Origin: Omnitrophica bacterium GWA2_41_15
GTDB lineage: Bacteria; Omnitrophota; Gorgyraeia; Ghiorseimicrobiales; Ghiorseimicrobiaceae
DNA length: 52,338 nucleotides
Assembly (NCBI GenBank): GCA_919902105.1
Contig: CAKKQO010000028.1
Span: 49,220 to 101,557, forward strand
Direction: 5' to 3'
Part shown: positions 1 through 52,338 of the stretch, piece after piece
Layout of the letters: the number at the start of each line of letters is the position of its first letter
Numbering within the stretch: the first letter of the stretch is position 1
The notes under the pieces: generated by a model
What the model was told of the DNA's origin: nothing
What the model saw: only the letters and a program-made list of their open reading frames with translations
The model's database searches: none
Translations under genes and position numbers: made by a program

Positions 1-20
1 TCCATTCCCTTGATTAACAT

Positions 21-172
21 AATTAGAATAAATAGGGACACATCCCATTTTAATTAGAATAAATAGGGACACATCCCATTTTAATTTTCTAAAAATATAT
101 CATTTTTTCGATTATTCACCCCACATAATAACTCTCTCTAGAGAAAAGATAAAATGGGATGTGTCCCTATTT
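21..172. repeat. GGGACACATCCC inverted-repeat element with tandem copy
   Basis: A 31-bp unit is present twice in tandem (21-51 and 52-82). Its core, AAATAGGGACACATCCCATTTT at 61-82 counted as 22 bp, recurs inverted at 151-172, so 61-172 could fold as a long hairpin or behave as a small non-autonomous element. The inverted right arm supplies the TAG stop of the CCA-transferase gene ending at 167. A related element with almost the same arm lies at 44471-44591. The spacers of the two elements are mostly unrelated. No transposase is visible. It could also act as a bidirectional terminator. Confidence 0.75.
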
Positions 173-1606
173 TTTATTCGATATCTGTCTTGCTAGCTCC
201 AACGCCTCTTTCTTAGTGTTTATTTCACCTGCGGCCTGCTCTTCTTCAATCTGTGTCAATATCTCTCCAAATAAAGGCCCCGGAGTAAGCTTAAGCTTTC
301 TGACTAAATCATCGCCGGTAATCAGCTTAGGCATTTTTTTCGCTTCTTTTCTTCTAAAATACTCCTTAATCAGCCAAAGGCAAGTTTTTTCATGATGCTT
401 TCTCTCTTCTTCGTTAGTTAACGGCCCGCGGGTCGCGCGTTGATCCGCCATAGATAAAAGCAGGATACTTACACCCTCGTTTTGCGTATCACGGTAATAC
501 CTGAATATTGCCCGTTCGGTTATTGTTTCGTTATCGGCTAGATAGCCCGGCCTTAAATGCCATAAAACAACTGTTTTTATAGTTTCTTTCTCTTTTACAG
601 ACAGCTTAAGCCTCTCAGAAATTGAAGAAACAAGTTTCCTCCCTATATGTTCATGGCCGTGAAATTTTGTTTTGCCTTCCTCTAAAGTTAAGGCATCGGG
701 TTTGCCTATATCATGCAAAAAGGCAGCGAGCTTCAGTAACTGCCTGCGGGTATGCGAACATGAGATAACTTCATCCAAATAAAAAGTTATCCTTCTATTA
801 CGCTTTAATTGTATAAATAAATTTTCTATCTGGGCTATCGTCTCAAATGAATGCTCTAATACATCAAGATGATGATACGGCCCCTGCGCGATATTACGCA
901 TTATATTTATCTCAGGCAACACCTTGCTTAATATAGAAACTTCATCCATTGCTTTAAGAAAGTTAGCGGCGGATGAGCTTGAAAGTATTTTAAATAACTC
1001 TTCCCTTATCCGCTCTGAAGAAACCGAAGAAAGCTTTTCTTTGTCTTGCTCGGCAAGTTTTAGGGTATCGGGATCTAGCCTAAACTTAAGCATGCTCGAT
1101 AAGCTAAATAACCGCAGTATCCTTAAGGGGTCATCGCTAAAAGTATCCTTATTAACTACTTTGATAATTTTTTTAAGGATGTCTTCCCTGCCTGAATAAG
1201 GATCAATCAAAACATTATCTATGCCTTCTCTCTTTTTTATCTTACTAATATCTACGGCCATAGCATTAATCGTAAAATCGCGGCGCAATAAATCATCCTC
1301 TATAGACTTTCCGCGGAAATCCGTAAAATCTAAAGTATAATATTTAGCGCCTCTTTTTAAGATTAACCGCGCTGAGCCATGCTCTTTATCCAAAACTACA
1401 AAATCGCTCTTTAATTTCCTGCAAATAACATTAGCAAAATTTATCGCGGCCTTATCGACGGCAAAATCAAAATCAAGGCTCTCTCTATTTAGAAACAAGT
1501 CGCGCAGATACCCGCCCACTAAATAAACTCTGCGCCTGCGTAATTTCGTCAGATTTATAACCTCATCCAAAATAGGGCTTTTCTTAAAATTAAGAAGTGG
1601 GTTCAT
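167..1606 (-). CDS. cca: CCA-adding enzyme / poly(A) polymerase family nucleotidyltransferase with HD domain
   Basis: Class II tRNA nucleotidyltransferase-fold protein that adds or repairs the 3' CCA of tRNA, or adds A residues (the family contains both). The N-terminal head shows GGYLRDLF followed by LDFDFAVD (the catalytic DxD). An RNA-binding core follows, then a C-terminal HD domain (AAFLHDIGKP, then HEHIG) at about residues 300-400. About 479 aa is normal for HD-bearing members. The ATG at 1606 was preferred over the one at 1624 because it overlaps the upstream DUF151 gene less; neither has a clear ribosome site. The stop codon is inside the repeat arm at 151-172. CCA-adding versus poly(A) specificity cannot be told from sequence by eye. 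Confidence 0.85.
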   Translation of the reverse strand: MNPLLNFKKSPILDEVINLTKLRRRRVYLVGGYLRDLFLNRESLDFDFAVDKAAINFANVICRKLKSDFVVLDKEHGSARLILKRGAKYYTLDFTDFRGKSIEDDLLRRDFTINAMAVDISKIKKREGIDNVLIDPYSGREDILKKIIKVVNKDTFSDDPLRILRLFSLSSMLKFRLDPDTLKLAEQDKEKLSSVSSERIREELFKILSSSSAANFLKAMDEVSILSKVLPEINIMRNIAQGPYHHLDVLEHSFETIAQIENLFIQLKRNRRITFYLDEVISCSHTRRQLLKLAAFLHDIGKPDALTLEEGKTKFHGHEHIGRKLVSSISERLKLSVKEKETIKTVVLWHLRPGYLADNETITERAIFRYYRDTQNEGVSILLLSMADQRATRGPLTNEEERKHHEKTCLWLIKEYFRRKEAKKMPKLITGDDLVRKLKLTPGPLFGEILTQIEEEQAAGEINTKKEALELARQISNKK

Positions 1607-2018
1607 CCCATTTATCCGTCTCATTAAAAGGGCTGGTTTTACTTAATACTTCTTCTTCTACAAATATCGGTGATTTTGTCCTTACCGCAAGAGCAATGCT
1701 GTCAGAAGGGCGGGAATCGATAATCTTTACTTTACCGTCTAAGCTGATGATGATTTTTGCATGGAAGGTATTCTCTTCTAATTTATCAATGATTATCCTA
1801 TCAACACGCGCATTCAAATCATCCAGTATTGACTTAAGCAAATCGTGGGTCATCGGCCGAAGCGGATATACTCCAGCAAGCTGCATTTTTATAGCTGAAG
1901 CCTCGTTCATCCCAATAACGATAGGAAGAAGGCGTTCGCCAGACTTTTCCTTAAGGACAATTACCTGATCATGTCTTTTTTCATCAATGATAATCTTGCT
2001 TAATTCCATCTCAACCAT
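1590..2018 (-). CDS. Bifunctional nuclease-domain (DUF151) protein
   Basis: Small single-domain protein of the DUF151/BFN family, members of which have been reported with DNase/RNase activity. The family signature is visible in the N-terminal half ([17 protein letters not shown]) and in [13 protein letters not shown] near residue 105. Length of 142 aa is typical for a bacterial stand-alone member. It starts with ATG preceded by GAGG eight bases upstream, overlaps the end of nrdR by 8 nt and the start of the nucleotidyltransferase gene by 17 nt, so the three are probably co-translated. The substrate here is unknown. Confidence 0.85.
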
Positions 2019-2526
2019 GTTTAATGCCTCGTTTTGTCTTAGATCTATTCTTCATTATTTTTGCAAAAGAATCTTCTTTATCTAAAATACTCTTTAATTC
2101 TTTCATGAATTGATTCACATCTTTGAACTGCCGGTAAACCGAGGCAAATCTCACATAAGCAACCTCATCTAATTCAGCTAACCTCTGCATAATCAGCTCA
2201 CCAATAAATACCGAGGGCACCTCTCGATCAAACTTCTTTAATACCGTTCTTTCTATATTAATAACTAAATCTTCTATTTTTTCTATGCTTATCGGCCGTT
2301 TCTCACAGGCTTTTATAATCCCAGCCTGAATTTTTTTCCGGTCAAAAGGCTCACGCCGGCCGTCTTTTTTAACTACCATTAACGGTATCTCTTCTATATA
2401 CTCATAGGTAGTAAAACGCCGTCCGCATTTAATACACTCGCGGCGTCTACGCACAGAAGCTCCTTCTGAGCTTGAGCGTGAATCAACCACCTTATCTTCC
2501 TGATAGCCGCAAAATGGGCATTTCAC
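2011..2526 (-). CDS. nrdR: NrdR transcriptional repressor of ribonucleotide reductase
   Basis: Zinc-ribbon plus ATP-cone regulator that senses ATP/dATP and represses ribonucleotide reductase genes. The zinc ribbon is complete: CPFCGYQED at the N-terminus and CIKCGRRF about 25 residues later, joined by the Arg-rich RRRREC segment typical of NrdR. The ATP-cone covers roughly residues 48-138 ([16 protein letters not shown]). Length of 171 aa is slightly over the usual 150-160 through a basic tail. Its place directly after dCMP deaminase and glyA puts it in a dNTP/one-carbon context. No NrdR-box pair was recognised in the window. Confidence 0.95.
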
Positions 2527-2571
2527 CCCGCTCTTCCTTTCTCATCATCCCCAACCCAGGAGGGGCGGGGT

Positions 2572-3030
2572 TCATTTTTTCGCTTTTCTTACTTTAATCT
2601 TCGCTTCTTTAAGCATTCTTTTCGCTAATTCGTCGGGATAGCCATCGGTAATTATGACTTCCTTTATCCCGACTCCAATTAACATTTTACTGCAAGTAAC
2701 GCAGGGTTGATTAGTAATATAAATAACCGCGCCTTTTAAATCAATTTGATGAATTATTGCTTGAATTATTACGTTCTGCTCTGCATGTAAGCCACGGCAT
2801 AACTCTTGGCGCTGGCCTGAAGGAATGCCTAATTTTTCACGGATACAGCCAATATCTAAGCAATGTGCTAAACCACTGGGAGCGCCGTTATAGCCTGTAG
2901 CCAAAATCCTTTTATCGCGCACAGCCACGGCCCCCACAGAACGACGCAGGCAGGTTGAACGTTTAGAAACTAAAGTTGCCACTTCCAAAAAATACTCATC
3001 CCAAGACGGACGAGTGTGCCTTTTTTTCAT
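2572..3030 (-). CDS. dCMP deaminase (ComEB-like zinc cytidylate deaminase)
   Basis: Deaminates dCMP to dUMP, feeding dTMP synthesis. Zinc and catalytic motifs are present: GLHAEQNVI (His ligand and Glu proton shuttle) and PCVTCSKM (two Cys ligands). An additional Cys/His-containing N-terminal half (CLDIGCIRE) is typical of the deoxycytidylate deaminase group. Length of 152 aa matches the family. The ATG overlaps the glyA stop by 4 nt (ATGA), a translational-coupling arrangement, and the gene lies between glyA and nrdR, consistent with a pyrimidine-dNTP role. Confidence 0.92.
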
Positions 3031-4277
3031 TGTACCACCATCTTATTATATAAAGGAAATTTCTTTGTTAATCCTAAAACTCCCCTTTTAACATCTAGGC
3101 AAACTTTTTCATCGCCCTTTGATATTAATATGCGGTCAATAAACTCAGCGATTTTTTGCATCTGGCTTTCCTTCATTCCGCGCGTAGTAACTGCCGGCGT
3201 TCCCAGCCGTATACCGCTGGTTATGGTTGCCGAGGTCGGGTCATACGGAATAAGATTTTTATTTACCGTAATATTTGCACGGTCTAAAAAATCCGCCGCA
3301 TCTTTTCCAGAAATGCTCTTTGTCCTTAAATCTACCAAAAGCAAATGGGTATCCGTCCCTCCGGAAACGATGCGCAGGTTTTTTTTCTCTAATGCCATCG
3401 CCAGTGCTTTGGCGTTCTTTACCACTTGCTGTTGATATTTCTTAAAACTCGGTCTAAGCGCTTCCTTGAAAGCCACGGCCTTTGCCGCAATTACATGCAT
3501 TAACGGCCCGCCTTGAATTCCCGGGAAAACCTGCATATCAATCTTTTTAGCAAATTCTTTTCTACAAATAATAAAACCGGCTCTGGGGCCCCGCAATGTC
3601 TTATGCGTAGTAGAGCTGACGAATTCTGCATAAGGTACAGGTGAAGGATGCAGGCCTGCCGCAACCAAACCGGCAATATGCGCCATATCTACAAATAAAT
3701 AGGCGCCCACTTTATCACAAATTTCTCGGAATTTCTTAAAATCAATGGTGCGCGCATAGGCGGAGGCGCCGGCCAAAATCATTTTTGGCTTATTCCCTTG
3801 AGCTAATTTTAAAATTTCATCATAATCTAAGGTTTCAGTCTTAGGGTTTACTCCATAACAGGCTGCTTTATAGAGGCGGCCGGAAAAATTATGCCTATGC
3901 CCATGCGTCAAATGCCCCCCACTTGCTAAATCCATCGCCAAAATCGTATCGCCGACTTCAAGCGCGGCAAAATAAACCGCCATATTCGCTTGCGTTCCTG
4001 AGTGCGGTTGGACATTAATATGGTCTCCGCCGAATATTTTCTTTGCCCGCTCAATTGCCAAAGCCTCAACCTCATCTACAAAGCTACAGCCGCCGTACCA
4101 ACGCCGGGCTGGGTATCCCTCGGCGTATTTATTGGTTAAGCATGAGCCTTGCGCCTCGAGCACTGCGCTTGAGGTAAAATTCTCCGAAGCAATTAGCTCT
4201 AAATTCTCTTCCTCTCTCTTACATTCTTTTTTGATAATCTGGTAAACTTCCGGATCCGCTTTCTTTAAATAACTCAT
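3027..4277 (-). CDS. glyA: Serine hydroxymethyltransferase
   Basis: PLP enzyme converting serine and tetrahydrofolate to glycine and methylene-THF in the cytosol. The PLP-lysine motif [13 protein letters not shown] is near residue 230; the N-terminal ELIASENF and [10 protein letters not shown] motifs are intact. Length of 416 aa is standard. A GGGAG ribosome site precedes the ATG. It lies 2 nt after rpiB and overlaps dCMP deaminase by 4 nt. The tsaC/phosphatase-rpiB-glyA order is the same as in the ywl region of Bacillus, supporting an old conserved neighbourhood. Confidence 0.97.
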
Positions 4278-4279
4278 GC

Positions 4280-4795
4280 TTAATTACTCCCTTTAGAAAA
4301 TTTCTCTATTTGTTTTAACCTTCTTAAATGCCTTCCGCCCTCAAACTCAGTATTCAACCAGACATCTAAAATTTTCTCTGCATCTTTTTCTTTAATGTAA
4401 TCTGCGCCCAGAATCAAAATATTAGAATTATTATGCCGGCGGCAGGTCCGCGCGGCTTGCACGTTATAACAAAGGGCCGCCCGAATGTCTTTAAACCTAT
4501 TCGCCAAAATAGAAAAGCCTATGCCTGAACGGCAGAGAAGTATGCCGCGGTTTACTTTTTTGCTTAATATCGCCTTAACTAATTTTATGCCGAATTTTGG
4601 ATAATCGCAAGATTTATTGCTATAGGCGCCAAAATCTAAAACGTGATAATTATTGGCCTGCAAAATATTCCTCAACTTTTCCTTTAATTCAAAGCCGCCG
4701 TGGTCAGAGGCTAAGCCGATTGCTACTTGCCTGACGGCAGTCAGGAAATCTTTTGTGCCACTTTTTTTACTAATCCCTTTATTTGTTGAAAGCAT
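4280..4795 (-). CDS. rpiB: Ribose-5-phosphate isomerase B family protein
   Basis: Interconverts ribose-5-P and ribulose-5-P in the pentose phosphate pathway. It has the RpiB landmarks [16 protein letters not shown], an active-site Cys in CRSGIGFSI (canonical CGTGIG) and RHNNSNIL. The CGTG to CRSG change is unusual but keeps the Cys. The ATG at 4795 gives a roughly 20-residue extension before the conserved start of the fold and a 55-nt overlap with the upstream fusion gene. That overlap contains a small inverted repeat (CCTGACGGCAGTCAGG) that spans the stop codon of the upstream gene. The exact start is uncertain. Confidence 0.88.
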
Positions 4796-5796
4796 TCTTT
4801 GTACTCCTCTTCTGATTTTCCGATTGGGTCCTGCATATCCGTCATTAAGTTATCGGCAAACTCCCTTAAAACGTAAACTCTTTCTTTTGCCTCGTGATAA
4901 AGCCGTAACACTTCCTCCTTATGTAATTTTTCCATAGTCAAAATTAAATCCGCCCTCCTTACCAACTGCCTGCTTAACCTCACTGCCTGATGTTTCTTTA
5001 TCTCAATGCCCTCTGCGCGTATTAAATTCAGGGTAAAAGGCGTAGCCGACATCCCCTCTATGGCGCTTACGCCGCAAGAGGAAACGAAAATATTATTTTT
5101 ATTTAACAAGCCCAATTCCTTCTCAAGCAGGTATTTTGCCATTACTGAGCGGCAGGAGTTTCCCGTACAGACAAAAAGAACTTCTTTGGATTTTGAAATT
5201 GCCTCCAAAACCTCCCTGTTTATCGCTCCTTGACGCAGAATATCAATAGGTATACTCGATACATCCGCAACTGTTGACGCGATGCCAAGCTCAACCGGCC
5301 CGCCATCAACCACGAGCTCAATCTTGCCATCAAGCTCTTTTAATACATCCTCCGCATTTTTAGGCGGGGGGTTTCCCGAAATATTTGCTGAAGGCGCCAC
5401 CACCGCAACTTTTGCCTCTAATATAAGGCTTAAGGCTAAGCGATTATTCGGCATCCTAAGGCCGACCTTCTGGCCGTCTTTTCCTTTTAAGACTAAAGTC
5501 AATGGGCCGGGTAAAAACCTGTCAACTATCCGCCAAACAAAAGGCGCGATATCTGCGGCAAAATTTTCTATCTCTTCTTTCCTGGCTATATGTATAGAAA
5601 ACGGCCTATCTTTTGGCCTTTTTTTTACTTCATAAAGGCGCGCCACTGCCTTTTCATCCTGCATATTTGCCCCTAATCCATAGACTGTCTCCGTGGGAAA
5701 TGCCACCAGGCCTCCGCTTGCCAAAACCAACGCCGCATCCTTAATCTTATCCGAATCAGGATTTATTGGGTCGATTTTTATAATTTGTGTTTTCAT
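4741..5796 (-). CDS. TsaC/Sua5 threonylcarbamoyl-AMP synthase fused to low-molecular-weight protein phosphatase
   Basis: Two-domain fusion. Residues 1-200 are a YrdC/Sua5 domain that makes threonylcarbamoyl-AMP for tRNA t6A37; KKRPKDRPF and APSANISG are visible. Residues 205-351 are a low-molecular-weight phosphatase with the P-loop VCTGNSCRS (Cys210, Arg216) and the general-acid loop DPIGKS (Asp323). In Bacillus the corresponding proteins YwlC and YwlE are separate neighbours, and YwlE is a protein-arginine phosphatase marked by Thr in CTGNTCRS. Here that position is Ser, so arginine versus tyrosine specificity is open. No stop or frameshift separates the domains. Confidence 0.9.
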   Translation of the reverse strand: MKTQIIKIDPINPDSDKIKDAALVLASGGLVAFPTETVYGLGANMQDEKAVARLYEVKKRPKDRPFSIHIARKEEIENFAADIAPFVWRIVDRFLPGPLTLVLKGKDGQKVGLRMPNNRLALSLILEAKVAVVAPSANISGNPPPKNAEDVLKELDGKIELVVDGGPVELGIASTVADVSSIPIDILRQGAINREVLEAISKSKEVLFVCTGNSCRSVMAKYLLEKELGLLNKNNIFVSSCGVSAIEGMSATPFTLNLIRAEGIEIKKHQAVRLSRQLVRRADLILTMEKLHKEEVLRLYHEAKERVYVLREFADNLMTDMQDPIGKSEEEYKECFQQIKGLVKKVAQKIS

Positions 5797-5811
5797 AATC
5801 TAATAAAAGTT

Positions 5812-6318
5812 TTATAAAAATAGTCTTATGTTTTTAGTCTCAAGGCGAATATTCTTCGCTTGTTTCGCTAATTTCTTCTTAAAAACCACCAACTTATCGG
5901 CGATTTTTTTATCTGCTAGCGCTAAAATCTGCACGGCTAAAATACCGGCATTTCTTGCGCCGGATTTACCTATTGCTAAAGTGGCTACCGGAACATTCTT
6001 GGGCATTTGCACCGTAGATAAAAGTGAATCTAGGCCTTTTAAGCTTTTTGTCTCAATAGGAACACCGATTACCGGCAAACTGGTATGTGCGGCAATTACT
6101 CCGGCTAAATGCGCCGCCCCTCCTGCTCCGGCAATAATTATTTTTATCCCTTTTGCCTTTGCGCTTAAGGCAAATTCCACTGTCGCTTTCGGGCTTCTGT
6201 GCGCTGACATCACCTTTACTTCGCTTTTAATGCCGAACTCATCCAAGGCGATCTTTGCCTCTTTCATCGTCTCCAAATCCGACTCACTACCCATAACAAT
6301 TGCCACATCTATTCCCAT
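5812..6318 (-). CDS. purE: N5-carboxyaminoimidazole ribonucleotide mutase, class I PurE
   Basis: Catalyses N5-CAIR to CAIR in de novo purine synthesis. Class I signatures are clear: [16 protein letters not shown] (catalytic His) and [16 protein letters not shown]. Length of 168 aa is normal. A strong GGGGAGGGAG ribosome site precedes the ATG. It follows purD by 14 nt and precedes the tsaC-phosphatase fusion by 15 nt. purK, which class I PurE normally needs, is not in the window. Confidence 0.96.
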
Positions 6319-6332
6319 GAAACTCCCTCCCC

Positions 6333-7634
6333 TTAAAGCGCTTTACGACCGATATCTTTCCTATAATGCATCCCTTTAAAATCAATCTTATCTACGGCTT
6401 GATATGTCTTCTCTATCGCCTCTTTAATAGTATTGCCTAAACCTGTAACCCCTAAAACTCTTCCTCCATTAGTTACAAAACGAGGGACGAGGGACGAGGG
6501 ACGAGGGACGCTTTTGGTGCCGGAATGAAAAACCATAACATCTTTCATTTTTTCCGCCTCATCTAAACCAAAAATCTCTTTTCCTTTTTCATATTCTCCG
6601 GGATAGCCGCCTGAGGCGCAGACCACACAAACGCAGGCGCGATTGTCCCACTTTAATCCGCCAAATTTTTTAAACTTAGTTAATTTACCATCAGCCGTGG
6701 CCAACATCACTTCTACCAAGTCGGAATTTAGGCGCGGCAGTATTGCCTGTGTTTCCGGATCGCCAAAACGCACATTAAACTCTAAAACTTTCGGGCCGGA
6801 TTTTGTCAGCATAATTCCGGCATATAATACGCCCCTATAATCTATTCCCTCTTTGGCTAAGCCGTCAATAATACGATAAATAACCTTATCTAAAATCTCG
6901 CTAAATAAACCTTCTGTTACCGCCGGAGCCGGCGAATAAGCCCCCATCCCCCCGGTGTTCGGACCTTGGTCATGATCAAAAACTCTTTTGTGGTCCTGGG
7001 CTGAGACAAGAGGGATAGTTTCTTTTGAATCAGTAAGTACTAATATCGATGCCTCTTGCCCTTCTAAACATTCTTCGACTATTACTCTGGTTCCGGCATC
7101 ACCGAAAATTTTTTCCTGCATCATCAAAGTTACCGTCTGCTTCGCTTCATCTACTGATTTTGTAACTACTACGCCTTTTCCAGCGGCTAAACCATCCGCC
7201 TTGACTACACAAGGAGCGCCTATCTTTTCAATGTATTTTTTCGCGGCATCTCCGCCTCCGGCGGAAAATATTTTAAAATCTGCGGTCGGCACTTTGTATT
7301 TTGCCATTAACTCTTTAGCAAATACCTTGCTTGACTCTAATTGTGCCGCCTTTTTATTCGGGCCGAATATTTTTAACTTATACTTGTTAAACTCGTCAAC
7401 TATGCCTAAAGACAACGCTACTTCAGGCCCCACTACAGTTAAATCTATTTTTTCCCGGCGCGTAAAATCTATCAGTGCCGGGATATCTTCGGCTTTTATA
7501 TCAATGCACTCTGCCAAATCCGCAATCCCGCCGTTTCCTGGGGCGCAAAAAATCTTATCTGCCAATTTTGACTGGGCAATCTTCCAGACCAGCGCATGTT
7601 CCCTGCCGCCTGAGCCGATAACTAATACTCTCAT
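6333..7634 (-). CDS. purD: Phosphoribosylamine-glycine ligase with heptamer-repeat insertion
   Basis: ATP-grasp GAR synthetase, second step of purine synthesis. [12 protein letters not shown] at the N-terminus, [12 protein letters not shown], the [20 protein letters not shown] block and [10 protein letters not shown] are all present. The ATG at 7634 is used; the TTG two codons upstream is less likely. Near residues 375-384, in a C-terminal loop between FHSGTK and TNGGRVLGV, a run of four TCCCTCG heptamers inserts the peptide [12 protein letters not shown], about 5 residues more than E. coli PurD has there as I recall it. The reading frame is intact. Confidence 0.95.
6481..6510 (-). repeat. 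TCCCTCG heptamer tandem repeat inside purD
   Basis: Four full copies plus a partial copy of a perfect 7-bp unit (CGAGGGA on the plus strand) lie within the purD reading frame. Because 7 is not a multiple of 3, the encoded peptide repeats every 7 residues, and gain or loss of one unit would shift the frame. Similar tracts with other heptamers occur in purM, purF, purQ and purL. Confidence 0.95.
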
Positions 7635-7640
7635 AGCCAA

Positions 7641-7763
7641 AATTTTTTAATAGAAAAATTTGCCCGCAGGGTCGACCAAGAAAATCTATGCAAGATTTTC
7701 TTGTGCCTATCGAGGCAATCCCAAATTTATGTAAAATTTGGGATGACTTTGTTATTTCTTCTC
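7641..7763 (-). other. Hairpin-rich purD leader between slipin and purD
   Basis: Gene-free 123 bp containing two good inverted repeats: AAGAAAATC/GATTTTCTT (7678-7686 with 7694-7702) and CCCAAATTT/AAATTTGGG (7720-7728 with 7734-7742), separated by GCCTATCGAGGC, itself a short palindrome. No long T run follows, so a simple intrinsic terminator is not evident. It may be an RNA-processing or attenuator region between slipin and purD, or a degenerate repeat element related in style to the leader elements at 8624, 22460 and 52140. Confidence 0.5.
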
Positions 7764-8618
7764 TTATCTCTTAAGCGGCAATATGCCGGCCATTTCGCCG
7801 ATAACATTGACCAATTCGGCATTTGCGGGAACCACGATTTTCGCATTATTTGCCAAGGATTTTTCCACTGCTTCAAGCTTCCTTAAAACCTGGGCATTAC
7901 CCACAAAATAATGCTCCGCTGCTTCATTTACCAGCTTAATCGCCGCTGCCTCGCCTTCTGCCTCTAAAATCCGCGCCTGCTTTATACCTTCGGCTTTTTT
8001 AATCTCAGCCCTTTTCTGTCCGTCAGCAACAGTCTCAGTAGCGGTAGCAAAATCAACCGCCGCGATTTTTTCATTCTCTGCCTTAACTACTTTATTCATT
8101 GTCTCCTGCACGTCTTTGGGCGGATCAATCTCTTTAAGTTCCGTCCTTACAATCTCTAAACCCCAGCTGCCTGTTTCATTACAAAGAGTCTTATGCAGTT
8201 CGGCATTAATCTTGCCTCTTTCGCTGTTGGCGGATTTTAAGGTAAGTGTGCCGATTATATTTCTTAAAGTCGTGCGCGCTAAATTTACAATCTGCCACTG
8301 GTAATTATTCACATTATACTGCGTGCTCTTTACACTGGCTTCATCGGCTTTTACTTTAAAATAAACCTGGGCATCAACTTTGGCATTTAAGTTATCATTA
8401 GTAATAATCTCCTGCGGCTCCGCATCCACCATTTGCTCGGTTATATTAATCTGGTAGATATTTTCAATTACAGGAAATACCCAGTTAAATCCCGGATTAG
8501 CAAAACGATTATACTTACCAAATCTTTCAATCAGGCCCCTGTGAGTAGGTCTGACAATTCTAATGCCCGCAAGAAATAGAAAAACAGCGGCAATAATAAT
8601 CAACCTTAATATACCCAT
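7764..8618 (-). CDS. SPFH/band-7 membrane protein (slipin/stomatin-like)
   Basis: Bitopic membrane scaffold protein of the SPFH family. One N-terminal transmembrane helix (about residues 4-20) is followed by RPTHRGLIERFGKY, the band-7 domain (to about residue 190) and an Ala/Glu-rich coiled-coil region (AEIKKAEGIKQARILEAEGEAAA) typical of slipins and paraslipins; I quote only its nature because the run is long. Length of 284 aa is usual. Start ATG has GAGGAG 6 nt upstream. It is inserted between purM and purD with no evident purine role; no NfeD partner is adjacent. It is preceded by a double-hairpin leader element. Confidence 0.9.
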   Translation of the reverse strand: MGILRLIIIAAVFLFLAGIRIVRPTHRGLIERFGKYNRFANPGFNWVFPVIENIYQINITEQMVDAEPQEIITNDNLNAKVDAQVYFKVKADEASVKSTQYNVNNYQWQIVNLARTTLRNIIGTLTLKSANSERGKINAELHKTLCNETGSWGLEIVRTELKEIDPPKDVQETMNKVVKAENEKIAAVDFATATETVADGQKRAEIKKAEGIKQARILEAEGEAAAIKLVNEAAEHYFVGNAQVLRKLEAVEKSLANNAKIVVPANAELVNVIGEMAGILPLKR

Positions 8619-8623
8619 TTTAA

Positions 8624-8718
8624 CTCCTCTCGATGAGCCCCGCCGCTGGCGGGGCGAATTGACTCCGAAAGCTGCAAAAAAATTTAGTATAAATTTTTGA
8701 AGCGATTTGCTTTTGGAG
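8624..8718 (-). repeat. Double-hairpin leader element, copy A (upstream of slipin)
   Basis: On the plus strand the order is CTCCTCT (the complement of the ribosome site), a GC-rich hairpin (GCCCCGCC at 8637-8644 with GGCGGGGC at 8648-8655), GAATT, then a second stem CTCCGAAAGC/GCTTTTGGAG (8663-8672 with 8709-8718, one G-T pair) enclosing an A/T hairpin. Copies B (22460-22580) and C (52140-52234) have the same layout immediately upstream of other genes, with compensating changes in the stems. Confidence 0.7.
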
Positions 8719-8729
8719 CAAATAATTAT

Positions 8730-9746
8730 CTAAAGCACCCCTACCTCTTTTTTCCCTTTCACAACTTCTCCAATAACCCAAGATTTAAGATTGAAACTAG
8801 CCAATTTTGAAATTACAGATTCTTTGGATTGTTGTCCAACGATTAAAACTAAACCTACGCCCATATTTAAGGTATGAAACATCTCCTTATCAGAAATCCC
8901 GCCTTTATTTTGGATAAGTTTAAAAATTTTAGGCACAACCCAAGAATCTTTACGAATCCTTAGATTGATATTCTCCGGCAGGATACGCGCGATTTTATCG
9001 TAGAATGCGCCGCCGGTGATGTGAGCGATTCCTTTTATCGTGGTTCGTGGTTCGTAGTTCGTAGTTCGTAATAAAGATAAAACTGGTTTGACATAGATAC
9101 GGGTAGGCTTAAGCAGTTCTTTGCTCATCCGCTTTAACTCGGCTTGCGAAAAAAGCTTTCTGACTAAAGAATAACCGTTAGAGTGCAGCCCGCTGGACTC
9201 TATTCCAATCACAACATCCCCGGTTTCTATCTTTGAGCCGTCAATCACTTTCTCCCGCTCAACCACACCTACACAAAAACCCGCTAAATCATATTCGCCT
9301 CCCTTGTACGTCCCAGGCATCTGGGCGGTCTCACCGCCGACTAAAGAACACCCTGCCTCAAGACATCCTTGATTTAATCCTTTCACTACATCGATTAAAA
9401 CCTTTGAATCCACTTTGCTATAGGCGATATAGTCTAAAAAGAATAACGGCTCTGCGCCCGTGCAAAGGATATCATTTACATTCATTGCCACGGCATCAAT
9501 GCCAATGGTATCGTGCTTATTGGCTAAAGAAGCAATTTTTAGTTTTGTACCTACCCCATCCGAGGATGAAACTAAAATCGGTTCTTTGTATTTATCTTTA
9601 TCAAACTTGAAGAAACTCCCGAATCCGCCGATATCTTTTAGGACTTCCGGCCGAAAAGACCTTCTCACCAGCGATTTTATCTTATTCTTAAAAATACCCG
9701 CCTTTTTGATATCCACACCCGATTTTTTATAAGTTATATTTTTCAT
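8730..9746 (-). CDS. purM: Phosphoribosylformylglycinamidine cyclo-ligase with heptamer-repeat insertion
   Basis: AIR synthetase: closes FGAM to AIR with ATP. GFGSFFKFDK, SSDGVGTKLKIA, the AMNVNDILCTGAEPLFFLDY region and GGETAQMPGTY are diagnostic. The ATG at 9746 overlaps the purF stop by 4 nt (ATGA); the GTG at 9758 is less likely. About residues 225-236 (LRTTNYEPRTT) are encoded by heptamer repeats and sit between PVLSL and KGIAHITGGAF, where I recall only a few residues in other PurM proteins. The frame is intact and all recognised active-site motifs are present. Confidence 0.95.
   Translation of the reverse strand: MKNITYKKSGVDIKKAGIFKNKIKSLVRRSFRPEVLKDIGGFGSFFKFDKDKYKEPILVSSSDGVGTKLKIASLANKHDTIGIDAVAMNVNDILCTGAEPLFFLDYIAYSKVDSKVLIDVVKGLNQGCLEAGCSLVGGETAQMPGTYKGGEYDLAGFCVGVVEREKVIDGSKIETGDVVIGIESSGLHSNGYSLVRKLFSQAELKRMSKELLKPTRIYVKPVLSLLRTTNYEPRTTIKGIAHITGGAFYDKIARILPENINLRIRKDSWVVPKIFKLIQNKGGISDKEMFHTLNMGVGLVLIVGQQSKESVISKLASFNLKSWVIGEVVKGKKEVGVL
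9038..9070 (-). repeat. ACNACGA heptamer tandem repeat inside purM
   Basis: Plus-strand units are TCGTGGT, TCGTGGT, TCGTAGT, TCGTAGT and a final partial TCGTA, i.e. 4.7 copies of TCGTRGT with period 7. The tract lies in frame in purM in a loop before the GIAHITGG motif. The unit is nearly the same as that in the purF propeptide tract, which suggests a common origin or exchange between the two loci. Confidence 0.95.
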
Positions 9747-11188
9747 GCTCCGCAGCACTTTTTCTCTAATGCGTTCTTTCTAACCTTTCCTTCGTATTTT
9801 AACGGATAAATACCCGTCCAACAGGCAGTGCAATAATTTTCCCGAAGAGCACTTACGCTTTTAAGCATGCCTTCTAAGCTTAGATAACCCAAGGTATCTA
9901 CCTGAAGATATTTTCTAATATTTTCCAGCGGCATGCGAACAGCGATTAGCTCCTTCTGGGTATGAAAATCTATGCCGTAATGGCAGGGAAATTTATGCGG
10001 CGGGCAGCTTATCCGAAAATGCACTTCTTTTGCCCCTAAGGCGCGAAATGCCTTAACGCGCTTGCGAGATGTGGTGCCGCGCACAATAGAATCATCTACA
10101 ATAACAATACGTTTGCCCTTAATCACATCGCGCAAGATATTAAACTTAACCCGCACACCCAAGTCGCGCACTTTTTGCGATGGCTGAATAAAAGTCCTGC
10201 CGACATAGTGATTGCGGATAATGCCCATTTCTATGGGTATACATGAGGCTTGTGAAAAACCGATTGCCGCCGAAGTGCCGGAATCAGGCACGGGAATTAC
10301 AAAATCCGCCTCTACCGGATGCTCCCGGGCAAGTTCTATGCCTAATTTCTTTCTTACCTGATAAACCGTATCGCCAAAGACAAAAGAATCCGGCCGCGCA
10401 AAATAAACATGTTCAAAAATGCAATAAGCATGCCGCTTTGCCTTGGGAAACGGCTTAAATGACTTTAATCCGCTTTTATTTATCACGACGATTTCACCGG
10501 GCTCTACCTCTCGCAGCAACTTTGCCCCGATTAAATCCAAAGCGCAGGTTTCTGAGGCAAGGCATAAACTTCTGCCTATTTTACCGAGAACAAGCGGCCT
10601 AAACCCTAAGGGGTCGCGCACCCCGATAAGCTTATCCTTAGTCATCATCACCAAGGCATAAGCGCCTTTAACTTTCTTAAGCGCATAGATTAATCTCTTA
10701 ATCACATCCGGATTATGAGAACGCGCCATAAGCTGGACAATAATTTCTGAATCCGCGGTAGTTTGAAACGTAGAGCCGCTATTTTCTAATCTGCGCCTTA
10801 ATTTTATTGTATTGATTAAATTACCGTTATGTCCGATGGCTAATGAACCTTTAAGATAATCTACCAATAACGGCTGGGCATTTTTTAGGACACTAGAGCC
10901 GGTAGTAGAATAGCGAAGATGGCCGATACTTATATACCCCGATAACTTCTTAATATTTTCTTCATTAAAAACATCCGACACCAAACCCACGCCTTTATGA
11001 ATAGAAAGGGTCTTTCCGTCGCTCGCCACTATGCCGCAGGCCTCTTCTCCTCTATGCTGGAGCGAATACAACCCTAAATAAGTAAGCCACGGCGCTTCAT
11101 AATTATCATAAATTCCAAATAAACCGCAATGCTCTCGTGGTTCGTGGTCCGTGGTTCGTAGTCCGTAGTTACAAATACCTTTTTGCAT
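9743..11188 (-). CDS. purF: Amidophosphoribosyltransferase with repeat-built propeptide
   Basis: First committed step of purine synthesis: PRPP plus glutamine to phosphoribosylamine. Ntn-hydrolase: mature enzyme begins at the catalytic Cys, here Cys21 of REHCGLFGIY. The glutaminase part shows HNGNLIN and SDSEIIVQL-like context; the PRTase part has the PRPP loop VIVDDSIVRGTT. A C-terminal CTACWTG and CCGA Cys set resembles the 4Fe-4S ligands of the Bacillus-type enzyme. Residues 7-18, inside the propeptide that is normally removed, are encoded by five heptamer repeats. ATG has GGAG seven bases upstream and overlaps purQ by 20 nt. Confidence 0.95.
   Translation of the reverse strand: MQKGICNYGLRTTDHEPREHCGLFGIYDNYEAPWLTYLGLYSLQHRGEEACGIVASDGKTLSIHKGVGLVSDVFNEENIKKLSGYISIGHLRYSTTGSSVLKNAQPLLVDYLKGSLAIGHNGNLINTIKLRRRLENSGSTFQTTADSEIIVQLMARSHNPDVIKRLIYALKKVKGAYALVMMTKDKLIGVRDPLGFRPLVLGKIGRSLCLASETCALDLIGAKLLREVEPGEIVVINKSGLKSFKPFPKAKRHAYCIFEHVYFARPDSFVFGDTVYQVRKKLGIELAREHPVEADFVIPVPDSGTSAAIGFSQASCIPIEMGIIRNHYVGRTFIQPSQKVRDLGVRVKFNILRDVIKGKRIVIVDDSIVRGTTSRKRVKAFRALGAKEVHFRISCPPHKFPCHYGIDFHTQKELIAVRMPLENIRKYLQVDTLGYLSLEGMLKSVSALRENYCTACWTGIYPLKYEGKVRKNALEKKCCGA
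11135..11169 (-). repeat. ACNACGR heptamer tandem repeat in the purF propeptide
   Basis: Five consecutive 7-bp units of form YCGTRGT on the plus strand (two TCGTGGT, then CCGTGGT, TCGTAGT, CCGTAGT) encode residues 7-18 of PurF, ending two codons before the catalytic Cys21. The last unit also overlaps the final codons of purQ, so both genes share it. Confidence 0.95.
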
Positions 11189-11987
11189 AATTTACTCCGT
11201 TACGAAAAATTACTAAACCATCGCCTTCTTTTTTCAAACCATCGCGCGTCCATCTGGGATGCTGGCTGCCTTGGATATGCCTTTCCGGATGCGGCATCAG
11301 CCCAAAAATCCTGCCCGTTTCATCGCAAATTCCGGCGATGTTATCTAGCGAACCATTAGGATTATCCGGATAACCGCCTAATTTTCCTTCTTTCTGGCAA
11401 TACTGAAAAACAATCTGGCCGTTTCTTCTTAATTTATCTAAAAGTGCTTTATCTTTCGTGACAAATTTTCCTTCCCCGTGCGCCACCGGTAAATAAATAA
11501 TCTCCGGCAGCCCTTTTGTCCATATACATTTCGTGCTTCGGGGTACCCGCGCGATAGCGTGGGTCGCGTGCTTCGTGCTTCGTAAATAAGTCCAGCGGTC
11601 TTCGAACTTGCCTGAATCATTGATAATAAGGCTGACTTCCTGCGGAAAATCTTCTTTCCCCGGTAAAATTCCCGCTTTTACTAAAATCTGGAATCCATTA
11701 CAAATACCGATGATCAGCTTTCCCGCCTCGATAAACTTTCTTAAATCATCACCTAACTTAAACCTTAGCTCGTTGGCCAGGATTTTTCCTGCCCCCACAT
11801 CATCGCCGTAAGAGAACCCCCCGGGCAGGGCTAAAATCTGATAGTCATCTAACCTTTCTTGCCCTCTTACAATTTCGTTTATGTGCACAAGAGAAGCTTC
11901 GGCTAAAGCTTTCTCAAAGGCAAACTTCGTCTCCTTATCGCAGTTTGTGCCGGCGCTGCGCAGGATGAGCACTTTCGGACTTGGCAT
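11169..11987 (-). CDS. purQ: FGAM synthase glutaminase subunit with composite repeat insertion
   Basis: Class I glutamine amidotransferase supplying ammonia to PurL. Nucleophile Cys in GICNGFQILV, and the His/Glu pair in MPHPERHI near the C-terminus. The 272-aa length agrees with the long PurQ type that works with PurS-type PurL. About residues 134-152 (within RSTKHATHAIARVPRSTK) come from heptamer repeats plus a hairpin module, between KFEDRW and CIWTKGL where other PurQ proteins are shorter. The ATG has AGAGGAT seven bases upstream. It overlaps purF by 20 nt. Confidence 0.95.
   Translation of the reverse strand: MPSPKVLILRSAGTNCDKETKFAFEKALAEASLVHINEIVRGQERLDDYQILALPGGFSYGDDVGAGKILANELRFKLGDDLRKFIEAGKLIIGICNGFQILVKAGILPGKEDFPQEVSLIINDSGKFEDRWTYLRSTKHATHAIARVPRSTKCIWTKGLPEIIYLPVAHGEGKFVTKDKALLDKLRRNGQIVFQYCQKEGKLGGYPDNPNGSLDNIAGICDETGRIFGLMPHPERHIQGSQHPRWTRDGLKKEGDGLVIFRNGVNYAKRYL
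11532..11584 (-). repeat. Composite heptamer and GGGTACCC hairpin insertion inside purQ
   Basis: Plus strand: CGTGCTTCG (11532-11540), a module GGGTACCC...GGGTCG (11541-11566), CGTGCTTCG again (11567-11575) and one further CGTGCTT repeat. The module forms an 8-bp stem (11545-11552 with 11557-11564, one G-T pair) with loop GATA. The 9-bp direct repeat on both sides resembles a target duplication. A homologous module with a different stem sequence interrupts purL at 17137-17189. Confidence 0.9.
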
Positions 11988-12025
11988 TTTTTATCCTCTT
12001 GTTTACGGCGCGGATTATTATCTTC

Positions 12026-12054
12026 TTGACAAGTAATCATTATTGAGGTATACT
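12026..12054 (+). promoter_or_regulatory. Consensus sigma-70 type promoter for a plus-strand small RNA
   Basis: TTGACA (12026-12031), a 17-bp spacer and TATACT (12049-12054), i.e. a near-perfect housekeeping promoter, pointing right. No plus-strand gene follows; only 57 nt downstream is a hairpin with a T run. It is divergent from purQ and faces the 3' end of the NYN gene. Confidence 0.75.
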
Positions 12055-12060
12055 TAAAAT

Positions 12061-12118
12061 GAATCACGATGAGAGGTTATCCAAAGGGTTCCGTCCCGCG
12101 GTAATACCTCTCTTTTTA
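12061..12118 (+). ncRNA. Candidate small RNA with own promoter and terminator
   Basis: Predicted transcript from about 12061 (7 nt after the -10) to the T run at 12113-12117. Arms GAGAGGT (12071-12077) and ACCTCTC (12106-12112) pair over 7 bp. The 28-nt interior contains GGG/CCC and CCGCGG pairings. It is too short for 6S RNA, and no tRNA or riboswitch class I know fits. Read-through would give antisense RNA to the NYN gene, whose TAA stop lies in the T run. Function unknown; existence of the RNA is inferred. Confidence 0.55.
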
Positions 12119-12613
12119 TTTATACTCCAACTTATCCTTCAAATCATTCATAAAAACCATATCGGAAGTGAATCCCCTCAAAAGCGATGAAAATTTATAT
12201 CGGTTTGGAATAATAAGCTTTTCTAATTTGTTCTGTTTTTCAAGATGATCGATTAGACAGTAGAAATCGCCGTCCCCGGTAACAATAATAGCTTTATCAT
12301 AATTCGCATACTCTATCATTGCATGAAGGACTAACTCAGCATCTATGTTGCCTTTTACTTTTCCGTCAGGTAAATGTAGCGTTGGTTTAAAGATAAGGAT
12401 ATATCCGTATTCTTGCAGCGAAGTATACAAACTCTCATTTGTAGGAAGGTAACCTATAAAAATAAACGCCTTACTAGCACAATATTTATCCTGCAAATAT
12501 CTTCTAAATCTCTTAAAATCAAGCACCCAACCTTGATCGCGAATAGCAAGGTTTAAATTCTGACTGTCAATAAAAGCATAGTTGTTTATTATCTGCTTGT
12601 TTTTAATTTGCAT
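12116..12613 (-). CDS. NYN-domain (LabA/PIN-like) ribonuclease family protein
   Basis: PIN-fold NYN protein of about 165 aa. The acidic metal-binding positions are visible: YAFIDSQNL near the N-terminus, GNIDAELVLHAM in the middle and VTGDGDFYCLI after it. Such proteins are candidate metal-dependent RNases; many are accessory genes. The ATG at 12613 is used because the only upstream start in frame is a TTG at 12685 without a ribosome site. The ATG has GAGGT about 25 nt away, so the start stays uncertain. It belongs to an AT-rich insertion between the LOG gene and purQ. Substrate unknown. Confidence 0.85.
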   Translation of the reverse strand: MQIKNKQIINNYAFIDSQNLNLAIRDQGWVLDFKRFRRYLQDKYCASKAFIFIGYLPTNESLYTSLQEYGYILIFKPTLHLPDGKVKGNIDAELVLHAMIEYANYDKAIIVTGDGDFYCLIDHLEKQNKLEKLIIPNRYKFSSLLRGFTSDMVFMNDLKDKLEYK

Positions 12614-12812
12614 ATACTCGATATTTATTCTACTTTGTGGTACCTCTTTATGCGAATCAAATTTTCTACTATTAATTTTGGTCAAGATACTCGATATTTA
12701 AATATCTATTTAAAATATCTTTTACTGCCGCCGTTACAGCATACATATCGGATACACCATATAATTTTTAAAATCTTCTATGCTGATTTTAATTTGTAAT
12801 TTTTAAGACTTT

Positions 12813-13541
12813 TCATAACGATAACTCATGGCTTATATTGTGATAATTTAAAGATGCATCGTAATATTTCTCGATATCTGCATAATCAATAAATCGGCAC
12901 CTATCCGCAATATTCTTAAAAGCTGCTTTCGAAATCTCGCGCTCATATTTTGTCTTCCGTTGTAATGAAGCAACAAGGTTAAAATTTGTTCTAAAATCTT
13001 GTAATTCTGTAAATTTGACTAGCGAACCACGAAAATCCGTAGAGTCTTCAACTTCAAATAGTTTTTCAGGAAACCCTCGTAAATTAAACCATGCTACATC
13101 GCAAAATTTGATTGATTGAACTATCTTTTCGTATGTAAAATTCGGACATTCTTTGAAACTGGCAATATTGCCTAGTCCCTTATTCCTAAAAATTTTGCTT
13201 CTATCGGGCGTATATGTCTCAAATCCTTTCATGTTCCCAATTTCAATAATCATTCCCTGAATTTCGGTATGTTTATAACTGATCTTTTCCAATTGTGTTC
13301 TTGGTTCAACAATATGTGGCAGTTTTTCTAAGTATTCCGTCAACGCGTACACACCGAGACCGATACGTGTAAATCGCTTATCCCGTTGCACTCGCTCTTG
13401 TATAGTTTTAAGTGGGGTCAATCCAGTAAAAGGACGGTGCCTTTCAAATTCTTTATAAATCAATTGTAGTGGTGCATAGTAGTCGTTTTCTAGCATCACT
13501 TTCTCTATTGCCTCAGAAAATGTAATTTCGTTTCTTGTCAT
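12813..13541 (-). CDS. HARE-HTH protein with a PD-(D/E)XK-like restriction endonuclease domain
   Basis: About 242 aa. Residues 1-65 look like a HARE-HTH winged helix (FSEAIEKVMLEN, then GLGVYALTEY at its end), a domain linked to restriction enzymes and modified-DNA recognition. The rest has the spacing of a PD-(D/E)XK nuclease: Glu in HTEIQGMII, CDVAWFN, then LFEVEDSTDF (the D ... ExE pattern). The ATG overlaps the preceding 62-aa ORF by 4 nt (ATGA). No methyltransferase is present. Solitary nucleases of this sort may be defence genes or remnants. The fold assignment is by motif only. Confidence 0.65.
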   Translation of the reverse strand: MTRNEITFSEAIEKVMLENDYYAPLQLIYKEFERHRPFTGLTPLKTIQERVQRDKRFTRIGLGVYALTEYLEKLPHIVEPRTQLEKISYKHTEIQGMIIEIGNMKGFETYTPDRSKIFRNKGLGNIASFKECPNFTYEKIVQSIKFCDVAWFNLRGFPEKLFEVEDSTDFRGSLVKFTELQDFRTNFNLVASLQRKTKYEREISKAAFKNIADRCRFIDYADIEKYYDASLNYHNISHELSL

Positions 13542-13726
13542 AATGAGACCCGGTAAAAATCCCACTTAATTCCTAAAATTACATCATTTTTATTTTCGGT
13601 ATCATAATGTTTAAGAAAACGCTTATTATCAAATACATCGTAACCATAAGTACCGCCACGACCATTAACAATATCAAATGTTTTTTGTAACAAGTACGTA
13701 TCGCCTAAGATCTTTATCGCTTTCAA
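13538..13726 (-). CDS. Small uncharacterised ORF coupled to the HARE-HTH nuclease
   Basis: A 62-aa ORF that begins at a TTG (13726) and ends in an ATGA overlap with the nuclease start, the arrangement expected of a coupled gene. I do not recognise the family; the peptide is mixed charged/aromatic (DTYLLQKTFDIVNGRGG) with no membrane segment. It could be a small partner or the remaining end of a larger, deleted gene such as a methyltransferase. A TGA lies 15 nt upstream of the TTG, so the ORF cannot extend further in this frame. Confidence 0.4.
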   Translation of the reverse strand: MKAIKILGDTYLLQKTFDIVNGRGGTYGYDVFDNKRFLKHYDTENKNDVILGIKWDFYRVSL

Positions 13727-13755
13727 TTTGTTTATAAGTCAAATGTTTAATGTCC

Positions 13756-14418
13756 TCACTTATTATTCTTAGAATAGAACTTTTTTATTGCCGCAACTAT
13801 TTCCTGCGGTGTATCCGCTAAAATAAATATATTTAAGTCTTTTCTCTCAATGCAATTTTTTCTTAAGGCCACTGTTTTAATCCAGTGCATTAGCCCCTGC
13901 CAATAATCACGGCCTGCTAAAATAATGGGAAATCTATCTATCCTCTTTGTCTGGACTAAAGTTAAAGATTCAAATAATTCATCAAATGTTCCGTATCCGC
14001 CGGGGAAGATTACAAAGGCCTTGGCGTATTTTACAAACATCACTTTACGCACGAAGAAATAGCGAAAATCAAGTAAGGTATCGATATACTTATTCGGCTT
14101 CTGCTCTGTTGGAATCTGTATATTTAAACCGATAGACTGCCCGCCTGCTTTTTTCGCGCCCTTATTCCCTGCCTCCATTATCCCCGGACCGCCCCCGGTA
14201 ATTACAGCATATCCTTCTTTAGCCAATAAATAAGCAGTCTCTTCAGCGAAGTGGTAATATTTATCGCGCCTATTAAGCCGCGAGGAACCGAATAGAGAAA
14301 CTGCCTTACCTACTTTAGACAAAACCTCAAATCCATCTACGAATTCTCCCATAATACGGAAAATCCGCCACGGGTCTTCAGAAGTAAAGTCAACCGGATT
14401 ATTTTTTTCTTCTCTCAT
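13756..14418 (-). CDS. LOG-family (TIGR00730) nucleotide phosphoribohydrolase-like protein
   Basis: Rossmann-type LOG protein, a family whose characterised members cleave nucleoside 5'-monophosphates to base and ribose-5-P (cytokinin-activating LOG, PpnN relatives). Both signature motifs are present: TGGGPGIMEAGNKGA near residue 75 and FPGGYGTFDELFE near residue 140. Length of 220 aa is typical. ATG follows GAGGTGGTAG and abuts the purL stop exactly, so it is part of the purine operon, where AMP or IMP turnover would be a fitting role. Substrate inferred. Confidence 0.88.
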   Translation of the reverse strand: MREEKNNPVDFTSEDPWRIFRIMGEFVDGFEVLSKVGKAVSLFGSSRLNRRDKYYHFAEETAYLLAKEGYAVITGGGPGIMEAGNKGAKKAGGQSIGLNIQIPTEQKPNKYIDTLLDFRYFFVRKVMFVKYAKAFVIFPGGYGTFDELFESLTLVQTKRIDRFPIILAGRDYWQGLMHWIKTVALRKNCIERKDLNIFILADTPQEIVAAIKKFYSKNNK

Positions 14419-17406
14419 CTACCACCTCAGGGGCTTCTGCCATGCTTCTTTTAATTTGCTGATATCGCTTTTAATAATTGCCTTGCCATCTAATCCATAA
14501 ACCCGAAAATCTTTTTTCTCTGATACGCATCCAATTAGACCTATAGGAATACCCTTCATTGCCTTCTCAAATGCCCCCTGAGCCTTCTTCTCTGTCTCTA
14601 CCACAAATCTAGTGTTTGATTCTGAAAACAAAATTACATCATCTCTAATCTTTTTATTTTTTTTACTTTGACTCTTTGACTCTTTGACTCTTTGACTCTC
14701 TTTATACGGCACTTCGCTCAAAAATACCTCCGCGCCAAGACCACCGGCAAAGCACATCTCGGAAATTGCAACTGCCAAACCGCCTTCAGAACAATCATGG
14801 GCTGAACGTACCAAACCTTTAGCCGTCGCGGAACTTAATTTTTCCATTACGGTTTTTGCCATCTTTCTATCCACCTGCGGCACATTCGCCCCTATCTGAT
14901 TATGCAGTTTATAATAAACAGAACCACCTAATTCGTCTTTGGTAACGCCAGCGATATAAATTAAATTTCCCGCACGCTTAAAATCCATGGAGATAGTTTT
15001 AGTTATATCCTCCATTACCGAGATAGCGGAGATTAAAAGCGTTCCGGGAATAGGGATACTTTTACCTTTTACATTGTATTCATTATATAAACTGTCTTTA
15101 CCGGAGATAAAAGGAACAGCGAAATATTTAGCAAAGTCATAGCAGGCATAAGCCGCCTCGACCAGCGTTCCCAGCCTATCCGGCTTATCCGGGTTTCCCC
15201 AGCAGAAATTATCTAAGATTGCGGTTTGTTTTAGATTTCCTCCAACGCAAACTATCTGCCTTAACGCTTCATCGATAACTGATGCCGCCATCCAATAGGC
15301 AGATATTTCTCCATAACGGGGATTTATACCGCAGGAAACAATCAGCCCCTTTTTCGAAGATAAAATCGGCCGCACAACTGAGGCATCCGATGGCCCGTCA
15401 TTATTTACCCCCACAAGCGGCTTTAATACCGAAGCACCCTGCACCTCATGGTCATATTGGCGGATTACCCATTCTTTGCTGGCGACATTATAATCGGATA
15501 AAATCCTACATAAATCCGGCGTGTAATCTTTTTTCTCCTCTATGCGCGGCTCTCTTAAATTACGCTTTAAGCCTACAGCCTTTTTCTCCGACAGAGGCAC
15601 GCCGTCGTGTAAAAAATCCATCTCTAATTCGCCCACTAAATTATCCTGATAGAAAAGCCGCAGCATCTTATCTTGCCCGAATTCCCCTATTACTGTTGCT
15701 TCAACATCTTCGGAATCAAAAACATTAAGCAGTCTATCGATATTATCACCAGATGCAGCTAAAACCATCCTTTCTTGCGCCTCAGAAATCCAGATTTCGT
15801 CATAGCGTAAGCCTTTATACTTTAATGGTACTTTATCTAAATAAACCACAGCACCCAGTTCCCTACCCATCTCGCCCACAGCGCTGGATAATCCCCCTGC
15901 TCCGCAGTCAGTGATGGCATTATATAAATTTTCATCGCGCGCTTTTAGCAAGACATCGAGCAATTTCTTTTCAGTAATGGGATTGCCTATCTGCACGGCT
16001 GAGCCAGAAACCTCCTCGGATTTATGCGTTAACTCCCCAGACGAAAAAGTCGCACCGTGGACACCGTCCCTTCCGGTCCGGCCGCCCAACAGAACAATTA
16101 AGTCTCCGCTATTAACTAATTTAGACGCTTTGCCTTTAGGAATTAGTCCGGCCGTCCCGCAATAAACTAAAGGATTGCCGACGTATCCTTCATCAAAGAG
16201 AACTGCGCCGTTTATGGTAGGTATGCCCATTTTATTGCCATAGTCGCGCACACCGCTGACTACACCTTTGGCAATTCTTTTAGGATGAAGTGTCCCGGCA
16301 GGCAGCCTCCCCGCAGAATAATCCGGCGGGCCAAAACAGAATATATCGGTATTAAAAATCGGTCTTGCCCCCAACCCTGTGCCTAAAGGGTCCCTGATTA
16401 CGCCGCCGATCCCGGTATTTGCACCGCCAAAAGGCTCAAGCGCCGAGGGATGATTATGCGTCTCGACTTTAAAACAAACATCGTAATCTTTATCAAACTT
16501 AATTACTCCGGCGTTATCAGAAAATACCGAAACACACCAAGGTTTATTTAATTCCTTTGTCGCCTTCATTATCGTTGATTTAAGTAAGTTATTTATTATT
16601 TTTGGTTTTGGGTTTTTAATTCTGGATTTGTTTCGGATTTCGGATTTCGGATTTCGGATTTCTCCTTTATATTCTATCTTTCCCCTAAAGGTCTTATGCA
16701 CACAATGTTCTGACCATGTCTGGGCAAATGTCTCTAATTCTACATCCGTAGGGTTTCTTTTTAGGCGGGTAAAATATTTTTTTATCGCGCGCATCTCGCT
16801 AACGTTTAAAAATAACTGCCCGTCCCGGCTGATTTTTTGTAATTTTTTATCTGATGCGCCCAATAAATCTATAGAGACTAAGTTAAATTTATAGTCAATA
16901 TCGCGTAAGCCTAACTCTTCTTGCGCGCTGGTGACTGCATGCTGGATTACTTTATTTACTAACAACTTATTGCAGACGGTCCTAATTTGAAGATTAGTGA
17001 GTTTTCCGCGGATGATATATTTTTTTGCGGTGTGGATAGTTCGTACGCCGGAAATCCCCAGATCCGAAATCGCCTTTTTTACTGAATCCTCAACCGGGTC
17101 CATTACTCCCGGATTATAAGCGACTTCAATAAAAAAGGCGTTGTGCGTCGGGGTACCCATGCACAAGCATGGGTCGTCGGCGTTCTGCGCATTAATACTG
17201 TATTCCTGGGAAATTTTATCAGCCAATAATTCTTCGCAGATACGCTTAATTTCTGCTTCGCCTAAATCACCCTCAATAGAGTATGCTTGGATAAAATTAA
17301 CTTTCGAGACAGTATTTATCCCTAAATCGAAGATATCTTTTTTGATACCTTCGCCAACAGCATCAAAGATGCCGTACTTTTCTTTTACCTCAATGTGCCA
17401 AAACAT
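14419..17406 (-). CDS. purL: FGAM synthase, PurS-PurS-PurL fusion type, with three insertions
   Basis: 995-aa FGAM synthase. Residues 1-170 are two tandem PurS-like domains (first begins HIEVKEKYGIFDAVGEG, second FIEVAYNPGVMDPVEDSV), followed by the PurL core with HCVHKTFRGKI, VCFKVETHNHPSA, GRTGRDGVHGATFSS, AITDCGAGGLSSAVGEM and SAHDCSEGGLAVAI. It needs PurQ, encoded in the same operon. Three in-frame insertions are present: a hairpin module joining the PurS domains (about residues 72-90), ATCCGAA heptamers (about 248-258) and an 8-bp repeat (about 903-913). All lie in linkers. It is followed directly by the LOG gene. Confidence 0.95.
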   Translation of the reverse strand: MFWHIEVKEKYGIFDAVGEGIKKDIFDLGINTVSKVNFIQAYSIEGDLGEAEIKRICEELLADKISQEYSINAQNADDPCLCMGTPTHNAFFIEVAYNPGVMDPVEDSVKKAISDLGISGVRTIHTAKKYIIRGKLTNLQIRTVCNKLLVNKVIQHAVTSAQEELGLRDIDYKFNLVSIDLLGASDKKLQKISRDGQLFLNVSEMRAIKKYFTRLKRNPTDVELETFAQTWSEHCVHKTFRGKIEYKGEIRNPKSEIRNKSRIKNPKPKIINNLLKSTIMKATKELNKPWCVSVFSDNAGVIKFDKDYDVCFKVETHNHPSALEPFGGANTGIGGVIRDPLGTGLGARPIFNTDIFCFGPPDYSAGRLPAGTLHPKRIAKGVVSGVRDYGNKMGIPTINGAVLFDEGYVGNPLVYCGTAGLIPKGKASKLVNSGDLIVLLGGRTGRDGVHGATFSSGELTHKSEEVSGSAVQIGNPITEKKLLDVLLKARDENLYNAITDCGAGGLSSAVGEMGRELGAVVYLDKVPLKYKGLRYDEIWISEAQERMVLAASGDNIDRLLNVFDSEDVEATVIGEFGQDKMLRLFYQDNLVGELEMDFLHDGVPLSEKKAVGLKRNLREPRIEEKKDYTPDLCRILSDYNVASKEWVIRQYDHEVQGASVLKPLVGVNNDGPSDASVVRPILSSKKGLIVSCGINPRYGEISAYWMAASVIDEALRQIVCVGGNLKQTAILDNFCWGNPDKPDRLGTLVEAAYACYDFAKYFAVPFISGKDSLYNEYNVKGKSIPIPGTLLISAISVMEDITKTISMDFKRAGNLIYIAGVTKDELGGSVYYKLHNQIGANVPQVDRKMAKTVMEKLSSATAKGLVRSAHDCSEGGLAVAISEMCFAGGLGAEVFLSEVPYKESQRVKESKSQSKKNKKIRDDVILFSESNTRFVVETEKKAQGAFEKAMKGIPIGLIGCVSEKKDFRVYGLDGKAIIKSDISKLKEAWQKPLRW
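14667..14698 (-). repeat. GAGTCAAA octamer tandem repeat inside purL
   Basis: Four exact copies of TTTGACTC on the plus strand encode the segment YKESQRVKESKSQSKK in PurL, between the VPYK and RDDVILFSESN motifs. The unit length of 8 means a change of one copy would shift the frame. Confidence 0.95.
16632..16661 (-). repeat. ATCCGAA heptamer tandem repeat inside purL
   Basis: Four copies of TTCGGAT plus TTC on the plus strand, in frame, encoding GEIRNPKSEIRNKS. Just downstream in the gene is a looser repeated segment (RIKNPKPKI), so the whole insertion may be about 20 residues. It lies between the FRGKI motif and the conserved LLKSTIMKAT helix. Confidence 0.95.
17137..17189 (-). repeat. GGGTACCC hairpin module with 11-bp direct repeats inside purL
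   Basis: GGCGTTGTGCG (17137-17147) and GGCGTTCTGCG (17179-17189) differ by one base and flank a module with a perfect 8-bp stem (ACCCATGC/GCATGGGT, 17155-17162 with 17167-17174) and loop ACAA. One copy of direct repeat plus module is 42 bp, i.e. 14 codons, so the frame is kept. It encodes NAQNADDPCLCMGTPTHN between the two PurS domains. It is related to the module in purQ. Confidence 0.9.
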
Positions 17407-17436
17407 ATTTTAGGCAGGACTAACTTTAAGAGTGGT

Positions 17437-18729
17437 TTAAATTCCTATACGTTTAAAAATATTGTTGATATTGCGCAGGTAATAATCAAGGCTGAAGCAG
17501 TCCTTAATTTCATTTTCGCTTAAGACTTTTCTTAAGGCGGCGTCTTTTAAAAGATTAGCCTGAAAATTCGTGCCTTTATTCCATGTCGCAAGAGCGTTTC
17601 TCTGCACGAGTTCGTAGGCAGACATCCGTTTTAATCCTTTTTGCATTAATTTAGTTAAAACGGCTTGCGAGAAAATCAGGCCGCCGGTTTTGACTAAATT
17701 CTTTAGCATATTTTCCGGATAAACCACCAAACCCTCAACTACCTCGGTCATCTTTTGCAGCATATAATCCAAGAGGATTGAGGAATCCGGAAGAATAATC
17801 CGCTCAACCGACGAATGGCTGATGTCGCGTTCATGCCAGAGGGCAATATTTTCTAAGCCGGCCATGGCATTGGCACGCAATATACGGGAAAGGCCGCAAA
17901 TGCGCTCGCAGATTACCGGGTTTCGCTTATGCGGCATCGCTGAGGAACCCTTCTGACCCTTAGCAAACGGCTCTTCTGCTTCAAGAACTTCCGTGCGTTG
18001 TAAATTTCGAACTTCTAAGGCAAATCTTTCTAAGCTAGATCCCACAATAGCTAAGCGCGCCATATACACGGCATGGCGGTCGCGGGGAATAATTTGCGTG
18101 GAAACCGGCTCAACTTCAAGGCCCAATTTTACAGCAATATATTTTTCTATAAATGGGTCAATATTGGAATATGTCCCCACGGCGCCGGAGATTTTTGCAA
18201 AAGATATATACTCTTTTGCTTGCTTAAGCAACTGCTGTGCGCGCAAAACTTCCGAATACCAAGAGGCGAGCTTCAACCCAAAGGTAGTCGGTTCAGCATG
18301 CACGCCATGGGTCCTGCCGATACAGACCGTATTTTTGTATTTTTTGGCTTTATTGCGGATTGCTTGGGTAAGCTTATTTAGATCAGAAAGTAAAATATCT
18401 GCCGCTTCTTTACATTGAAGAGCTAAAGTAGTATCCAAGATATCCGAAGATGTAAGGCCGAGATGAAAATATCGGGCATCCTTACCTATATACTTTGATA
18501 CTTCAGCGATAAAGGCAACTATATCATGCTGGGTTTTTTTCTCTACTTTCTTGATATTAGAAAGGTTAAATTTTGCCTTCTTTCGAATGCGCTTTACCGC
18601 GCTTTGTGGGATATTGCCTAATTTTGCCTGCGCTTGGACCGCAAGTATTTCAATCTCAAGGAGCTTAGTAAACTTATTCTCCTCTGACCAGACGTGTGAA
18701 ATTTCAGGCAGGCTATAGCGCTCAATCAT
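17437..18729 (-). CDS. purB: Adenylosuccinate lyase
   Basis: Fumarase/aspartase-superfamily enzyme acting twice in purine synthesis (SAICAR to AICAR, adenylosuccinate to AMP). Signature GSSAMPHKRNPV near residue 265, TSSDILDTTLALQ and RTHGVHAEPTTFG carry the catalytic residues. Length of 430 aa is normal and no repeat insertion is present, unlike the genes after it. A strong promoter 54-82 nt upstream of the start makes purB the first gene of the operon, with purL 30 nt downstream. Confidence 0.97.
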   Translation of the reverse strand: MIERYSLPEISHVWSEENKFTKLLEIEILAVQAQAKLGNIPQSAVKRIRKKAKFNLSNIKKVEKKTQHDIVAFIAEVSKYIGKDARYFHLGLTSSDILDTTLALQCKEAADILLSDLNKLTQAIRNKAKKYKNTVCIGRTHGVHAEPTTFGLKLASWYSEVLRAQQLLKQAKEYISFAKISGAVGTYSNIDPFIEKYIAVKLGLEVEPVSTQIIPRDRHAVYMARLAIVGSSLERFALEVRNLQRTEVLEAEEPFAKGQKGSSAMPHKRNPVICERICGLSRILRANAMAGLENIALWHERDISHSSVERIILPDSSILLDYMLQKMTEVVEGLVVYPENMLKNLVKTGGLIFSQAVLTKLMQKGLKRMSAYELVQRNALATWNKGTNFQANLLKDAALRKVLSENEIKDCFSLDYYLRNINNIFKRIGI

Positions 18730-18782
18730 TGTAACTCCTCTAGTAGTAAAAAAGGTGAAATAACACTATATACAGCCTTATA

Positions 18783-18811
18783 AATATAGCACAACCACAA
18801 CCCCTCGTCAA
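18783..18811 (-). promoter_or_regulatory. Sigma-70 type promoter of the purB-purL operon
   Basis: On the minus strand TTGACG (18806-18811), a 17-bp spacer and TATATT (18783-18788). Predicted start near 18776, about 47 nt before purB. The -35 abuts the imperfect inverted repeat CAATCAAAAATCT/AGATTTTGATTG and a 14-bp hairpin (18844 region), which may be an insertion or the end of the preceding transcription unit. No purine riboswitch was recognised in the leader. Confidence 0.75.
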
Positions 18812-18842
18812 TCAAAAATCTGACGACTGTCGTTTAGATTTT

Positions 18843-18874
18843 GATTGATGCCTGCCTGCCATCAGGCAGGCATC
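18843..18874. repeat. GATGCCTGCCTG perfect hairpin
   Basis: GATGCCTGCCTG, loop CCAT, CAGGCAGGCATC: a perfect 12-bp stem extended to 14 bp by flanking TT/AA, directly beside a second, imperfect inverted repeat (CAATCAAAAATCT with AGATTTTGATTG). It lies between the BT1-like gene and the purB promoter. No T run follows, so an ordinary intrinsic terminator is not clear. A shorter relative, CCTGACGGCAGTCAGG, is found in the rpiB/tsaC overlap at about 4727-4742. Confidence 0.65.
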
Positions 18875-18903
18875 AAAAGCCTTTGCGGTGCAAGATAAGA
18901 AAG

Positions 18904-20082
18904 TTAAACGCTATTCTCGCTATTATGTATTTTATTGATTAAAGGCAGGCATAAAAAGCTGGTTACAGCCGATATGATTATTAGCCATTTCAAGCCTATG
19001 GTAGGCAACAGGTATGCTCCCGATAAATTACTAGCGGTCAGCGCCAAATTATTGGCGCTGCAAAGCAGGGCAAAAGAAGTCGCCTCAAGCCCTTTTGTGG
19101 TGTTTTGCGCCATAAAGTCCATTACCATTAAGAAGATAAACATCCCGATGAAGCTATAGACGATATCGTAAACAATCGCGCTTTGCGGCGTATAATAAAG
19201 GTAACTCAATGTGATTATTGCGCCCAGAAAAACTGAAAAAAAGAGCCATTTTTTGATATTTATTTTAGCGCTAAATTTATAATACAGCAGCGAACCGATT
19301 ATCCCGCAGGCCGTGCTGATTGTGCCTAAAACCCCTATCCAGACTTTACTCCATTTAAAGGCATCACGCTGGATAAAAAAAAGCGGCGTGCCGAAAGAAG
19401 GGGAATACTTATAAAGAAAAATGAATAATGCGACAATGATTAACCTTTTATCGCTGAATAATTTCTTTAAATCGGCCAATAAGTAACTTTTAGGGCCGCT
19501 GGCTCTTGGCGTAACGTGCAATTCGCGGTAAAAATGCGCGATAAGGCCCACTAAAACATAAACCGGAATCAGCGCTAAAAATCCCATCCTGTACCCCCAT
19601 CTTTGCGCTATATATCCCCCTCCTATTCCGGTAATCAAACCCGCAACCGAAATAGATATCCATTGCACGCTCTGGATTTTGCCGGTCACTTTATGCTCCT
19701 TACCCTCCACGCACATAATCCCGTCTACGGCCACATCGCGGAATGCGGAATTGGTAGAATTTAACAATATAAGGCTAACCAGCATAACAATAGGCAGGGT
19801 ATTTAAACCTAGGAATAAAACCGTAGTTATATCTAAGACAAGAGAAATAAAAATCCAAGCCTTTCTATTAAAGAAATTATCGATAACGTAGCCAATAACC
19901 GGCTTTACCATCCAGGCAAGGGTAGTAATACTGCCGATAAACATTATCTTTTCCGGGGAAAAATTTAAAGTTTCCTTGAGATAGTAAAATAAGCCCTGGG
20001 AAGGAAGGCCTTCTATGCCTTGGGTAAAATATACCGCGCTGCTTAGCGCAAATAACCAAAATAAATTCTTCTTTTTTTCCAT
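18904..20082 (-). CDS. BT1/folate-biopterin-like MFS transporter
   Basis: 392-aa, about 12 membrane segments. The N-terminal FTQGIEGLPSQGLFYYLKE and FRDVAVDGIM motifs recall the BT1 family, whose members move folates or pterins in trypanosomatids and plastids; many bacterial members have unknown substrates. ATG at 20082 has no strong ribosome site. It lies 12 nt after the YHS-permease gene and may be co-transcribed with it. No residue pattern fixes the substrate, so folate transport is only a possibility. Confidence 0.7.
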   Translation of the reverse strand: MEKKKNLFWLFALSSAVYFTQGIEGLPSQGLFYYLKETLNFSPEKIMFIGSITTLAWMVKPVIGYVIDNFFNRKAWIFISLVLDITTVLFLGLNTLPIVMLVSLILLNSTNSAFRDVAVDGIMCVEGKEHKVTGKIQSVQWISISVAGLITGIGGGYIAQRWGYRMGFLALIPVYVLVGLIAHFYRELHVTPRASGPKSYLLADLKKLFSDKRLIIVALFIFLYKYSPSFGTPLFFIQRDAFKWSKVWIGVLGTISTACGIIGSLLYYKFSAKINIKKWLFFSVFLGAIITLSYLYYTPQSAIVYDIVYSFIGMFIFLMVMDFMAQNTTKGLEATSFALLCSANNLALTASNLSGAYLLPTIGLKWLIIISAVTSFLCLPLINKIHNSENSV

Positions 20083-20094
20083 GTCATTACTTTT

Positions 20095-21258
20095 CTATGT
20101 AAAAATAATATTTGCTAAGTATCCGATGACTATAATCTGCGGGACAGTGACTATGGGCATCCAGATAGCAACCCGCCTGCCTACATTTAGCCATAAAAGG
20201 CCGATTTCGGTATAGTCCGTAGCCACACCTGCCATCAAAAATACAAAACTATTTCCCAATGCTCCGGTTCTCTTGTATATCTCAAAGGCAAGCGGGCTTG
20301 AACCTTCGGAACAGACCTCAATTACTGTAGCCAAAGCCAATGTAACAAGCAAACCAAAAAATGTAGGCCCCATAAAACGATGAAAAAAATGCACAGGAAT
20401 ATAGGCGCCGGCAAAACTTGCAATAAGTATCCCTAATATAACCCACCATAAAATCATCTCGGATAACCCCCAAGCCCCGGCCATAATCCCTTTTAAATCA
20501 GCATTAATCGTATCAAGGTTAAAACTGTAATTTTTAGCGCGTTTTTTAAAATCGGCGAAAACAGAAAATCCCTCTTCTATTTCAATTGTATGCGTATTTT
20601 TTTCGATTAGACCGATTTTTTCTAAAAACATAAATATAAAACCGGTATTAATCGCGACGGCAAGCGCAGAGAGAATAATAAATAATCCTTTAAGGCCGAA
20701 TAAACTGATAAGCATTACTGTAATTGTAAAATTTGCCCAGGGGCTGGCTAAGAGAAAGCTGACTAAGGCCGGGTTTGACGCCCCTTTTTTATGTAACTGC
20801 ATCGACAACGCAAGAATACCATGGCTGCAGGCGCTCATTAAAAAACCTAAAAACACTGCATTAAATATTGTCCGCGGCCTCCTCTGAGAGAGAACTTTTG
20901 AGATATATTCCTGCGGCACATAATAATCGATAATCCCGCCAAGGAGTAATCCCAGGAATATCGCCCACCAGATAACCTTAAGATAACCAAGAAATGCTTG
21001 ACGCCAAGGCATAAAAAAAGGCAGGAAAAAAGAAACGATAACTAATAGGCTGGATAGAGCGATTACTATAAATAATTTATCTTTAAAAAATACGGTTGAT
21101 TTTTGCGGCTGACAAACCTTTGCGTCAATTATACCTTTTTGTTTAATAAATTTATCTTTACAGTGATTGCTACAGAAAAAATATTCTTTTCCGCCGCTTA
21201 TTACTTTAACGGCAGACTTTGAATTTATAGACATTCCGCAAATTGGATCTTTAGGCAT
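20095..21258 (-). CDS. YHS-domain permease (DUF318/ArsP-like)
   Basis: N-terminal YHS metal-binding domain (KDPICGMSI, then YFFCSNHCKDKF, residues 3-40) fused to a permease of the ArsP/DUF318 type with about eight membrane segments. The two permease halves are recognisable by SHGILALSMQLHKKGASNPALV (too long to quote fully) near residue 150 and EVCSEGSSPLAFEIYKRTG near residue 310. Related proteins export arsenic compounds or Cu/Zn. The YHS cysteines suggest metal handling. No arsR or merR gene is adjacent, so substrate is inferred. A terminator separates it from the upstream gene. Confidence 0.75.
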   Translation of the reverse strand: MPKDPICGMSINSKSAVKVISGGKEYFFCSNHCKDKFIKQKGIIDAKVCQPQKSTVFFKDKLFIVIALSSLLVIVSFFLPFFMPWRQAFLGYLKVIWWAIFLGLLLGGIIDYYVPQEYISKVLSQRRPRTIFNAVFLGFLMSACSHGILALSMQLHKKGASNPALVSFLLASPWANFTITVMLISLFGLKGLFIILSALAVAINTGFIFMFLEKIGLIEKNTHTIEIEEGFSVFADFKKRAKNYSFNLDTINADLKGIMAGAWGLSEMILWWVILGILIASFAGAYIPVHFFHRFMGPTFFGLLVTLALATVIEVCSEGSSPLAFEIYKRTGALGNSFVFLMAGVATDYTEIGLLWLNVGRRVAIWMPIVTVPQIIVIGYLANIIFT

Positions 21259-21268
21259 ACGTCAGTAA

Positions 21269-21303
21269 AAACCCTCGCACCTAATCTATAGATGCGAGGG
21301 TTT
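21269..21303 (-). terminator. Intrinsic terminator after the 21322-21903 gene
   Basis: Perfect 11-bp inverted repeat AAACCCTCGCA/TGCGAGGGTTT (21269-21279 with 21293-21303) with a 13-nt loop; on the minus strand it is followed by TTTTT. It separates the hypothetical gene from the YHS-permease start at 21258. Confidence 0.85.
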
Positions 21304-21321
21304 ATTTATTAGTTCTATCAA

Positions 21322-21903
21322 TTAATTTAACCTGCCCTTACGCATAAATTCAGCCAATATTTTCTGAATATCTCCTTCAGCAGATTTAGCAACCTGCGTA
21401 CAGATAAAAATAAGCACAGAAAATTGCCAGCAATCCTCAGAACCTGTTATCAAGCCTGTATTTACATTCTCTTCTCTTTGCAGTTTGTTTAAATAAAAAT
21501 CGACTGCCTTATCGAGGCAGCCTTCGTAAACATCCAAGAAGTTAGTTTTGTTGTTATACTTAAAAGACGGAAAACTCACCCCTCTAACCAAGAGAAAATT
21601 CATAAAGGTGTCTTCGCTAAAAGGAAAACTCTCCTTAAAATCAAAACCCTCAAATTGGGGAAGATTAAAAGGCAGGACTATCGATGGCTTATCTACGACT
21701 ATCTCGCCATATCTTACCACTGTATCGCCGGGATTTAGCGAAGACTCTGTGAGAAAAACATAAGGCAACTTAGTCGCAGAAAATGTATGCAATTCCTGCA
21801 CCCGCGGCCTGATTATTTTAGTACTGTTTACTGCTTTCTGCCAGCTTTCTTGTATATCCATAATGGTGATTCTATCACAGCCGGATATTTTGTCAATACC
21901 CAT
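21322..21903 (-). CDS. Conserved-looking protein of unknown family
   Basis: Protein of 193 aa from the ATG at 21903 (AAGGAAG 11 nt upstream) or 179 aa from MDIQESWQKA at 21861; the second fits the start of the ordered region better. I do not recognise the family. Visible features: KIIRPRVQEL, LPYVFLTESSLNPGDTVVR, a Pro/Phe-rich stretch (VLPFNLPQFEGFDF) and a helical C-terminus. No signal peptide or membrane segment. Codon use resembles neighbours. It is ended by its own terminator, so it is probably a single-gene unit or the tail of the ferritin unit. Confidence 0.6.
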   Translation of the reverse strand: MGIDKISGCDRITIMDIQESWQKAVNSTKIIRPRVQELHTFSATKLPYVFLTESSLNPGDTVVRYGEIVVDKPSIVLPFNLPQFEGFDFKESFPFSEDTFMNFLLVRGVSFPSFKYNNKTNFLDVYEGCLDKAVDFYLNKLQREENVNTGLITGSEDCWQFSVLIFICTQVAKSAEGDIQKILAEFMRKGRLN

Positions 21904-21930
21904 TGCGGCTTAAACTTCCTTAAGATAGAC

Positions 21931-21971
21931 AATCTGCGAGAATCTGCGTTGGATCTGCGTTAATCTGCGTT
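21931..21971. repeat. AATCTGCG decamer-like tandem repeat, intergenic
   Basis: Four consecutive units (AATCTGCGAG, AATCTGCGTT, GGATCTGCGTT, AATCTGCGTT) of 10-11 bp between the ferritin-like gene and the next gene. It has the same character as the pur-gene tracts (short, CG-containing unit) but lies outside coding sequence. Confidence 0.9.
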
Positions 21972-21975
21972 TTAT

Positions 21976-22452
21976 TTAATCTAACAAATCCTCAAACATC
22001 TCCTCATGCTTTATTTCTTCGGAAAGGATATGGCAGACTAATTGATAAGTAGCATGGTCTTTGCCCTGAGTCTTTGCCGCAAGTTTATTATAGACGTCAA
22101 TCGCCCCGGCTTCTGCCTCAGTCACGGTCTTGATAATACCTTTATAGTCGTTAGTCTCTTTCGGTGGCTTCGGATACGGTGCATTGGCATTTTTTTCTAT
22201 TTCCATCGGGTTGGCGATCGGAAGCCCTCCTAACTCTATTATCCTATTAGCTAACTCATCCGCATGTTCTTCTTCTTCCTTGGCAATTTTTTCCAAAAAT
22301 TCGCTCATATCCTCATAGCCGGGCCCGGTAACAATCCTTGCCATATACCACCAAGAATAATATGCCAGCCATTCATCACAATATGCCTTGTTCAAATCCT
22401 TGATCAAATCTTTTACATCAAGTGCTGCTACTTTAATTGACTGCTTTCCCAT
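21976..22452 (-). CDS. Ferritin-like Dps-family diiron protein
   Basis: 158-aa four-helix protein. Helix 1 has AYCDEWLAYYSWWYMAR, helix 2 LEKIAKEEEEHADELANRI, and the last helix HILSEEIKHEEMFEDL: the E/H pattern of a ferritin diiron site. Cys residues near the first and last helices (YCDE, LVCHIL) match the DPS-like group in which two Cys sit by the active site. It stores iron or removes peroxide with Fe2+. The ATG at 22452 was chosen for the perfect GAGGAGG six bases upstream. It is preceded by leader element copy B and follows thioredoxin reductase. Confidence 0.85.
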   Translation of the reverse strand: MGKQSIKVAALDVKDLIKDLNKAYCDEWLAYYSWWYMARIVTGPGYEDMSEFLEKIAKEEEEHADELANRIIELGGLPIANPMEIEKNANAPYPKPPKETNDYKGIIKTVTEAEAGAIDVYNKLAAKTQGKDHATYQLVCHILSEEIKHEEMFEDLLD

Positions 22453-22459
22453 CTTGCAC

Positions 22460-22580
22460 CTCCTCAATGACGAGACAAGTTATGGAAGCCTTAGCCTGAC
22501 ATAACTTGTATGTCGGAATTGATACCGAAAGCTGCGATAAAAATTTTCCCAAAATTTTTGAAGCGTTTCGCTTTCGGTAT
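22460..22580 (-). repeat. Double-hairpin leader element, copy B (upstream of ferritin)
   Basis: Plus-strand order: CTCCTCAATGA, hairpin ACAAGTTATG/CATAACTTGT (22475-22484 with 22500-22509), GGAATTGATACC, outer stem ATACCGAAAGC/GCTTTCGGTAT (22522-22532 with 22570-22580, perfect 11 bp) enclosing AAAATTTTCCCAAAATTTTT. The minus-strand end carries the GAGGAG ribosome site of the ferritin gene. Confidence 0.75.
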
Positions 22581-22629
22581 ATCCTTAATTAACCAACTTT
22601 GCAAACTGCTCGTTCTCTACTCCCCGCAT

Positions 22630-22680
22630 CTATTTCCTCGAGCCCTTTTTCTTCCCGCATCCCTTTTTACCGCAAGCCAT
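22630..22680 (-). CDS. Tiny Cys/Lys-rich ORF (16 aa)
   Basis: ATG with GAGAGGTG 6 nt upstream encodes MACGKKGCGKKKGSRK and TAG. It lies 17 nt after the thioredoxin reductase stop. Two Cys in a Lys/Gly context could bind metal or be redox active. It is too short for standard gene calling and could be chance, but the ribosome site, the absence of other features in the gap and its place in a thiol-redox operon support it. A second mini-ORF of 14 codons follows directly. No family known to me. Confidence 0.35.
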   Translation of the reverse strand: MACGKKGCGKKKGSRK

Positions 22681-22696
22681 AATATTCACCTCTCTT

Positions 22697-23611
22697 TCAT
22701 TCCTTCTCTGCCAAATACCTAAAAGCGCTTAATGCCGCCTTTGAACCTTCTCCTGCCGCAATAATTATTTGTTTCTCCGGCACATCGGTCACATCGCCTG
22801 CGGCAAAAACACCGCCAATATTAGTGCGGTTATAGCTATCTACCTTAATTTCTCCTAATTCGTTCTTTTCTACCAAGCCAGCAAACTCTGAATTAGGAAT
22901 AAGGCCAATTTCTACAAAAACTCCTTCTACCGCCACATCTTTTTCTTTATTATCTTTTTTTATCCTAATAGCGTTAACCAGATTATCCCCTAATATAGCA
23001 CTAACCTGCGCATTATTCAAGATAGTTACATTTTTAGCGGATATAACCTTCTGGCGCATTACCACATCGCCGCCTAAATTAGGAGTATTATTAATGATAT
23101 AAACATGCAGAGCAAGGTTTATTAACTGTAACGCCGCATCTAAGGCAGAGTTACCACCGCCGATGATAGAAACAGTCTTACCTCTAAATAGCGGTCCGTC
23201 GCAGGTCGCGCAATAAGTAAGCCCCTTGTTTTTAAATTCTTTCTCTCCGGGGACTTTTAACTCTCGCGACCTTTTGCCGGAAGCAATAATTATTGTCTTT
23301 GACGAATACCTGCCTCTAGTTGTCACAACCTCAAACAATCCTTCGTTAGTTTTATTAATACCGACCGCTCCTTCGTTCTCTTTTAAATTTATATTAAATT
23401 TACGCAAGTGTTCTTCAAATTTAGCCGCCAATTCCGGGCCGCTGATAAACTGATAGCCGGTATAATTTTCTATATCTCCGCTCCATGCCGCCTGGCCGCC
23501 TATATCTTTCGTAACCACCAATACGCTTAAACCCTTACGCACTGCGTAAATGCTGGCGGTTATCCCTGCCGGGCCGGCACCGATAATGATCACATCGTAT
23601 AAATTTGTCAT
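22697..23611 (-). CDS. trxB: Thioredoxin reductase family flavoprotein
   Basis: 304-aa FAD/NAD(P)-dependent disulfide reductase. FAD site GAGPAGITASIYAV at the N-terminus, redox CxxC in YCATCDGPLF near residue 135, NAD(P) site GGGNSALDAALQL, and the C-terminal FAD motif GVFAAGDVTD. Reduces thioredoxin or the adjacent glutaredoxin-like protein 20 nt upstream. Normal length and all active-site motifs intact. Confidence 0.93.
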   Translation of the reverse strand: MTNLYDVIIIGAGPAGITASIYAVRKGLSVLVVTKDIGGQAAWSGDIENYTGYQFISGPELAAKFEEHLRKFNINLKENEGAVGINKTNEGLFEVVTTRGRYSSKTIIIASGKRSRELKVPGEKEFKNKGLTYCATCDGPLFRGKTVSIIGGGNSALDAALQLINLALHVYIINNTPNLGGDVVMRQKVISAKNVTILNNAQVSAILGDNLVNAIRIKKDNKEKDVAVEGVFVEIGLIPNSEFAGLVEKNELGEIKVDSYNRTNIGGVFAAGDVTDVPEKQIIIAAGEGSKAALSAFRYLAEKE

Positions 23612-23631
23612 ACTCTACATTAAGGCATAAG

Positions 23632-23868
23632 TTATATCCCTAACGCCTGCTTTATCCTTTCCTTATCAAATCCAATAATAATCTCACCTTCAATGTCTAA
23701 TACCGGAACCCCCATTTGCCCGGACTTTTTAATCATCTCTTGAGCCTTAGCATGGTCAGCTGATACATCAATATTCTCAAACTGAATATTATTTTCCGTT
23801 AAGAACTGTTTTGCCCGAATGCAATATGGGCAGGTAGACGTACTATAGACCTTAACGGTTTTAGCCAT
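23632..23868 (-). CDS. Glutaredoxin/NrdH-like redoxin
   Basis: 78-aa thioredoxin-fold protein with active site CPYCIRAK and the cis-Pro loop MGVPVLDIEG. The CPYC motif is glutaredoxin-like, but its position next to trxB suggests reduction by thioredoxin reductase as in NrdH-like redoxins. Lies between superoxide reductase and trxB on the same strand with short gaps. Confidence 0.92.
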   Translation of the reverse strand: MAKTVKVYSTSTCPYCIRAKQFLTENNIQFENIDVSADHAKAQEMIKKSGQMGVPVLDIEGEIIIGFDKERIKQALGI

Positions 23869-23888
23869 AGTTTCACCTTTATATTGTC

Positions 23889-24332
23889 TTAGAGGTCAGT
23901 CTCGTTAATCCATGCGCCGTGAATATTACAAAGTTCAATTACCGTAAGCTTGCCTTCCTTTGCCTTAAGATGCAGGCCTGCCGCTGGATTTAAGGTGAGC
24001 GGCGTCAAAATTACTCGCGAGATAAATTCAAGGTTTAGATAAAAATCAATATGCATAATAAAGTGTTTTTCTTCCATCGGGTGCTGGATTTGCCCAATTC
24101 TTGCATGCACATCTTGGCAGCCCTCTGGGATCAAACCGCATTTTTTAACTACCGCGATTGCCGGAATATGCTTTTTATCGGTCTCACCGAGGTTAACGTT
24201 ATCTGTAGGTGTTTTTATCGCGTCCTGTTTTTCTTCAAAGGCTTTCTTTTCTGCTCCGCATACCGGGCATTTTTCCGGAGCGCTTCCGTTTATTGAAATG
24301 TAGCCGCAAACCTTACAGACAAAACCTTTCAT
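23889..24332 (-). CDS. Superoxide reductase with N-terminal rubredoxin-like domain
   Basis: About 147 aa. Residues 1-32 are a small rubredoxin-like zinc or iron ribbon ([22 protein letters not shown]) as in rubrerythrin, instead of the desulforedoxin domain of desulfoferrodoxin. The C-terminal part is the neelaredoxin fold with all five iron ligands visible: KHIPAI, QHPMEEKHFI and ELCNIHGAW. It reduces superoxide to H2O2 without forming O2. The ATG at 24332 has a perfect AGGAGG site. A hairpin at 24352-24385 separates it from the flavoprotein gene. Confidence 0.9.
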   Translation of the reverse strand: MKGFVCKVCGYISINGSAPEKCPVCGAEKKAFEEKQDAIKTPTDNVNLGETDKKHIPAIAVVKKCGLIPEGCQDVHARIGQIQHPMEEKHFIMHIDFYLNLEFISRVILTPLTLNPAAGLHLKAKEGKLTVIELCNIHGAWINETDL

Positions 24333-24351
24333 ACCCACCTCCTCACAAGAG

Positions 24352-24385
24352 GACACTCGCGCAATACAATTTAGCGCGAGGTGTC
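24352..24385 (-). other. Hairpin between flavoprotein gene and superoxide reductase
   Basis: GACACTCGCGC (24352-24362) pairs with GCGCGAGGTGTC (24374-24385) with one bulge and an 11-nt AT-rich loop. It overlaps the flavoprotein stop codon and lies just upstream of the superoxide reductase ribosome site; it could stabilise or separate the two messages. No T run, so termination is not clear. Confidence 0.6.
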
Positions 24386-24956
24386 ACTTTCTGACTGCAA
24401 CTTTTTTACCTAACTCAAATGCCTTCGTTAAATAATCAGGGTGTTTTAATATGGCCGCCTTTTCATCCACTCCTATACAAAATAATTCTTCTTTATAATC
24501 CGCATTTATCACGGAAAAGAAATTTCTAACAATAGATTTAGCATTGGCAAAAAAATCGCATCTGTCGGATGCCTCAACAGCAATAAATGCGCCGATTCTT
24601 TTTTTATCGGCAAATTTATTATTTTTAAATAAATGCTTTCCCCGCCAGGCGCACTGAAAACGATCAATCATCTTTTTTACCTGTGCGCTAAGCGAGCCAA
24701 AAAATATTGGCGAGGCAATAATTAAAACATCTGCTGCCATAACCTTTTTATGGATCTGGCGAAAATCATCGGCAATATTGCATTCGCCGCTATTTGGCAT
24801 ATCCTCACATTCCTGACAGCAGGAAAAACTAAGCTTATTTAATATAATTTTTTCTGTCTTTGCGCCGCAAGTATGCGCCCCTGCAAGCGCCTTATCCAAT
24901 AAAATATCGCTATTTCCGCCAATTCTCGGGCTGGCATTTATCCCTAAAACATTCAT
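24384..24956 (-). CDS. NAD(P)H-dependent FMN reductase / iron-sulfur flavoprotein-like
   Basis: 190-aa flavodoxin-fold protein with N-terminal FMN site GINASPRIGGNSDILLDKA and ASPIFFGSLSAQVKKMIDR. A Cys cluster at about residues 46-60 (SCCQECEDMPNSGECN) suggests an iron-sulfur site as in the archaeal Isf family, though spacing is not the classic one. Probably transfers electrons between ferredoxin and O2-stress proteins. ATG overlaps the PNPOx-like gene stop by 4 nt. Confidence 0.8.
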   Translation of the reverse strand: MNVLGINASPRIGGNSDILLDKALAGAHTCGAKTEKIILNKLSFSCCQECEDMPNSGECNIADDFRQIHKKVMAADVLIIASPIFFGSLSAQVKKMIDRFQCAWRGKHLFKNNKFADKKRIGAFIAVEASDRCDFFANAKSIVRNFFSVINADYKEELFCIGVDEKAAILKHPDYLTKAFELGKKVAVRK

Positions 24957-25417
24957 TTTTTTTCTTTAATATGCGCAGGTGTAAGATCAACTACTTCTTC
25001 CACCGCCATTTCAATTAAATATTTTGGGCTGGGTAAAAGCGCCTCGGGTTGATGCTTATGGCCTCGGTAACCTTGAATACTCCTAATTACCCGCTGGGTT
25101 ATCCGGCTGTTAAGATTATTTTCCCAATCGCTAATAACCCCGGCCTCAAGCTCTTCCTTATCAACTATCCTTGCCTTGCCTTTAAGGCAATATCCTTTAA
25201 ACTTATGTTCATCGACCGCGGTAATGCTTATATTGGGATTATTCTGCAGATTGTTAAATGTTCGGCCATGATAAAGATCGAGCAGATAAATCTTACCCTC
25301 CCTGCCTATCTTTACGATGCCTTTACAGGCGTTATGGCTTCTTCCTTGTTTATCAATAGTAGAAATAATCGTAAAGCTCTGATGCTCAAAAAAATCAACT
25401 ATTTCTTCACTCAGCAT
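24953..25417 (-). CDS. Pyridoxamine 5'-phosphate oxidase-fold flavin-binding protein
   Basis: About 154 aa, PNPOx-like split-barrel. FTIISTIDKQGRSHNA, KIYLLDLYHGRTFNNLQ and ISITAVDEHKFKGYCLKG are the typical strands. Such proteins bind FMN, F420 or heme; the actual cofactor cannot be seen. The ATG at 25417 was chosen over a TTG at 25432; GGAG lies 10 nt upstream. Coupled to the FMN-reductase gene that follows, so a flavin electron-transfer pair is plausible. Confidence 0.8.
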   Translation of the reverse strand: MLSEEIVDFFEHQSFTIISTIDKQGRSHNACKGIVKIGREGKIYLLDLYHGRTFNNLQNNPNISITAVDEHKFKGYCLKGKARIVDKEELEAGVISDWENNLNSRITQRVIRSIQGYRGHKHQPEALLPSPKYLIEMAVEEVVDLTPAHIKEKK

Positions 25418-25476
25418 ATCCGCATACTCCAAGCTGATTCTTTATCTCTTCGCCTTCTTCTTAGCTTTAGCAACTC

Positions 25477-26325
25477 TTAAACCAACCCCTCCAACATTTC
25501 CCTGACTTTTTTCTTCCTTTGCGAAACTGAGATTTCCTTTACTGTAAACTTCTCATTAAAAACAGGCGAATCTTTTTTATAAAAAACCCCTAAAGCAACC
25601 GGTGCATCCGTATTATAATCCCACTCCCTTATTTTCTTCAATGCTTCATTGTAATCAGAAAAGTTATGCTGCTTGAGCGCATAAACCTTCTGGTTATAAT
25701 AGTCATACAAATTAAAAAAGGTAACGCACACCTGCAGCACATCCACCAAAGAAAAACCCTTATGCATTATCGCCTCTTTTATAACATCTTTAAGTAAATC
25801 CATCCGGTTAGAATACCCCCGAGCGATAAAAGTTGCCCCGCTTGCAAGCATCAGCTCTAATGGATTAATCGGCAGTTCATTTGTTCCAGAAGGCGTAGAA
25901 CGGCCGCGAAAACCCAAAGGAGAAGTAGGGGTATATTGTCCTGTAGTGAGACCATAGACACGGTTATTATGGATAAGCATAGTGATATCAATATTACGTT
26001 TGGCGGCGAAAATTAGATGCTCTAAACCCTCGCCATAAGCATCGCCGTCTCCGGCAAATCCGATTACCTTTAAGTGCCCTTTGGCTATTTTAATTGCCTC
26101 GGCGACTGGAGTAACCCGGCCGTGTATAGAATAAAAACTATTGATATTTAGATAATCTACAATCTTGGCATGACAGCCGATGCCGGAAACCAAAACAATA
26201 TTTTCCGAAGGACATTCACCTCCCTCGAATATCTCGCGTAGAACCGTCTTTACCGCATTTAGGATGGCAAAATTTCCGCAACCCGGACACCAGCTATTTT
26301 TGGCGTAGGTTCCCAGCTCTCTCAT
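25477..26325 (-). CDS. 2-oxoacid:ferredoxin oxidoreductase, beta subunit
   Basis: TPP-binding beta subunit (282 aa) of a two-subunit 2-oxoacid ferredoxin oxidoreductase. WCPGCGNFAIL, GIGCHAKIVDYL, FAGDGDAYGEGLEHL (TPP/Mg motif) and NNRVYGLTTGQYTPTS are diagnostic. It oxidises a 2-oxoacid to the acyl-CoA and reduces ferredoxin. Which acid (2-oxoglutarate, pyruvate or branched-chain) is not decided by sequence. Its ATG overlaps the alpha-gene stop by 1 nt (TAATG). Confidence 0.92.
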   Translation of the reverse strand: MRELGTYAKNSWCPGCGNFAILNAVKTVLREIFEGGECPSENIVLVSGIGCHAKIVDYLNINSFYSIHGRVTPVAEAIKIAKGHLKVIGFAGDGDAYGEGLEHLIFAAKRNIDITMLIHNNRVYGLTTGQYTPTSPLGFRGRSTPSGTNELPINPLELMLASGATFIARGYSNRMDLLKDVIKEAIMHKGFSLVDVLQVCVTFFNLYDYYNQKVYALKQHNFSDYNEALKKIREWDYNTDAPVALGVFYKKDSPVFNEKFTVKEISVSQRKKKVREMLEGLV

Positions 26326-27974
26326 TAAAGCGCCTTTCTTACTTTTTCTTCTAATTCCTCAACCGAAAACGGCCTGCCGTCATATTTTAAGATTTTCTTA
26401 TCTACCCTAAAGCCAAACCCGGAAATCAGGCGCACGAATTGACCAGTAGCATTATTTTCTATGCAGATTATCTTTTCGCTACCCATAAGCGCTTTGCTTA
26501 ATTTCTCTTCGCAAAAAGGGCTAAGCACAGCTACGCATACCGCCTTTAATCCAAGATTTTCAGCAACCTCTACGCATACGCCCTTATTCGACCCCCAGCA
26601 TAATAAGATTGTTTCAGAGTTTAAATTGCCATACGCCTTTATTGTTGGATAATTCTCTAATTCCCCTATCAGATACTTTTCCTTACGCAGGCGCTTATCC
26701 TGCATCAAAACCACTGTGTTAGATTCTTCTGTGGTTATCCCAAATTCATCATGTTCATAGCTGTTTACTTTAATAACCGCATCCTTATCCGGCACAAAGG
26801 TTAAAGGTGAAATGCCGCTTTCACTCTCTGCATATCGCTTAAATTCTCCATTTCTATCCCATAAGAGAGGACTACATCCCTTGGGTTCCTCTATCGCGCC
26901 TATATCAAAGTTAAAACTGCCTTCGCTTAAATTTTTATCACTTAAGATAATTGCCGGTATCTGAAATTTCCAAGCAAAGTTTAAGGCAACCTGCGCCCAG
27001 AAATACGCCTCTTCGGCATCGCCGGGAGCTGCTACGAAACGGACAAATTCGCCTTGAGCGGCGTTTAAGGCAAAAAGCAATTCAGTCTGCCCGCTATATG
27101 TCGGCAGGCCCGTGCTTGGTCCGGGACGCTGTCCGAGTATAATTACTACCGGCAATTCTGCCATCCCAGAAAGACTCAGCCCTTCAGTCATCAAGCAAAA
27201 TCCTCCTCCGGAAGTCCCTACTGCCGCTTTTTTACCGACGTAGGCAAAACCCAGCGCCAAAAGCATTACTCCGATTTCGCTTTCCGGATGTATTACAGTA
27301 ATACCGAAATATTCTGCCTTCTCAGCTAAAAAGTGTAATAAACTCGAACTTGGCGTCATTGGATAGGCAATATAGGTATCAAGCCCTGCGCTATATAACC
27401 CAATACCTATTGCTTCGTTGCCTGTAACTAACGGTAATGCTTTTCTTGTAGTACTTTCAATTTTAACAACTCCGCTGACTGCTTCATAACCTCTTCTGGC
27501 AAGCCTCAAGTTTAAATCTATTTCCTTAGAAATATTCTTCCGAAAAACTTTTTCCAAAACCTCCCAGCTTAAATTCACCGCTTTACAAAGAGAACCGATA
27601 GCACAGGAATTACGCATTATTGCCAAAGCATTTTCTTCTTTGACTATTTTCTCCAGCGCCACCCCTATGCCTTCTGCTTTGGATAAATCGGAATTATAGA
27701 TGACAAGTGCCTCTTGCGCTAACTTATTTTTATGCAAGTCAACTGTGTCCTGATTTAAAGCGAGTAAAAAATTTATTTTATTTGTATGCGCTGAAATTCT
27801 TTTTTTGGAAAGTCTGATAATAGAAAAGTTATGACCGCCGCGGATTAAGGAAGGATAATCGTAATAAATATAAGCATGCCAGCCCAGTTGGCCGAATATC
27901 CGGGCGATTAATAAACCGGCCTGATTTATGCCGTCGCCGGCTTTCCCGCCGATTAAAATGGAAAATTCATCCAC
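26325..27974 (-). CDS. 2-oxoacid:ferredoxin oxidoreductase, fused gamma-alpha subunit
   Basis: 549 aa. Residues 1-180 are the gamma domain (GKAGDGINQAGLLIARIF, DYPSLIRGGHNF); residues 185-549 are the alpha (PFOR N-terminal) domain with IAYPMTPSSSLLHFLAE, HPESEIGVMLLALGFAYVG and TSGGGFCLMTEGLSL. This gamma-alpha fusion plus separate beta is the KorAB/VorAB-like arrangement. No delta ferredoxin subunit is encoded next to it, so it should use a soluble ferredoxin, possibly the one at 34803-35258. Confidence 0.92.
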   Translation of the reverse strand: MDEFSILIGGKAGDGINQAGLLIARIFGQLGWHAYIYYDYPSLIRGGHNFSIIRLSKKRISAHTNKINFLLALNQDTVDLHKNKLAQEALVIYNSDLSKAEGIGVALEKIVKEENALAIMRNSCAIGSLCKAVNLSWEVLEKVFRKNISKEIDLNLRLARRGYEAVSGVVKIESTTRKALPLVTGNEAIGIGLYSAGLDTYIAYPMTPSSSLLHFLAEKAEYFGITVIHPESEIGVMLLALGFAYVGKKAAVGTSGGGFCLMTEGLSLSGMAELPVVIILGQRPGPSTGLPTYSGQTELLFALNAAQGEFVRFVAAPGDAEEAYFWAQVALNFAWKFQIPAIILSDKNLSEGSFNFDIGAIEEPKGCSPLLWDRNGEFKRYAESESGISPLTFVPDKDAVIKVNSYEHDEFGITTEESNTVVLMQDKRLRKEKYLIGELENYPTIKAYGNLNSETILLCWGSNKGVCVEVAENLGLKAVCVAVLSPFCEEKLSKALMGSEKIICIENNATGQFVRLISGFGFRVDKKILKYDGRPFSVEELEEKVRKAL

Positions 27975-27986
27975 CCTATTCCCTTT

Positions 27987-29180
27987 CTATGATGATATTT
28001 TTTTAGCAAACTCTTTACCGAAATCAAAACAGCGCGTTAATTCATTTTTATCCGGCCTGTATTTGACTGAAATACTCGGAACAGATACCTCGATGCCGGA
28101 TTCTTTAAGCAATTCTTCTATATTTTTTACTGCCCCGCCTGCCCACCCGTATGAGCCAAATACTGCGGCACGCCTATTTTTAGGCTTAAGTCCCTTTAAA
28201 AATTTTAAAAAACCGGCCATCACCGGAAGCATATCGTTATCATGAGTAGATGAGCCGAAAATAAACCCTTTAGCATTAAACATCTGTTTTATGACCTCCG
28301 TGCGGTCAGATAACGCGATATCAAAAACTGCCGTCTCAACACCCGATGAAATAAGGCCGGCGGCAATCTCATAAGCCATCTTTGCAGTCGACTGCCACAT
28401 TGTTTCATAAATAATGACTGCCTTGGGCTTGGTGGTTTCATTTTTTGCCCAACTAACATAAGCGTTAATAATTTTTGCGGGATCCTTACGCCAGAGGATG
28501 CCGTGGCTGGGCGCGATTATGTCTATGGCAATATTCATTTTTTGTATTTCTTCAATTTTACGCAAAATTATCATGCTAAACGGCCAGAGGATATTAGTAT
28601 AATATTTTTCCGCCTCATCCATCAACACGCATTCGTCAACTTCATCATCAAAAAGCTTTGAACTCGCTAAGTGCTGGCCAAAGGCATCGTTGGAAAGAAG
28701 CAGTTTCTCCTCAGCGCAATAGGTAAACATACTGTCCGGCCAGTGAATCATCGCCGCCTCAAGAAAACCAAGCGTGCGTTTACCCAGCTTTAATTTATCG
28801 CCGGTTTTAACCACGCAAAAATCCCAGTTTTCATAATAGTTCCTATATAAACCTTCCTTACATTTTTCCGTCCCGAATAATTTTGCGCCAGGACAAAGCT
28901 TAGTTATGGCAGGGAGCGCTCCGGAATGGTCGGTTTCCACGTGATTTACTATAATATAGTCTATTTTTCCCGGCTCAACTATCTCACGGATTCTTTCAAT
29001 CATTTCTCCCGCAAACGGACCGTAAACCGTATCTACCAAAGCAATCTTTTCATCCACTATCAAATAGGCATTATAAGTCGTCCCTCTTGGCGTAGAGTAG
29101 GTATGTCCGTGAAAGGTGCGCACGTTCCAGTCAATTACACCCACCCAATAAATCCCTTTTTTTATCTCGAGTGGTTTCAT
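27987..29180 (-). CDS. fprA: Flavo-diiron protein (FprA-type A flavoprotein)
   Basis: 397 aa: a metallo-beta-lactamase diiron domain with HVETDHSGAL (His-x-Glu-x-Asp), HWPDSMF and PSHGILWR ligands, then a C-terminal flavodoxin domain (IYETMWQSTAKMAYEIA, FGSSTHDNDMLPV, FGSYGWAGGAVK). It reduces O2 to water or NO to N2O using electrons from rubredoxin, encoded just upstream. Both diiron and FMN sites look complete. This is one of two NO-reducing candidates in the window. Confidence 0.94.
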   Translation of the reverse strand: MKPLEIKKGIYWVGVIDWNVRTFHGHTYSTPRGTTYNAYLIVDEKIALVDTVYGPFAGEMIERIREIVEPGKIDYIIVNHVETDHSGALPAITKLCPGAKLFGTEKCKEGLYRNYYENWDFCVVKTGDKLKLGKRTLGFLEAAMIHWPDSMFTYCAEEKLLLSNDAFGQHLASSKLFDDEVDECVLMDEAEKYYTNILWPFSMIILRKIEEIQKMNIAIDIIAPSHGILWRKDPAKIINAYVSWAKNETTKPKAVIIYETMWQSTAKMAYEIAAGLISSGVETAVFDIALSDRTEVIKQMFNAKGFIFGSSTHDNDMLPVMAGFLKFLKGLKPKNRRAAVFGSYGWAGGAVKNIEELLKESGIEVSVPSISVKYRPDKNELTRCFDFGKEFAKKISS

Positions 29181-29200
29181 CTGCTTTTACCCCTCTTTGC

Positions 29201-29258
29201 GCCGCAAAAGTTTTTGCGGCATCAAAGAAAAATGAAACATCAGCTGATCATTTTTCTT
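29201..29258 (-). other. Two hairpins between rubredoxin and flavo-diiron genes
   Basis: AAGAAAAATGA/TCATTTTTCTT (29225-29235 with 29248-29258, perfect 11 bp; it includes the rubredoxin TGA stop) and GCCGCAAAA/TTTTGCGGC (29201-29209 with 29212-29220, loop of 2). On the minus strand the first has a T-rich descending arm and could attenuate transcription so that rubredoxin is made in excess over the flavo-diiron protein. Confidence 0.6.
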
Positions 29259-29409
29259 CGACAAACTCGCTCTTCTCCGCACCGCATACCGGACATACCC
29301 AGCTTTCGGGTAAATTCTCAAAAGCTATTCCCGGGGCAACGCCGCTGTCCGGATCGCCTAAAGCCGGGTCATAAATATAACCACAAACTGTGCAACGGTA
29401 TTTCTGCAT
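29248..29409 (-). CDS. Rubredoxin
   Basis: 53-aa rubredoxin: [15 protein letters not shown] near the N-terminus and [11 protein letters not shown] near the C-terminus give the four Fe ligands, with the usual Asp/Gly-rich loop ([18 protein letters not shown]) between. ATG has an AAGAGGAAGG ribosome site. Its position directly before fprA is the standard pairing in which rubredoxin donates electrons to the flavo-diiron protein. Confidence 0.95.
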
Positions 29410-29518
29410 ATTTCCTTCCTCTTTATCTGGGCATTTATTGAGGCGTCCTTAAATGAAGAAACCAGATACATCCCATAACTTATGTTATGCAGGACATTTT
29501 TATCCATGTATTTAGTTA

Positions 29519-31459
29519 TTATACCACAGCGGCCATCTCTTTATTATCTACAGTAATCGGCGGATGCAGCATCGGCCTTAATTTTAGTTTCTCGCGCTTT
29601 TTATTGACGTGGTCAATAATAATATGGGCACCTTTAACTGGATCACTCTCAAAGCTCCATCCGGCGCCAACAATATCAAAAATATCTTTTGTGATATAGC
29701 GGGTTAGATTATCGCTGCCTAAAACCGGCAAGGATGAGCCGAATAAAACAAATATCCCGGAGGCTACCGCATACCAGCCAATAGCAATGGCCTTTTCCGC
29801 CATCCATTCAGGAGCCGCCCCGGCAACAGGCAGGTCGCTAAAATCTTCGCCTAATCCGCCCTCGTTTAAAATATTACAACACTCAATTAAAATACGGCTG
29901 TTATCCACGCAGGCTCCGGAATGAAGCACCGGAGGAATCCCGACGGCTTCACAGACTTCCCGTAGGCCAAGCCCCGCGTATTTTAAAGCCGCCTCAGGCT
30001 GCAATAACCCTGCCTTTCCGCAGGCAACCGCGGCACATCCTGTCTGCACTACCAAAACATCATGCGCCAGCAACTCTTTGACCATGGCGATGTGTGAGCC
30101 ACCGCTCTCATTCTTAGGGTTATCGCATCCGACTACCGCAACCACACCGCGGATTCTACCTTCAATAATTGCATTATTTAAAGGGAGGTAAGTTGATCTA
30201 TATCTGCCTCCTAAATGATGAAACACGCCTTCAGCAGTAAAACCAACCACAATATCGGTTTTTTCCTTCGGGATATGCACGCGCGCCTTATCGCGCTTGG
30301 GGAAATTTTCAATCGCCTCCTCAATCAAACGCCTCGCTGTCGTAACTGCTTCTTCTTCTTTAAACTCTACATGTTCCACCCCAGGAAAACGCGCCTTCTC
30401 ATGCGTAGAGACAATCTTAGTATGATAGCAACTTGCTACCTTTGCCAAAGACGGCATCACACATTGTAAATCAACCAGCATCAAATCGACGGCTCCGGTA
30501 ACCAAAGCCAATTCCTGCTGCAAGAAATTTCCAGCCACGGGAATTCCTTTTCTTACCAAAATCTCATTTGCCGTGCAACATATACCGGTAATATTTATTC
30601 CCTTAGCGCCTTTTGCCTTAGCCTTAGCAATTAATGCTTCTTCCATTGCTGTCTCTGCCACCACGTCCGATAAAAGCGGCACATGGCCGTGGACAATAAT
30701 ATTTACTTCGTCCTCTTTTAATACACCCAAGTTTGCCTGCGAACGTACGGGTTCAGGCAGGCCGAAAAGCACATCGGAAACCTCGGTTGCTACCATTGAA
30801 CCGCCCCAGCCGTCAGAAAGAGCAACTTTCATCGTAGCATTCACTAAACTTTTATAATCATTATCCACGCCAATATTGGTGCGCGAAAGCGCCTCGGTAA
30901 TCTCGCGGTCTATCCCGCGCGGCATAATCCCTAATTTACGCCAAAGTTCCCGCCGTTTTTTCGGCGCGCGCCTGACAAAAACCAATTCCCCGCTCTGCTG
31001 GCCGTATTCAGCAAGGATTTTTTCTGCCAAGTCTTTAGTGATGGCATTTAACGGCCTATTTTCTACGCTAACGCCGTATTCTTTAGCCACCTCTTTTAGT
31101 TTATCTTCAGCTTTAATACGGTAGCCCTCGGTCTTTCCCTCAGCTAAGGCTAAAAGCGCCAAAGTCAGATCCCGGCCGTGGTCATTATGGCAGGCAGAGC
31201 CGGCTACAGTATGACGCAAGAGGTTCCTTGCGGCAATAATATCCTTGTCTGCGCCGCAGACGCCGTATTGCGCACCTTCGCCAAAAGGATCAATTCTGCA
31301 GGGACCTAAATTACAGTTTTTACAGCACAACCCCAGTATGCCAAAACCGCAATGCGGCTCCTGCAATTCGCTTCTTTCCCATATTGTCTGAATACTTGCT
31401 TCTTGCGCGAGCTTTAACATCTCCTTAGTTGCAGAATCTGCAGAATTTATTTTTTTCAT
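29519..31459 (-). CDS. cooS: Anaerobic (Ni-Fe) carbon monoxide dehydrogenase catalytic subunit
   Basis: 646-aa CooS. The D/B-cluster Cys region PHCGFGILGLCCKNCNLGPC is at about residues 34-55. C-cluster ligands are visible: His in VHGHVPLLSD, and Cys in GICCTANE, DLQCVMPS, VGCDNPKNE, GCAAVACGK and HSGACVDNSR. All key residues appear present, so it should oxidise CO to CO2. No CooF ferredoxin, ACS or CO-sensing CooA is adjacent, and electrons may pass to soluble ferredoxin or rubredoxin. GGAGGT lies 12 nt before the ATG. Confidence 0.95.
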   Translation of the reverse strand: MKKINSADSATKEMLKLAQEASIQTIWERSELQEPHCGFGILGLCCKNCNLGPCRIDPFGEGAQYGVCGADKDIIAARNLLRHTVAGSACHNDHGRDLTLALLALAEGKTEGYRIKAEDKLKEVAKEYGVSVENRPLNAITKDLAEKILAEYGQQSGELVFVRRAPKKRRELWRKLGIMPRGIDREITEALSRTNIGVDNDYKSLVNATMKVALSDGWGGSMVATEVSDVLFGLPEPVRSQANLGVLKEDEVNIIVHGHVPLLSDVVAETAMEEALIAKAKAKGAKGINITGICCTANEILVRKGIPVAGNFLQQELALVTGAVDLMLVDLQCVMPSLAKVASCYHTKIVSTHEKARFPGVEHVEFKEEEAVTTARRLIEEAIENFPKRDKARVHIPKEKTDIVVGFTAEGVFHHLGGRYRSTYLPLNNAIIEGRIRGVVAVVGCDNPKNESGGSHIAMVKELLAHDVLVVQTGCAAVACGKAGLLQPEAALKYAGLGLREVCEAVGIPPVLHSGACVDNSRILIECCNILNEGGLGEDFSDLPVAGAAPEWMAEKAIAIGWYAVASGIFVLFGSSLPVLGSDNLTRYITKDIFDIVGAGWSFESDPVKGAHIIIDHVNKKREKLKLRPMLHPPITVDNKEMAAVV

Positions 31460-31507
31460 TTTTTCTAATACCTCCGTATCTTAAAAATATTACATTATCT
31501 AATTCTA

Positions 31508-32266
31508 TCATTCCAACAACGCTTTTGCTATATTTTTTACTTCCCGGTAAATTTTATCTTTTTTAAGTGCGGGATAATTTCCGTCTTGCGAAGCTTTCTG
31601 GCAAGCCGCGCTATAGGAAAGCCGGCCCAATAACTTCATCTTATCCAAGTTTGATTTAATAAAATTAAGGTCATCTTCGTCTTTTATCCGGTTTGCCACC
31701 AGAGAAATTTCTTTAATCCCGATATCTTTAGCTAAAGGATAAATACGTTTTAAACTATCCAAACTTAAATTAGCGGGCTCAATTATTATCAATAAGTGGT
31801 CAAATTTTGCGGCTGTGCCTCTTCCTAGATGCTCGACACCTGCCTCAAAATCAACCACAATATGTTCGTTTTCCCGTAAAACTATTTTATGCAAGAGCCG
31901 TTTTAAGAAGGTATTTTCCGGACAGGCACAGCCGGCGTCACCGGCATTCACGGTCCCCATTACAATTAGCTTTACGCCGTCTTGCTCTCTTATAAACCTA
32001 TCTGGGATATCATCTATCTGGGGATTAAGCTTAAAAAAACTGCGGTTTCCGCCTTTTACCCCCATCCGCTGCTCAATTAAATCCTTCATCTGGATAATCG
32101 GCTTAATCTTCTCGTAATCTGAAAAACCTAAAACCCTTGCTAAATTTGCGTCGGGATCGGCATCAACCGCCAAAACCTCTGCCCCCGTCTCTTTCAACGC
32201 CCAGCAAAGCAGAGCCGAAAACGTCGTCTTACCCACCCCGCCTTTTCCGGCAACAGCAATTTTCAT
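31508..32266 (-). CDS. cooC: CooC-type Ni-insertion ATPase for CO dehydrogenase
   Basis: MinD-like ATPase with a deviant Walker A (GKGGVGKTTFSALL), DADPDANLARVL and the CxC motif in GCACPEN characteristic of CooC, which dimerises on nickel. Needed for assembly of the CooS C-cluster. The ATG at 32266 is chosen because it starts the canonical MKIAVAGKG; upstream GTG is less likely. A promoter with a palindromic operator lies about 67-95 nt upstream. Confidence 0.93.
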   Translation of the reverse strand: MKIAVAGKGGVGKTTFSALLCWALKETGAEVLAVDADPDANLARVLGFSDYEKIKPIIQMKDLIEQRMGVKGGNRSFFKLNPQIDDIPDRFIREQDGVKLIVMGTVNAGDAGCACPENTFLKRLLHKIVLRENEHIVVDFEAGVEHLGRGTAAKFDHLLIIIEPANLSLDSLKRIYPLAKDIGIKEISLVANRIKDEDDLNFIKSNLDKMKLLGRLSYSAACQKASQDGNYPALKKDKIYREVKNIAKALLE

Positions 32267-32325
32267 AGCATGAATTCTCACAAATAAAACACGAATCTAG
32301 ACAAATTTTATATATAGAAAATAAG

Positions 32326-32342
32326 AGTTTATATTATAAACT
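32326..32342. promoter_or_regulatory. 17-bp palindromic operator over the cooC -10
   Basis: AGTTTATA-T-TATAAACT is a perfect 8+1+8 palindrome covering the -10 element. It does not match the CooA, FNR, Rex or NsrR consensus that I know. Binding here would block RNA polymerase. Chance is possible in AT-rich DNA, but perfect symmetry exactly at a consensus -10 is suggestive. Confidence 0.5.
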
Positions 32343-32361
32343 ATTTTATTATCGCACGCAA
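32333..32361 (-). promoter_or_regulatory. Promoter upstream of cooC-cooS
   Basis: Minus strand TTGCGT (32356-32361), 17-bp spacer, TATAAT (32333-32338). Predicted start near 32326, about 60 nt before the cooC ATG. The -10 is embedded in a 17-bp perfect palindrome (AGTTTATA, one base, TATAAACT, 32326-32342), a probable operator for repression. Confidence 0.7.
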
Positions 32362-32462
32362 CTTTTTATTCTAAAAAGCGCTGCTATTATTGTCTTTCAA
32401 AATAAAAAGCGCGCCTTTCCCTTTTAAGAAGGCTGCGCCTTTAACTTTTGCCATTACTGTTT

Positions 32463-32747
32463 TTAGAGAATAATGTGCCTTAGCGCCAAAATTGGATGGC
32501 AGTAAAACATCCTGCGCGAGGAATAACGCATCACCACAATAATTTTCTGGCGCATATCCGCCTTATAACAATGTATCGGGCATTTAGCGCACACCGGCTT
32601 ATTTTCGCCGAACGGGCATTTATCCAGCCGTAAATGCGCATACTCTAATAAAGAACCGCACTCAACGCAAAGCCCTTTTTTTGTTTTATGCATGCCACGG
32701 CAGTAAATCCTTATGGACGCCGCAACTATATTTTTCTCTTTTGTCAT
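32463..32747 (-). CDS. YgbA_NO family (nitrous oxide-stimulated promoter) protein
   Basis: 94-aa Cys-rich protein of the YgbA_NO family (PF11756), so named because the Escherichia member follows a promoter induced by nitrosative stress. Conserved segments are visible: IRIYCRGMH, CVECGSLLEYAHLRLDKC, CAKCPIHCYKADM and the basic VMRYSSRRM. The eight or so Cys/His suggest a metal site. Family function is not established; presence with NO-detoxification genes fits. Confidence 0.88.
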   Translation of the reverse strand: MTKEKNIVAASIRIYCRGMHKTKKGLCVECGSLLEYAHLRLDKCPFGENKPVCAKCPIHCYKADMRQKIIVVMRYSSRRMFYCHPILALRHIIL

Positions 32748-32768
32748 TTCTCTATCTTATACAATTTC

Positions 32769-33764
32769 CTATTCAAAATGAATCTCGTTTTTAGAAGGGG
32801 GTTTAGGATTTTCTATAATTTTATCCCCTAATCTTTTCCGCAATGTCTTTAGGAAAGCGTCCCATCTTTCCGGGATTTGCAAGATGGCCCCTATCCTCGT
32901 TCTGCCATATTCTTTCCCATTCTCGGCATACCATTCTGTTACCGTTTCTATGAAAGCCGGCACATCTTCATCTAAAATAAACTCGGCAATTTTATGTCCG
33001 CTAAGAGGATGTCTTCCGTGTCTGCCGCCCACGCGCACAATCCAACCCTTAACTTTCCCTTGCCAGCTGTCTGTAGGGCAGGCGCGGATACAGTCAGCAC
33101 AATAAAGACACTTCTCTGGATAATATACGGGCTTCCCGCTCTCGGAATCACTTACAATCGCTCCTTCTCTGCAGGCCTTTGAGCAGATACGACAGCCTGT
33201 GCAAGTCTCTTCATTCCACTCTGGCTTTACTGCGCCCTGAAAACCTAAGTCATTCTCGTTTGTCCTGGCGCAGTCTATAGGGCAGCCTGAGAATGATATC
33301 TTAAACTTATGCGGCATTTCTTGGGCAAAAAATCGCTCGTCTACAAGTTTTGCCATCTTCTGAGTATCCATAAGCCCATTAGGATTGTATTCACACCCTG
33401 AACAGGCAGTAGGTACCCTAATACGCGGGCCACAGGAAGCTACCTTTTGGCTGCCTTCCGCAAGCTCATCATAAACAGCTTTAAAATTACGATAGTCCAC
33501 ATAGGGCAATTCGAGGGACTGCCTGAAAGACAAATGCACATAATCTCCTGCATATTTTTTGGCGACTTCTACAATCTTCTCTAATTTAGATAGCGGCACT
33601 CTGCCGCCGGGACAACGCAGACGCACAGTGAACATATCCTTTTGTCTCTGTTTAATCAAACCACCTGATTTTAGAGTAGTAAAATCTATTTCCCCTACCT
33701 TACCTTCAATTTCTGTATCTATTTTTACTTTATTGGTTTTATCGGCTATAAAACTATCTTGCAA
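32769..33764 (-). CDS. Siroheme-type sulfite/nitrite reductase family protein with ferredoxin domain
   Basis: 331 aa. Residues 1-80 contain the ferredoxin-like half-domain (TVRLRCPGGRVPLSKL, HLSFRQSLELPYV), then the Cys set of the siroheme-linked [4Fe-4S] cluster (ACSGCEYNPNG; FSGCPIDCARTNEN), and two 4Fe-4S ferredoxin motifs (CTGCRICSKACREG; CLYCADCIRACPTD) inserted near residue 190. It resembles AsrC and other small anaerobic sulfite reductases. The TTG at 33764 was chosen because GGAGGT lies 7 nt upstream. It overlaps tusA by 11 nt, supporting sulfur chemistry; nitrite remains possible. Confidence 0.85.
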   Translation of the reverse strand: MQDSFIADKTNKVKIDTEIEGKVGEIDFTTLKSGGLIKQRQKDMFTVRLRCPGGRVPLSKLEKIVEVAKKYAGDYVHLSFRQSLELPYVDYRNFKAVYDELAEGSQKVASCGPRIRVPTACSGCEYNPNGLMDTQKMAKLVDERFFAQEMPHKFKISFSGCPIDCARTNENDLGFQGAVKPEWNEETCTGCRICSKACREGAIVSDSESGKPVYYPEKCLYCADCIRACPTDSWQGKVKGWIVRVGGRHGRHPLSGHKIAEFILDEDVPAFIETVTEWYAENGKEYGRTRIGAILQIPERWDAFLKTLRKRLGDKIIENPKPPSKNEIHFE

Positions 33765-34011
33765 GGTTACCACCTCCTTTTTTTATAAGAAGCCTAAAAC
33801 TATTGCCAGAGAGCTTCTCAACCTTAATAATCTTATGTCCCTCTTCTTTTATTGAACGCGGCACATTTTGCATTGGTTCTCCATCGTCTATAATTACTTC
33901 TAAGACCTGTCCATCCTGCATCTCTTCTAACTTTAATTTTGTCTTCACAAAATTAATCGGACAAACTACGCCTTTTAGATCCAATCTGTCATCAACTTTT
34001 ATCTCTGTCAT
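33754..34011 (-). CDS. tusA: TusA-like sulfurtransferase
   Basis: 85-aa TusA/SirA-fold protein carrying the sulfur-relay Cys in DLKGVVCPINFVKTK near residue 17. It transfers persulfide sulfur, for example to tRNA modification or to sulfite reductase systems. A 20-codon remnant with the same N-terminus (MTEIKVDATLNLKG) but Cys replaced by Tyr is present at 39953-40015. Overlaps the siroheme reductase gene by 11 nt. Confidence 0.92.
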   Translation of the reverse strand: MTEIKVDDRLDLKGVVCPINFVKTKLKLEEMQDGQVLEVIIDDGEPMQNVPRSIKEEGHKIIKVEKLSGNSFRLLIKKGGGNLAR

Positions 34012-34058
34012 CTCAGTAATTCAAATGTTTTAATTCTTGACGCTCAGGCATGATTATT

Positions 34059-34796
34059 TCAATTTTCATCCAATAAATATATTTTCTTTGCAAGCTCTTT
34101 TCCCGTGGAAGTAAGAAATATCTTGTCAATTATCTGGTTTAATTTGGATTTATCCTTTATATCCGCTTCATCCCTTAAGTTCACTAACCAATCTGCATCG
34201 TATAAAACCTTAAAATTTTGTGTATTGATTTTCCCCGGAGAATGATGATGGGCAATTATTGCGCAGATTTCTTCTATGTCGGCTTTAGGCAGGCCTGCTT
34301 TCAACAAGATTTTACGGGCAACTTGCGGGCCTTCTTTCTCTTGTAAATTTCCCGCGGATGAGCCGTATTTTTCTAAAGCGGCCTTTATCCCAACATCATG
34401 CAATATTGCCGCAGGGACTACGATATGCCAGTCGGATTTTCCCTCTCTTAACAAATCCTCAGCAAAACCTAAAACTTTTTTAGCGTGGTTTATACGTTTT
34501 TGGTCCTCGCCGAAATAATCCTCTAATTCTTTTAATAATTTATCTTTCGTGGTAATTGCCTTGTTTTGCTTATAGGTTTGATATACCTCTTTACCGACGC
34601 AACGCTCTGCCGCTTTGCACCAGTCAAGGCAATTTCCCCCTTCCTTAAGGCGCAGGATTTTATTTTTGCACTTCGGGCAGGTTATCTGAATTTCATCCGT
34701 CCAGATTTCAACCTTATGTCCGCAACTGGAACATTTAATTTCTTCTGGCTCAGGCGAACGGAATTTCATTGAACCAGGACAAAAATCAATCGCCAT
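34059..34796 (-). CDS. HD-domain phosphohydrolase with N-terminal zinc ribbon
   Basis: 245 aa. The N-terminal 55 residues have two CxxC pairs (CSSCGHKV, CPKCKNK) and more Cys (CLDWCKAAERCVG); residues 90-240 are an HD hydrolase with HAKKV, ILHDVG, HHHSPG and DADWL positions forming the metal site. HD proteins of this kind may hydrolyse nucleotides or cyclic dinucleotides; the substrate is unknown. Located between TusA and a ferredoxin gene, within the redox region. The ribbon may sense iron or bind zinc. Confidence 0.8.
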   Translation of the reverse strand: MAIDFCPGSMKFRSPEPEEIKCSSCGHKVEIWTDEIQITCPKCKNKILRLKEGGNCLDWCKAAERCVGKEVYQTYKQNKAITTKDKLLKELEDYFGEDQKRINHAKKVLGFAEDLLREGKSDWHIVVPAAILHDVGIKAALEKYGSSAGNLQEKEGPQVARKILLKAGLPKADIEEICAIIAHHHSPGKINTQNFKVLYDADWLVNLRDEADIKDKSKLNQIIDKIFLTSTGKELAKKIYLLDEN

Positions 34797-34802
34797 TTTA
34801 GT

Positions 34803-35258
34803 TTATCCTTGTGGTTTAATTTCTCTAAAATCAATTATCTGCTCACCCGGACAGCCAGCAGGACCTTTTTGTTCTGAATGAGAATCTGTGGATATCCCAG
34901 ATAAGGGGTTCTCTATACCCTTTTCTTTAAGATAATCGAGTGCTTGTTCTAGGTATTCCTGCTGGTTGTGTTCTTTAAGATGTTTTAAATGGGCCTTGAT
35001 TACATTTTTTCCTTGTTTGACAATATTTACCATTACTTTTTTCTCATTATAGACTTGAGCTTCTCTTTCTTCAATAGTAATTGCACTTTCAGGGCAATAA
35101 CCGATGCAGGCGCCCAGGCCATCGCAATATAAATCACTTACCAGTCTTACCTTGCCATCAATGACCTGCAGCGCCCCTTCCGGACAATTGGGGATACACA
35201 GACCGCAGCCATTGCATTTATCGCGGTCAATTTTTATAATTTTCCTTTTCATAGCCAT
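34803..35258 (-). CDS. Two-[4Fe-4S] ferredoxin ending in GCPG motif
   Basis: 151 aa. Ferredoxin domain with [14 protein letters not shown] and the variant [14 protein letters not shown] (second cluster with altered spacing) in residues 10-70, then a helical segment ([17 protein letters not shown]) and a C-terminal [15 protein letters not shown]. As I recall, a common single protein joins such a ferredoxin, a GCPGxxxxDF junction and a C-terminal SQLxQWP domain. Here the C-terminal part is a separate gene at 40955-41434, and both genes carry a junction motif. Probable electron carrier for neighbouring reductases. Confidence 0.88.
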
Positions 35259-35268
35259 TCTTTGAATT

Positions 35269-35922
35269 CTAAGCTAAAGTTAAGCTCCTTGGCTTAGCCG
35301 CCTTAGAATAATCCTTGGGTTTTTGGATTTTCTCCATATCACTTAACTTACCCTGCTCCTTTAACTCATTATAAATAAGCACCCAAACACAATCTTTGTT
35401 TCTATCCACTTCGCATTTTCCGCCAAAACTGCCGCCGCAAGGGCCGTTTAAGAGCCCTTTAGCGCACTGGGTTACGGGGCAAATCCCGCCTACTAAATCC
35501 AAAATACATTCGCCGCAGGCAGAACACTTCTCAAATAGGAATTTGCCGCTTTTATCCAAGGTGGACATAAAGACCGTGTCGCATCCGGCATGCACCGGCT
35601 TTTTCTTTCTCTGGTTTTCCTTAACCGACTGCACACCCAAGCCGCAGGCCATCACCAAAATGCTATCTGCCGCCTCTACTGCCTTACGCTGCTTGGCAAA
35701 CTCCATCAACACCTGCGAGCCGACACAGGGCGCCTTAGGGATGACATAACCGGTAACATTTTTTCCGGCGGAAAGAAGTTTTTCCTTCATCTGGATAAGT
35801 TCTTTTTCTCCGCCAGTGCGGCAGGTAGTAGAACATTCCCCGCAGCCAACCAGAAAAATACTTTTTTCTGCACCTAAATTCCTTAAAATTTCTTCAAACT
35901 GCTTTTGATTGGTAACAATCAT
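35269..35922 (-). CDS. metV: MetV-like methylene-THF reductase C-terminal-domain protein
   Basis: 217-aa Cys-rich zinc/iron-sulfur protein: [16 protein letters not shown] near the N-terminus, [33 protein letters not shown] in the C-terminal half. This corresponds to PF12225, which forms MetV, the electron-transfer partner of MetF in acetogens. No metF is in the window, so a role in methylene-THF reduction is unproven here. ATG has a GGGGGAG site. It lies after the heme-copper genes. Confidence 0.88.
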
Positions 35923-36006
35923 TTTCTCCCCCTGTCTTGTATGTCATCAATACAGCAGGAGCATTATATGCTATTTTATTCTCTTAGGCAACTCTTTTGG
36001 CGGCTA

Positions 36007-37581
36007 CTATACTTCCTTCTCCAATGCAGGAATTCTGACAAACAAGGAAATCAGGGTCTTTACGCCGATTGAGCGGATTATATTTATCATCATGGCGGCA
36101 TAGCCTACAACGATAACCAATCCGAAGAGCATCGCCACATACATATAGGGCAGATATTTCGTTTCGCCAAAGTACAAATTGCGGCGCAGCATCCCAGCTA
36201 AACCGGCATAACCCATCGCCATAGACATTCCGATTCCCCCGATAAAATTACACCAGAAATGCAGACTAACTAAACGGTTGCTTTTGAGTTCTAGCTTTGT
36301 CACCATAGGGAAAACTGCATAAAGCGCGGCAAAAAGGGTCATCGATAAACCCACAAGGATCATAGTATGGGCATGGAATCCGACAACCCATTGGGTGTTA
36401 TGCAGGATGCGATTAGTATCGACGTTGGCCTGCATAATGCCAGCGACTGCGCCAATCGCAAATCCAGTTATTCCGCCAAGCATAAACTTAAGCGGCACTG
36501 TCATCTTTAACGGCCTTGCCAACCAAAGAGTTGCCAGTGAACAAAATATAGCGATCCCTGTGGTAATGATTTCGAGGGAAGTAATCAATTCACCTGAAAA
36601 AAACCTTAAGAACAGCGGCTGCGGCTGGTCTGATAAAAGATGATGGCTCCAGACGCTCCAAGATACTACGAGCTCAATAAACATTGCCGCGCGCACAACA
36701 TTTTCTCCAAAGATAGACCTCTTGGTTATAAGCATAGTCAAAAGATACCAGGTGCCTACTACATAGATAAGCACTAAACCATCGGCAATCAGATCAAGGC
36801 CCCACCAATAAACATTTTTATAAATAAGCGGGTCTATAATTTTATGCGAAAACATTTTGCCGGCAAAACCTGAAACGGCATAAATGATAAGAACCAAAGA
36901 AACAAGACCTAAGACTAGAGCATCAAGTACCGTATCCACCGAACCTTTAAATATAGCTGTAAGCGGAAGCGGAACATCAGGCAGATCCTTCCTTTTACCT
37001 TTGCCAACGAGGCGTCGGAAAAGATTTATCAAGCCATCCAACCCTAAACCAGAAATTATATAGGCAGTAGTTGGCTTGGTTTGTCCAGGGGCCTTTTTCA
37101 ATATCGTGGCATATAAATTAAAGCAAAAAATCAAAACAGAACTCATTATAGTAAACATACCTATGCCATAGCTCAAAAGCGAAACTGGCGTAGAGCGCAA
37201 TATAGGAAGCGGCCAATAATTGGTATAAAGTGCCGCGTAACGGAAAAGGAAACTGCTTAACCAGACAATCATAACTCCGCCAACCATCAGCCATAGATTA
37301 AGATGCGCTAACTTCTCGCTGAATAGCTTCTTATTCATTAAAGTCGGTACTAAAAAATAAAACGCCCCCATCACTAACATAAAGCTATAGCCAAATACGC
37401 CAACGATCGGATGGGCGTTTAATACCGCAAAATAATGCTCTGGCTCAATAAGTTTAATGTTGCAGAGCTCTGTGCGCATCATCATACCTTCAAGGCTGCT
37501 CAACCCAAAAAATAGCAGCGAAAAAACCACGAATCTTAAAGTAATTTTCTCCAGACTACCTAATTTTTTTATTAGATTCAT
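36007..37581 (-). CDS. Heme-copper oxidoreductase subunit I, NO-reductase-like
   Basis: 524-aa integral membrane protein with about 12-14 helices. Low-spin/high-spin heme histidines: His57 in AHPIVGVFGY (helix II) and His403/His405 in GFHAHTMIL (helix X). CuB/FeB histidines His313/His314 are in WSHHLLSD. The third metal ligand in helix VI, His in oxidases (GHPEVY) and NORs (HLWVEG), is Asp263 here: YWWGLDLIADGL, with a second Asp267 aligning to the NOR Glu. This suggests a NOR-type enzyme of an alternative group. ATG has a GGAGGAG site. It follows subunit II and is in an NO-defence region. Confidence 0.85.
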   Translation of the reverse strand: MNLIKKLGSLEKITLRFVVFSLLFFGLSSLEGMMMRTELCNIKLIEPEHYFAVLNAHPIVGVFGYSFMLVMGAFYFLVPTLMNKKLFSEKLAHLNLWLMVGGVMIVWLSSFLFRYAALYTNYWPLPILRSTPVSLLSYGIGMFTIMSSVLIFCFNLYATILKKAPGQTKPTTAYIISGLGLDGLINLFRRLVGKGKRKDLPDVPLPLTAIFKGSVDTVLDALVLGLVSLVLIIYAVSGFAGKMFSHKIIDPLIYKNVYWWGLDLIADGLVLIYVVGTWYLLTMLITKRSIFGENVVRAAMFIELVVSWSVWSHHLLSDQPQPLFLRFFSGELITSLEIITTGIAIFCSLATLWLARPLKMTVPLKFMLGGITGFAIGAVAGIMQANVDTNRILHNTQWVVGFHAHTMILVGLSMTLFAALYAVFPMVTKLELKSNRLVSLHFWCNFIGGIGMSMAMGYAGLAGMLRRNLYFGETKYLPYMYVAMLFGLVIVVGYAAMMINIIRSIGVKTLISLFVRIPALEKEV

Positions 37582-37596
37582 CTTTCTCCTCCATTA

Positions 37597-38133
37597 CTAT
37601 TCGGAAACTACGACGGCGTCCTTTAAAAACATCCGCCAGTTTTCCGGTCCGGAATACTCAGTGGAGCGGATACTGTAGTTTCCCTGCTTATCAAATATCC
37701 AGATAATCTCATTGGCATGGCCGGGCAATACCTGCATCTGAAAAACCATTGTTCCATCATCTCTGAATATCCCGAAGCCATAGGTAACATCCTGCGAAAA
37801 GAGGGTAAATTTAACTGGTTCATTTACTTTAAGTTTTATCGGATCCTCAGGAAGATAAAACTTATAGTCGGCAACATTAATTGCGACCTCTTTTTTAGAA
37901 AGTATCTGCTTCTTCAAAACCTGCCATCTTGTCCAGGGAAATTTAATGTGCGTGAAAACATGGAATCCCAGAGCCAAAACGATAACAAAAATAATCCAAG
38001 AGGTAAGCGAGATTTTAAATTTTAAATTAATCTTTTTCTCGGAAGTAACTGCTCGGCTAAATAAACTCATCAAGGTCAATACTGTCAAGGCATAAACCGT
38101 ATAGACGATTCCCACTATCGTTGTCGCATACAT
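37597..38133 (-). CDS. Heme-copper oxidoreductase subunit II, CuA site lost
   Basis: About 178 aa: two N-terminal membrane helices (about residues 4-26 and 45-65), then a cupredoxin domain (residues 85-182). The CuA signature C-x3-C-x3-H-x2-M is present in spacing but not in residues: STEYSGPENWRM has Ser, Ser, Asn and Met, and the upstream His (DVxHSF type) is Tyr in DVTYGFGIF. Thus CuA cannot form, as in quinol oxidases. It pairs with the subunit I gene 15 nt downstream. The ATG at 38133 is preferred for the AAGGATGG site seven bases before; ATG at 38145 is the alternative. Confidence 0.8.
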   Translation of the reverse strand: MYATTIVGIVYTVYALTVLTLMSLFSRAVTSEKKINLKFKISLTSWIIFVIVLALGFHVFTHIKFPWTRWQVLKKQILSKKEVAINVADYKFYLPEDPIKLKVNEPVKFTLFSQDVTYGFGIFRDDGTMVFQMQVLPGHANEIIWIFDKQGNYSIRSTEYSGPENWRMFLKDAVVVSE

Positions 38134-38226
38134 TTTACACACCATCCTTTCTTATCCCATTTTTTCTTTTGGTTTGTTTAATCTTGCGCGGATTAAGCGG
38201 CGTAAGGCAAGCACAGCAGGCATTTT

Positions 38227-38859
38227 TTATTTTAAGTGCTTCACGCTGAATAAACCGCTTACCTCTTCAAAAAGCACCGCTCTTACTCTTTCCTGCCATA
38301 ATTTCTGAAATTTTTCTTTTTGTTCTTTGCTTGCCGTTTGCACAATGCATTTTGTAAAAAGACCGGGCATCTCATCCTTCTGCGGCAGGCGTTCCGGATG
38401 ATAGGTAATTTTTACTGATTTTTTTGTATCCTCGCGGGTAAAAATAAAAGTGTTTGCTTCTTCATTCTTCTCATCAAAAAATAACTTATTTTTACGTACA
38501 AACTTCCCGCCTAATCCGGCAAAGCCAGTTTCAGGCGCGGCCCCGGTAATAAAAGTAATCACCTGTGAGATCGGGCCGTTGGCGCCGTGCTCTACGCTGC
38601 CTAAAACTTTTACATTTATTTCGCCCCTTATCGGGATATCTCTGCCATATAATGCCTCTAACGCCTTTTGTGTAATTTTGTAGGCGCCGGAAACTGCCGG
38701 ACAGGAATGGCCGGCAAATTTTACTGCATCAACATAAGTAAATACCAACTCTTCGCCTTCAGGCAAAGCGCCGAGAAATTCTCCCAGCGGCTCGCGCAGT
38801 TTTATCGGCGCGGCATCTTCATAAAACGGCTGTTTCCATCTTATATCGCTTATACACAT
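38227..38859 (-). CDS. FmdE-family (formylmethanofuran dehydrogenase subunit E-like) protein
   Basis: 210 aa. The FmdE hallmark FAGHSCPAVSGAYKI lies near residue 48, followed by GEINVKVLGSVEHGANGPI and FITGAAPETGFAGLGGKFVRK. The family occurs in bacteria without methanogenesis and is thought to bind metal; function in bacteria is unclear. ATG with GAGGGG before it. Found between Nfu and the heme-copper genes, so a role in maturation of the membrane reductase or its cofactors is a guess. Confidence 0.85.
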   Translation of the reverse strand: MCISDIRWKQPFYEDAAPIKLREPLGEFLGALPEGEELVFTYVDAVKFAGHSCPAVSGAYKITQKALEALYGRDIPIRGEINVKVLGSVEHGANGPISQVITFITGAAPETGFAGLGGKFVRKNKLFFDEKNEEANTFIFTREDTKKSVKITYHPERLPQKDEMPGLFTKCIVQTASKEQKEKFQKLWQERVRAVLFEEVSGLFSVKHLK

Positions 38860-38874
38860 TTTCCCCTCTATGGT

Positions 38875-39093
38875 TTAGGCAGCAATCACTTTCTTTATTC
38901 CTGGGACTGCTTTCTTTATTGCCTGCTCGACTCCCTGAGTCATAGTTATCTGCGACATCGGACATCCGCCACAGGCGCCGGTGAGCCGAACTTTAACTAT
39001 ACCATCCTCAACACTCACCAACTCAATGTCTCCACCATCCATCTGTAAAGATGGCCGGATAGTTTCTAATGCCTTCTCAATCTTGTCTCTCAT
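38875..39093 (-). CDS. Nfu/NifU C-terminal-domain iron-sulfur scaffold
   Basis: 72-aa stand-alone NifU C-terminal domain. Cluster-binding CxxC is in GACGGCPMSQITM near residue 40; LQMDGGDIELV is the typical N-terminal strand. It carries or delivers [4Fe-4S] clusters. It sits upstream of FmdE and downstream of hemerythrin, so it may repair clusters damaged by NO or O2. Length is normal for the single-domain form. Confidence 0.94.
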   Translation of the reverse strand: MRDKIEKALETIRPSLQMDGGDIELVSVEDGIVKVRLTGACGGCPMSQITMTQGVEQAIKKAVPGIKKVIAA

Positions 39094-39120
39094 CTTAATA
39101 TCTCCAATCGCTTTATTAAA

Positions 39121-39576
39121 TTAGCTATGCCTTGGCCTGATCTTGACTTCTTTAAATCTTCGCTTTAAATCTTCTTTATCTTCTTCGCTGAATTTTTCAG
39201 CTAAGGATGCCAAATCATCGCATTCTTCAAAAAATTTAGATAATCGTGGAGACGTCTTTAAAAGATCGGATAATTCAAATTTATGCAGGCTATTCTTTTC
39301 CAGCGCTCTCCTTGACTTATCAATAAACTCTCTCACTGTCTCTTGTTCTCTACGTAAGTTTTCCGTTATCTCAAGCACTAACCGGCGCAGTCTGGGATAA
39401 AGATAATTTTCTTCAAAATCAAAGTGCCTATTTGCCAAATCGTCTATTTTTGTTAAGATATTTTTAGCTTCATAGCAATCAGACGATTCTATTGCCCCTT
39501 GAAAAGAATTTACTAAATTTAACAGCTCTAAGTGGTCTTTTTGAAAATCATCAATAAAACTATCTACTCTTGCCAT
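39121..39576 (-). CDS. Hemerythrin-domain protein
   Basis: About 151 aa, four-helix hemerythrin/HHE protein. Visible ligands: His in DHLELLNLV, HFDFEENYLYPRL (H-x3-E). The later His ligands are less clear, so the second iron site may be incomplete. The ATG at 39576 has a perfect GGAGGTGG site. Lies directly after DUF2249, a common pair in nitric-oxide-linked clusters, and near three other hemerythrin-like genes. Probably binds O2 or NO through a diiron site. Confidence 0.8.
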   Translation of the reverse strand: MARVDSFIDDFQKDHLELLNLVNSFQGAIESSDCYEAKNILTKIDDLANRHFDFEENYLYPRLRRLVLEITENLRREQETVREFIDKSRRALEKNSLHKFELSDLLKTSPRLSKFFEECDDLASLAEKFSEEDKEDLKRRFKEVKIRPRHS

Positions 39577-39592
39577 AATTCCACCTCCCAAT

Positions 39593-39826
39593 TTAAACCT
39601 TCTTTATTTCTACAATCCAATCCTTTGGTCCTTTCTGTTCATAATTCCATGCGTATTTTCCTTTGTATTCCACTTCAAACTGATACCATAACGGCTTTGG
39701 ATCATGGTCGTTTATGATTCTTAAGGTTTCTCCGGCTTTTAATTCATCCCAGATTTGAAATATCTTCTCATGCCTTTGAAACGGCGGCATTGGCCTTAAA
39801 TCTAATGTTTGTATATTTACGCTCAT
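39593..39826 (-). CDS. DUF2249 domain protein
   Basis: 77 aa with the full DUF2249 pattern: TLDLRPMPPFQRHEKIFQIW, GETLRIINDHDPKPLWYQF and AWNYEQKGPKDWIVEI. DUF2249 proteins are often found with NO reductases and hemerythrins and are thought to be part of NO/redox metabolism; biochemical function is unknown to me. The ATG at 39826 was chosen because GGAG is 8 nt upstream; earlier in-frame starts give extra N-terminal residues. Overlaps no neighbour. Confidence 0.92.
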   Translation of the reverse strand: MSVNIQTLDLRPMPPFQRHEKIFQIWDELKAGETLRIINDHDPKPLWYQFEVEYKGKYAWNYEQKGPKDWIVEIKKV

Positions 39827-39952
39827 ATCCATATCTCCTTTCTCAAGAAACGTTACTTTCCCACTCAATACATATCCTTTAATCCCGGGTTTACATTTTC
39901 TCTTTAGCCTATCACAAAAATTATCTATCCGATGAGGGGCATACCCAGCTCA

Positions 39953-40015
39953 TTATTTCTTAGGATAGACTGCTCCTTTTAAATTTAAAGTGGCATCAAC
40001 TTTTATTTCTGTCAT
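39953..40015 (-). pseudogene. TusA N-terminal remnant (20 codons)
   Basis: MTEIKVDATLNLKGAVYPKK then TAA, almost identical to the start of TusA at 34011 (MTEIKVDDRLDLKGVVCPIN), with the sulfur-relay Cys changed to Tyr. The rest of the gene is absent. It is a decayed partial duplicate between the cupin and DUF2249 genes. It might be a translated leader, but no strong ribosome site supports that. Confidence 0.7.
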
Positions 40016-40050
40016 TTTTATCTTAGGTATTCGGATTACGAACCAAAGGA

Positions 40051-40428
40051 TTACTCAAATCTGCCTTGGGCAATTTTTGTATGTACTTCTATGTGGTCTT
40101 CTTCCGAAGGAGGCGGCTGGACAATATGCAAGACAGTAAGTTCTGTAAGAGCCCGCACACCTCTTTTTGTACCTCCAGGCACAATAATCAAATCCTTCTC
40201 TTTAGCTACTATTTTCTCATCTCCTCCCACAACTTCTGCTTCGCCTTCAAGAATACATAAAACCACATCTACTCCTGGAGTATGCACAGGAATAAACTGC
40301 CCTTGCTTAAAATACGCTAAAATAACTTTAATCTCATCTGACTCATAAACTACTTTTGGATTAAACCTATTCTCATTAAAGGATTTTAAATCCAAGGCAT
40401 TTACCTTAATAACCTCTTTATTCTCCAT
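40051..40428 (-). CDS. Cupin-domain protein
   Basis: 125-aa single cupin. Motif 1 is IPVHTPGVDVVLCILEGEAEV and motif 2 IVPGGTKRGVRAL; only some of the usual His ligands are clear. Proteins of this type are small metal-binding enzymes or sensors. A perfect AAGGAGAG precedes the ATG. Located between the PK_C-like gene and the DUF2249 gene in the NO-linked run. Function unknown. Confidence 0.85.
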   Translation of the reverse strand: MENKEVIKVNALDLKSFNENRFNPKVVYESDEIKVILAYFKQGQFIPVHTPGVDVVLCILEGEAEVVGGDEKIVAKEKDLIIVPGGTKRGVRALTELTVLHIVQPPPSEEDHIEVHTKIAQGRFE

Positions 40429-40440
40429 GCATCTCTCCTT

Positions 40441-40947
40441 CTAAGAGGAAGGACTTGAAATAATCTCTTCCAAAATTGGCCATTTATCTTTCTGGCTTAC
40501 CACAAATATAGCCGCGCTATCAGCACCCTTTTTTTCACCAGCGATTGCGACAACCTTACCCTCCCTAAGAATTCCGCCTTCCATCAGCATCTGCACAATG
40601 ATAAAACACACCTTTATTCCTGTGCCGTATCTTTCCCTGATACTGCGCAGGTATTTATACCAAGGGTTTAAGCCTAATCTACCTATGAGCTTGCGCCAGA
40701 ATAATAAACGGCAGCGGTGGGCATACACGGTAACACCGTTTTCCAGAAGATCCCGGAGGATATCATCCCTAAATCTTCTTTCTGGCGGCAGCCTTCCCTG
40801 ATCATAGGTTACCACAATCATTTTTACTTTTTTGCCCCTTAATACTTCAAACAATTTTGCCGCCGTCTCGCCGCTAGTTGATGCTACCGCAATAGTGGTT
40901 ATGCCATTTTTTTCTGCCGCCTCAACCGCCGTATTTAAAACATCCAT
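40441..40947 (-). CDS. Pyruvate-kinase alpha/beta-domain-like protein
   Basis: 168-aa Rossmann-like protein: AAEKNGITTIAVASTSGETAA near the N-terminus and KVVAIAGEKKGADSAAIF near the C-terminus match the stand-alone PK C-terminal alpha/beta domain (PK_C). No kinase catalytic domain is present. Such proteins are found in anaerobes with unknown function. Runs 7 nt after the gene at 40955 in the NO-linked run. Start uncertain by a few codons, no strong ribosome site. Confidence 0.75.
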   Translation of the reverse strand: MDVLNTAVEAAEKNGITTIAVASTSGETAAKLFEVLRGKKVKMIVVTYDQGRLPPERRFRDDILRDLLENGVTVYAHRCRLLFWRKLIGRLGLNPWYKYLRSIRERYGTGIKVCFIIVQMLMEGGILREGKVVAIAGEKKGADSAAIFVVSQKDKWPILEEIISSPSS

Positions 40948-40954
40948 CTGGCGG

Positions 40955-41434
40955 TTATGAAACCCATTCTTCTGAGAGAACGTCTCCCTGAAGGCTGACT
41001 ACGATAGACTTAATCGGGATTTTCCTTTTTGCCGAATGAAGCGCCTCTTCTGCGATTGCCACAAGCCCGGCACAGCAAGGCACCTGCATAGTCATTACTG
41101 TAAGTGTATTTATCTTGGCATCGTCAATCAGCGATTTTACCTTCTCGGTATATTCTTCTTGCCCTTCATCTAACTTTGGGCAGGCGATAGCAACAGACTT
41201 TCCCTTAAGATAATCCTTGTGAAAGTCTCCTACTGTAAAAGCCACGCAATCCGCTGATAAAAGCACGTCTGCCTTCTGGTAATATGGCGCTTCAGGCGAT
41301 ACCAAGTGCAGTTGTATTGGCCATTGCTTCAGCTGCGACTGGCGTACCCCGCCTTCAACTTTACCACCTTTCGTGTCCTCTCTAAAATCCTGCATTCTCG
41401 AACCCGGGCATCCGCCCATTCCTGAATCACTCAT
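40955..41434 (-). CDS. C-terminal half of the ferredoxin-GCPG-SQLxQWP protein family, stand-alone
   Basis: About 159 aa. It begins MGGCPGSRMQDFRED and continues RQSQLKQWPIQLHLV, LLSADCVAFTVGDFHKDYL, ACPKLDEGQEEYTEKV and VMTMQVPCCAGLVAIA: the domain that in many anaerobes follows a two-cluster ferredoxin in one polypeptide. Here the ferredoxin half is a separate gene (34803-35258). Conserved Cys in SADC, ACPK and PCC suggest a redox or metal site. The ATG at 41434 has AAAGGAGGT before it and overlaps the DUF1858-hemerythrin gene by 4 nt. Confidence 0.85.
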   Translation of the reverse strand: MSDSGMGGCPGSRMQDFREDTKGGKVEGGVRQSQLKQWPIQLHLVSPEAPYYQKADVLLSADCVAFTVGDFHKDYLKGKSVAIACPKLDEGQEEYTEKVKSLIDDAKINTLTVMTMQVPCCAGLVAIAEEALHSAKRKIPIKSIVVSLQGDVLSEEWVS

Positions 41435-42249
41435 TTTGTTACCTCCTTTTTTTCTGTTTTGATTTTTTGAACTCTTTGCTCTACTTCTTGAACGAACTTT
41501 TTGCACTTTTCTATCACCTCCTTATCTAACTTCTCTTCTGCTTCATTGAACTTAGTAAAAAGCTCTCCTACTTGTGTAGTAGAAATACTTCTATCGATCC
41601 ACGGATATAGAATCTCATCCTCTCTCTTTATGTGTTCGCTGAGAAGTTCTTTATATGCGTTGAGGTGTGCGAAGACTGTTTTTTTATCTCCTTTATCTAA
41701 GGCCCTGATCATCGCCTGCACATGGCCCCGCGCTGTCTCGTGGTCAGCAAGCATGGTTTTAATAATATCTAAGTTTTTATCTGTATAGCCAAAGAGGATG
41801 TCTTCTTCCTTAGCGTGATGAAATTTATCCGCATAGAACCTGATGAAATCCAGCCCGTCCAGAATCAACTTTTTCCCGGAGTCGGAAGCGATATCAACAT
41901 TTTCGATCACCTCCGGTATGAGCCCAATCCACTTCTTTATCAGGGCATGTTCATCTATCAGCCTCTTTATCACAGGAGAATACTTAATCTCCTTAACCGC
42001 GGTCTTTTTCGCCGCCTGCTTAAATGCGGGCCTCTTAATATCTCTTTGCGGATAGATAGTTTTTTCTATCCTATAGATGAGTTCCGTTTCCTGCGCCTGG
42101 GAAAGGTTGTGTATAGCTACTATGTCTTTCAAAAGGCAGGAACCCAAGGTACAGGGAACACAGCCTATTTTATATTCCTCCAGGATCTTGCCTACCTGAG
42201 GAAATTTCATGATAACCTCTTTTATCGGTGTATTAAGATATTTATGCAT
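41431..42249 (-). CDS. DUF1858-hemerythrin protein (RIC/ScdA-like)
   Basis: 272 aa. Residues 1-60 (GCVPCTLGSCLLKDIVAIHNLS) are a DUF1858/ScdA_N-like segment with three Cys; residues 95-235 are a hemerythrin HHE domain with DEHALIKK, FHHAKEEDILF, DHETARGHV and EHIKREDEILYP, giving a full set of five His plus carboxylates. It recalls the RIC/YtfE di-iron proteins that repair iron-sulfur clusters after NO damage. Overlaps the following gene by 4 nt; starts 5 nt after DUF438. Confidence 0.88.
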   Translation of the reverse strand: MHKYLNTPIKEVIMKFPQVGKILEEYKIGCVPCTLGSCLLKDIVAIHNLSQAQETELIYRIEKTIYPQRDIKRPAFKQAAKKTAVKEIKYSPVIKRLIDEHALIKKWIGLIPEVIENVDIASDSGKKLILDGLDFIRFYADKFHHAKEEDILFGYTDKNLDIIKTMLADHETARGHVQAMIRALDKGDKKTVFAHLNAYKELLSEHIKREDEILYPWIDRSISTTQVGELFTKFNEAEEKLDKEVIEKCKKFVQEVEQRVQKIKTEKKEVTK

Positions 42250-42253
42250 AAAA

Positions 42254-43030
42254 TTATCTCTTCTTCTTTTTGAGGTCAGCGGGGGCGAAACAGCAATACC
42301 CTATCGCATCGAATTTCTTCCGCACGCCCTTCCACTCATCTTTCTTAAACGTTTTCAGGCACATGGGATAAAGTATATTATCCTCTTTATATATGTGTTC
42401 ATCTAAATCTTTCGTTAAAAATTCAATCGTTGGCGTAATGGCGCCCATAAATTTTTTGAAATCCTTATGTTCGGCCATCATGGTGTTCTGGAATTCTTTC
42501 TTCTTTGCCAAGAATTCAACATGATCCGCTTTAAATATCTGCGGCGGCTCAGTTATGCCGTGCGCCTCCAAACGAGGGAAGAGCGCTTCTTCTTCGCGTT
42601 TATGGTGTTTTTCGGTCTCCACAAAGAAATGCGATAACTCTTTCAAGGTGTCTATCTCCCGATTAGATTTCTCAAAAGAGCCGAGCGTTTTTATCCTCTT
42701 TAGAATCCGCTTGAGTTTCTTTAAATTTTTCTTTATTATCTCATGCTCATCCATGCATATCTGTATCGGATGTGCAGACGGCAGTTTTATTTTTTTTCTC
42801 TCTATGCCGAGCTGTTTTTTCATCACCTCAAGGTGGACATCGCATAAACGTTTCATCTCCTCTCTCTCTACGCCTTCCTTGATCAGCTCCTGTTCGGCCA
42901 AAACCAACTCTTTTACGTCTATATCCTGAATATACTTCGCCGCCTCTTTCTTCAGCGGCGCTAAATCTTTTTCTTCGGCCGTATGTATTTTTTTCAGTAT
43001 TTCCTTTAAATCTGCTGAATTAGCCTTCAT
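42254..43030 (-). CDS. DUF438-hemerythrin protein
   Basis: 258 aa. An N-terminal DUF438 region (HTAEEKDLAPLKKEAAKYI, EMKRLCDVHLEVM) is followed by a hemerythrin domain (MDEHEIIKKNLKKL, EKHHKREEEALFPRL, KADHVEFLA, DEHIYKEDNILYPM). The PAS domain found in many DUF438 proteins is absent. Iron-site residues are complete. Probably O2/NO binding or sensing. The ATG at 43030 has AGGAGG 8 nt upstream; a GTG three codons before is less likely. It follows the Rrf2 regulator by 12 nt. Confidence 0.88.
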   Translation of the reverse strand: MKANSADLKEILKKIHTAEEKDLAPLKKEAAKYIQDIDVKELVLAEQELIKEGVEREEMKRLCDVHLEVMKKQLGIERKKIKLPSAHPIQICMDEHEIIKKNLKKLKRILKRIKTLGSFEKSNREIDTLKELSHFFVETEKHHKREEEALFPRLEAHGITEPPQIFKADHVEFLAKKKEFQNTMMAEHKDFKKFMGAITPTIEFLTKDLDEHIYKEDNILYPMCLKTFKKDEWKGVRKKFDAIGYCCFAPADLKKKKR

Positions 43031-43042
43031 CCGGCTCACCTC

Positions 43043-43438
43043 CTAAACCAATGAAGCAAGAGTAATTGCTTTTAACTCGCTTACCACATATTCTTCAATG
43101 GCACTTATCCTCATACGTAATACACAAGCGCCCCTGTCAGGGCAGATTTTCTTTTTGAAAATGCATTCATTCAACCGCAGAGGCCCCTGAAATGCCTCTA
43201 TTAAGTCCGTCAAAAGTATCTTTTCTAAAGAAAAATTTAACCTAAAGCCGCCGCGCTTTCCTTTACGCGATTTTAATATGCCCTTTTTATTTAAAACCTG
43301 CAAAATCTTCCGCAAAAAAGGCCGCGGAATCTTTAACCCTTTGACTAACCTTGTAACCGAAACTAAGCGGCCGCCCTCACGCGCAATAACACATAATGCC
43401 CTGACGGCATAGTCTGTGTCCCTATTGATTAATTTCAT
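43043..43438 (-). CDS. Rrf2-family iron-sulfur regulator (NsrR/IscR-like)
   Basis: 131-aa winged-helix regulator. DYAVRALCVIA and KIPRPFLRKILQVLNKKG are the HTH; KGKRGGFRLNF is the wing. Three Cys, CIFKKKICPDRGAC (C-x6-C-x5-C), bind a cluster in this family, which senses NO, O2 or cluster status. It is the first gene of the hemerythrin/NO-linked run, preceded by a promoter with a palindromic operator and a 25-codon ORF, so autoregulation and control of the downstream run are likely. No strong ribosome site before its ATG. Confidence 0.9.
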   Translation of the reverse strand: MKLINRDTDYAVRALCVIAREGGRLVSVTRLVKGLKIPRPFLRKILQVLNKKGILKSRKGKRGGFRLNFSLEKILLTDLIEAFQGPLRLNECIFKKKICPDRGACVLRMRISAIEEYVVSELKAITLASLV

Positions 43439-43474
43439 ATTAATTTTTTGATTATGGTAGTAGGCAGTTTAACG

Positions 43475-43552
43475 TCATGCCCGGGACATGGTATCACAGC
43501 CATCTTTACAACGTGCTACTGGCCGCAACATATATTTAATTGTAATATTCAT
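43475..43552 (-). CDS. 25-codon leader ORF before the Rrf2 gene
   Basis: AAAGGGGG at 4 nt before an ATG starts a 25-residue ORF (MNITIKYMLRPVARCKDGCD and then a short end) with two Cys, ending 37 nt before the Rrf2 start. The Rrf2 gene itself lacks a clear ribosome site, so leader translation could be coupled to it. It is a candidate only, by size and ribosome site. Confidence 0.35.
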   Translation of the reverse strand: MNITIKYMLRPVARCKDGCDTMSRA

Positions 43553-43572
43553 ATATCCCCCTTTCCAGTATA

Positions 43573-43601
43573 AAGATACCAGACTAGTATCATTATGTCA
43601 A
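43573..43601 (-). promoter_or_regulatory. Promoter of the Rrf2 unit
   Basis: Minus strand TTGACA (43596-43601), 17-bp spacer and TATCTT (43573-43578). Predicted start near 43566, 14 nt before the leader ORF ATG. The spacer and -10 hold the palindromic operator 43575-43591, giving an arrangement expected of a repressed promoter. It faces away from ispH, whose start is 42 nt to the right. Confidence 0.7.
43575..43591. promoter_or_regulatory. Palindromic operator candidate for the Rrf2 regulator
   Basis: GATAC-CAGACTA-GTATC, a 5-bp inverted repeat around a 7-bp centre; it contains GACTA/TAGTC-like halves reminiscent of IscR-type sites, though it is not a known consensus match. Its position inside the promoter of an Rrf2 gene is strong circumstantial support for autoregulation. 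Confidence 0.5.
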
Positions 43602-43642
43602 GAAAAATTTTATTTTCTAAGAAGTTATGGTAAAATATCTTA

Positions 43643-44476
43643 ATGAAAATCAACATCGCAAAAAGTTCCGGTTTTTGCTTTGGGGTGCGCAGGGCGATAA
43701 ATACCAGCTTAAAACTTGCGCACAGCAAGAAAAAGGCCTGCATTCTCGGAGACATCGTGCATAACAATTTTGTCGTTAGAGAACTAAACCAAGCCGGCCT
43801 AAGAAAAATTAAGCGCATAAAACCAGCGCCCTCTAACTCCGCCTTAATCATCAGTGCTCATGGCGCACCTATTTTAACTTTCCTAAGAGCAAAATCCGCC
43901 GGATACAAAATTGTCGATGCCACCTGCCCGAAAGTAAAAGATATCTATAAAATCGCGCGCCGCCTGGAGAAAAACAGTAAAATAATAATCATCGGGGACT
44001 TAAACCATCAGGAGGTAAAAGGCATTGCCGGACAACTAAAGAAAAGGGCTATAGTTATTGAATCAACAAAACACCTTCCGCTTGCGCAATTAAAACGGAT
44101 TAAAAAAGCGTCGGTAGTGACACAGTCAACCCAAACACTGGAAAACATAAAAGCAATTATGGCAGAATTAGAAAAAATCATCCCGGATATAACGCTTTAC
44201 AATACCGTCTGCCGGACTACGCTGATCAAACAAGAGGAAATAAAATGCCTGCCTAAAGCTAATGACCTAGTCCTTATTGTCGGCTCACCTACCAGCGCAA
44301 ACACAAAACGGCTTTATGAAATATCTAAAGCTATAAATAAAAAAACTCACTGGATTGAAACAAAAAAAGACTTAAGGCCTAAATGGTTTAAGCGCATTAA
44401 AACTGTAGGGATTATGGCGGGCGCCTCTACTCCAGACGTAATTGTCCAAGAAATAACCGATGCCTTAAAAAATTAG
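43643..44476 (+). CDS. ispH: 4-hydroxy-3-methylbut-2-enyl diphosphate reductase
   Basis: Last step of the MEP isoprenoid pathway, making IPP and DMAPP. The three [4Fe-4S] Cys are in SGFCFGVRRA, DATCPKV and YNTVCRTT; His residues in IVHNNFV and SAHGAP and the NHQEVKGI segment are present. Length of 277 aa is close to normal. No ribosome site is evident before the ATG. Its TAG stop is inside the left arm of the 44471-44591 element. Divergent from the Rrf2 unit across a 204-bp gap with the shared operator. Confidence 0.94.
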   Translation: MKINIAKSSGFCFGVRRAINTSLKLAHSKKKACILGDIVHNNFVVRELNQAGLRKIKRIKPAPSNSALIISAHGAPILTFLRAKSAGYKIVDATCPKVKDIYKIARRLEKNSKIIIIGDLNHQEVKGIAGQLKKRAIVIESTKHLPLAQLKRIKKASVVTQSTQTLENIKAIMAELEKIIPDITLYNTVCRTTLIKQEEIKCLPKANDLVLIVGSPTSANTKRLYEISKAINKKTHWIETKKDLRPKWFKRIKTVGIMAGASTPDVIVQEITDALKN

Positions 44477-44591
44477 GGACACATCCTATTTTTTATGTAT
44501 CGCAGGTAACAAGCTGGCTATCAGAAACCATTTTCTAAAAAGTAAATATTGAGATCCTTAACCACGCTAAAAATAGGATGTGTCCCTAATT
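44471..44591. repeat. GGGACACATCC inverted-repeat element (121 bp)
   Basis: Perfect 23-bp terminal inverted repeats: AATTAGGGACACATCCTATT... at 44471-44493 and its complement at 44569-44591, with 75 bp between. It fills the gap between convergent ispH and the SemiSWEET gene; its left end contains the ispH TAG. The arm is nearly the same as that of the element at 21-172; the interiors differ except for ATTTTCTAAAAA. No ORF or transposase. It looks like a small non-autonomous element or a bidirectional terminator made from one. Confidence 0.85.
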
Positions 44592-44592
44592 T

Positions 44593-44847
44593 CTATCCGT
44601 GCTTAATCTTCATGAGCAGGATATAAAGGTTTAGGCTGATGACAAGGGAGTTTGCGATTATTACCGGAAGGCTCATCACTAACACCCCATAAACTACCCA
44701 TAAGATCACCCCAATAAAAAGAATTACATACATCGGCAAAGACAAATCGCGGGTCTGTTTGCTGCGGTAAATTTTAAAAGCCTGCGGCAGAAAAGAAGCG
44801 GTGGTGAATGTCCCGGCGATAAAGCCGATAACGCTGATATAATCCAT
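44593..44847 (-). CDS. SemiSWEET (PQ-loop) sugar transporter
   Basis: 84-aa three-helix membrane protein with the PQ motif in SFLPQAFKIYRSKQT and a typical third helix (VIIANSLVISLNLYILLMK). Family members dimerise and pass sugars through the membrane. ATG has no strong site. Right next to the glutaminyl cyclotransferase gene. Substrate unknown. Confidence 0.9.
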   Translation of the reverse strand: MDYISVIGFIAGTFTTASFLPQAFKIYRSKQTRDLSLPMYVILFIGVILWVVYGVLVMSLPVIIANSLVISLNLYILLMKIKHG

Positions 44848-44857
44848 TATTTATACC

Positions 44858-45634
44858 TCACTCCTGGCGAACTAATTTAATCTCAAAAAGCCTTGGCCAT
44901 AATTTGCCTGTAACAAATAAACGGTTATTATCTTTATCATAGGCAATACCGTTTAAGACGTCAAACGGCTTATCGTGCTTATAAGGAGCTACTAGGCCTT
45001 TTAAATCCACCCAGCCTGATACCTCCCCTGTCTCGGGATTGATCTCGGCTATATATTCAGTCTGCCAAATATTGGCATAAATCTTGCCGCGGATATATTC
45101 CAGCTCGTTAATCCTGTTTACCGGGCCGTTAGTATCATACACTTTCAGGGTAGATTCTTCTTTAAAAGTCTCCGGGTTAAGAAAATGTAGCTTTGGGGTG
45201 CCGTTGCTGACAATCAAACGCTTGCCATCGTATGTAATACCCCAGCCCTCAAAAGGATAGTAAAATTGCCCTATCAGCATAAAGTTATCCTTATTATAAA
45301 TAAAACCGGTATGGGAACGCCAGGTCAACTGGATAATCTTGTTTTTATATAAAGTTATGCCCTCGCCAAAGAATTGCTCCTGTAGTTTATGCGCCATTAG
45401 GATAGCGCCGGTTTTTAATTCGACCTTGCGCAGGCTCGATGCCCCATAAAGGCCTGTGCTTTCGTATAAAACACCATCCTCAAAAATTAAACCTTCTGTA
45501 AAAGCATCCTTATCATGGGGGTAGGAATTAACGATTTTATATCCATACCGCGCCTCCGCATGCTTATTTGAGGATACGCGGCAGCCCGATAAAGAAAAAA
45601 CCAAAACTAAAAATATTATAACGATTTGATTCAC
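44858..45634 (-). CDS. Glutaminyl-peptide cyclotransferase-like lipoprotein
   Basis: About 258 aa from GTG at 45634. Signal peptide with lipobox (FLVLVFSLSGC) indicates a lipoprotein. The five-bladed propeller of glutamine cyclotransferase follows: PHDKDAFTEGLIFEDGVLYES, GEGITLYKNKIIQLTWRSHTGF, EGWGITYDGKRLIVSNGTPKLHF, INELEYIRGKIYANIW and DVLNGIAYDKDNNRLFVTGKLWP, quoted in parts. It makes N-terminal pyroglutamate. An open frame continues 79 codons upstream through a palindromic repeat element; I regard that part as non-coding. Confidence 0.85.
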   Translation of the reverse strand: MNQIVIIFLVLVFSLSGCRVSSNKHAEARYGYKIVNSYPHDKDAFTEGLIFEDGVLYESTGLYGASSLRKVELKTGAILMAHKLQEQFFGEGITLYKNKIIQLTWRSHTGFIYNKDNFMLIGQFYYPFEGWGITYDGKRLIVSNGTPKLHFLNPETFKEESTLKVYDTNGPVNRINELEYIRGKIYANIWQTEYIAEINPETGEVSGWVDLKGLVAPYKHDKPFDVLNGIAYDKDNNRLFVTGKLWPRLFEIKLVRQE

Positions 45635-45670
45635 ATTATCAGAAAAGAGAATGGATTTTTCATAGCGAGT

Positions 45671-45823
45671 GCCGATTTTAGCCGAAAAGCTTAAAGTATT
45701 TCGGGAATCCCAAAAACTTTGGGACGGCGAGGATGTTTGAGCCCATTCCTGGCACAGAATGTGCCGAAGGGCGAGTTCCGCAGCCGCCGAAATACGAGAG
45801 AACTTCGGCGTAAAAAAATCGAC
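45671..45823. repeat. Nested palindromic element before the glutaminyl cyclotransferase
   Basis: Outer arms GCCGATTTTAGCCGAA (from 45671) and the inverted CTTCGGCGTAAAAAAATCGAC (45803-45823), then inner arms GTATTTCGG/CCGAAATAC (45696-45704 with 45787-45795), and two internal hairpins, TCCCAAAA...TTTGGGA (about 45708-45724) and GGCACA-GAA-TGTGCC (45751-45765). The whole is open in the frame of the cyclotransferase gene and would add an unrelated N-terminal stretch. It looks like an inserted repeat element with structural arms. Confidence 0.75.
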
Positions 45824-45954
45824 TCCGAGCGAGAAAAATTCAGACTCTTTTATGAACCTTATTGGTAACATTTATCAATGAATCAAGTATGATTACACGC
45901 CGCATACATTCTTATTTATTATACTACTATTTTTTGGACAATATACAATAATAA

Positions 45955-45983
45955 TTGACTCTTTTTATAATGCGGGTTAAAAT
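45955..45983 (+). promoter_or_regulatory. Promoter of the DUF3047 gene
   Basis: TTGACT (45955-45960), 17-bp spacer, TAAAAT (45978-45983). Predicted start about 45990, which lies after the first in-frame ATG (45984) and so supports translation from the ATG at 46014, which has AAAGG before it. Confidence 0.65.
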
Positions 45984-46013
45984 ATGTTAAATAATAACTT
46001 TCCAAAGGTAAAA

Positions 46014-46688
46014 ATGCCAAAAAAGAGATTTCTTCTTATATCTATCCTAGCCTTATTTATCTTTCTTACTTACTATGCCAATGCCTATGACCTGCCAAGA
46101 TTTTTCCCTTTTAATAAAGAAAATGCCCTCAGTGAATGGCAAGAGAAAATATTCAAAAATAAGGTATTATATAGGGTTGAGCCAAAACGGGAAGGCGGCT
46201 ACCTTTTAGCAAAAAGCGACAAAGCCTGCTCCGGGATATTTTACAAAATTAAATTTAACCCTAAAGAATACCCCTTTATAAGCTGGAAATGGAAAATACT
46301 CACCTTTCCCAAAAAAGATAAAAATAAGGATGTAGTAGGCGGCTGGCTGGAAAGAGACGATTACGCCGCAAGGGTCTATATAATCTTCCCGGCCTTTATC
46401 TTTTTTAATACAAAAGCCATTGAATATATCTGGGACGAAACCTTGCCGGAAGGGACAATCTTAACCAGCCCTTATTGGCATAATATCAAATTATTGGTAA
46501 TTGAGTCTGGCCGGAAAAATATCGGCCAGTGGGTCATCGAGGAAAGAAATATCTACCAAGACTATAGGCAGGCTTTTGGAAGTAATGCAGGAGGCGTCGG
46601 GGCAATAGCGCTGATGACAGACACAGACAATACGCTTTCCACTGCAGAGGCGCTCTATAAAGAAATAAAGGTAGGGTTTAAGAAATAG
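46014..46688 (+). CDS. DUF3047 secreted protein
   Basis: About 224 aa. Signal peptide PKKRFLLISILALFIFLTYY (residues 2-21) is followed by Asn-Ala-Tyr. The DUF3047 core includes FISWKWKI, YAARVYIIFPAF, YWHNIKLLVIESGR and GGVGAIALMTDTDNT. Members are thought to be periplasmic, function unknown. Start chosen from the promoter position and AAAGG site rather than the ATG at 45984. A HAMP-like membrane gene follows after 8 nt. Confidence 0.85.
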   Translation: MPKKRFLLISILALFIFLTYYANAYDLPRFFPFNKENALSEWQEKIFKNKVLYRVEPKREGGYLLAKSDKACSGIFYKIKFNPKEYPFISWKWKILTFPKKDKNKDVVGGWLERDDYAARVYIIFPAFIFFNTKAIEYIWDETLPEGTILTSPYWHNIKLLVIESGRKNIGQWVIEERNIYQDYRQAFGSNAGGVGAIALMTDTDNTLSTAEALYKEIKVGFKK

Positions 46689-46696
46689 GGGGTAAT

Positions 46697-47125
46697 GTGG
46701 ATAATATAAAAAATAAAAGAAAAAGGTGGTTTTTTGCCAATAAACTTCACCGCCAAGCTTTATTATTAGTATTTTTGGCGGCATTTGTCCCGACAATTGT
46801 GGTAGCTTTCTGCCTCTACTATCTAATCTTTAATATCACCGCCAGTGAATTCGGCATCCCGGAAATTATCGCTTACAATATAATCCCTGCCGCGCAAAAG
46901 GTAAGCACAATCTTACTTATTGCTGCGCCGATTACGATTTTTATCATCCTTTTCTTCGCCTATAAAATAACCCATAAAATATTCGGGCCTTTTGACAGGA
47001 TAATCAGGGAGCTTGATGAGCACATAGCAGGTAAAAGAAAAGGCCATATCATCCTTAGGAAGGGCGATAAATTCTGGCCATTAGCGGAAAGGCTGAATAA
47101 ACTCTTAGACAAGGCCGAAACTTAA
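46697..47125 (+). CDS. Two-helix membrane protein with HAMP-like linker
   Basis: 142 aa from a GTG with GGGGG six bases upstream. Two membrane segments (residues 20-47 and 69-88) and a C-terminal KITHKIFGPFDRIIRELDEH region typical of HAMP linkers, but no signalling output domain. Ends 4 nt past the convergent BaiN-like gene stop. It may anchor or partner the DUF3047 protein. Function unknown. Confidence 0.7.
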   Translation: MDNIKNKRKRWFFANKLHRQALLLVFLAAFVPTIVVAFCLYYLIFNITASEFGIPEIIAYNIIPAAQKVSTILLIAAPITIFIILFFAYKITHKIFGPFDRIIRELDEHIAGKRKGHIILRKGDKFWPLAERLNKLLDKAET

Positions 47126-48363
47126 TTTAACGCGGCGCTCTCTCCGGCAAGATAGCCCGTAGAAAAAGCCGCCTGCAGGTTAAAGCCTCCGGTATCCGCA
47201 TCTATATCAAGCATCTCTCCGGCAAAATATAATCCTTTTATAAGGCGCGACTGCATTGTGCGCGGGTCAACCTCTTTTAGAGATACCCCTCCCCTGGTTA
47301 TCATTGCTTCCTCTATAGGCATTGGGCCGCTGATTTCAAGACGCAATCCTTTTAACTGATTAATTATTTTTCTACGTTCTTCTTGCGTAATCTGACTTGC
47401 ATTCTTGCAAGAAATACCGCAAACCCCCAGAAAAACATCCGCCATTCTCTGAGGCAACAAACTCTTCATTATATTTTTTATATTTTTTCTTGGGCTGGAT
47501 TTAAACTCACCTAATAGGCGCGCTTCTAACTGCCCATATGATAACGCCGGTTTTAAATCTATATCTAAATATACCCTCTTTTTTTCTAAAAGCCAATCGA
47601 CAATTTGGCCGCTAAGTGTTAAGACTAAAGGGCCGGATACGCCAAAATCCGTAAATAAAAGTTCGCCTACTCCTGAAATAAGCTTGCGCTGGCAATCGCT
47701 AAATATAAGGCGCACATTTTTAAGCGTAATACCTTTGAGTTCCTCAAAATACCTTTCTTTTGTCTTAAGCGCGACTAATCCTGCACGAAGCGGCACAATA
47801 TGATGGCCTAATTTTCGCACGATTTCCAGGCCTTCGCCGCTTGATCCGGTAAAGCCGTAAGAAACGCCGCCGCAAGCCAAGATAACGCGGTCGCAATATA
47901 TAAATTTTCCCCCGGATAACTCTACTGCCCTGGCTTCTGAACCTTTAAGCAAAATATCTTTCAGGCGGCAATTATATAAAACCCTTACTTTATTTTTAGC
48001 GAGTTCATTTTTAATGATTCCTAGGACGCTTGCCGATTTATCACAGGCAGGAAAAACCCTCATCTGGCGCTCTATATTTAACTTTAAGCCGCGCGCCGTA
48101 AAAAAACTCATCAACTCTTTATTAAAAAAAACCTTAAAAGCGTCTCTTAAAAATTCTCCATTTCGGGAAAATCTTTTAAGAAACTCCTCTAACGCACAGG
48201 CATTAGTAAGATTGCAGCGGCCCTTACCGCTTAAAAGGAGCTTTCTGCCTAATGCAGGATTTTTTTCAATTAAGACTACATCTTGCTTAAGTTGGCCGGC
48301 ACGGATTGAGGCCATCATTCCAGCCGGCCCGCCGCCGACTATTGCTATTCTTTTTACCTGCAT
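47122..48363 (-). CDS. BaiN/HI0933-type FAD oxidoreductase
   Basis: 413-aa flavoprotein. FAD dinucleotide site GGGPAGMMASIRAGQL, and the family segment RKLLLSGKGRCNLTNAC near residue 40; GGVSYGFTGSSGEGLEI; C-terminal AGEMLDIDADTGGFNLQAAF carries the second FAD contact. Family members reduce various enoates or bile-acid intermediates; substrate here is unknown. ATG directly abuts the preceding barrel-protein stop. Confidence 0.92.
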   Translation of the reverse strand: MQVKRIAIVGGGPAGMMASIRAGQLKQDVVLIEKNPALGRKLLLSGKGRCNLTNACALEEFLKRFSRNGEFLRDAFKVFFNKELMSFFTARGLKLNIERQMRVFPACDKSASVLGIIKNELAKNKVRVLYNCRLKDILLKGSEARAVELSGGKFIYCDRVILACGGVSYGFTGSSGEGLEIVRKLGHHIVPLRAGLVALKTKERYFEELKGITLKNVRLIFSDCQRKLISGVGELLFTDFGVSGPLVLTLSGQIVDWLLEKKRVYLDIDLKPALSYGQLEARLLGEFKSSPRKNIKNIMKSLLPQRMADVFLGVCGISCKNASQITQEERRKIINQLKGLRLEISGPMPIEEAMITRGGVSLKEVDPRTMQSRLIKGLYFAGEMLDIDADTGGFNLQAAFSTGYLAGESAALN

Positions 48364-49167
48364 CTAAAATTTCACCGCTAATTTTATGCCGAATTCTGTG
48401 GAATTATTTTCCGGCTCGTAACCGGTCCCAATAATTACGCCGGAAAAACTGACCGGTTCTTCTTCTGAACGCTTAATTTTCCAATAACGGATAAACGGTT
48501 CTACCACGAAATCAATTTTTTCGCTTTTCCTTTTTAATTTAAGAGAAGCGCGCAGGCCGTATCCTTTATTCTGGTCATTCTCTAAATCGGCAAAACTAGA
48601 ATTGGCGCCGCTAAGATGGCTAATCTGCACACCTTTCCAGAAATAATCATATTCTAAGGCAACGCCAGATACCCAGCCATCTTGCAATCCGCCAACCGCC
48701 TCAACACCGATAGGGCTGTAGAAATAATTAGACTCTCTTTCATAGCCTAGCGCTCCGGTAGATGTCGCCATTCCGCTTGAATCATCATTCAGATACCTGT
48801 ACCCAAAACCGAAATATGGCATAATTACTAAATTATCTGAAAAGCAAAAATCATACCCGCCGACTTGCCTCACTTCAATAATGAAATCATCAAGGTTATC
48901 CATACTCCCTGAAGAAGGCGATGAGTAATCAACCTGTCCGAAAGCGGCTCTGCCATCCGTTTTAAAAACAAATTTTTCCCGAAAAGTGTAAGAGCCGGCC
49001 AAGCCATACATCCACCCCTTTTCTTCCATAACATCCGGCTCTTTATAAACAATATGCGATATCTCTGTGCCCAAATCCCAACTGCGCTTGGGTAATTCTA
49101 CCTTGGCAAAAATACCCGTTGCCACAGTAAACATAAAATAAGCTGTTAAAAATATTATTTTTTTCAT
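48364..49167 (-). CDS. Predicted outer-membrane beta-barrel protein
   Basis: 267 aa. Signal peptide (KKIIFLTAYFMFTVATGIFA) then alternating hydrophobic/aromatic beta strands (MYGLAGSYTF, VIMPYFGFGYRYL, FYSPIGVEAVGGL, GVALEYDYFW) and a C-terminal Phe (FGIKLAVKF), the usual barrel insertion signal. No catalytic motif. A porin- or opacity-like barrel; I do not recognise the family. Strong GGAGG before the ATG. Good evidence that the organism has an outer membrane. Confidence 0.75.
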   Translation of the reverse strand: MKKIIFLTAYFMFTVATGIFAKVELPKRSWDLGTEISHIVYKEPDVMEEKGWMYGLAGSYTFREKFVFKTDGRAAFGQVDYSSPSSGSMDNLDDFIIEVRQVGGYDFCFSDNLVIMPYFGFGYRYLNDDSSGMATSTGALGYERESNYFYSPIGVEAVGGLQDGWVSGVALEYDYFWKGVQISHLSGANSSFADLENDQNKGYGLRASLKLKRKSEKIDFVVEPFIRYWKIKRSEEEPVSFSGVIIGTGYEPENNSTEFGIKLAVKF

Positions 49168-49188
49168 TATCGCCCTCCTTCTAATATT

Positions 49189-50691
49189 TTAACTCCTCTT
49201 TTCAATAGCCTCGATAAGCTTCCTAAAGATAAAATGATGAAAAGGTAAACAGATATACCAATAGATTTTCCCAGATAAGCTGTGCGTGCCATAGTAAGCA
49301 ACTACCGACAACGTTCTTCTACCATCGCCTAAGTCATCAATTTTAAACTCAAGCCAAGCTTTACCAGGAAGCCTCATTTCCGCACGCAGTAAAAGGCGCC
49401 TGTTCTCTTTGATGTCTTCAATCCGCCAAAAGTCTATTACATCATTAATCTCTAAGCGGTAATACCTCTTTCTCCCCCGTACCGTCCCAACACCTAATAA
49501 AATCCTGTCCAACATCCCCCTTAGTTTCCAAAGCCAGTTGTTTTCAAACCATCCTTGCCTGCCGCCAATCCTGCAGATAGACTTAAATAGAGATTCGGCA
49601 GTTTTCTTGGTAATTAAAGAGTATTCTTTCATATAGGCAGGCCTGCCTTTAATTTCATTAAGCTTTATGGCTAAGCTATGCGCCGGCGGATAAGCATCTG
49701 ACCAGCGGGTATGCACCCTATCCTGCTCCTCTCGAGACATCGCCCTGACTATCGCTTCCCTATATGAGATTGTTTCAAATGGTATTAGTTTTTTAATAGT
49801 GTCGTCTATGCAGATAACTTCATTCTTTAGCCCCTCCATCAGGCACTGAGTTATGGTGTTGGGTACTGGCGTAAAAAGGCTGGCAAGGTAGGCATAAAAA
49901 CGAATATGGGAAAAAGGCGAAAGGATAAAGATTGTTTTCTTATGCAGCAGAGCAACGAAAACCCTAAGCATCTCTTCATAGGTTAAGATATCTCGGCCGC
50001 CTATATCGAAAGATTTACCTAATGTGTCCGGAACTTCTAAAACACCGACTAAATACTTAATTACATCGCGGATAGCTATGGGCTGGCATTTATTTTTTGC
50101 CCAATGTGGAATAAGCAGAATCGGTAATTTCTTGACCAGATGCTGGATGATTTCATAAGAAGCGCTGCCTGAACCGATAATTACCGCTGCCCGAAGGATG
50201 GTAACACCAAGTTTTGCCTTCTTCAACTCTTCTGCTACTTCTATCCGGCTGCGCAGATGCGAAGAAAGGGGGCTTCTCACATCACCCAGCCCTCCTAAAT
50301 AGATGAGCCTTTTAACTTGGCTTTCTTCAGCGGCGCACCTGACATTAAATGCCGCTTTTATATCTGCCGCTTCAAACTCTTTCGGGCCAAGATATAAAAA
50401 ATGAATCAGATAATAAATAACATCTATTTCTTCAAATGCCCTTCTTAAATCTTCTATCTTTAAGGCATCAGCCACTACTACCTCGGCCTGCGGCCATAAA
50501 TTCTTATATACATCTGGCTCTCCCCTAACCATTGCCCTGACTTTATATCCCCGCGCCAATAATTCAGGGACAAGCCTGCCGCCAATATATCCAGAGGCTC
50601 CGGTAACCAAAACTTTTCCTATACCTATAAGGGGACGCGTAGGCAGGCCGTTAGAAAAAAGGTCGTCGCTGTTTAAAATATTATCAGACAC
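49189..50691 (-). CDS. NAD(P)-dependent SDR with DUF2867 C-terminal domain
   Basis: 500 aa. Residues 25-330 are an atypical SDR (GASGYIGGRLVPELLARG, VIYYLIHFLYLGPKEFE, IYLGGLGDVRSPLSSHLRSR, quoted partially) like YbjT; residues 340-500 are DUF2867 (VRGRKRYYRLEINDVIDFW, EMRLPGKAWLEF, and the helical FHHFIFRKLIEAIE end). Members are often encoded near cell-envelope or redox genes; function unknown. Start GTG with a weak ribosome site, 4 nt after dacA's stop. Confidence 0.88.
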   Translation of the reverse strand: MSDNILNSDDLFSNGLPTRPLIGIGKVLVTGASGYIGGRLVPELLARGYKVRAMVRGEPDVYKNLWPQAEVVVADALKIEDLRRAFEEIDVIYYLIHFLYLGPKEFEAADIKAAFNVRCAAEESQVKRLIYLGGLGDVRSPLSSHLRSRIEVAEELKKAKLGVTILRAAVIIGSGSASYEIIQHLVKKLPILLIPHWAKNKCQPIAIRDVIKYLVGVLEVPDTLGKSFDIGGRDILTYEEMLRVFVALLHKKTIFILSPFSHIRFYAYLASLFTPVPNTITQCLMEGLKNEVICIDDTIKKLIPFETISYREAIVRAMSREEQDRVHTRWSDAYPPAHSLAIKLNEIKGRPAYMKEYSLITKKTAESLFKSICRIGGRQGWFENNWLWKLRGMLDRILLGVGTVRGRKRYYRLEINDVIDFWRIEDIKENRRLLLRAEMRLPGKAWLEFKIDDLGDGRRTLSVVAYYGTHSLSGKIYWYICLPFHHFIFRKLIEAIEKRS

Positions 50692-50694
50692 TAT

Positions 50695-52134
50695 CTATTT
50701 CTTTGCCACTTCTATGGTAACTTTAGCTTCCTGTTGTTTATCGTCTATGAAACGCGCCTGCGGGGGTAAAATAAGCTTAACGGTCAATGATCGAGTCTCG
50801 TTTATATTACGTAAATCAATGTCTTCGGTGGTAGCTTTAAGTAAACTAGTCTTGAGAACGCTTGGGGCAATAATAGAAATAACCTGCGGCTCAATCTTAA
50901 TAGCGACAAGACTAACTCCGAAAGGCAGCCGCCCGGAAACCGCCGCTTCTACAGGGATACTAACATTAACTATTCTATATGCTTCAAGTGCAACTTTTTC
51001 CGGCGTAATATCTACTAGAGAAATTCCCGGCGGTTGACGGATAGAATCTTTAGAAAATAAAAATTCATTATTGCCTTCTTGGACCTTTGACATATCTAAA
51101 GAAATTTTAAGGTCCTTGGAGTCCATCAGAGTAAAGGCGCTTTCAGTCCCGCTTAGAGCCACTGTGGCTTCTTTAGGCTTTGGTTCGGCAATAATCCATT
51201 CAGAAGCAAGATTACGGTATTCAATGGGAATAATAAAATCCCGGCGGATTATATCTTGAGTATGGCCAAATACCATCCAGAGGCCGCAGGCTAAGGATAA
51301 TGCGGTAAGCTTTTCTAAAATATGGCCGGTCAATAGCTCCGATAAGATATTTCTTCGTTGGGGAAATCTCTTGCGGTAGAAATCTTCGAGGCTAATGCGC
51401 AATGCCGCGACATCTTTTAACAACCTTATCTTGCCATTTTCAGCTACCGAAATAGTCCCTCTTTCTTCGGATACAACTATACAGAGAGCATCAGTACGCT
51501 CAGCTAAACCTAAAGCCGCGGCATGGCGCGTGCCTAAATGCCCGATTTCACGAATATTCATAGAAAGGGGCAGGTGGCAGCCAAATTCAATAATTCGCCC
51601 CTCTTCAATGATTACAGCACCGTCATGAGTAGGAGCGAGAGGATTAAAAATAGCTTCCAGCATAATCTGGCTGATTAAACCGCCTAAAGGCAGGCCCCCT
51701 TCAATATGGCGCCCTAAATAATCTTTTCCTTTTATCACTACTAAAGCTCCAATTTTTTTATTGGAAAGGTCTACTAATGCATTAGTAAGCATATCTACAT
51801 TTTTATCGAAGGATGTAAAACGTTTCTTATTACGGATTAAACCCCACAGCGCTAGCCGTTCAAAAAAACGCCGGAATTCATCCTGAAAAATTATTACTAC
51901 TATGATTAAAAAAATCGCAAAGAAAGCCTGGAAAACTATCGTCGTTAGATACAAGCCGAATAGGCGCGCTAAGGTATAAATAGAACCCAGGATAAATAAA
52001 CCGAGCATCACAAACCTTGCCCTTGCCTGCTCAAACCAAACTAAAAGCATATAAATAAATACCGCAATCACGCCGATATCAATAAAATCGATTACTCGAA
52101 TATTACTAAAGAGCCCCTGAATATGTTCCAGCAT
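50695..52134 (-). CDS. Diadenylate cyclase (CdaA) fused to YbbR/CdaR domains
   Basis: 479 aa. Residues 1-90 carry three membrane segments, residues 95-255 a diadenylate cyclase domain with DGA at 171-173 (PTHDGAVII) and GTRHAAALG at 201-209, where the third residue of the usual RHR motif is Ala. A further hydrophobic stretch (about 272-292) and two YbbR-like repeats occupy the C-terminal 190 residues. In Bacillus these are separate proteins, CdaA and its regulator CdaR, so here regulator and enzyme are joined. Makes c-di-AMP. It is preceded by leader element copy C. Confidence 0.9.
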   Translation of the reverse strand: MLEHIQGLFSNIRVIDFIDIGVIAVFIYMLLVWFEQARARFVMLGLFILGSIYTLARLFGLYLTTIVFQAFFAIFLIIVVIIFQDEFRRFFERLALWGLIRNKKRFTSFDKNVDMLTNALVDLSNKKIGALVVIKGKDYLGRHIEGGLPLGGLISQIMLEAIFNPLAPTHDGAVIIEEGRIIEFGCHLPLSMNIREIGHLGTRHAAALGLAERTDALCIVVSEERGTISVAENGKIRLLKDVAALRISLEDFYRKRFPQRRNILSELLTGHILEKLTALSLACGLWMVFGHTQDIIRRDFIIPIEYRNLASEWIIAEPKPKEATVALSGTESAFTLMDSKDLKISLDMSKVQEGNNEFLFSKDSIRQPPGISLVDITPEKVALEAYRIVNVSIPVEAAVSGRLPFGVSLVAIKIEPQVISIIAPSVLKTSLLKATTEDIDLRNINETRSLTVKLILPPQARFIDDKQQEAKVTIEVAKK

Positions 52135-52139
52135 ATCTC

Positions 52140-52234
52140 TCTCCTCAATGACCCCGCTGTAGGCGGGGGAATTAATCCCGCCGAATGTCTAAAAATTGTC
52201 GAAGAGAATTTTTGGACATATTATGAGGCGGGAT
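52140..52234 (-). repeat. Double-hairpin leader element, copy C (upstream of dacA)
   Basis: Plus-strand order: CTCCTCAATGA, hairpin CCCCGC-TGTAG-GCGGGG (52152-52157 with 52163-52168), GGAATTAAT, outer stem ATCCCGCC/GGCGGGAT (52175-52182 with 52227-52234) enclosing TGTCTAAAAATT/AATTTTTGGACA. Same design as copies A and B. The gene side contains the GGAG ribosome site. Confidence 0.7.
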
Positions 52235-52245
52235 AAAATTGTAGA

Positions 52246-52338
52246 TTAGCCCTTACTCTTTTTTTCTAGCTCTGAGCGCAACTTATCTATTTCTTCTATC
52301 CTCCCTGCTAATTCTTTCTCAATTTTAAAATATTCTTT
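52246..52338 (-). CDS. C-terminus of a coiled-coil protein (cut by window edge)
   Basis: Open frame on the minus strand running in from the edge, ending in TAA at 52246. The 30 residues visible (KEYFKIEKELAGRIEEIDKL and a similar end) form a charged heptad-like helix. Too little to name a family. No intergenic features apart from leader element C separate it from dacA. Confidence 0.55.
   Translation of the reverse strand, partial: KEYFKIEKELAGRIEEIDKLRSELEKKSKG

Follow-up and report, generated by a model that had tools for sequence, protein, structure and literature searches.

A probable gNOR-type NO reductase with aspartate at a metal-ligand position in Omnitrophica bacterium GWA2_41_15

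In NO reductases (NORs), the non-heme iron FeB is held by three histidines, and a conserved glutamate lies four residues after the first of them (PMC10256718). The window, i.e., the whole 52,338-nucleotide stretch of DNA from Omnitrophica bacterium GWA2_41_15 analysed here, encodes a heme-copper protein (subunit I, Table 1) whose helix VI carries aspartates in place of a ligand histidine and of this glutamate, which raises the question of what kind of enzyme it is. A sequence-only reading had judged the protein to be neither a normal cytochrome oxidase nor a normal cNOR or qNOR, and had suggested an alternative NOR family with changed metal ligands or a new family. Our comparisons indicate that subunit I and the adjacent subunit II very likely form a gNOR, that is, a two-subunit, membrane-bound and quinol-fed NO reductase, the probable role of which in this bacterium is NO detoxification.

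The catalytic subunit and its helix VI aspartates

Subunit I matched the Pfam COX1 family (E=8.6e-63), and its NCBIfam matches were all oxidase models far under their cut-offs. It is the sole full-length COX1-family member of its genome. A second, weak COX1 match of the genome (L017, G000 C30) is a short CcsA-like membrane protein, the gene of which adjoins genes for glutamyl-tRNA reductase and a siroheme synthase-like protein; this hints at the way in which heme is made in this bacterium.

The sequence-only reading had listed five of six catalytic histidines (His57, His313, His314, His403 and His405), and all five were confirmed at these residues, as were Asp263 and Asp267. We compared helix VI by sequence alignment, with qNOR, cNOR, NO dismutase (NOD), cbb3, aa3 and sNOR as reference groups. 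Helix VI of subunit I (WGLDLIADG) aligned gap-free with those of qNOR (WIVHLWVEG) and cNOR (WVIHLWVEA), with Asp263 at the CuB/FeB histidine position and Asp267 at the position of the NOR glutamate or the oxidase tyrosine. Therefore, Asp263 replaces the ligand histidine and Asp267 replaces the NOR glutamate, exactly as had been read from the motif YWWGLDLIADG. A conserved histidine at the ligand position of this protein would have spoken against the assignment, but in the sequence alignment subunit I and its relatives have Asp there, and it is the rows of the six reference groups that have a helix VI His. His313-His314 aligned with the HH pair of every other group except NOD, and Glu337 aligned with the helix VIII glutamate of cNOR (FSALEPLPL) and qNOR (FSAMEVVPL), where NOD has Gln. 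By alignment only, the canonical Glu of the D-channel corresponds to Leu264 and the canonical Lys of the K-channel to Ala344 in subunit I.

An AlphaFold2 model of subunit I, which contains neither metal nor heme, had a pLDDT of 84.6 and a pTM of 0.87, with lower confidence around residues 311-320 and 389-399, and placed Asp263 and Asp267 in one predicted helix (251-286). Foldseek returned the bo3 and aa3 oxidases as the nearest solved folds (TM about 0.78). These A-family oxygen reductases share with the window pair the fold, the HH of the VWxHH motif and a cupredoxin-type subunit II, but their helix VI His, the cross-linked Tyr four residues on, CuA and the canonical D- and K-channel residues are all lacking in the window pair. 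With cNOR and qNOR, subunit I has in common the gap-free helix VI, an acid four residues past the ligand position and the helix VIII Glu. However, cNOR and qNOR have three His and a Glu at or near FeB, where subunit I has Asp263 for one His and Asp267 for the Glu. They also possess a NorC subunit or a fused NorC-like N-terminal domain, whereas subunit I has neither and is partnered by a cupredoxin protein. Subunit I with Asp267 also differs from sNOR and eNOR, in which the active-site residue is N and Q, respectively (PMC8756737).

Table 1 Features of the gNOR locus and the adjoining run of genes in the window
Feature	Coordinates	Strand	Basis or remark
Predicted gNOR catalytic subunit I (heme-copper superfamily), 524 aa	36007..37581	-	ORF, PF00115, clade, AlphaFold2, Foldseek
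His313-His314, two retained non-heme metal ligands, helix VII	36640..36645	-	37/37 motif-independent homologues
Helix VI motif YWWGLDLIADG, residues 258-268	36778..36810	-	Ungapped alignment with qNOR/cNOR
Predicted gNOR subunit II, 182 aa, membrane anchor and cupredoxin domain without CuA ligands	37597..38145	-	Weak CoxB match
FmdE-domain protein, cassette	38227..38859	-	PF02663 1.1e-8; absent from syntenic regions of three relatives
Hemerythrin-domain protein, cassette	39121..39591	-	PF01814 1.6e-7; absent from syntenic regions
DUF2249 protein, cassette	39593..39868	-	PF10006 1.1e-26; absent from syntenic regions
Cupin-like protein, cassette	40051..40428	-	PF07883 6.9e-6, just under cut-off; absent from syntenic regions
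Pyruvate-kinase C-terminal-like (PK_C) domain protein, cassette	40441..40947	-	PF02887 1.4e-7; absent from syntenic regions
183-aa protein, no family match	40955..41506	-	Found in all three relatives
Hemerythrin-domain protein, cassette	41431..42249	-	PF01814 7e-13; absent from syntenic regions
DUF438-hemerythrin protein, cassette	42254..43039	-	PF04282 9.5e-18, PF01814 8e-19; absent from syntenic regions
Rrf2-family regulator, head of run, resident	43043..43438	-	PF02082 8.3e-29

Relatives of subunit I and its assignment to gNOR

A genome-contig scan, steered by an alignment of subunit I with artificially diverged copies so that its patterns fell on helices VI and X, found 442 matches to the patterns, and 426 of these are relatives. 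The best 80 of these 426 align over the full length with 45-65% identity. These 80 loci were chosen by a pattern that includes both aspartates, so the presence of both in 80/80 is circular and does not count as independent evidence. A motif-free test was made by full-length searches of 135 genomes from the genus of the Sulfurimonas crateris locus L039 and 95 genomes from the phylum of the Candidatus Methylomirabilis locus L019. Among the 37 motif-independent homologues, Asp263 and Asp267 are invariant in all 36 that cover these positions, which shows that they are no product of chance or sequencing error. His57 is likewise kept in 36/36, and His313, His314, His403 and His405 in 37/37. An alignment of 81 proteins has 83 invariant positions, which include Glu337 and, apart from the replaced His, all heme and metal ligands.

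The window protein departs from its relatives in places: helix X, mostly G[AP]H[VF]H in the family, reads GFHAHTM, and K212, V275 and T282 stand where the family has (nearly) invariant R, A and A. Contigs of archaea (L042, L050 and L081; Thermoproteota, Geothermarchaeota) also encode proteins of the gNOR type, in which the WWGLD..ADG motif recurs. Searches across the phylum and the class to which the window belongs yielded distant matches only (E no better than 7e-18), and the plasmid and phage matches listed are ordinary oxidases with less than 27% identity.

The hosts of the relatives include Sulfurimonas, Sulfurovum, Persephonella and Methylomirabilis. The first three are reported gNOR hosts, with D as the active-site residue at the oxidase Tyr or NOR Glu position (PMC8756737 Table A4), which is Asp267 in subunit I, and Ca. 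Methylomirabilis is a further one (PMC6094997). M. oxyfera has one qNOR, one sNOR, one gNOR (Damo_1118-1119), two NODs and an aa3 oxidase (PMC6094997). When the COX1-family proteins of two Methylomirabilota genomes were typed by motifs against this set, the orthologue of subunit I (62%) was the protein left over once aa3, qNOR, NOD and sNOR had been assigned. Moreover, the enzyme positions in the 2.8-Mb Methylomirabilota genome G604 are linear with the Damo locus numbers (r=0.99998, all points), and a line fitted with gNOR left out puts the expected position of Damo_1118-1119 at 949.9 kb, about 6 kb from the orthologue L146 at 943.6 kb. The evidence that L146 is the counterpart of the annotated M. 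oxyfera gNOR is strong but indirect.

Further maximum-likelihood analysis, from which two loci with heme-synthesis-type ORFs and one fragment had been removed beforehand, placed subunit I inside the gNOR clade of the heme-copper tree. The 25 gNOR rows, among them those of Sulfurimonas, Persephonella and Methylomirabilis, lie on one side of a branch supported at 96/98. Subunit I falls within its bacterial part (97/97), to which the archaeal gNOR-type rows are the sister branch. The sNOR rows lie outside the clade, and cNOR and qNOR form a separate branch at 100/100. Long branches make the tree unreliable for deep relations among the heme-copper families. Two unassigned heme-copper proteins of the Nitrospirota genome G445 (L144 and L154), with unusual helix motifs, also have long branches.

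These data indicate that subunit I, judged by its sequence, is a member of the already named gNOR family. It shares with gNOR (NorGH; M. oxyfera Damo_1118-1119 and the Sulfurimonas, Sulfurovum and Persephonella proteins) the helix VI motif WWGLD[LM][IV]ADG and the five His, and the pair has in common with gNOR the full-length homology, a CuA-less cupredoxin subunit II encoded directly upstream and the clade. The suggestion of an alternative NOR family with changed ligands is therefore borne out by the hosts, the Asp, the genome position and the clade. The pair of aspartates together with the separate branch agrees with the view that the protein is neither a normal oxidase nor a normal cNOR or qNOR. 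The option of a new NOR family finds no support. From this assignment we infer that the gene pair reduces NO. gNOR has been listed as proposed only, whereas cNOR, qNOR, bNOR and eNOR are characterised (PMC11388526). Our literature search found no report of a purified gNOR and nothing direct on gNOR ligands or on gNOR in related lineages. The His-to-Asp change in gNOR has reportedly been described before. Denitrification surveys do name gNOR, and in the general family libraries its matches are to cytochrome oxidase models only.

Proposed metal site, electron donor and competing functions

Subunit II matched the CoxB model TIGR02866 under its cut-off (E=1.1e-7). A homologue of it is encoded directly upstream of subunit I in 80/80 loci, and the CuA motif CxxxCxxxH is absent from subunit II in all 80. 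In nearly all rows aligned, the CuA segment reads STEY[SA]GP. Loss of CuA is a trait of quinol oxidases. Since subunit II lacks CuA, the electrons probably come from quinol, and gNOR (norGH) has been described as quinone-oxidising and non-electrogenic (PMC8906906). A difficulty for a quinol donor is that, in the ~90% complete genome, no MqnA was found, MenD had no match over the cut-off, and the one MenA-like prenyltransferase was under the cut-off. In Persephonella and Sulfurimonas loci, a gene of ~195 aa with no Pfam match lies directly 3' of subunit I (L048 9614-10198, L041 9580-10173).

In the mechanism that we propose, the low-spin heme of subunit I would be bound by His57 and His405 and the high-spin heme by His403. 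By analogy with NORs, the non-heme metal would be held by His313, His314 and Asp263, the last in the role of the third His. One turn further along the helix, Asp267 would stand in for the NOR Glu, either as a further ligand or as a proton relay, and Glu337, which matches the second Glu of NORs, in helix VIII, would be the second acid. Electrons from quinol would serve to reduce two NO to N2O, in a reaction that probably pumps no protons. With two His and one or two carboxylates as ligands of the non-heme metal (His313, His314, Asp263 and possibly Asp267), the site would be unlike the His3 site of oxidases and the His3 or His3-Glu site of known NORs and would have a correspondingly different redox chemistry. 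We see about an even chance that gNOR has such a site and that this bacterium, apparently an anaerobe, acquired gNOR along with a cassette dedicated to NO stress. The strict conservation of Asp at a ligand position throughout a large family yields a clear, testable prediction, namely that within this well-studied superfamily the metal site of gNOR has changed.

The same features bear on other functions. Subunit I might be an oxygen reductase whose metal site is unusual and for which O2 is the acceptor or is scavenged, considering its Pfam COX1 match, the A-type oxidases as its nearest folds and sequences, and the O2-defence genes nearby (desulfoferrodoxin, rubrerythrin). But helix VI has no His, the cross-link position is occupied by Asp267 and not by Tyr, the canonical channel residues are absent, and acids stand at both NOR Glu positions, all of which makes this function improbable. 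Still less probable is an NO dismutase, or another NO-converting enzyme with a product other than N2O. NOD, another heme-copper relative, also has one of its metal ligands changed, from His to Asn (PMC3413370), and gNOR and NOD co-occur in Methylomirabilota genomes. However, the change in NOD lies in helix VII (HN) of a qNOR-like single chain, whereas subunit I keeps this HH intact and is altered in helix VI; it also retains Glu337, where NOD has Gln, and its clade is far from that of NOD.

Loss of a conserved metal ligand is a usual sign of decay, and subunit I might be a decayed or non-catalytic heme-copper protein, e.g., a gas sensor. Set against this are the 83 invariant positions with all other heme and metal ligands among them, a subunit II that is always adjacent and an Asp common to bacterial and archaeal members, so that we consider decay very unlikely indeed, the least probable of these alternatives.

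Genomic neighbourhood and a probable NO-stress cassette

The neighbours of the gNOR pair are proteins of the NO- or O2-stress type. The hemerythrin-domain protein nearest to the DUF438-hemerythrin protein (41431..42249) weakly resembles the iron-sulfur repair protein RIC/YtfE (TIGR03652, 7.9e-6, under cut-off), and its homologues adjoin gNOR in L020 and L021. The Rrf2-family regulator scored over the cut-off of TIGR00738 and under that of the NsrR model (2.9e-14), and possibly controls the cassette.

The gNOR gene is absent from G297, a genome of the same genus, and from G160 and G182, two genomes of the same family. In the IspH/Rrf2 region of the three relatives, none of the genes for subunits I and II, the three hemerythrin proteins, DUF2249, cupin, PK_C and FmdE was found, and Rrf2 is conserved beside IspH without the cassette. 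The regions of all three contain the Rrf2 regulator and the 183-aa protein, and those of two contain CooC, CooS, an HD protein and a MetV-like protein; the third stretch (L176) is shorter because its contig ends. Since the three relatives keep the surrounding genes but lack the pair and the block, the block was probably acquired as an NO-stress cassette beside an Rrf2 regulator that was already resident. Gain is the simplest reading, and repeated loss a possible one. By its GC content, the cassette does not stand out as foreign (0.414 vs 0.419 and 0.410).

Around most gNORs, no hemerythrin/DUF2249/cupin block was detected, whereas the window block is partly common to WOR-1 loci. In the WOR-1 locus L021, gNOR occurs with DUF2249 (67% identical), hemerythrin, HD, Rrf2, DUF438-hemerythrin and cupin genes, so that at least one further lineage has all or part of the block together with gNOR. 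The case suggests a spread of gNOR into anaerobic lineages in company with NO-stress genes, and the N2O-forming potential of such genomes can therefore be missed.

A resident flavodiiron protein (27987-29180) resembles NO-reducing flavorubredoxins, under the model cut-off, and the cell therefore probably has two NO-removing systems, with gNOR acting in NO detoxification beside the flavodiiron protein. The latter belongs to an anaerobic redox island (20095-31459 of the window) that is largely conserved in the same-genus genome and further includes the CooS/CooC CO dehydrogenase genes, a 2-oxoacid oxidoreductase pair, desulfoferrodoxin and a rubrerythrin/ferritin-like protein.

In addition, one ORF spans the ferredoxin-like and 183-aa proteins in L175 (3670-4530) and L176 (3366-4217). 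In the window, the ferredoxin-like gene (34803-35258) and the 183-aa gene are separate and lie ~6 kb apart, and L174 has, besides a separate copy, a ferredoxin ORF of similar length (8316-9191). The ORF may have been split or duplicated by an insertion or rearrangement.
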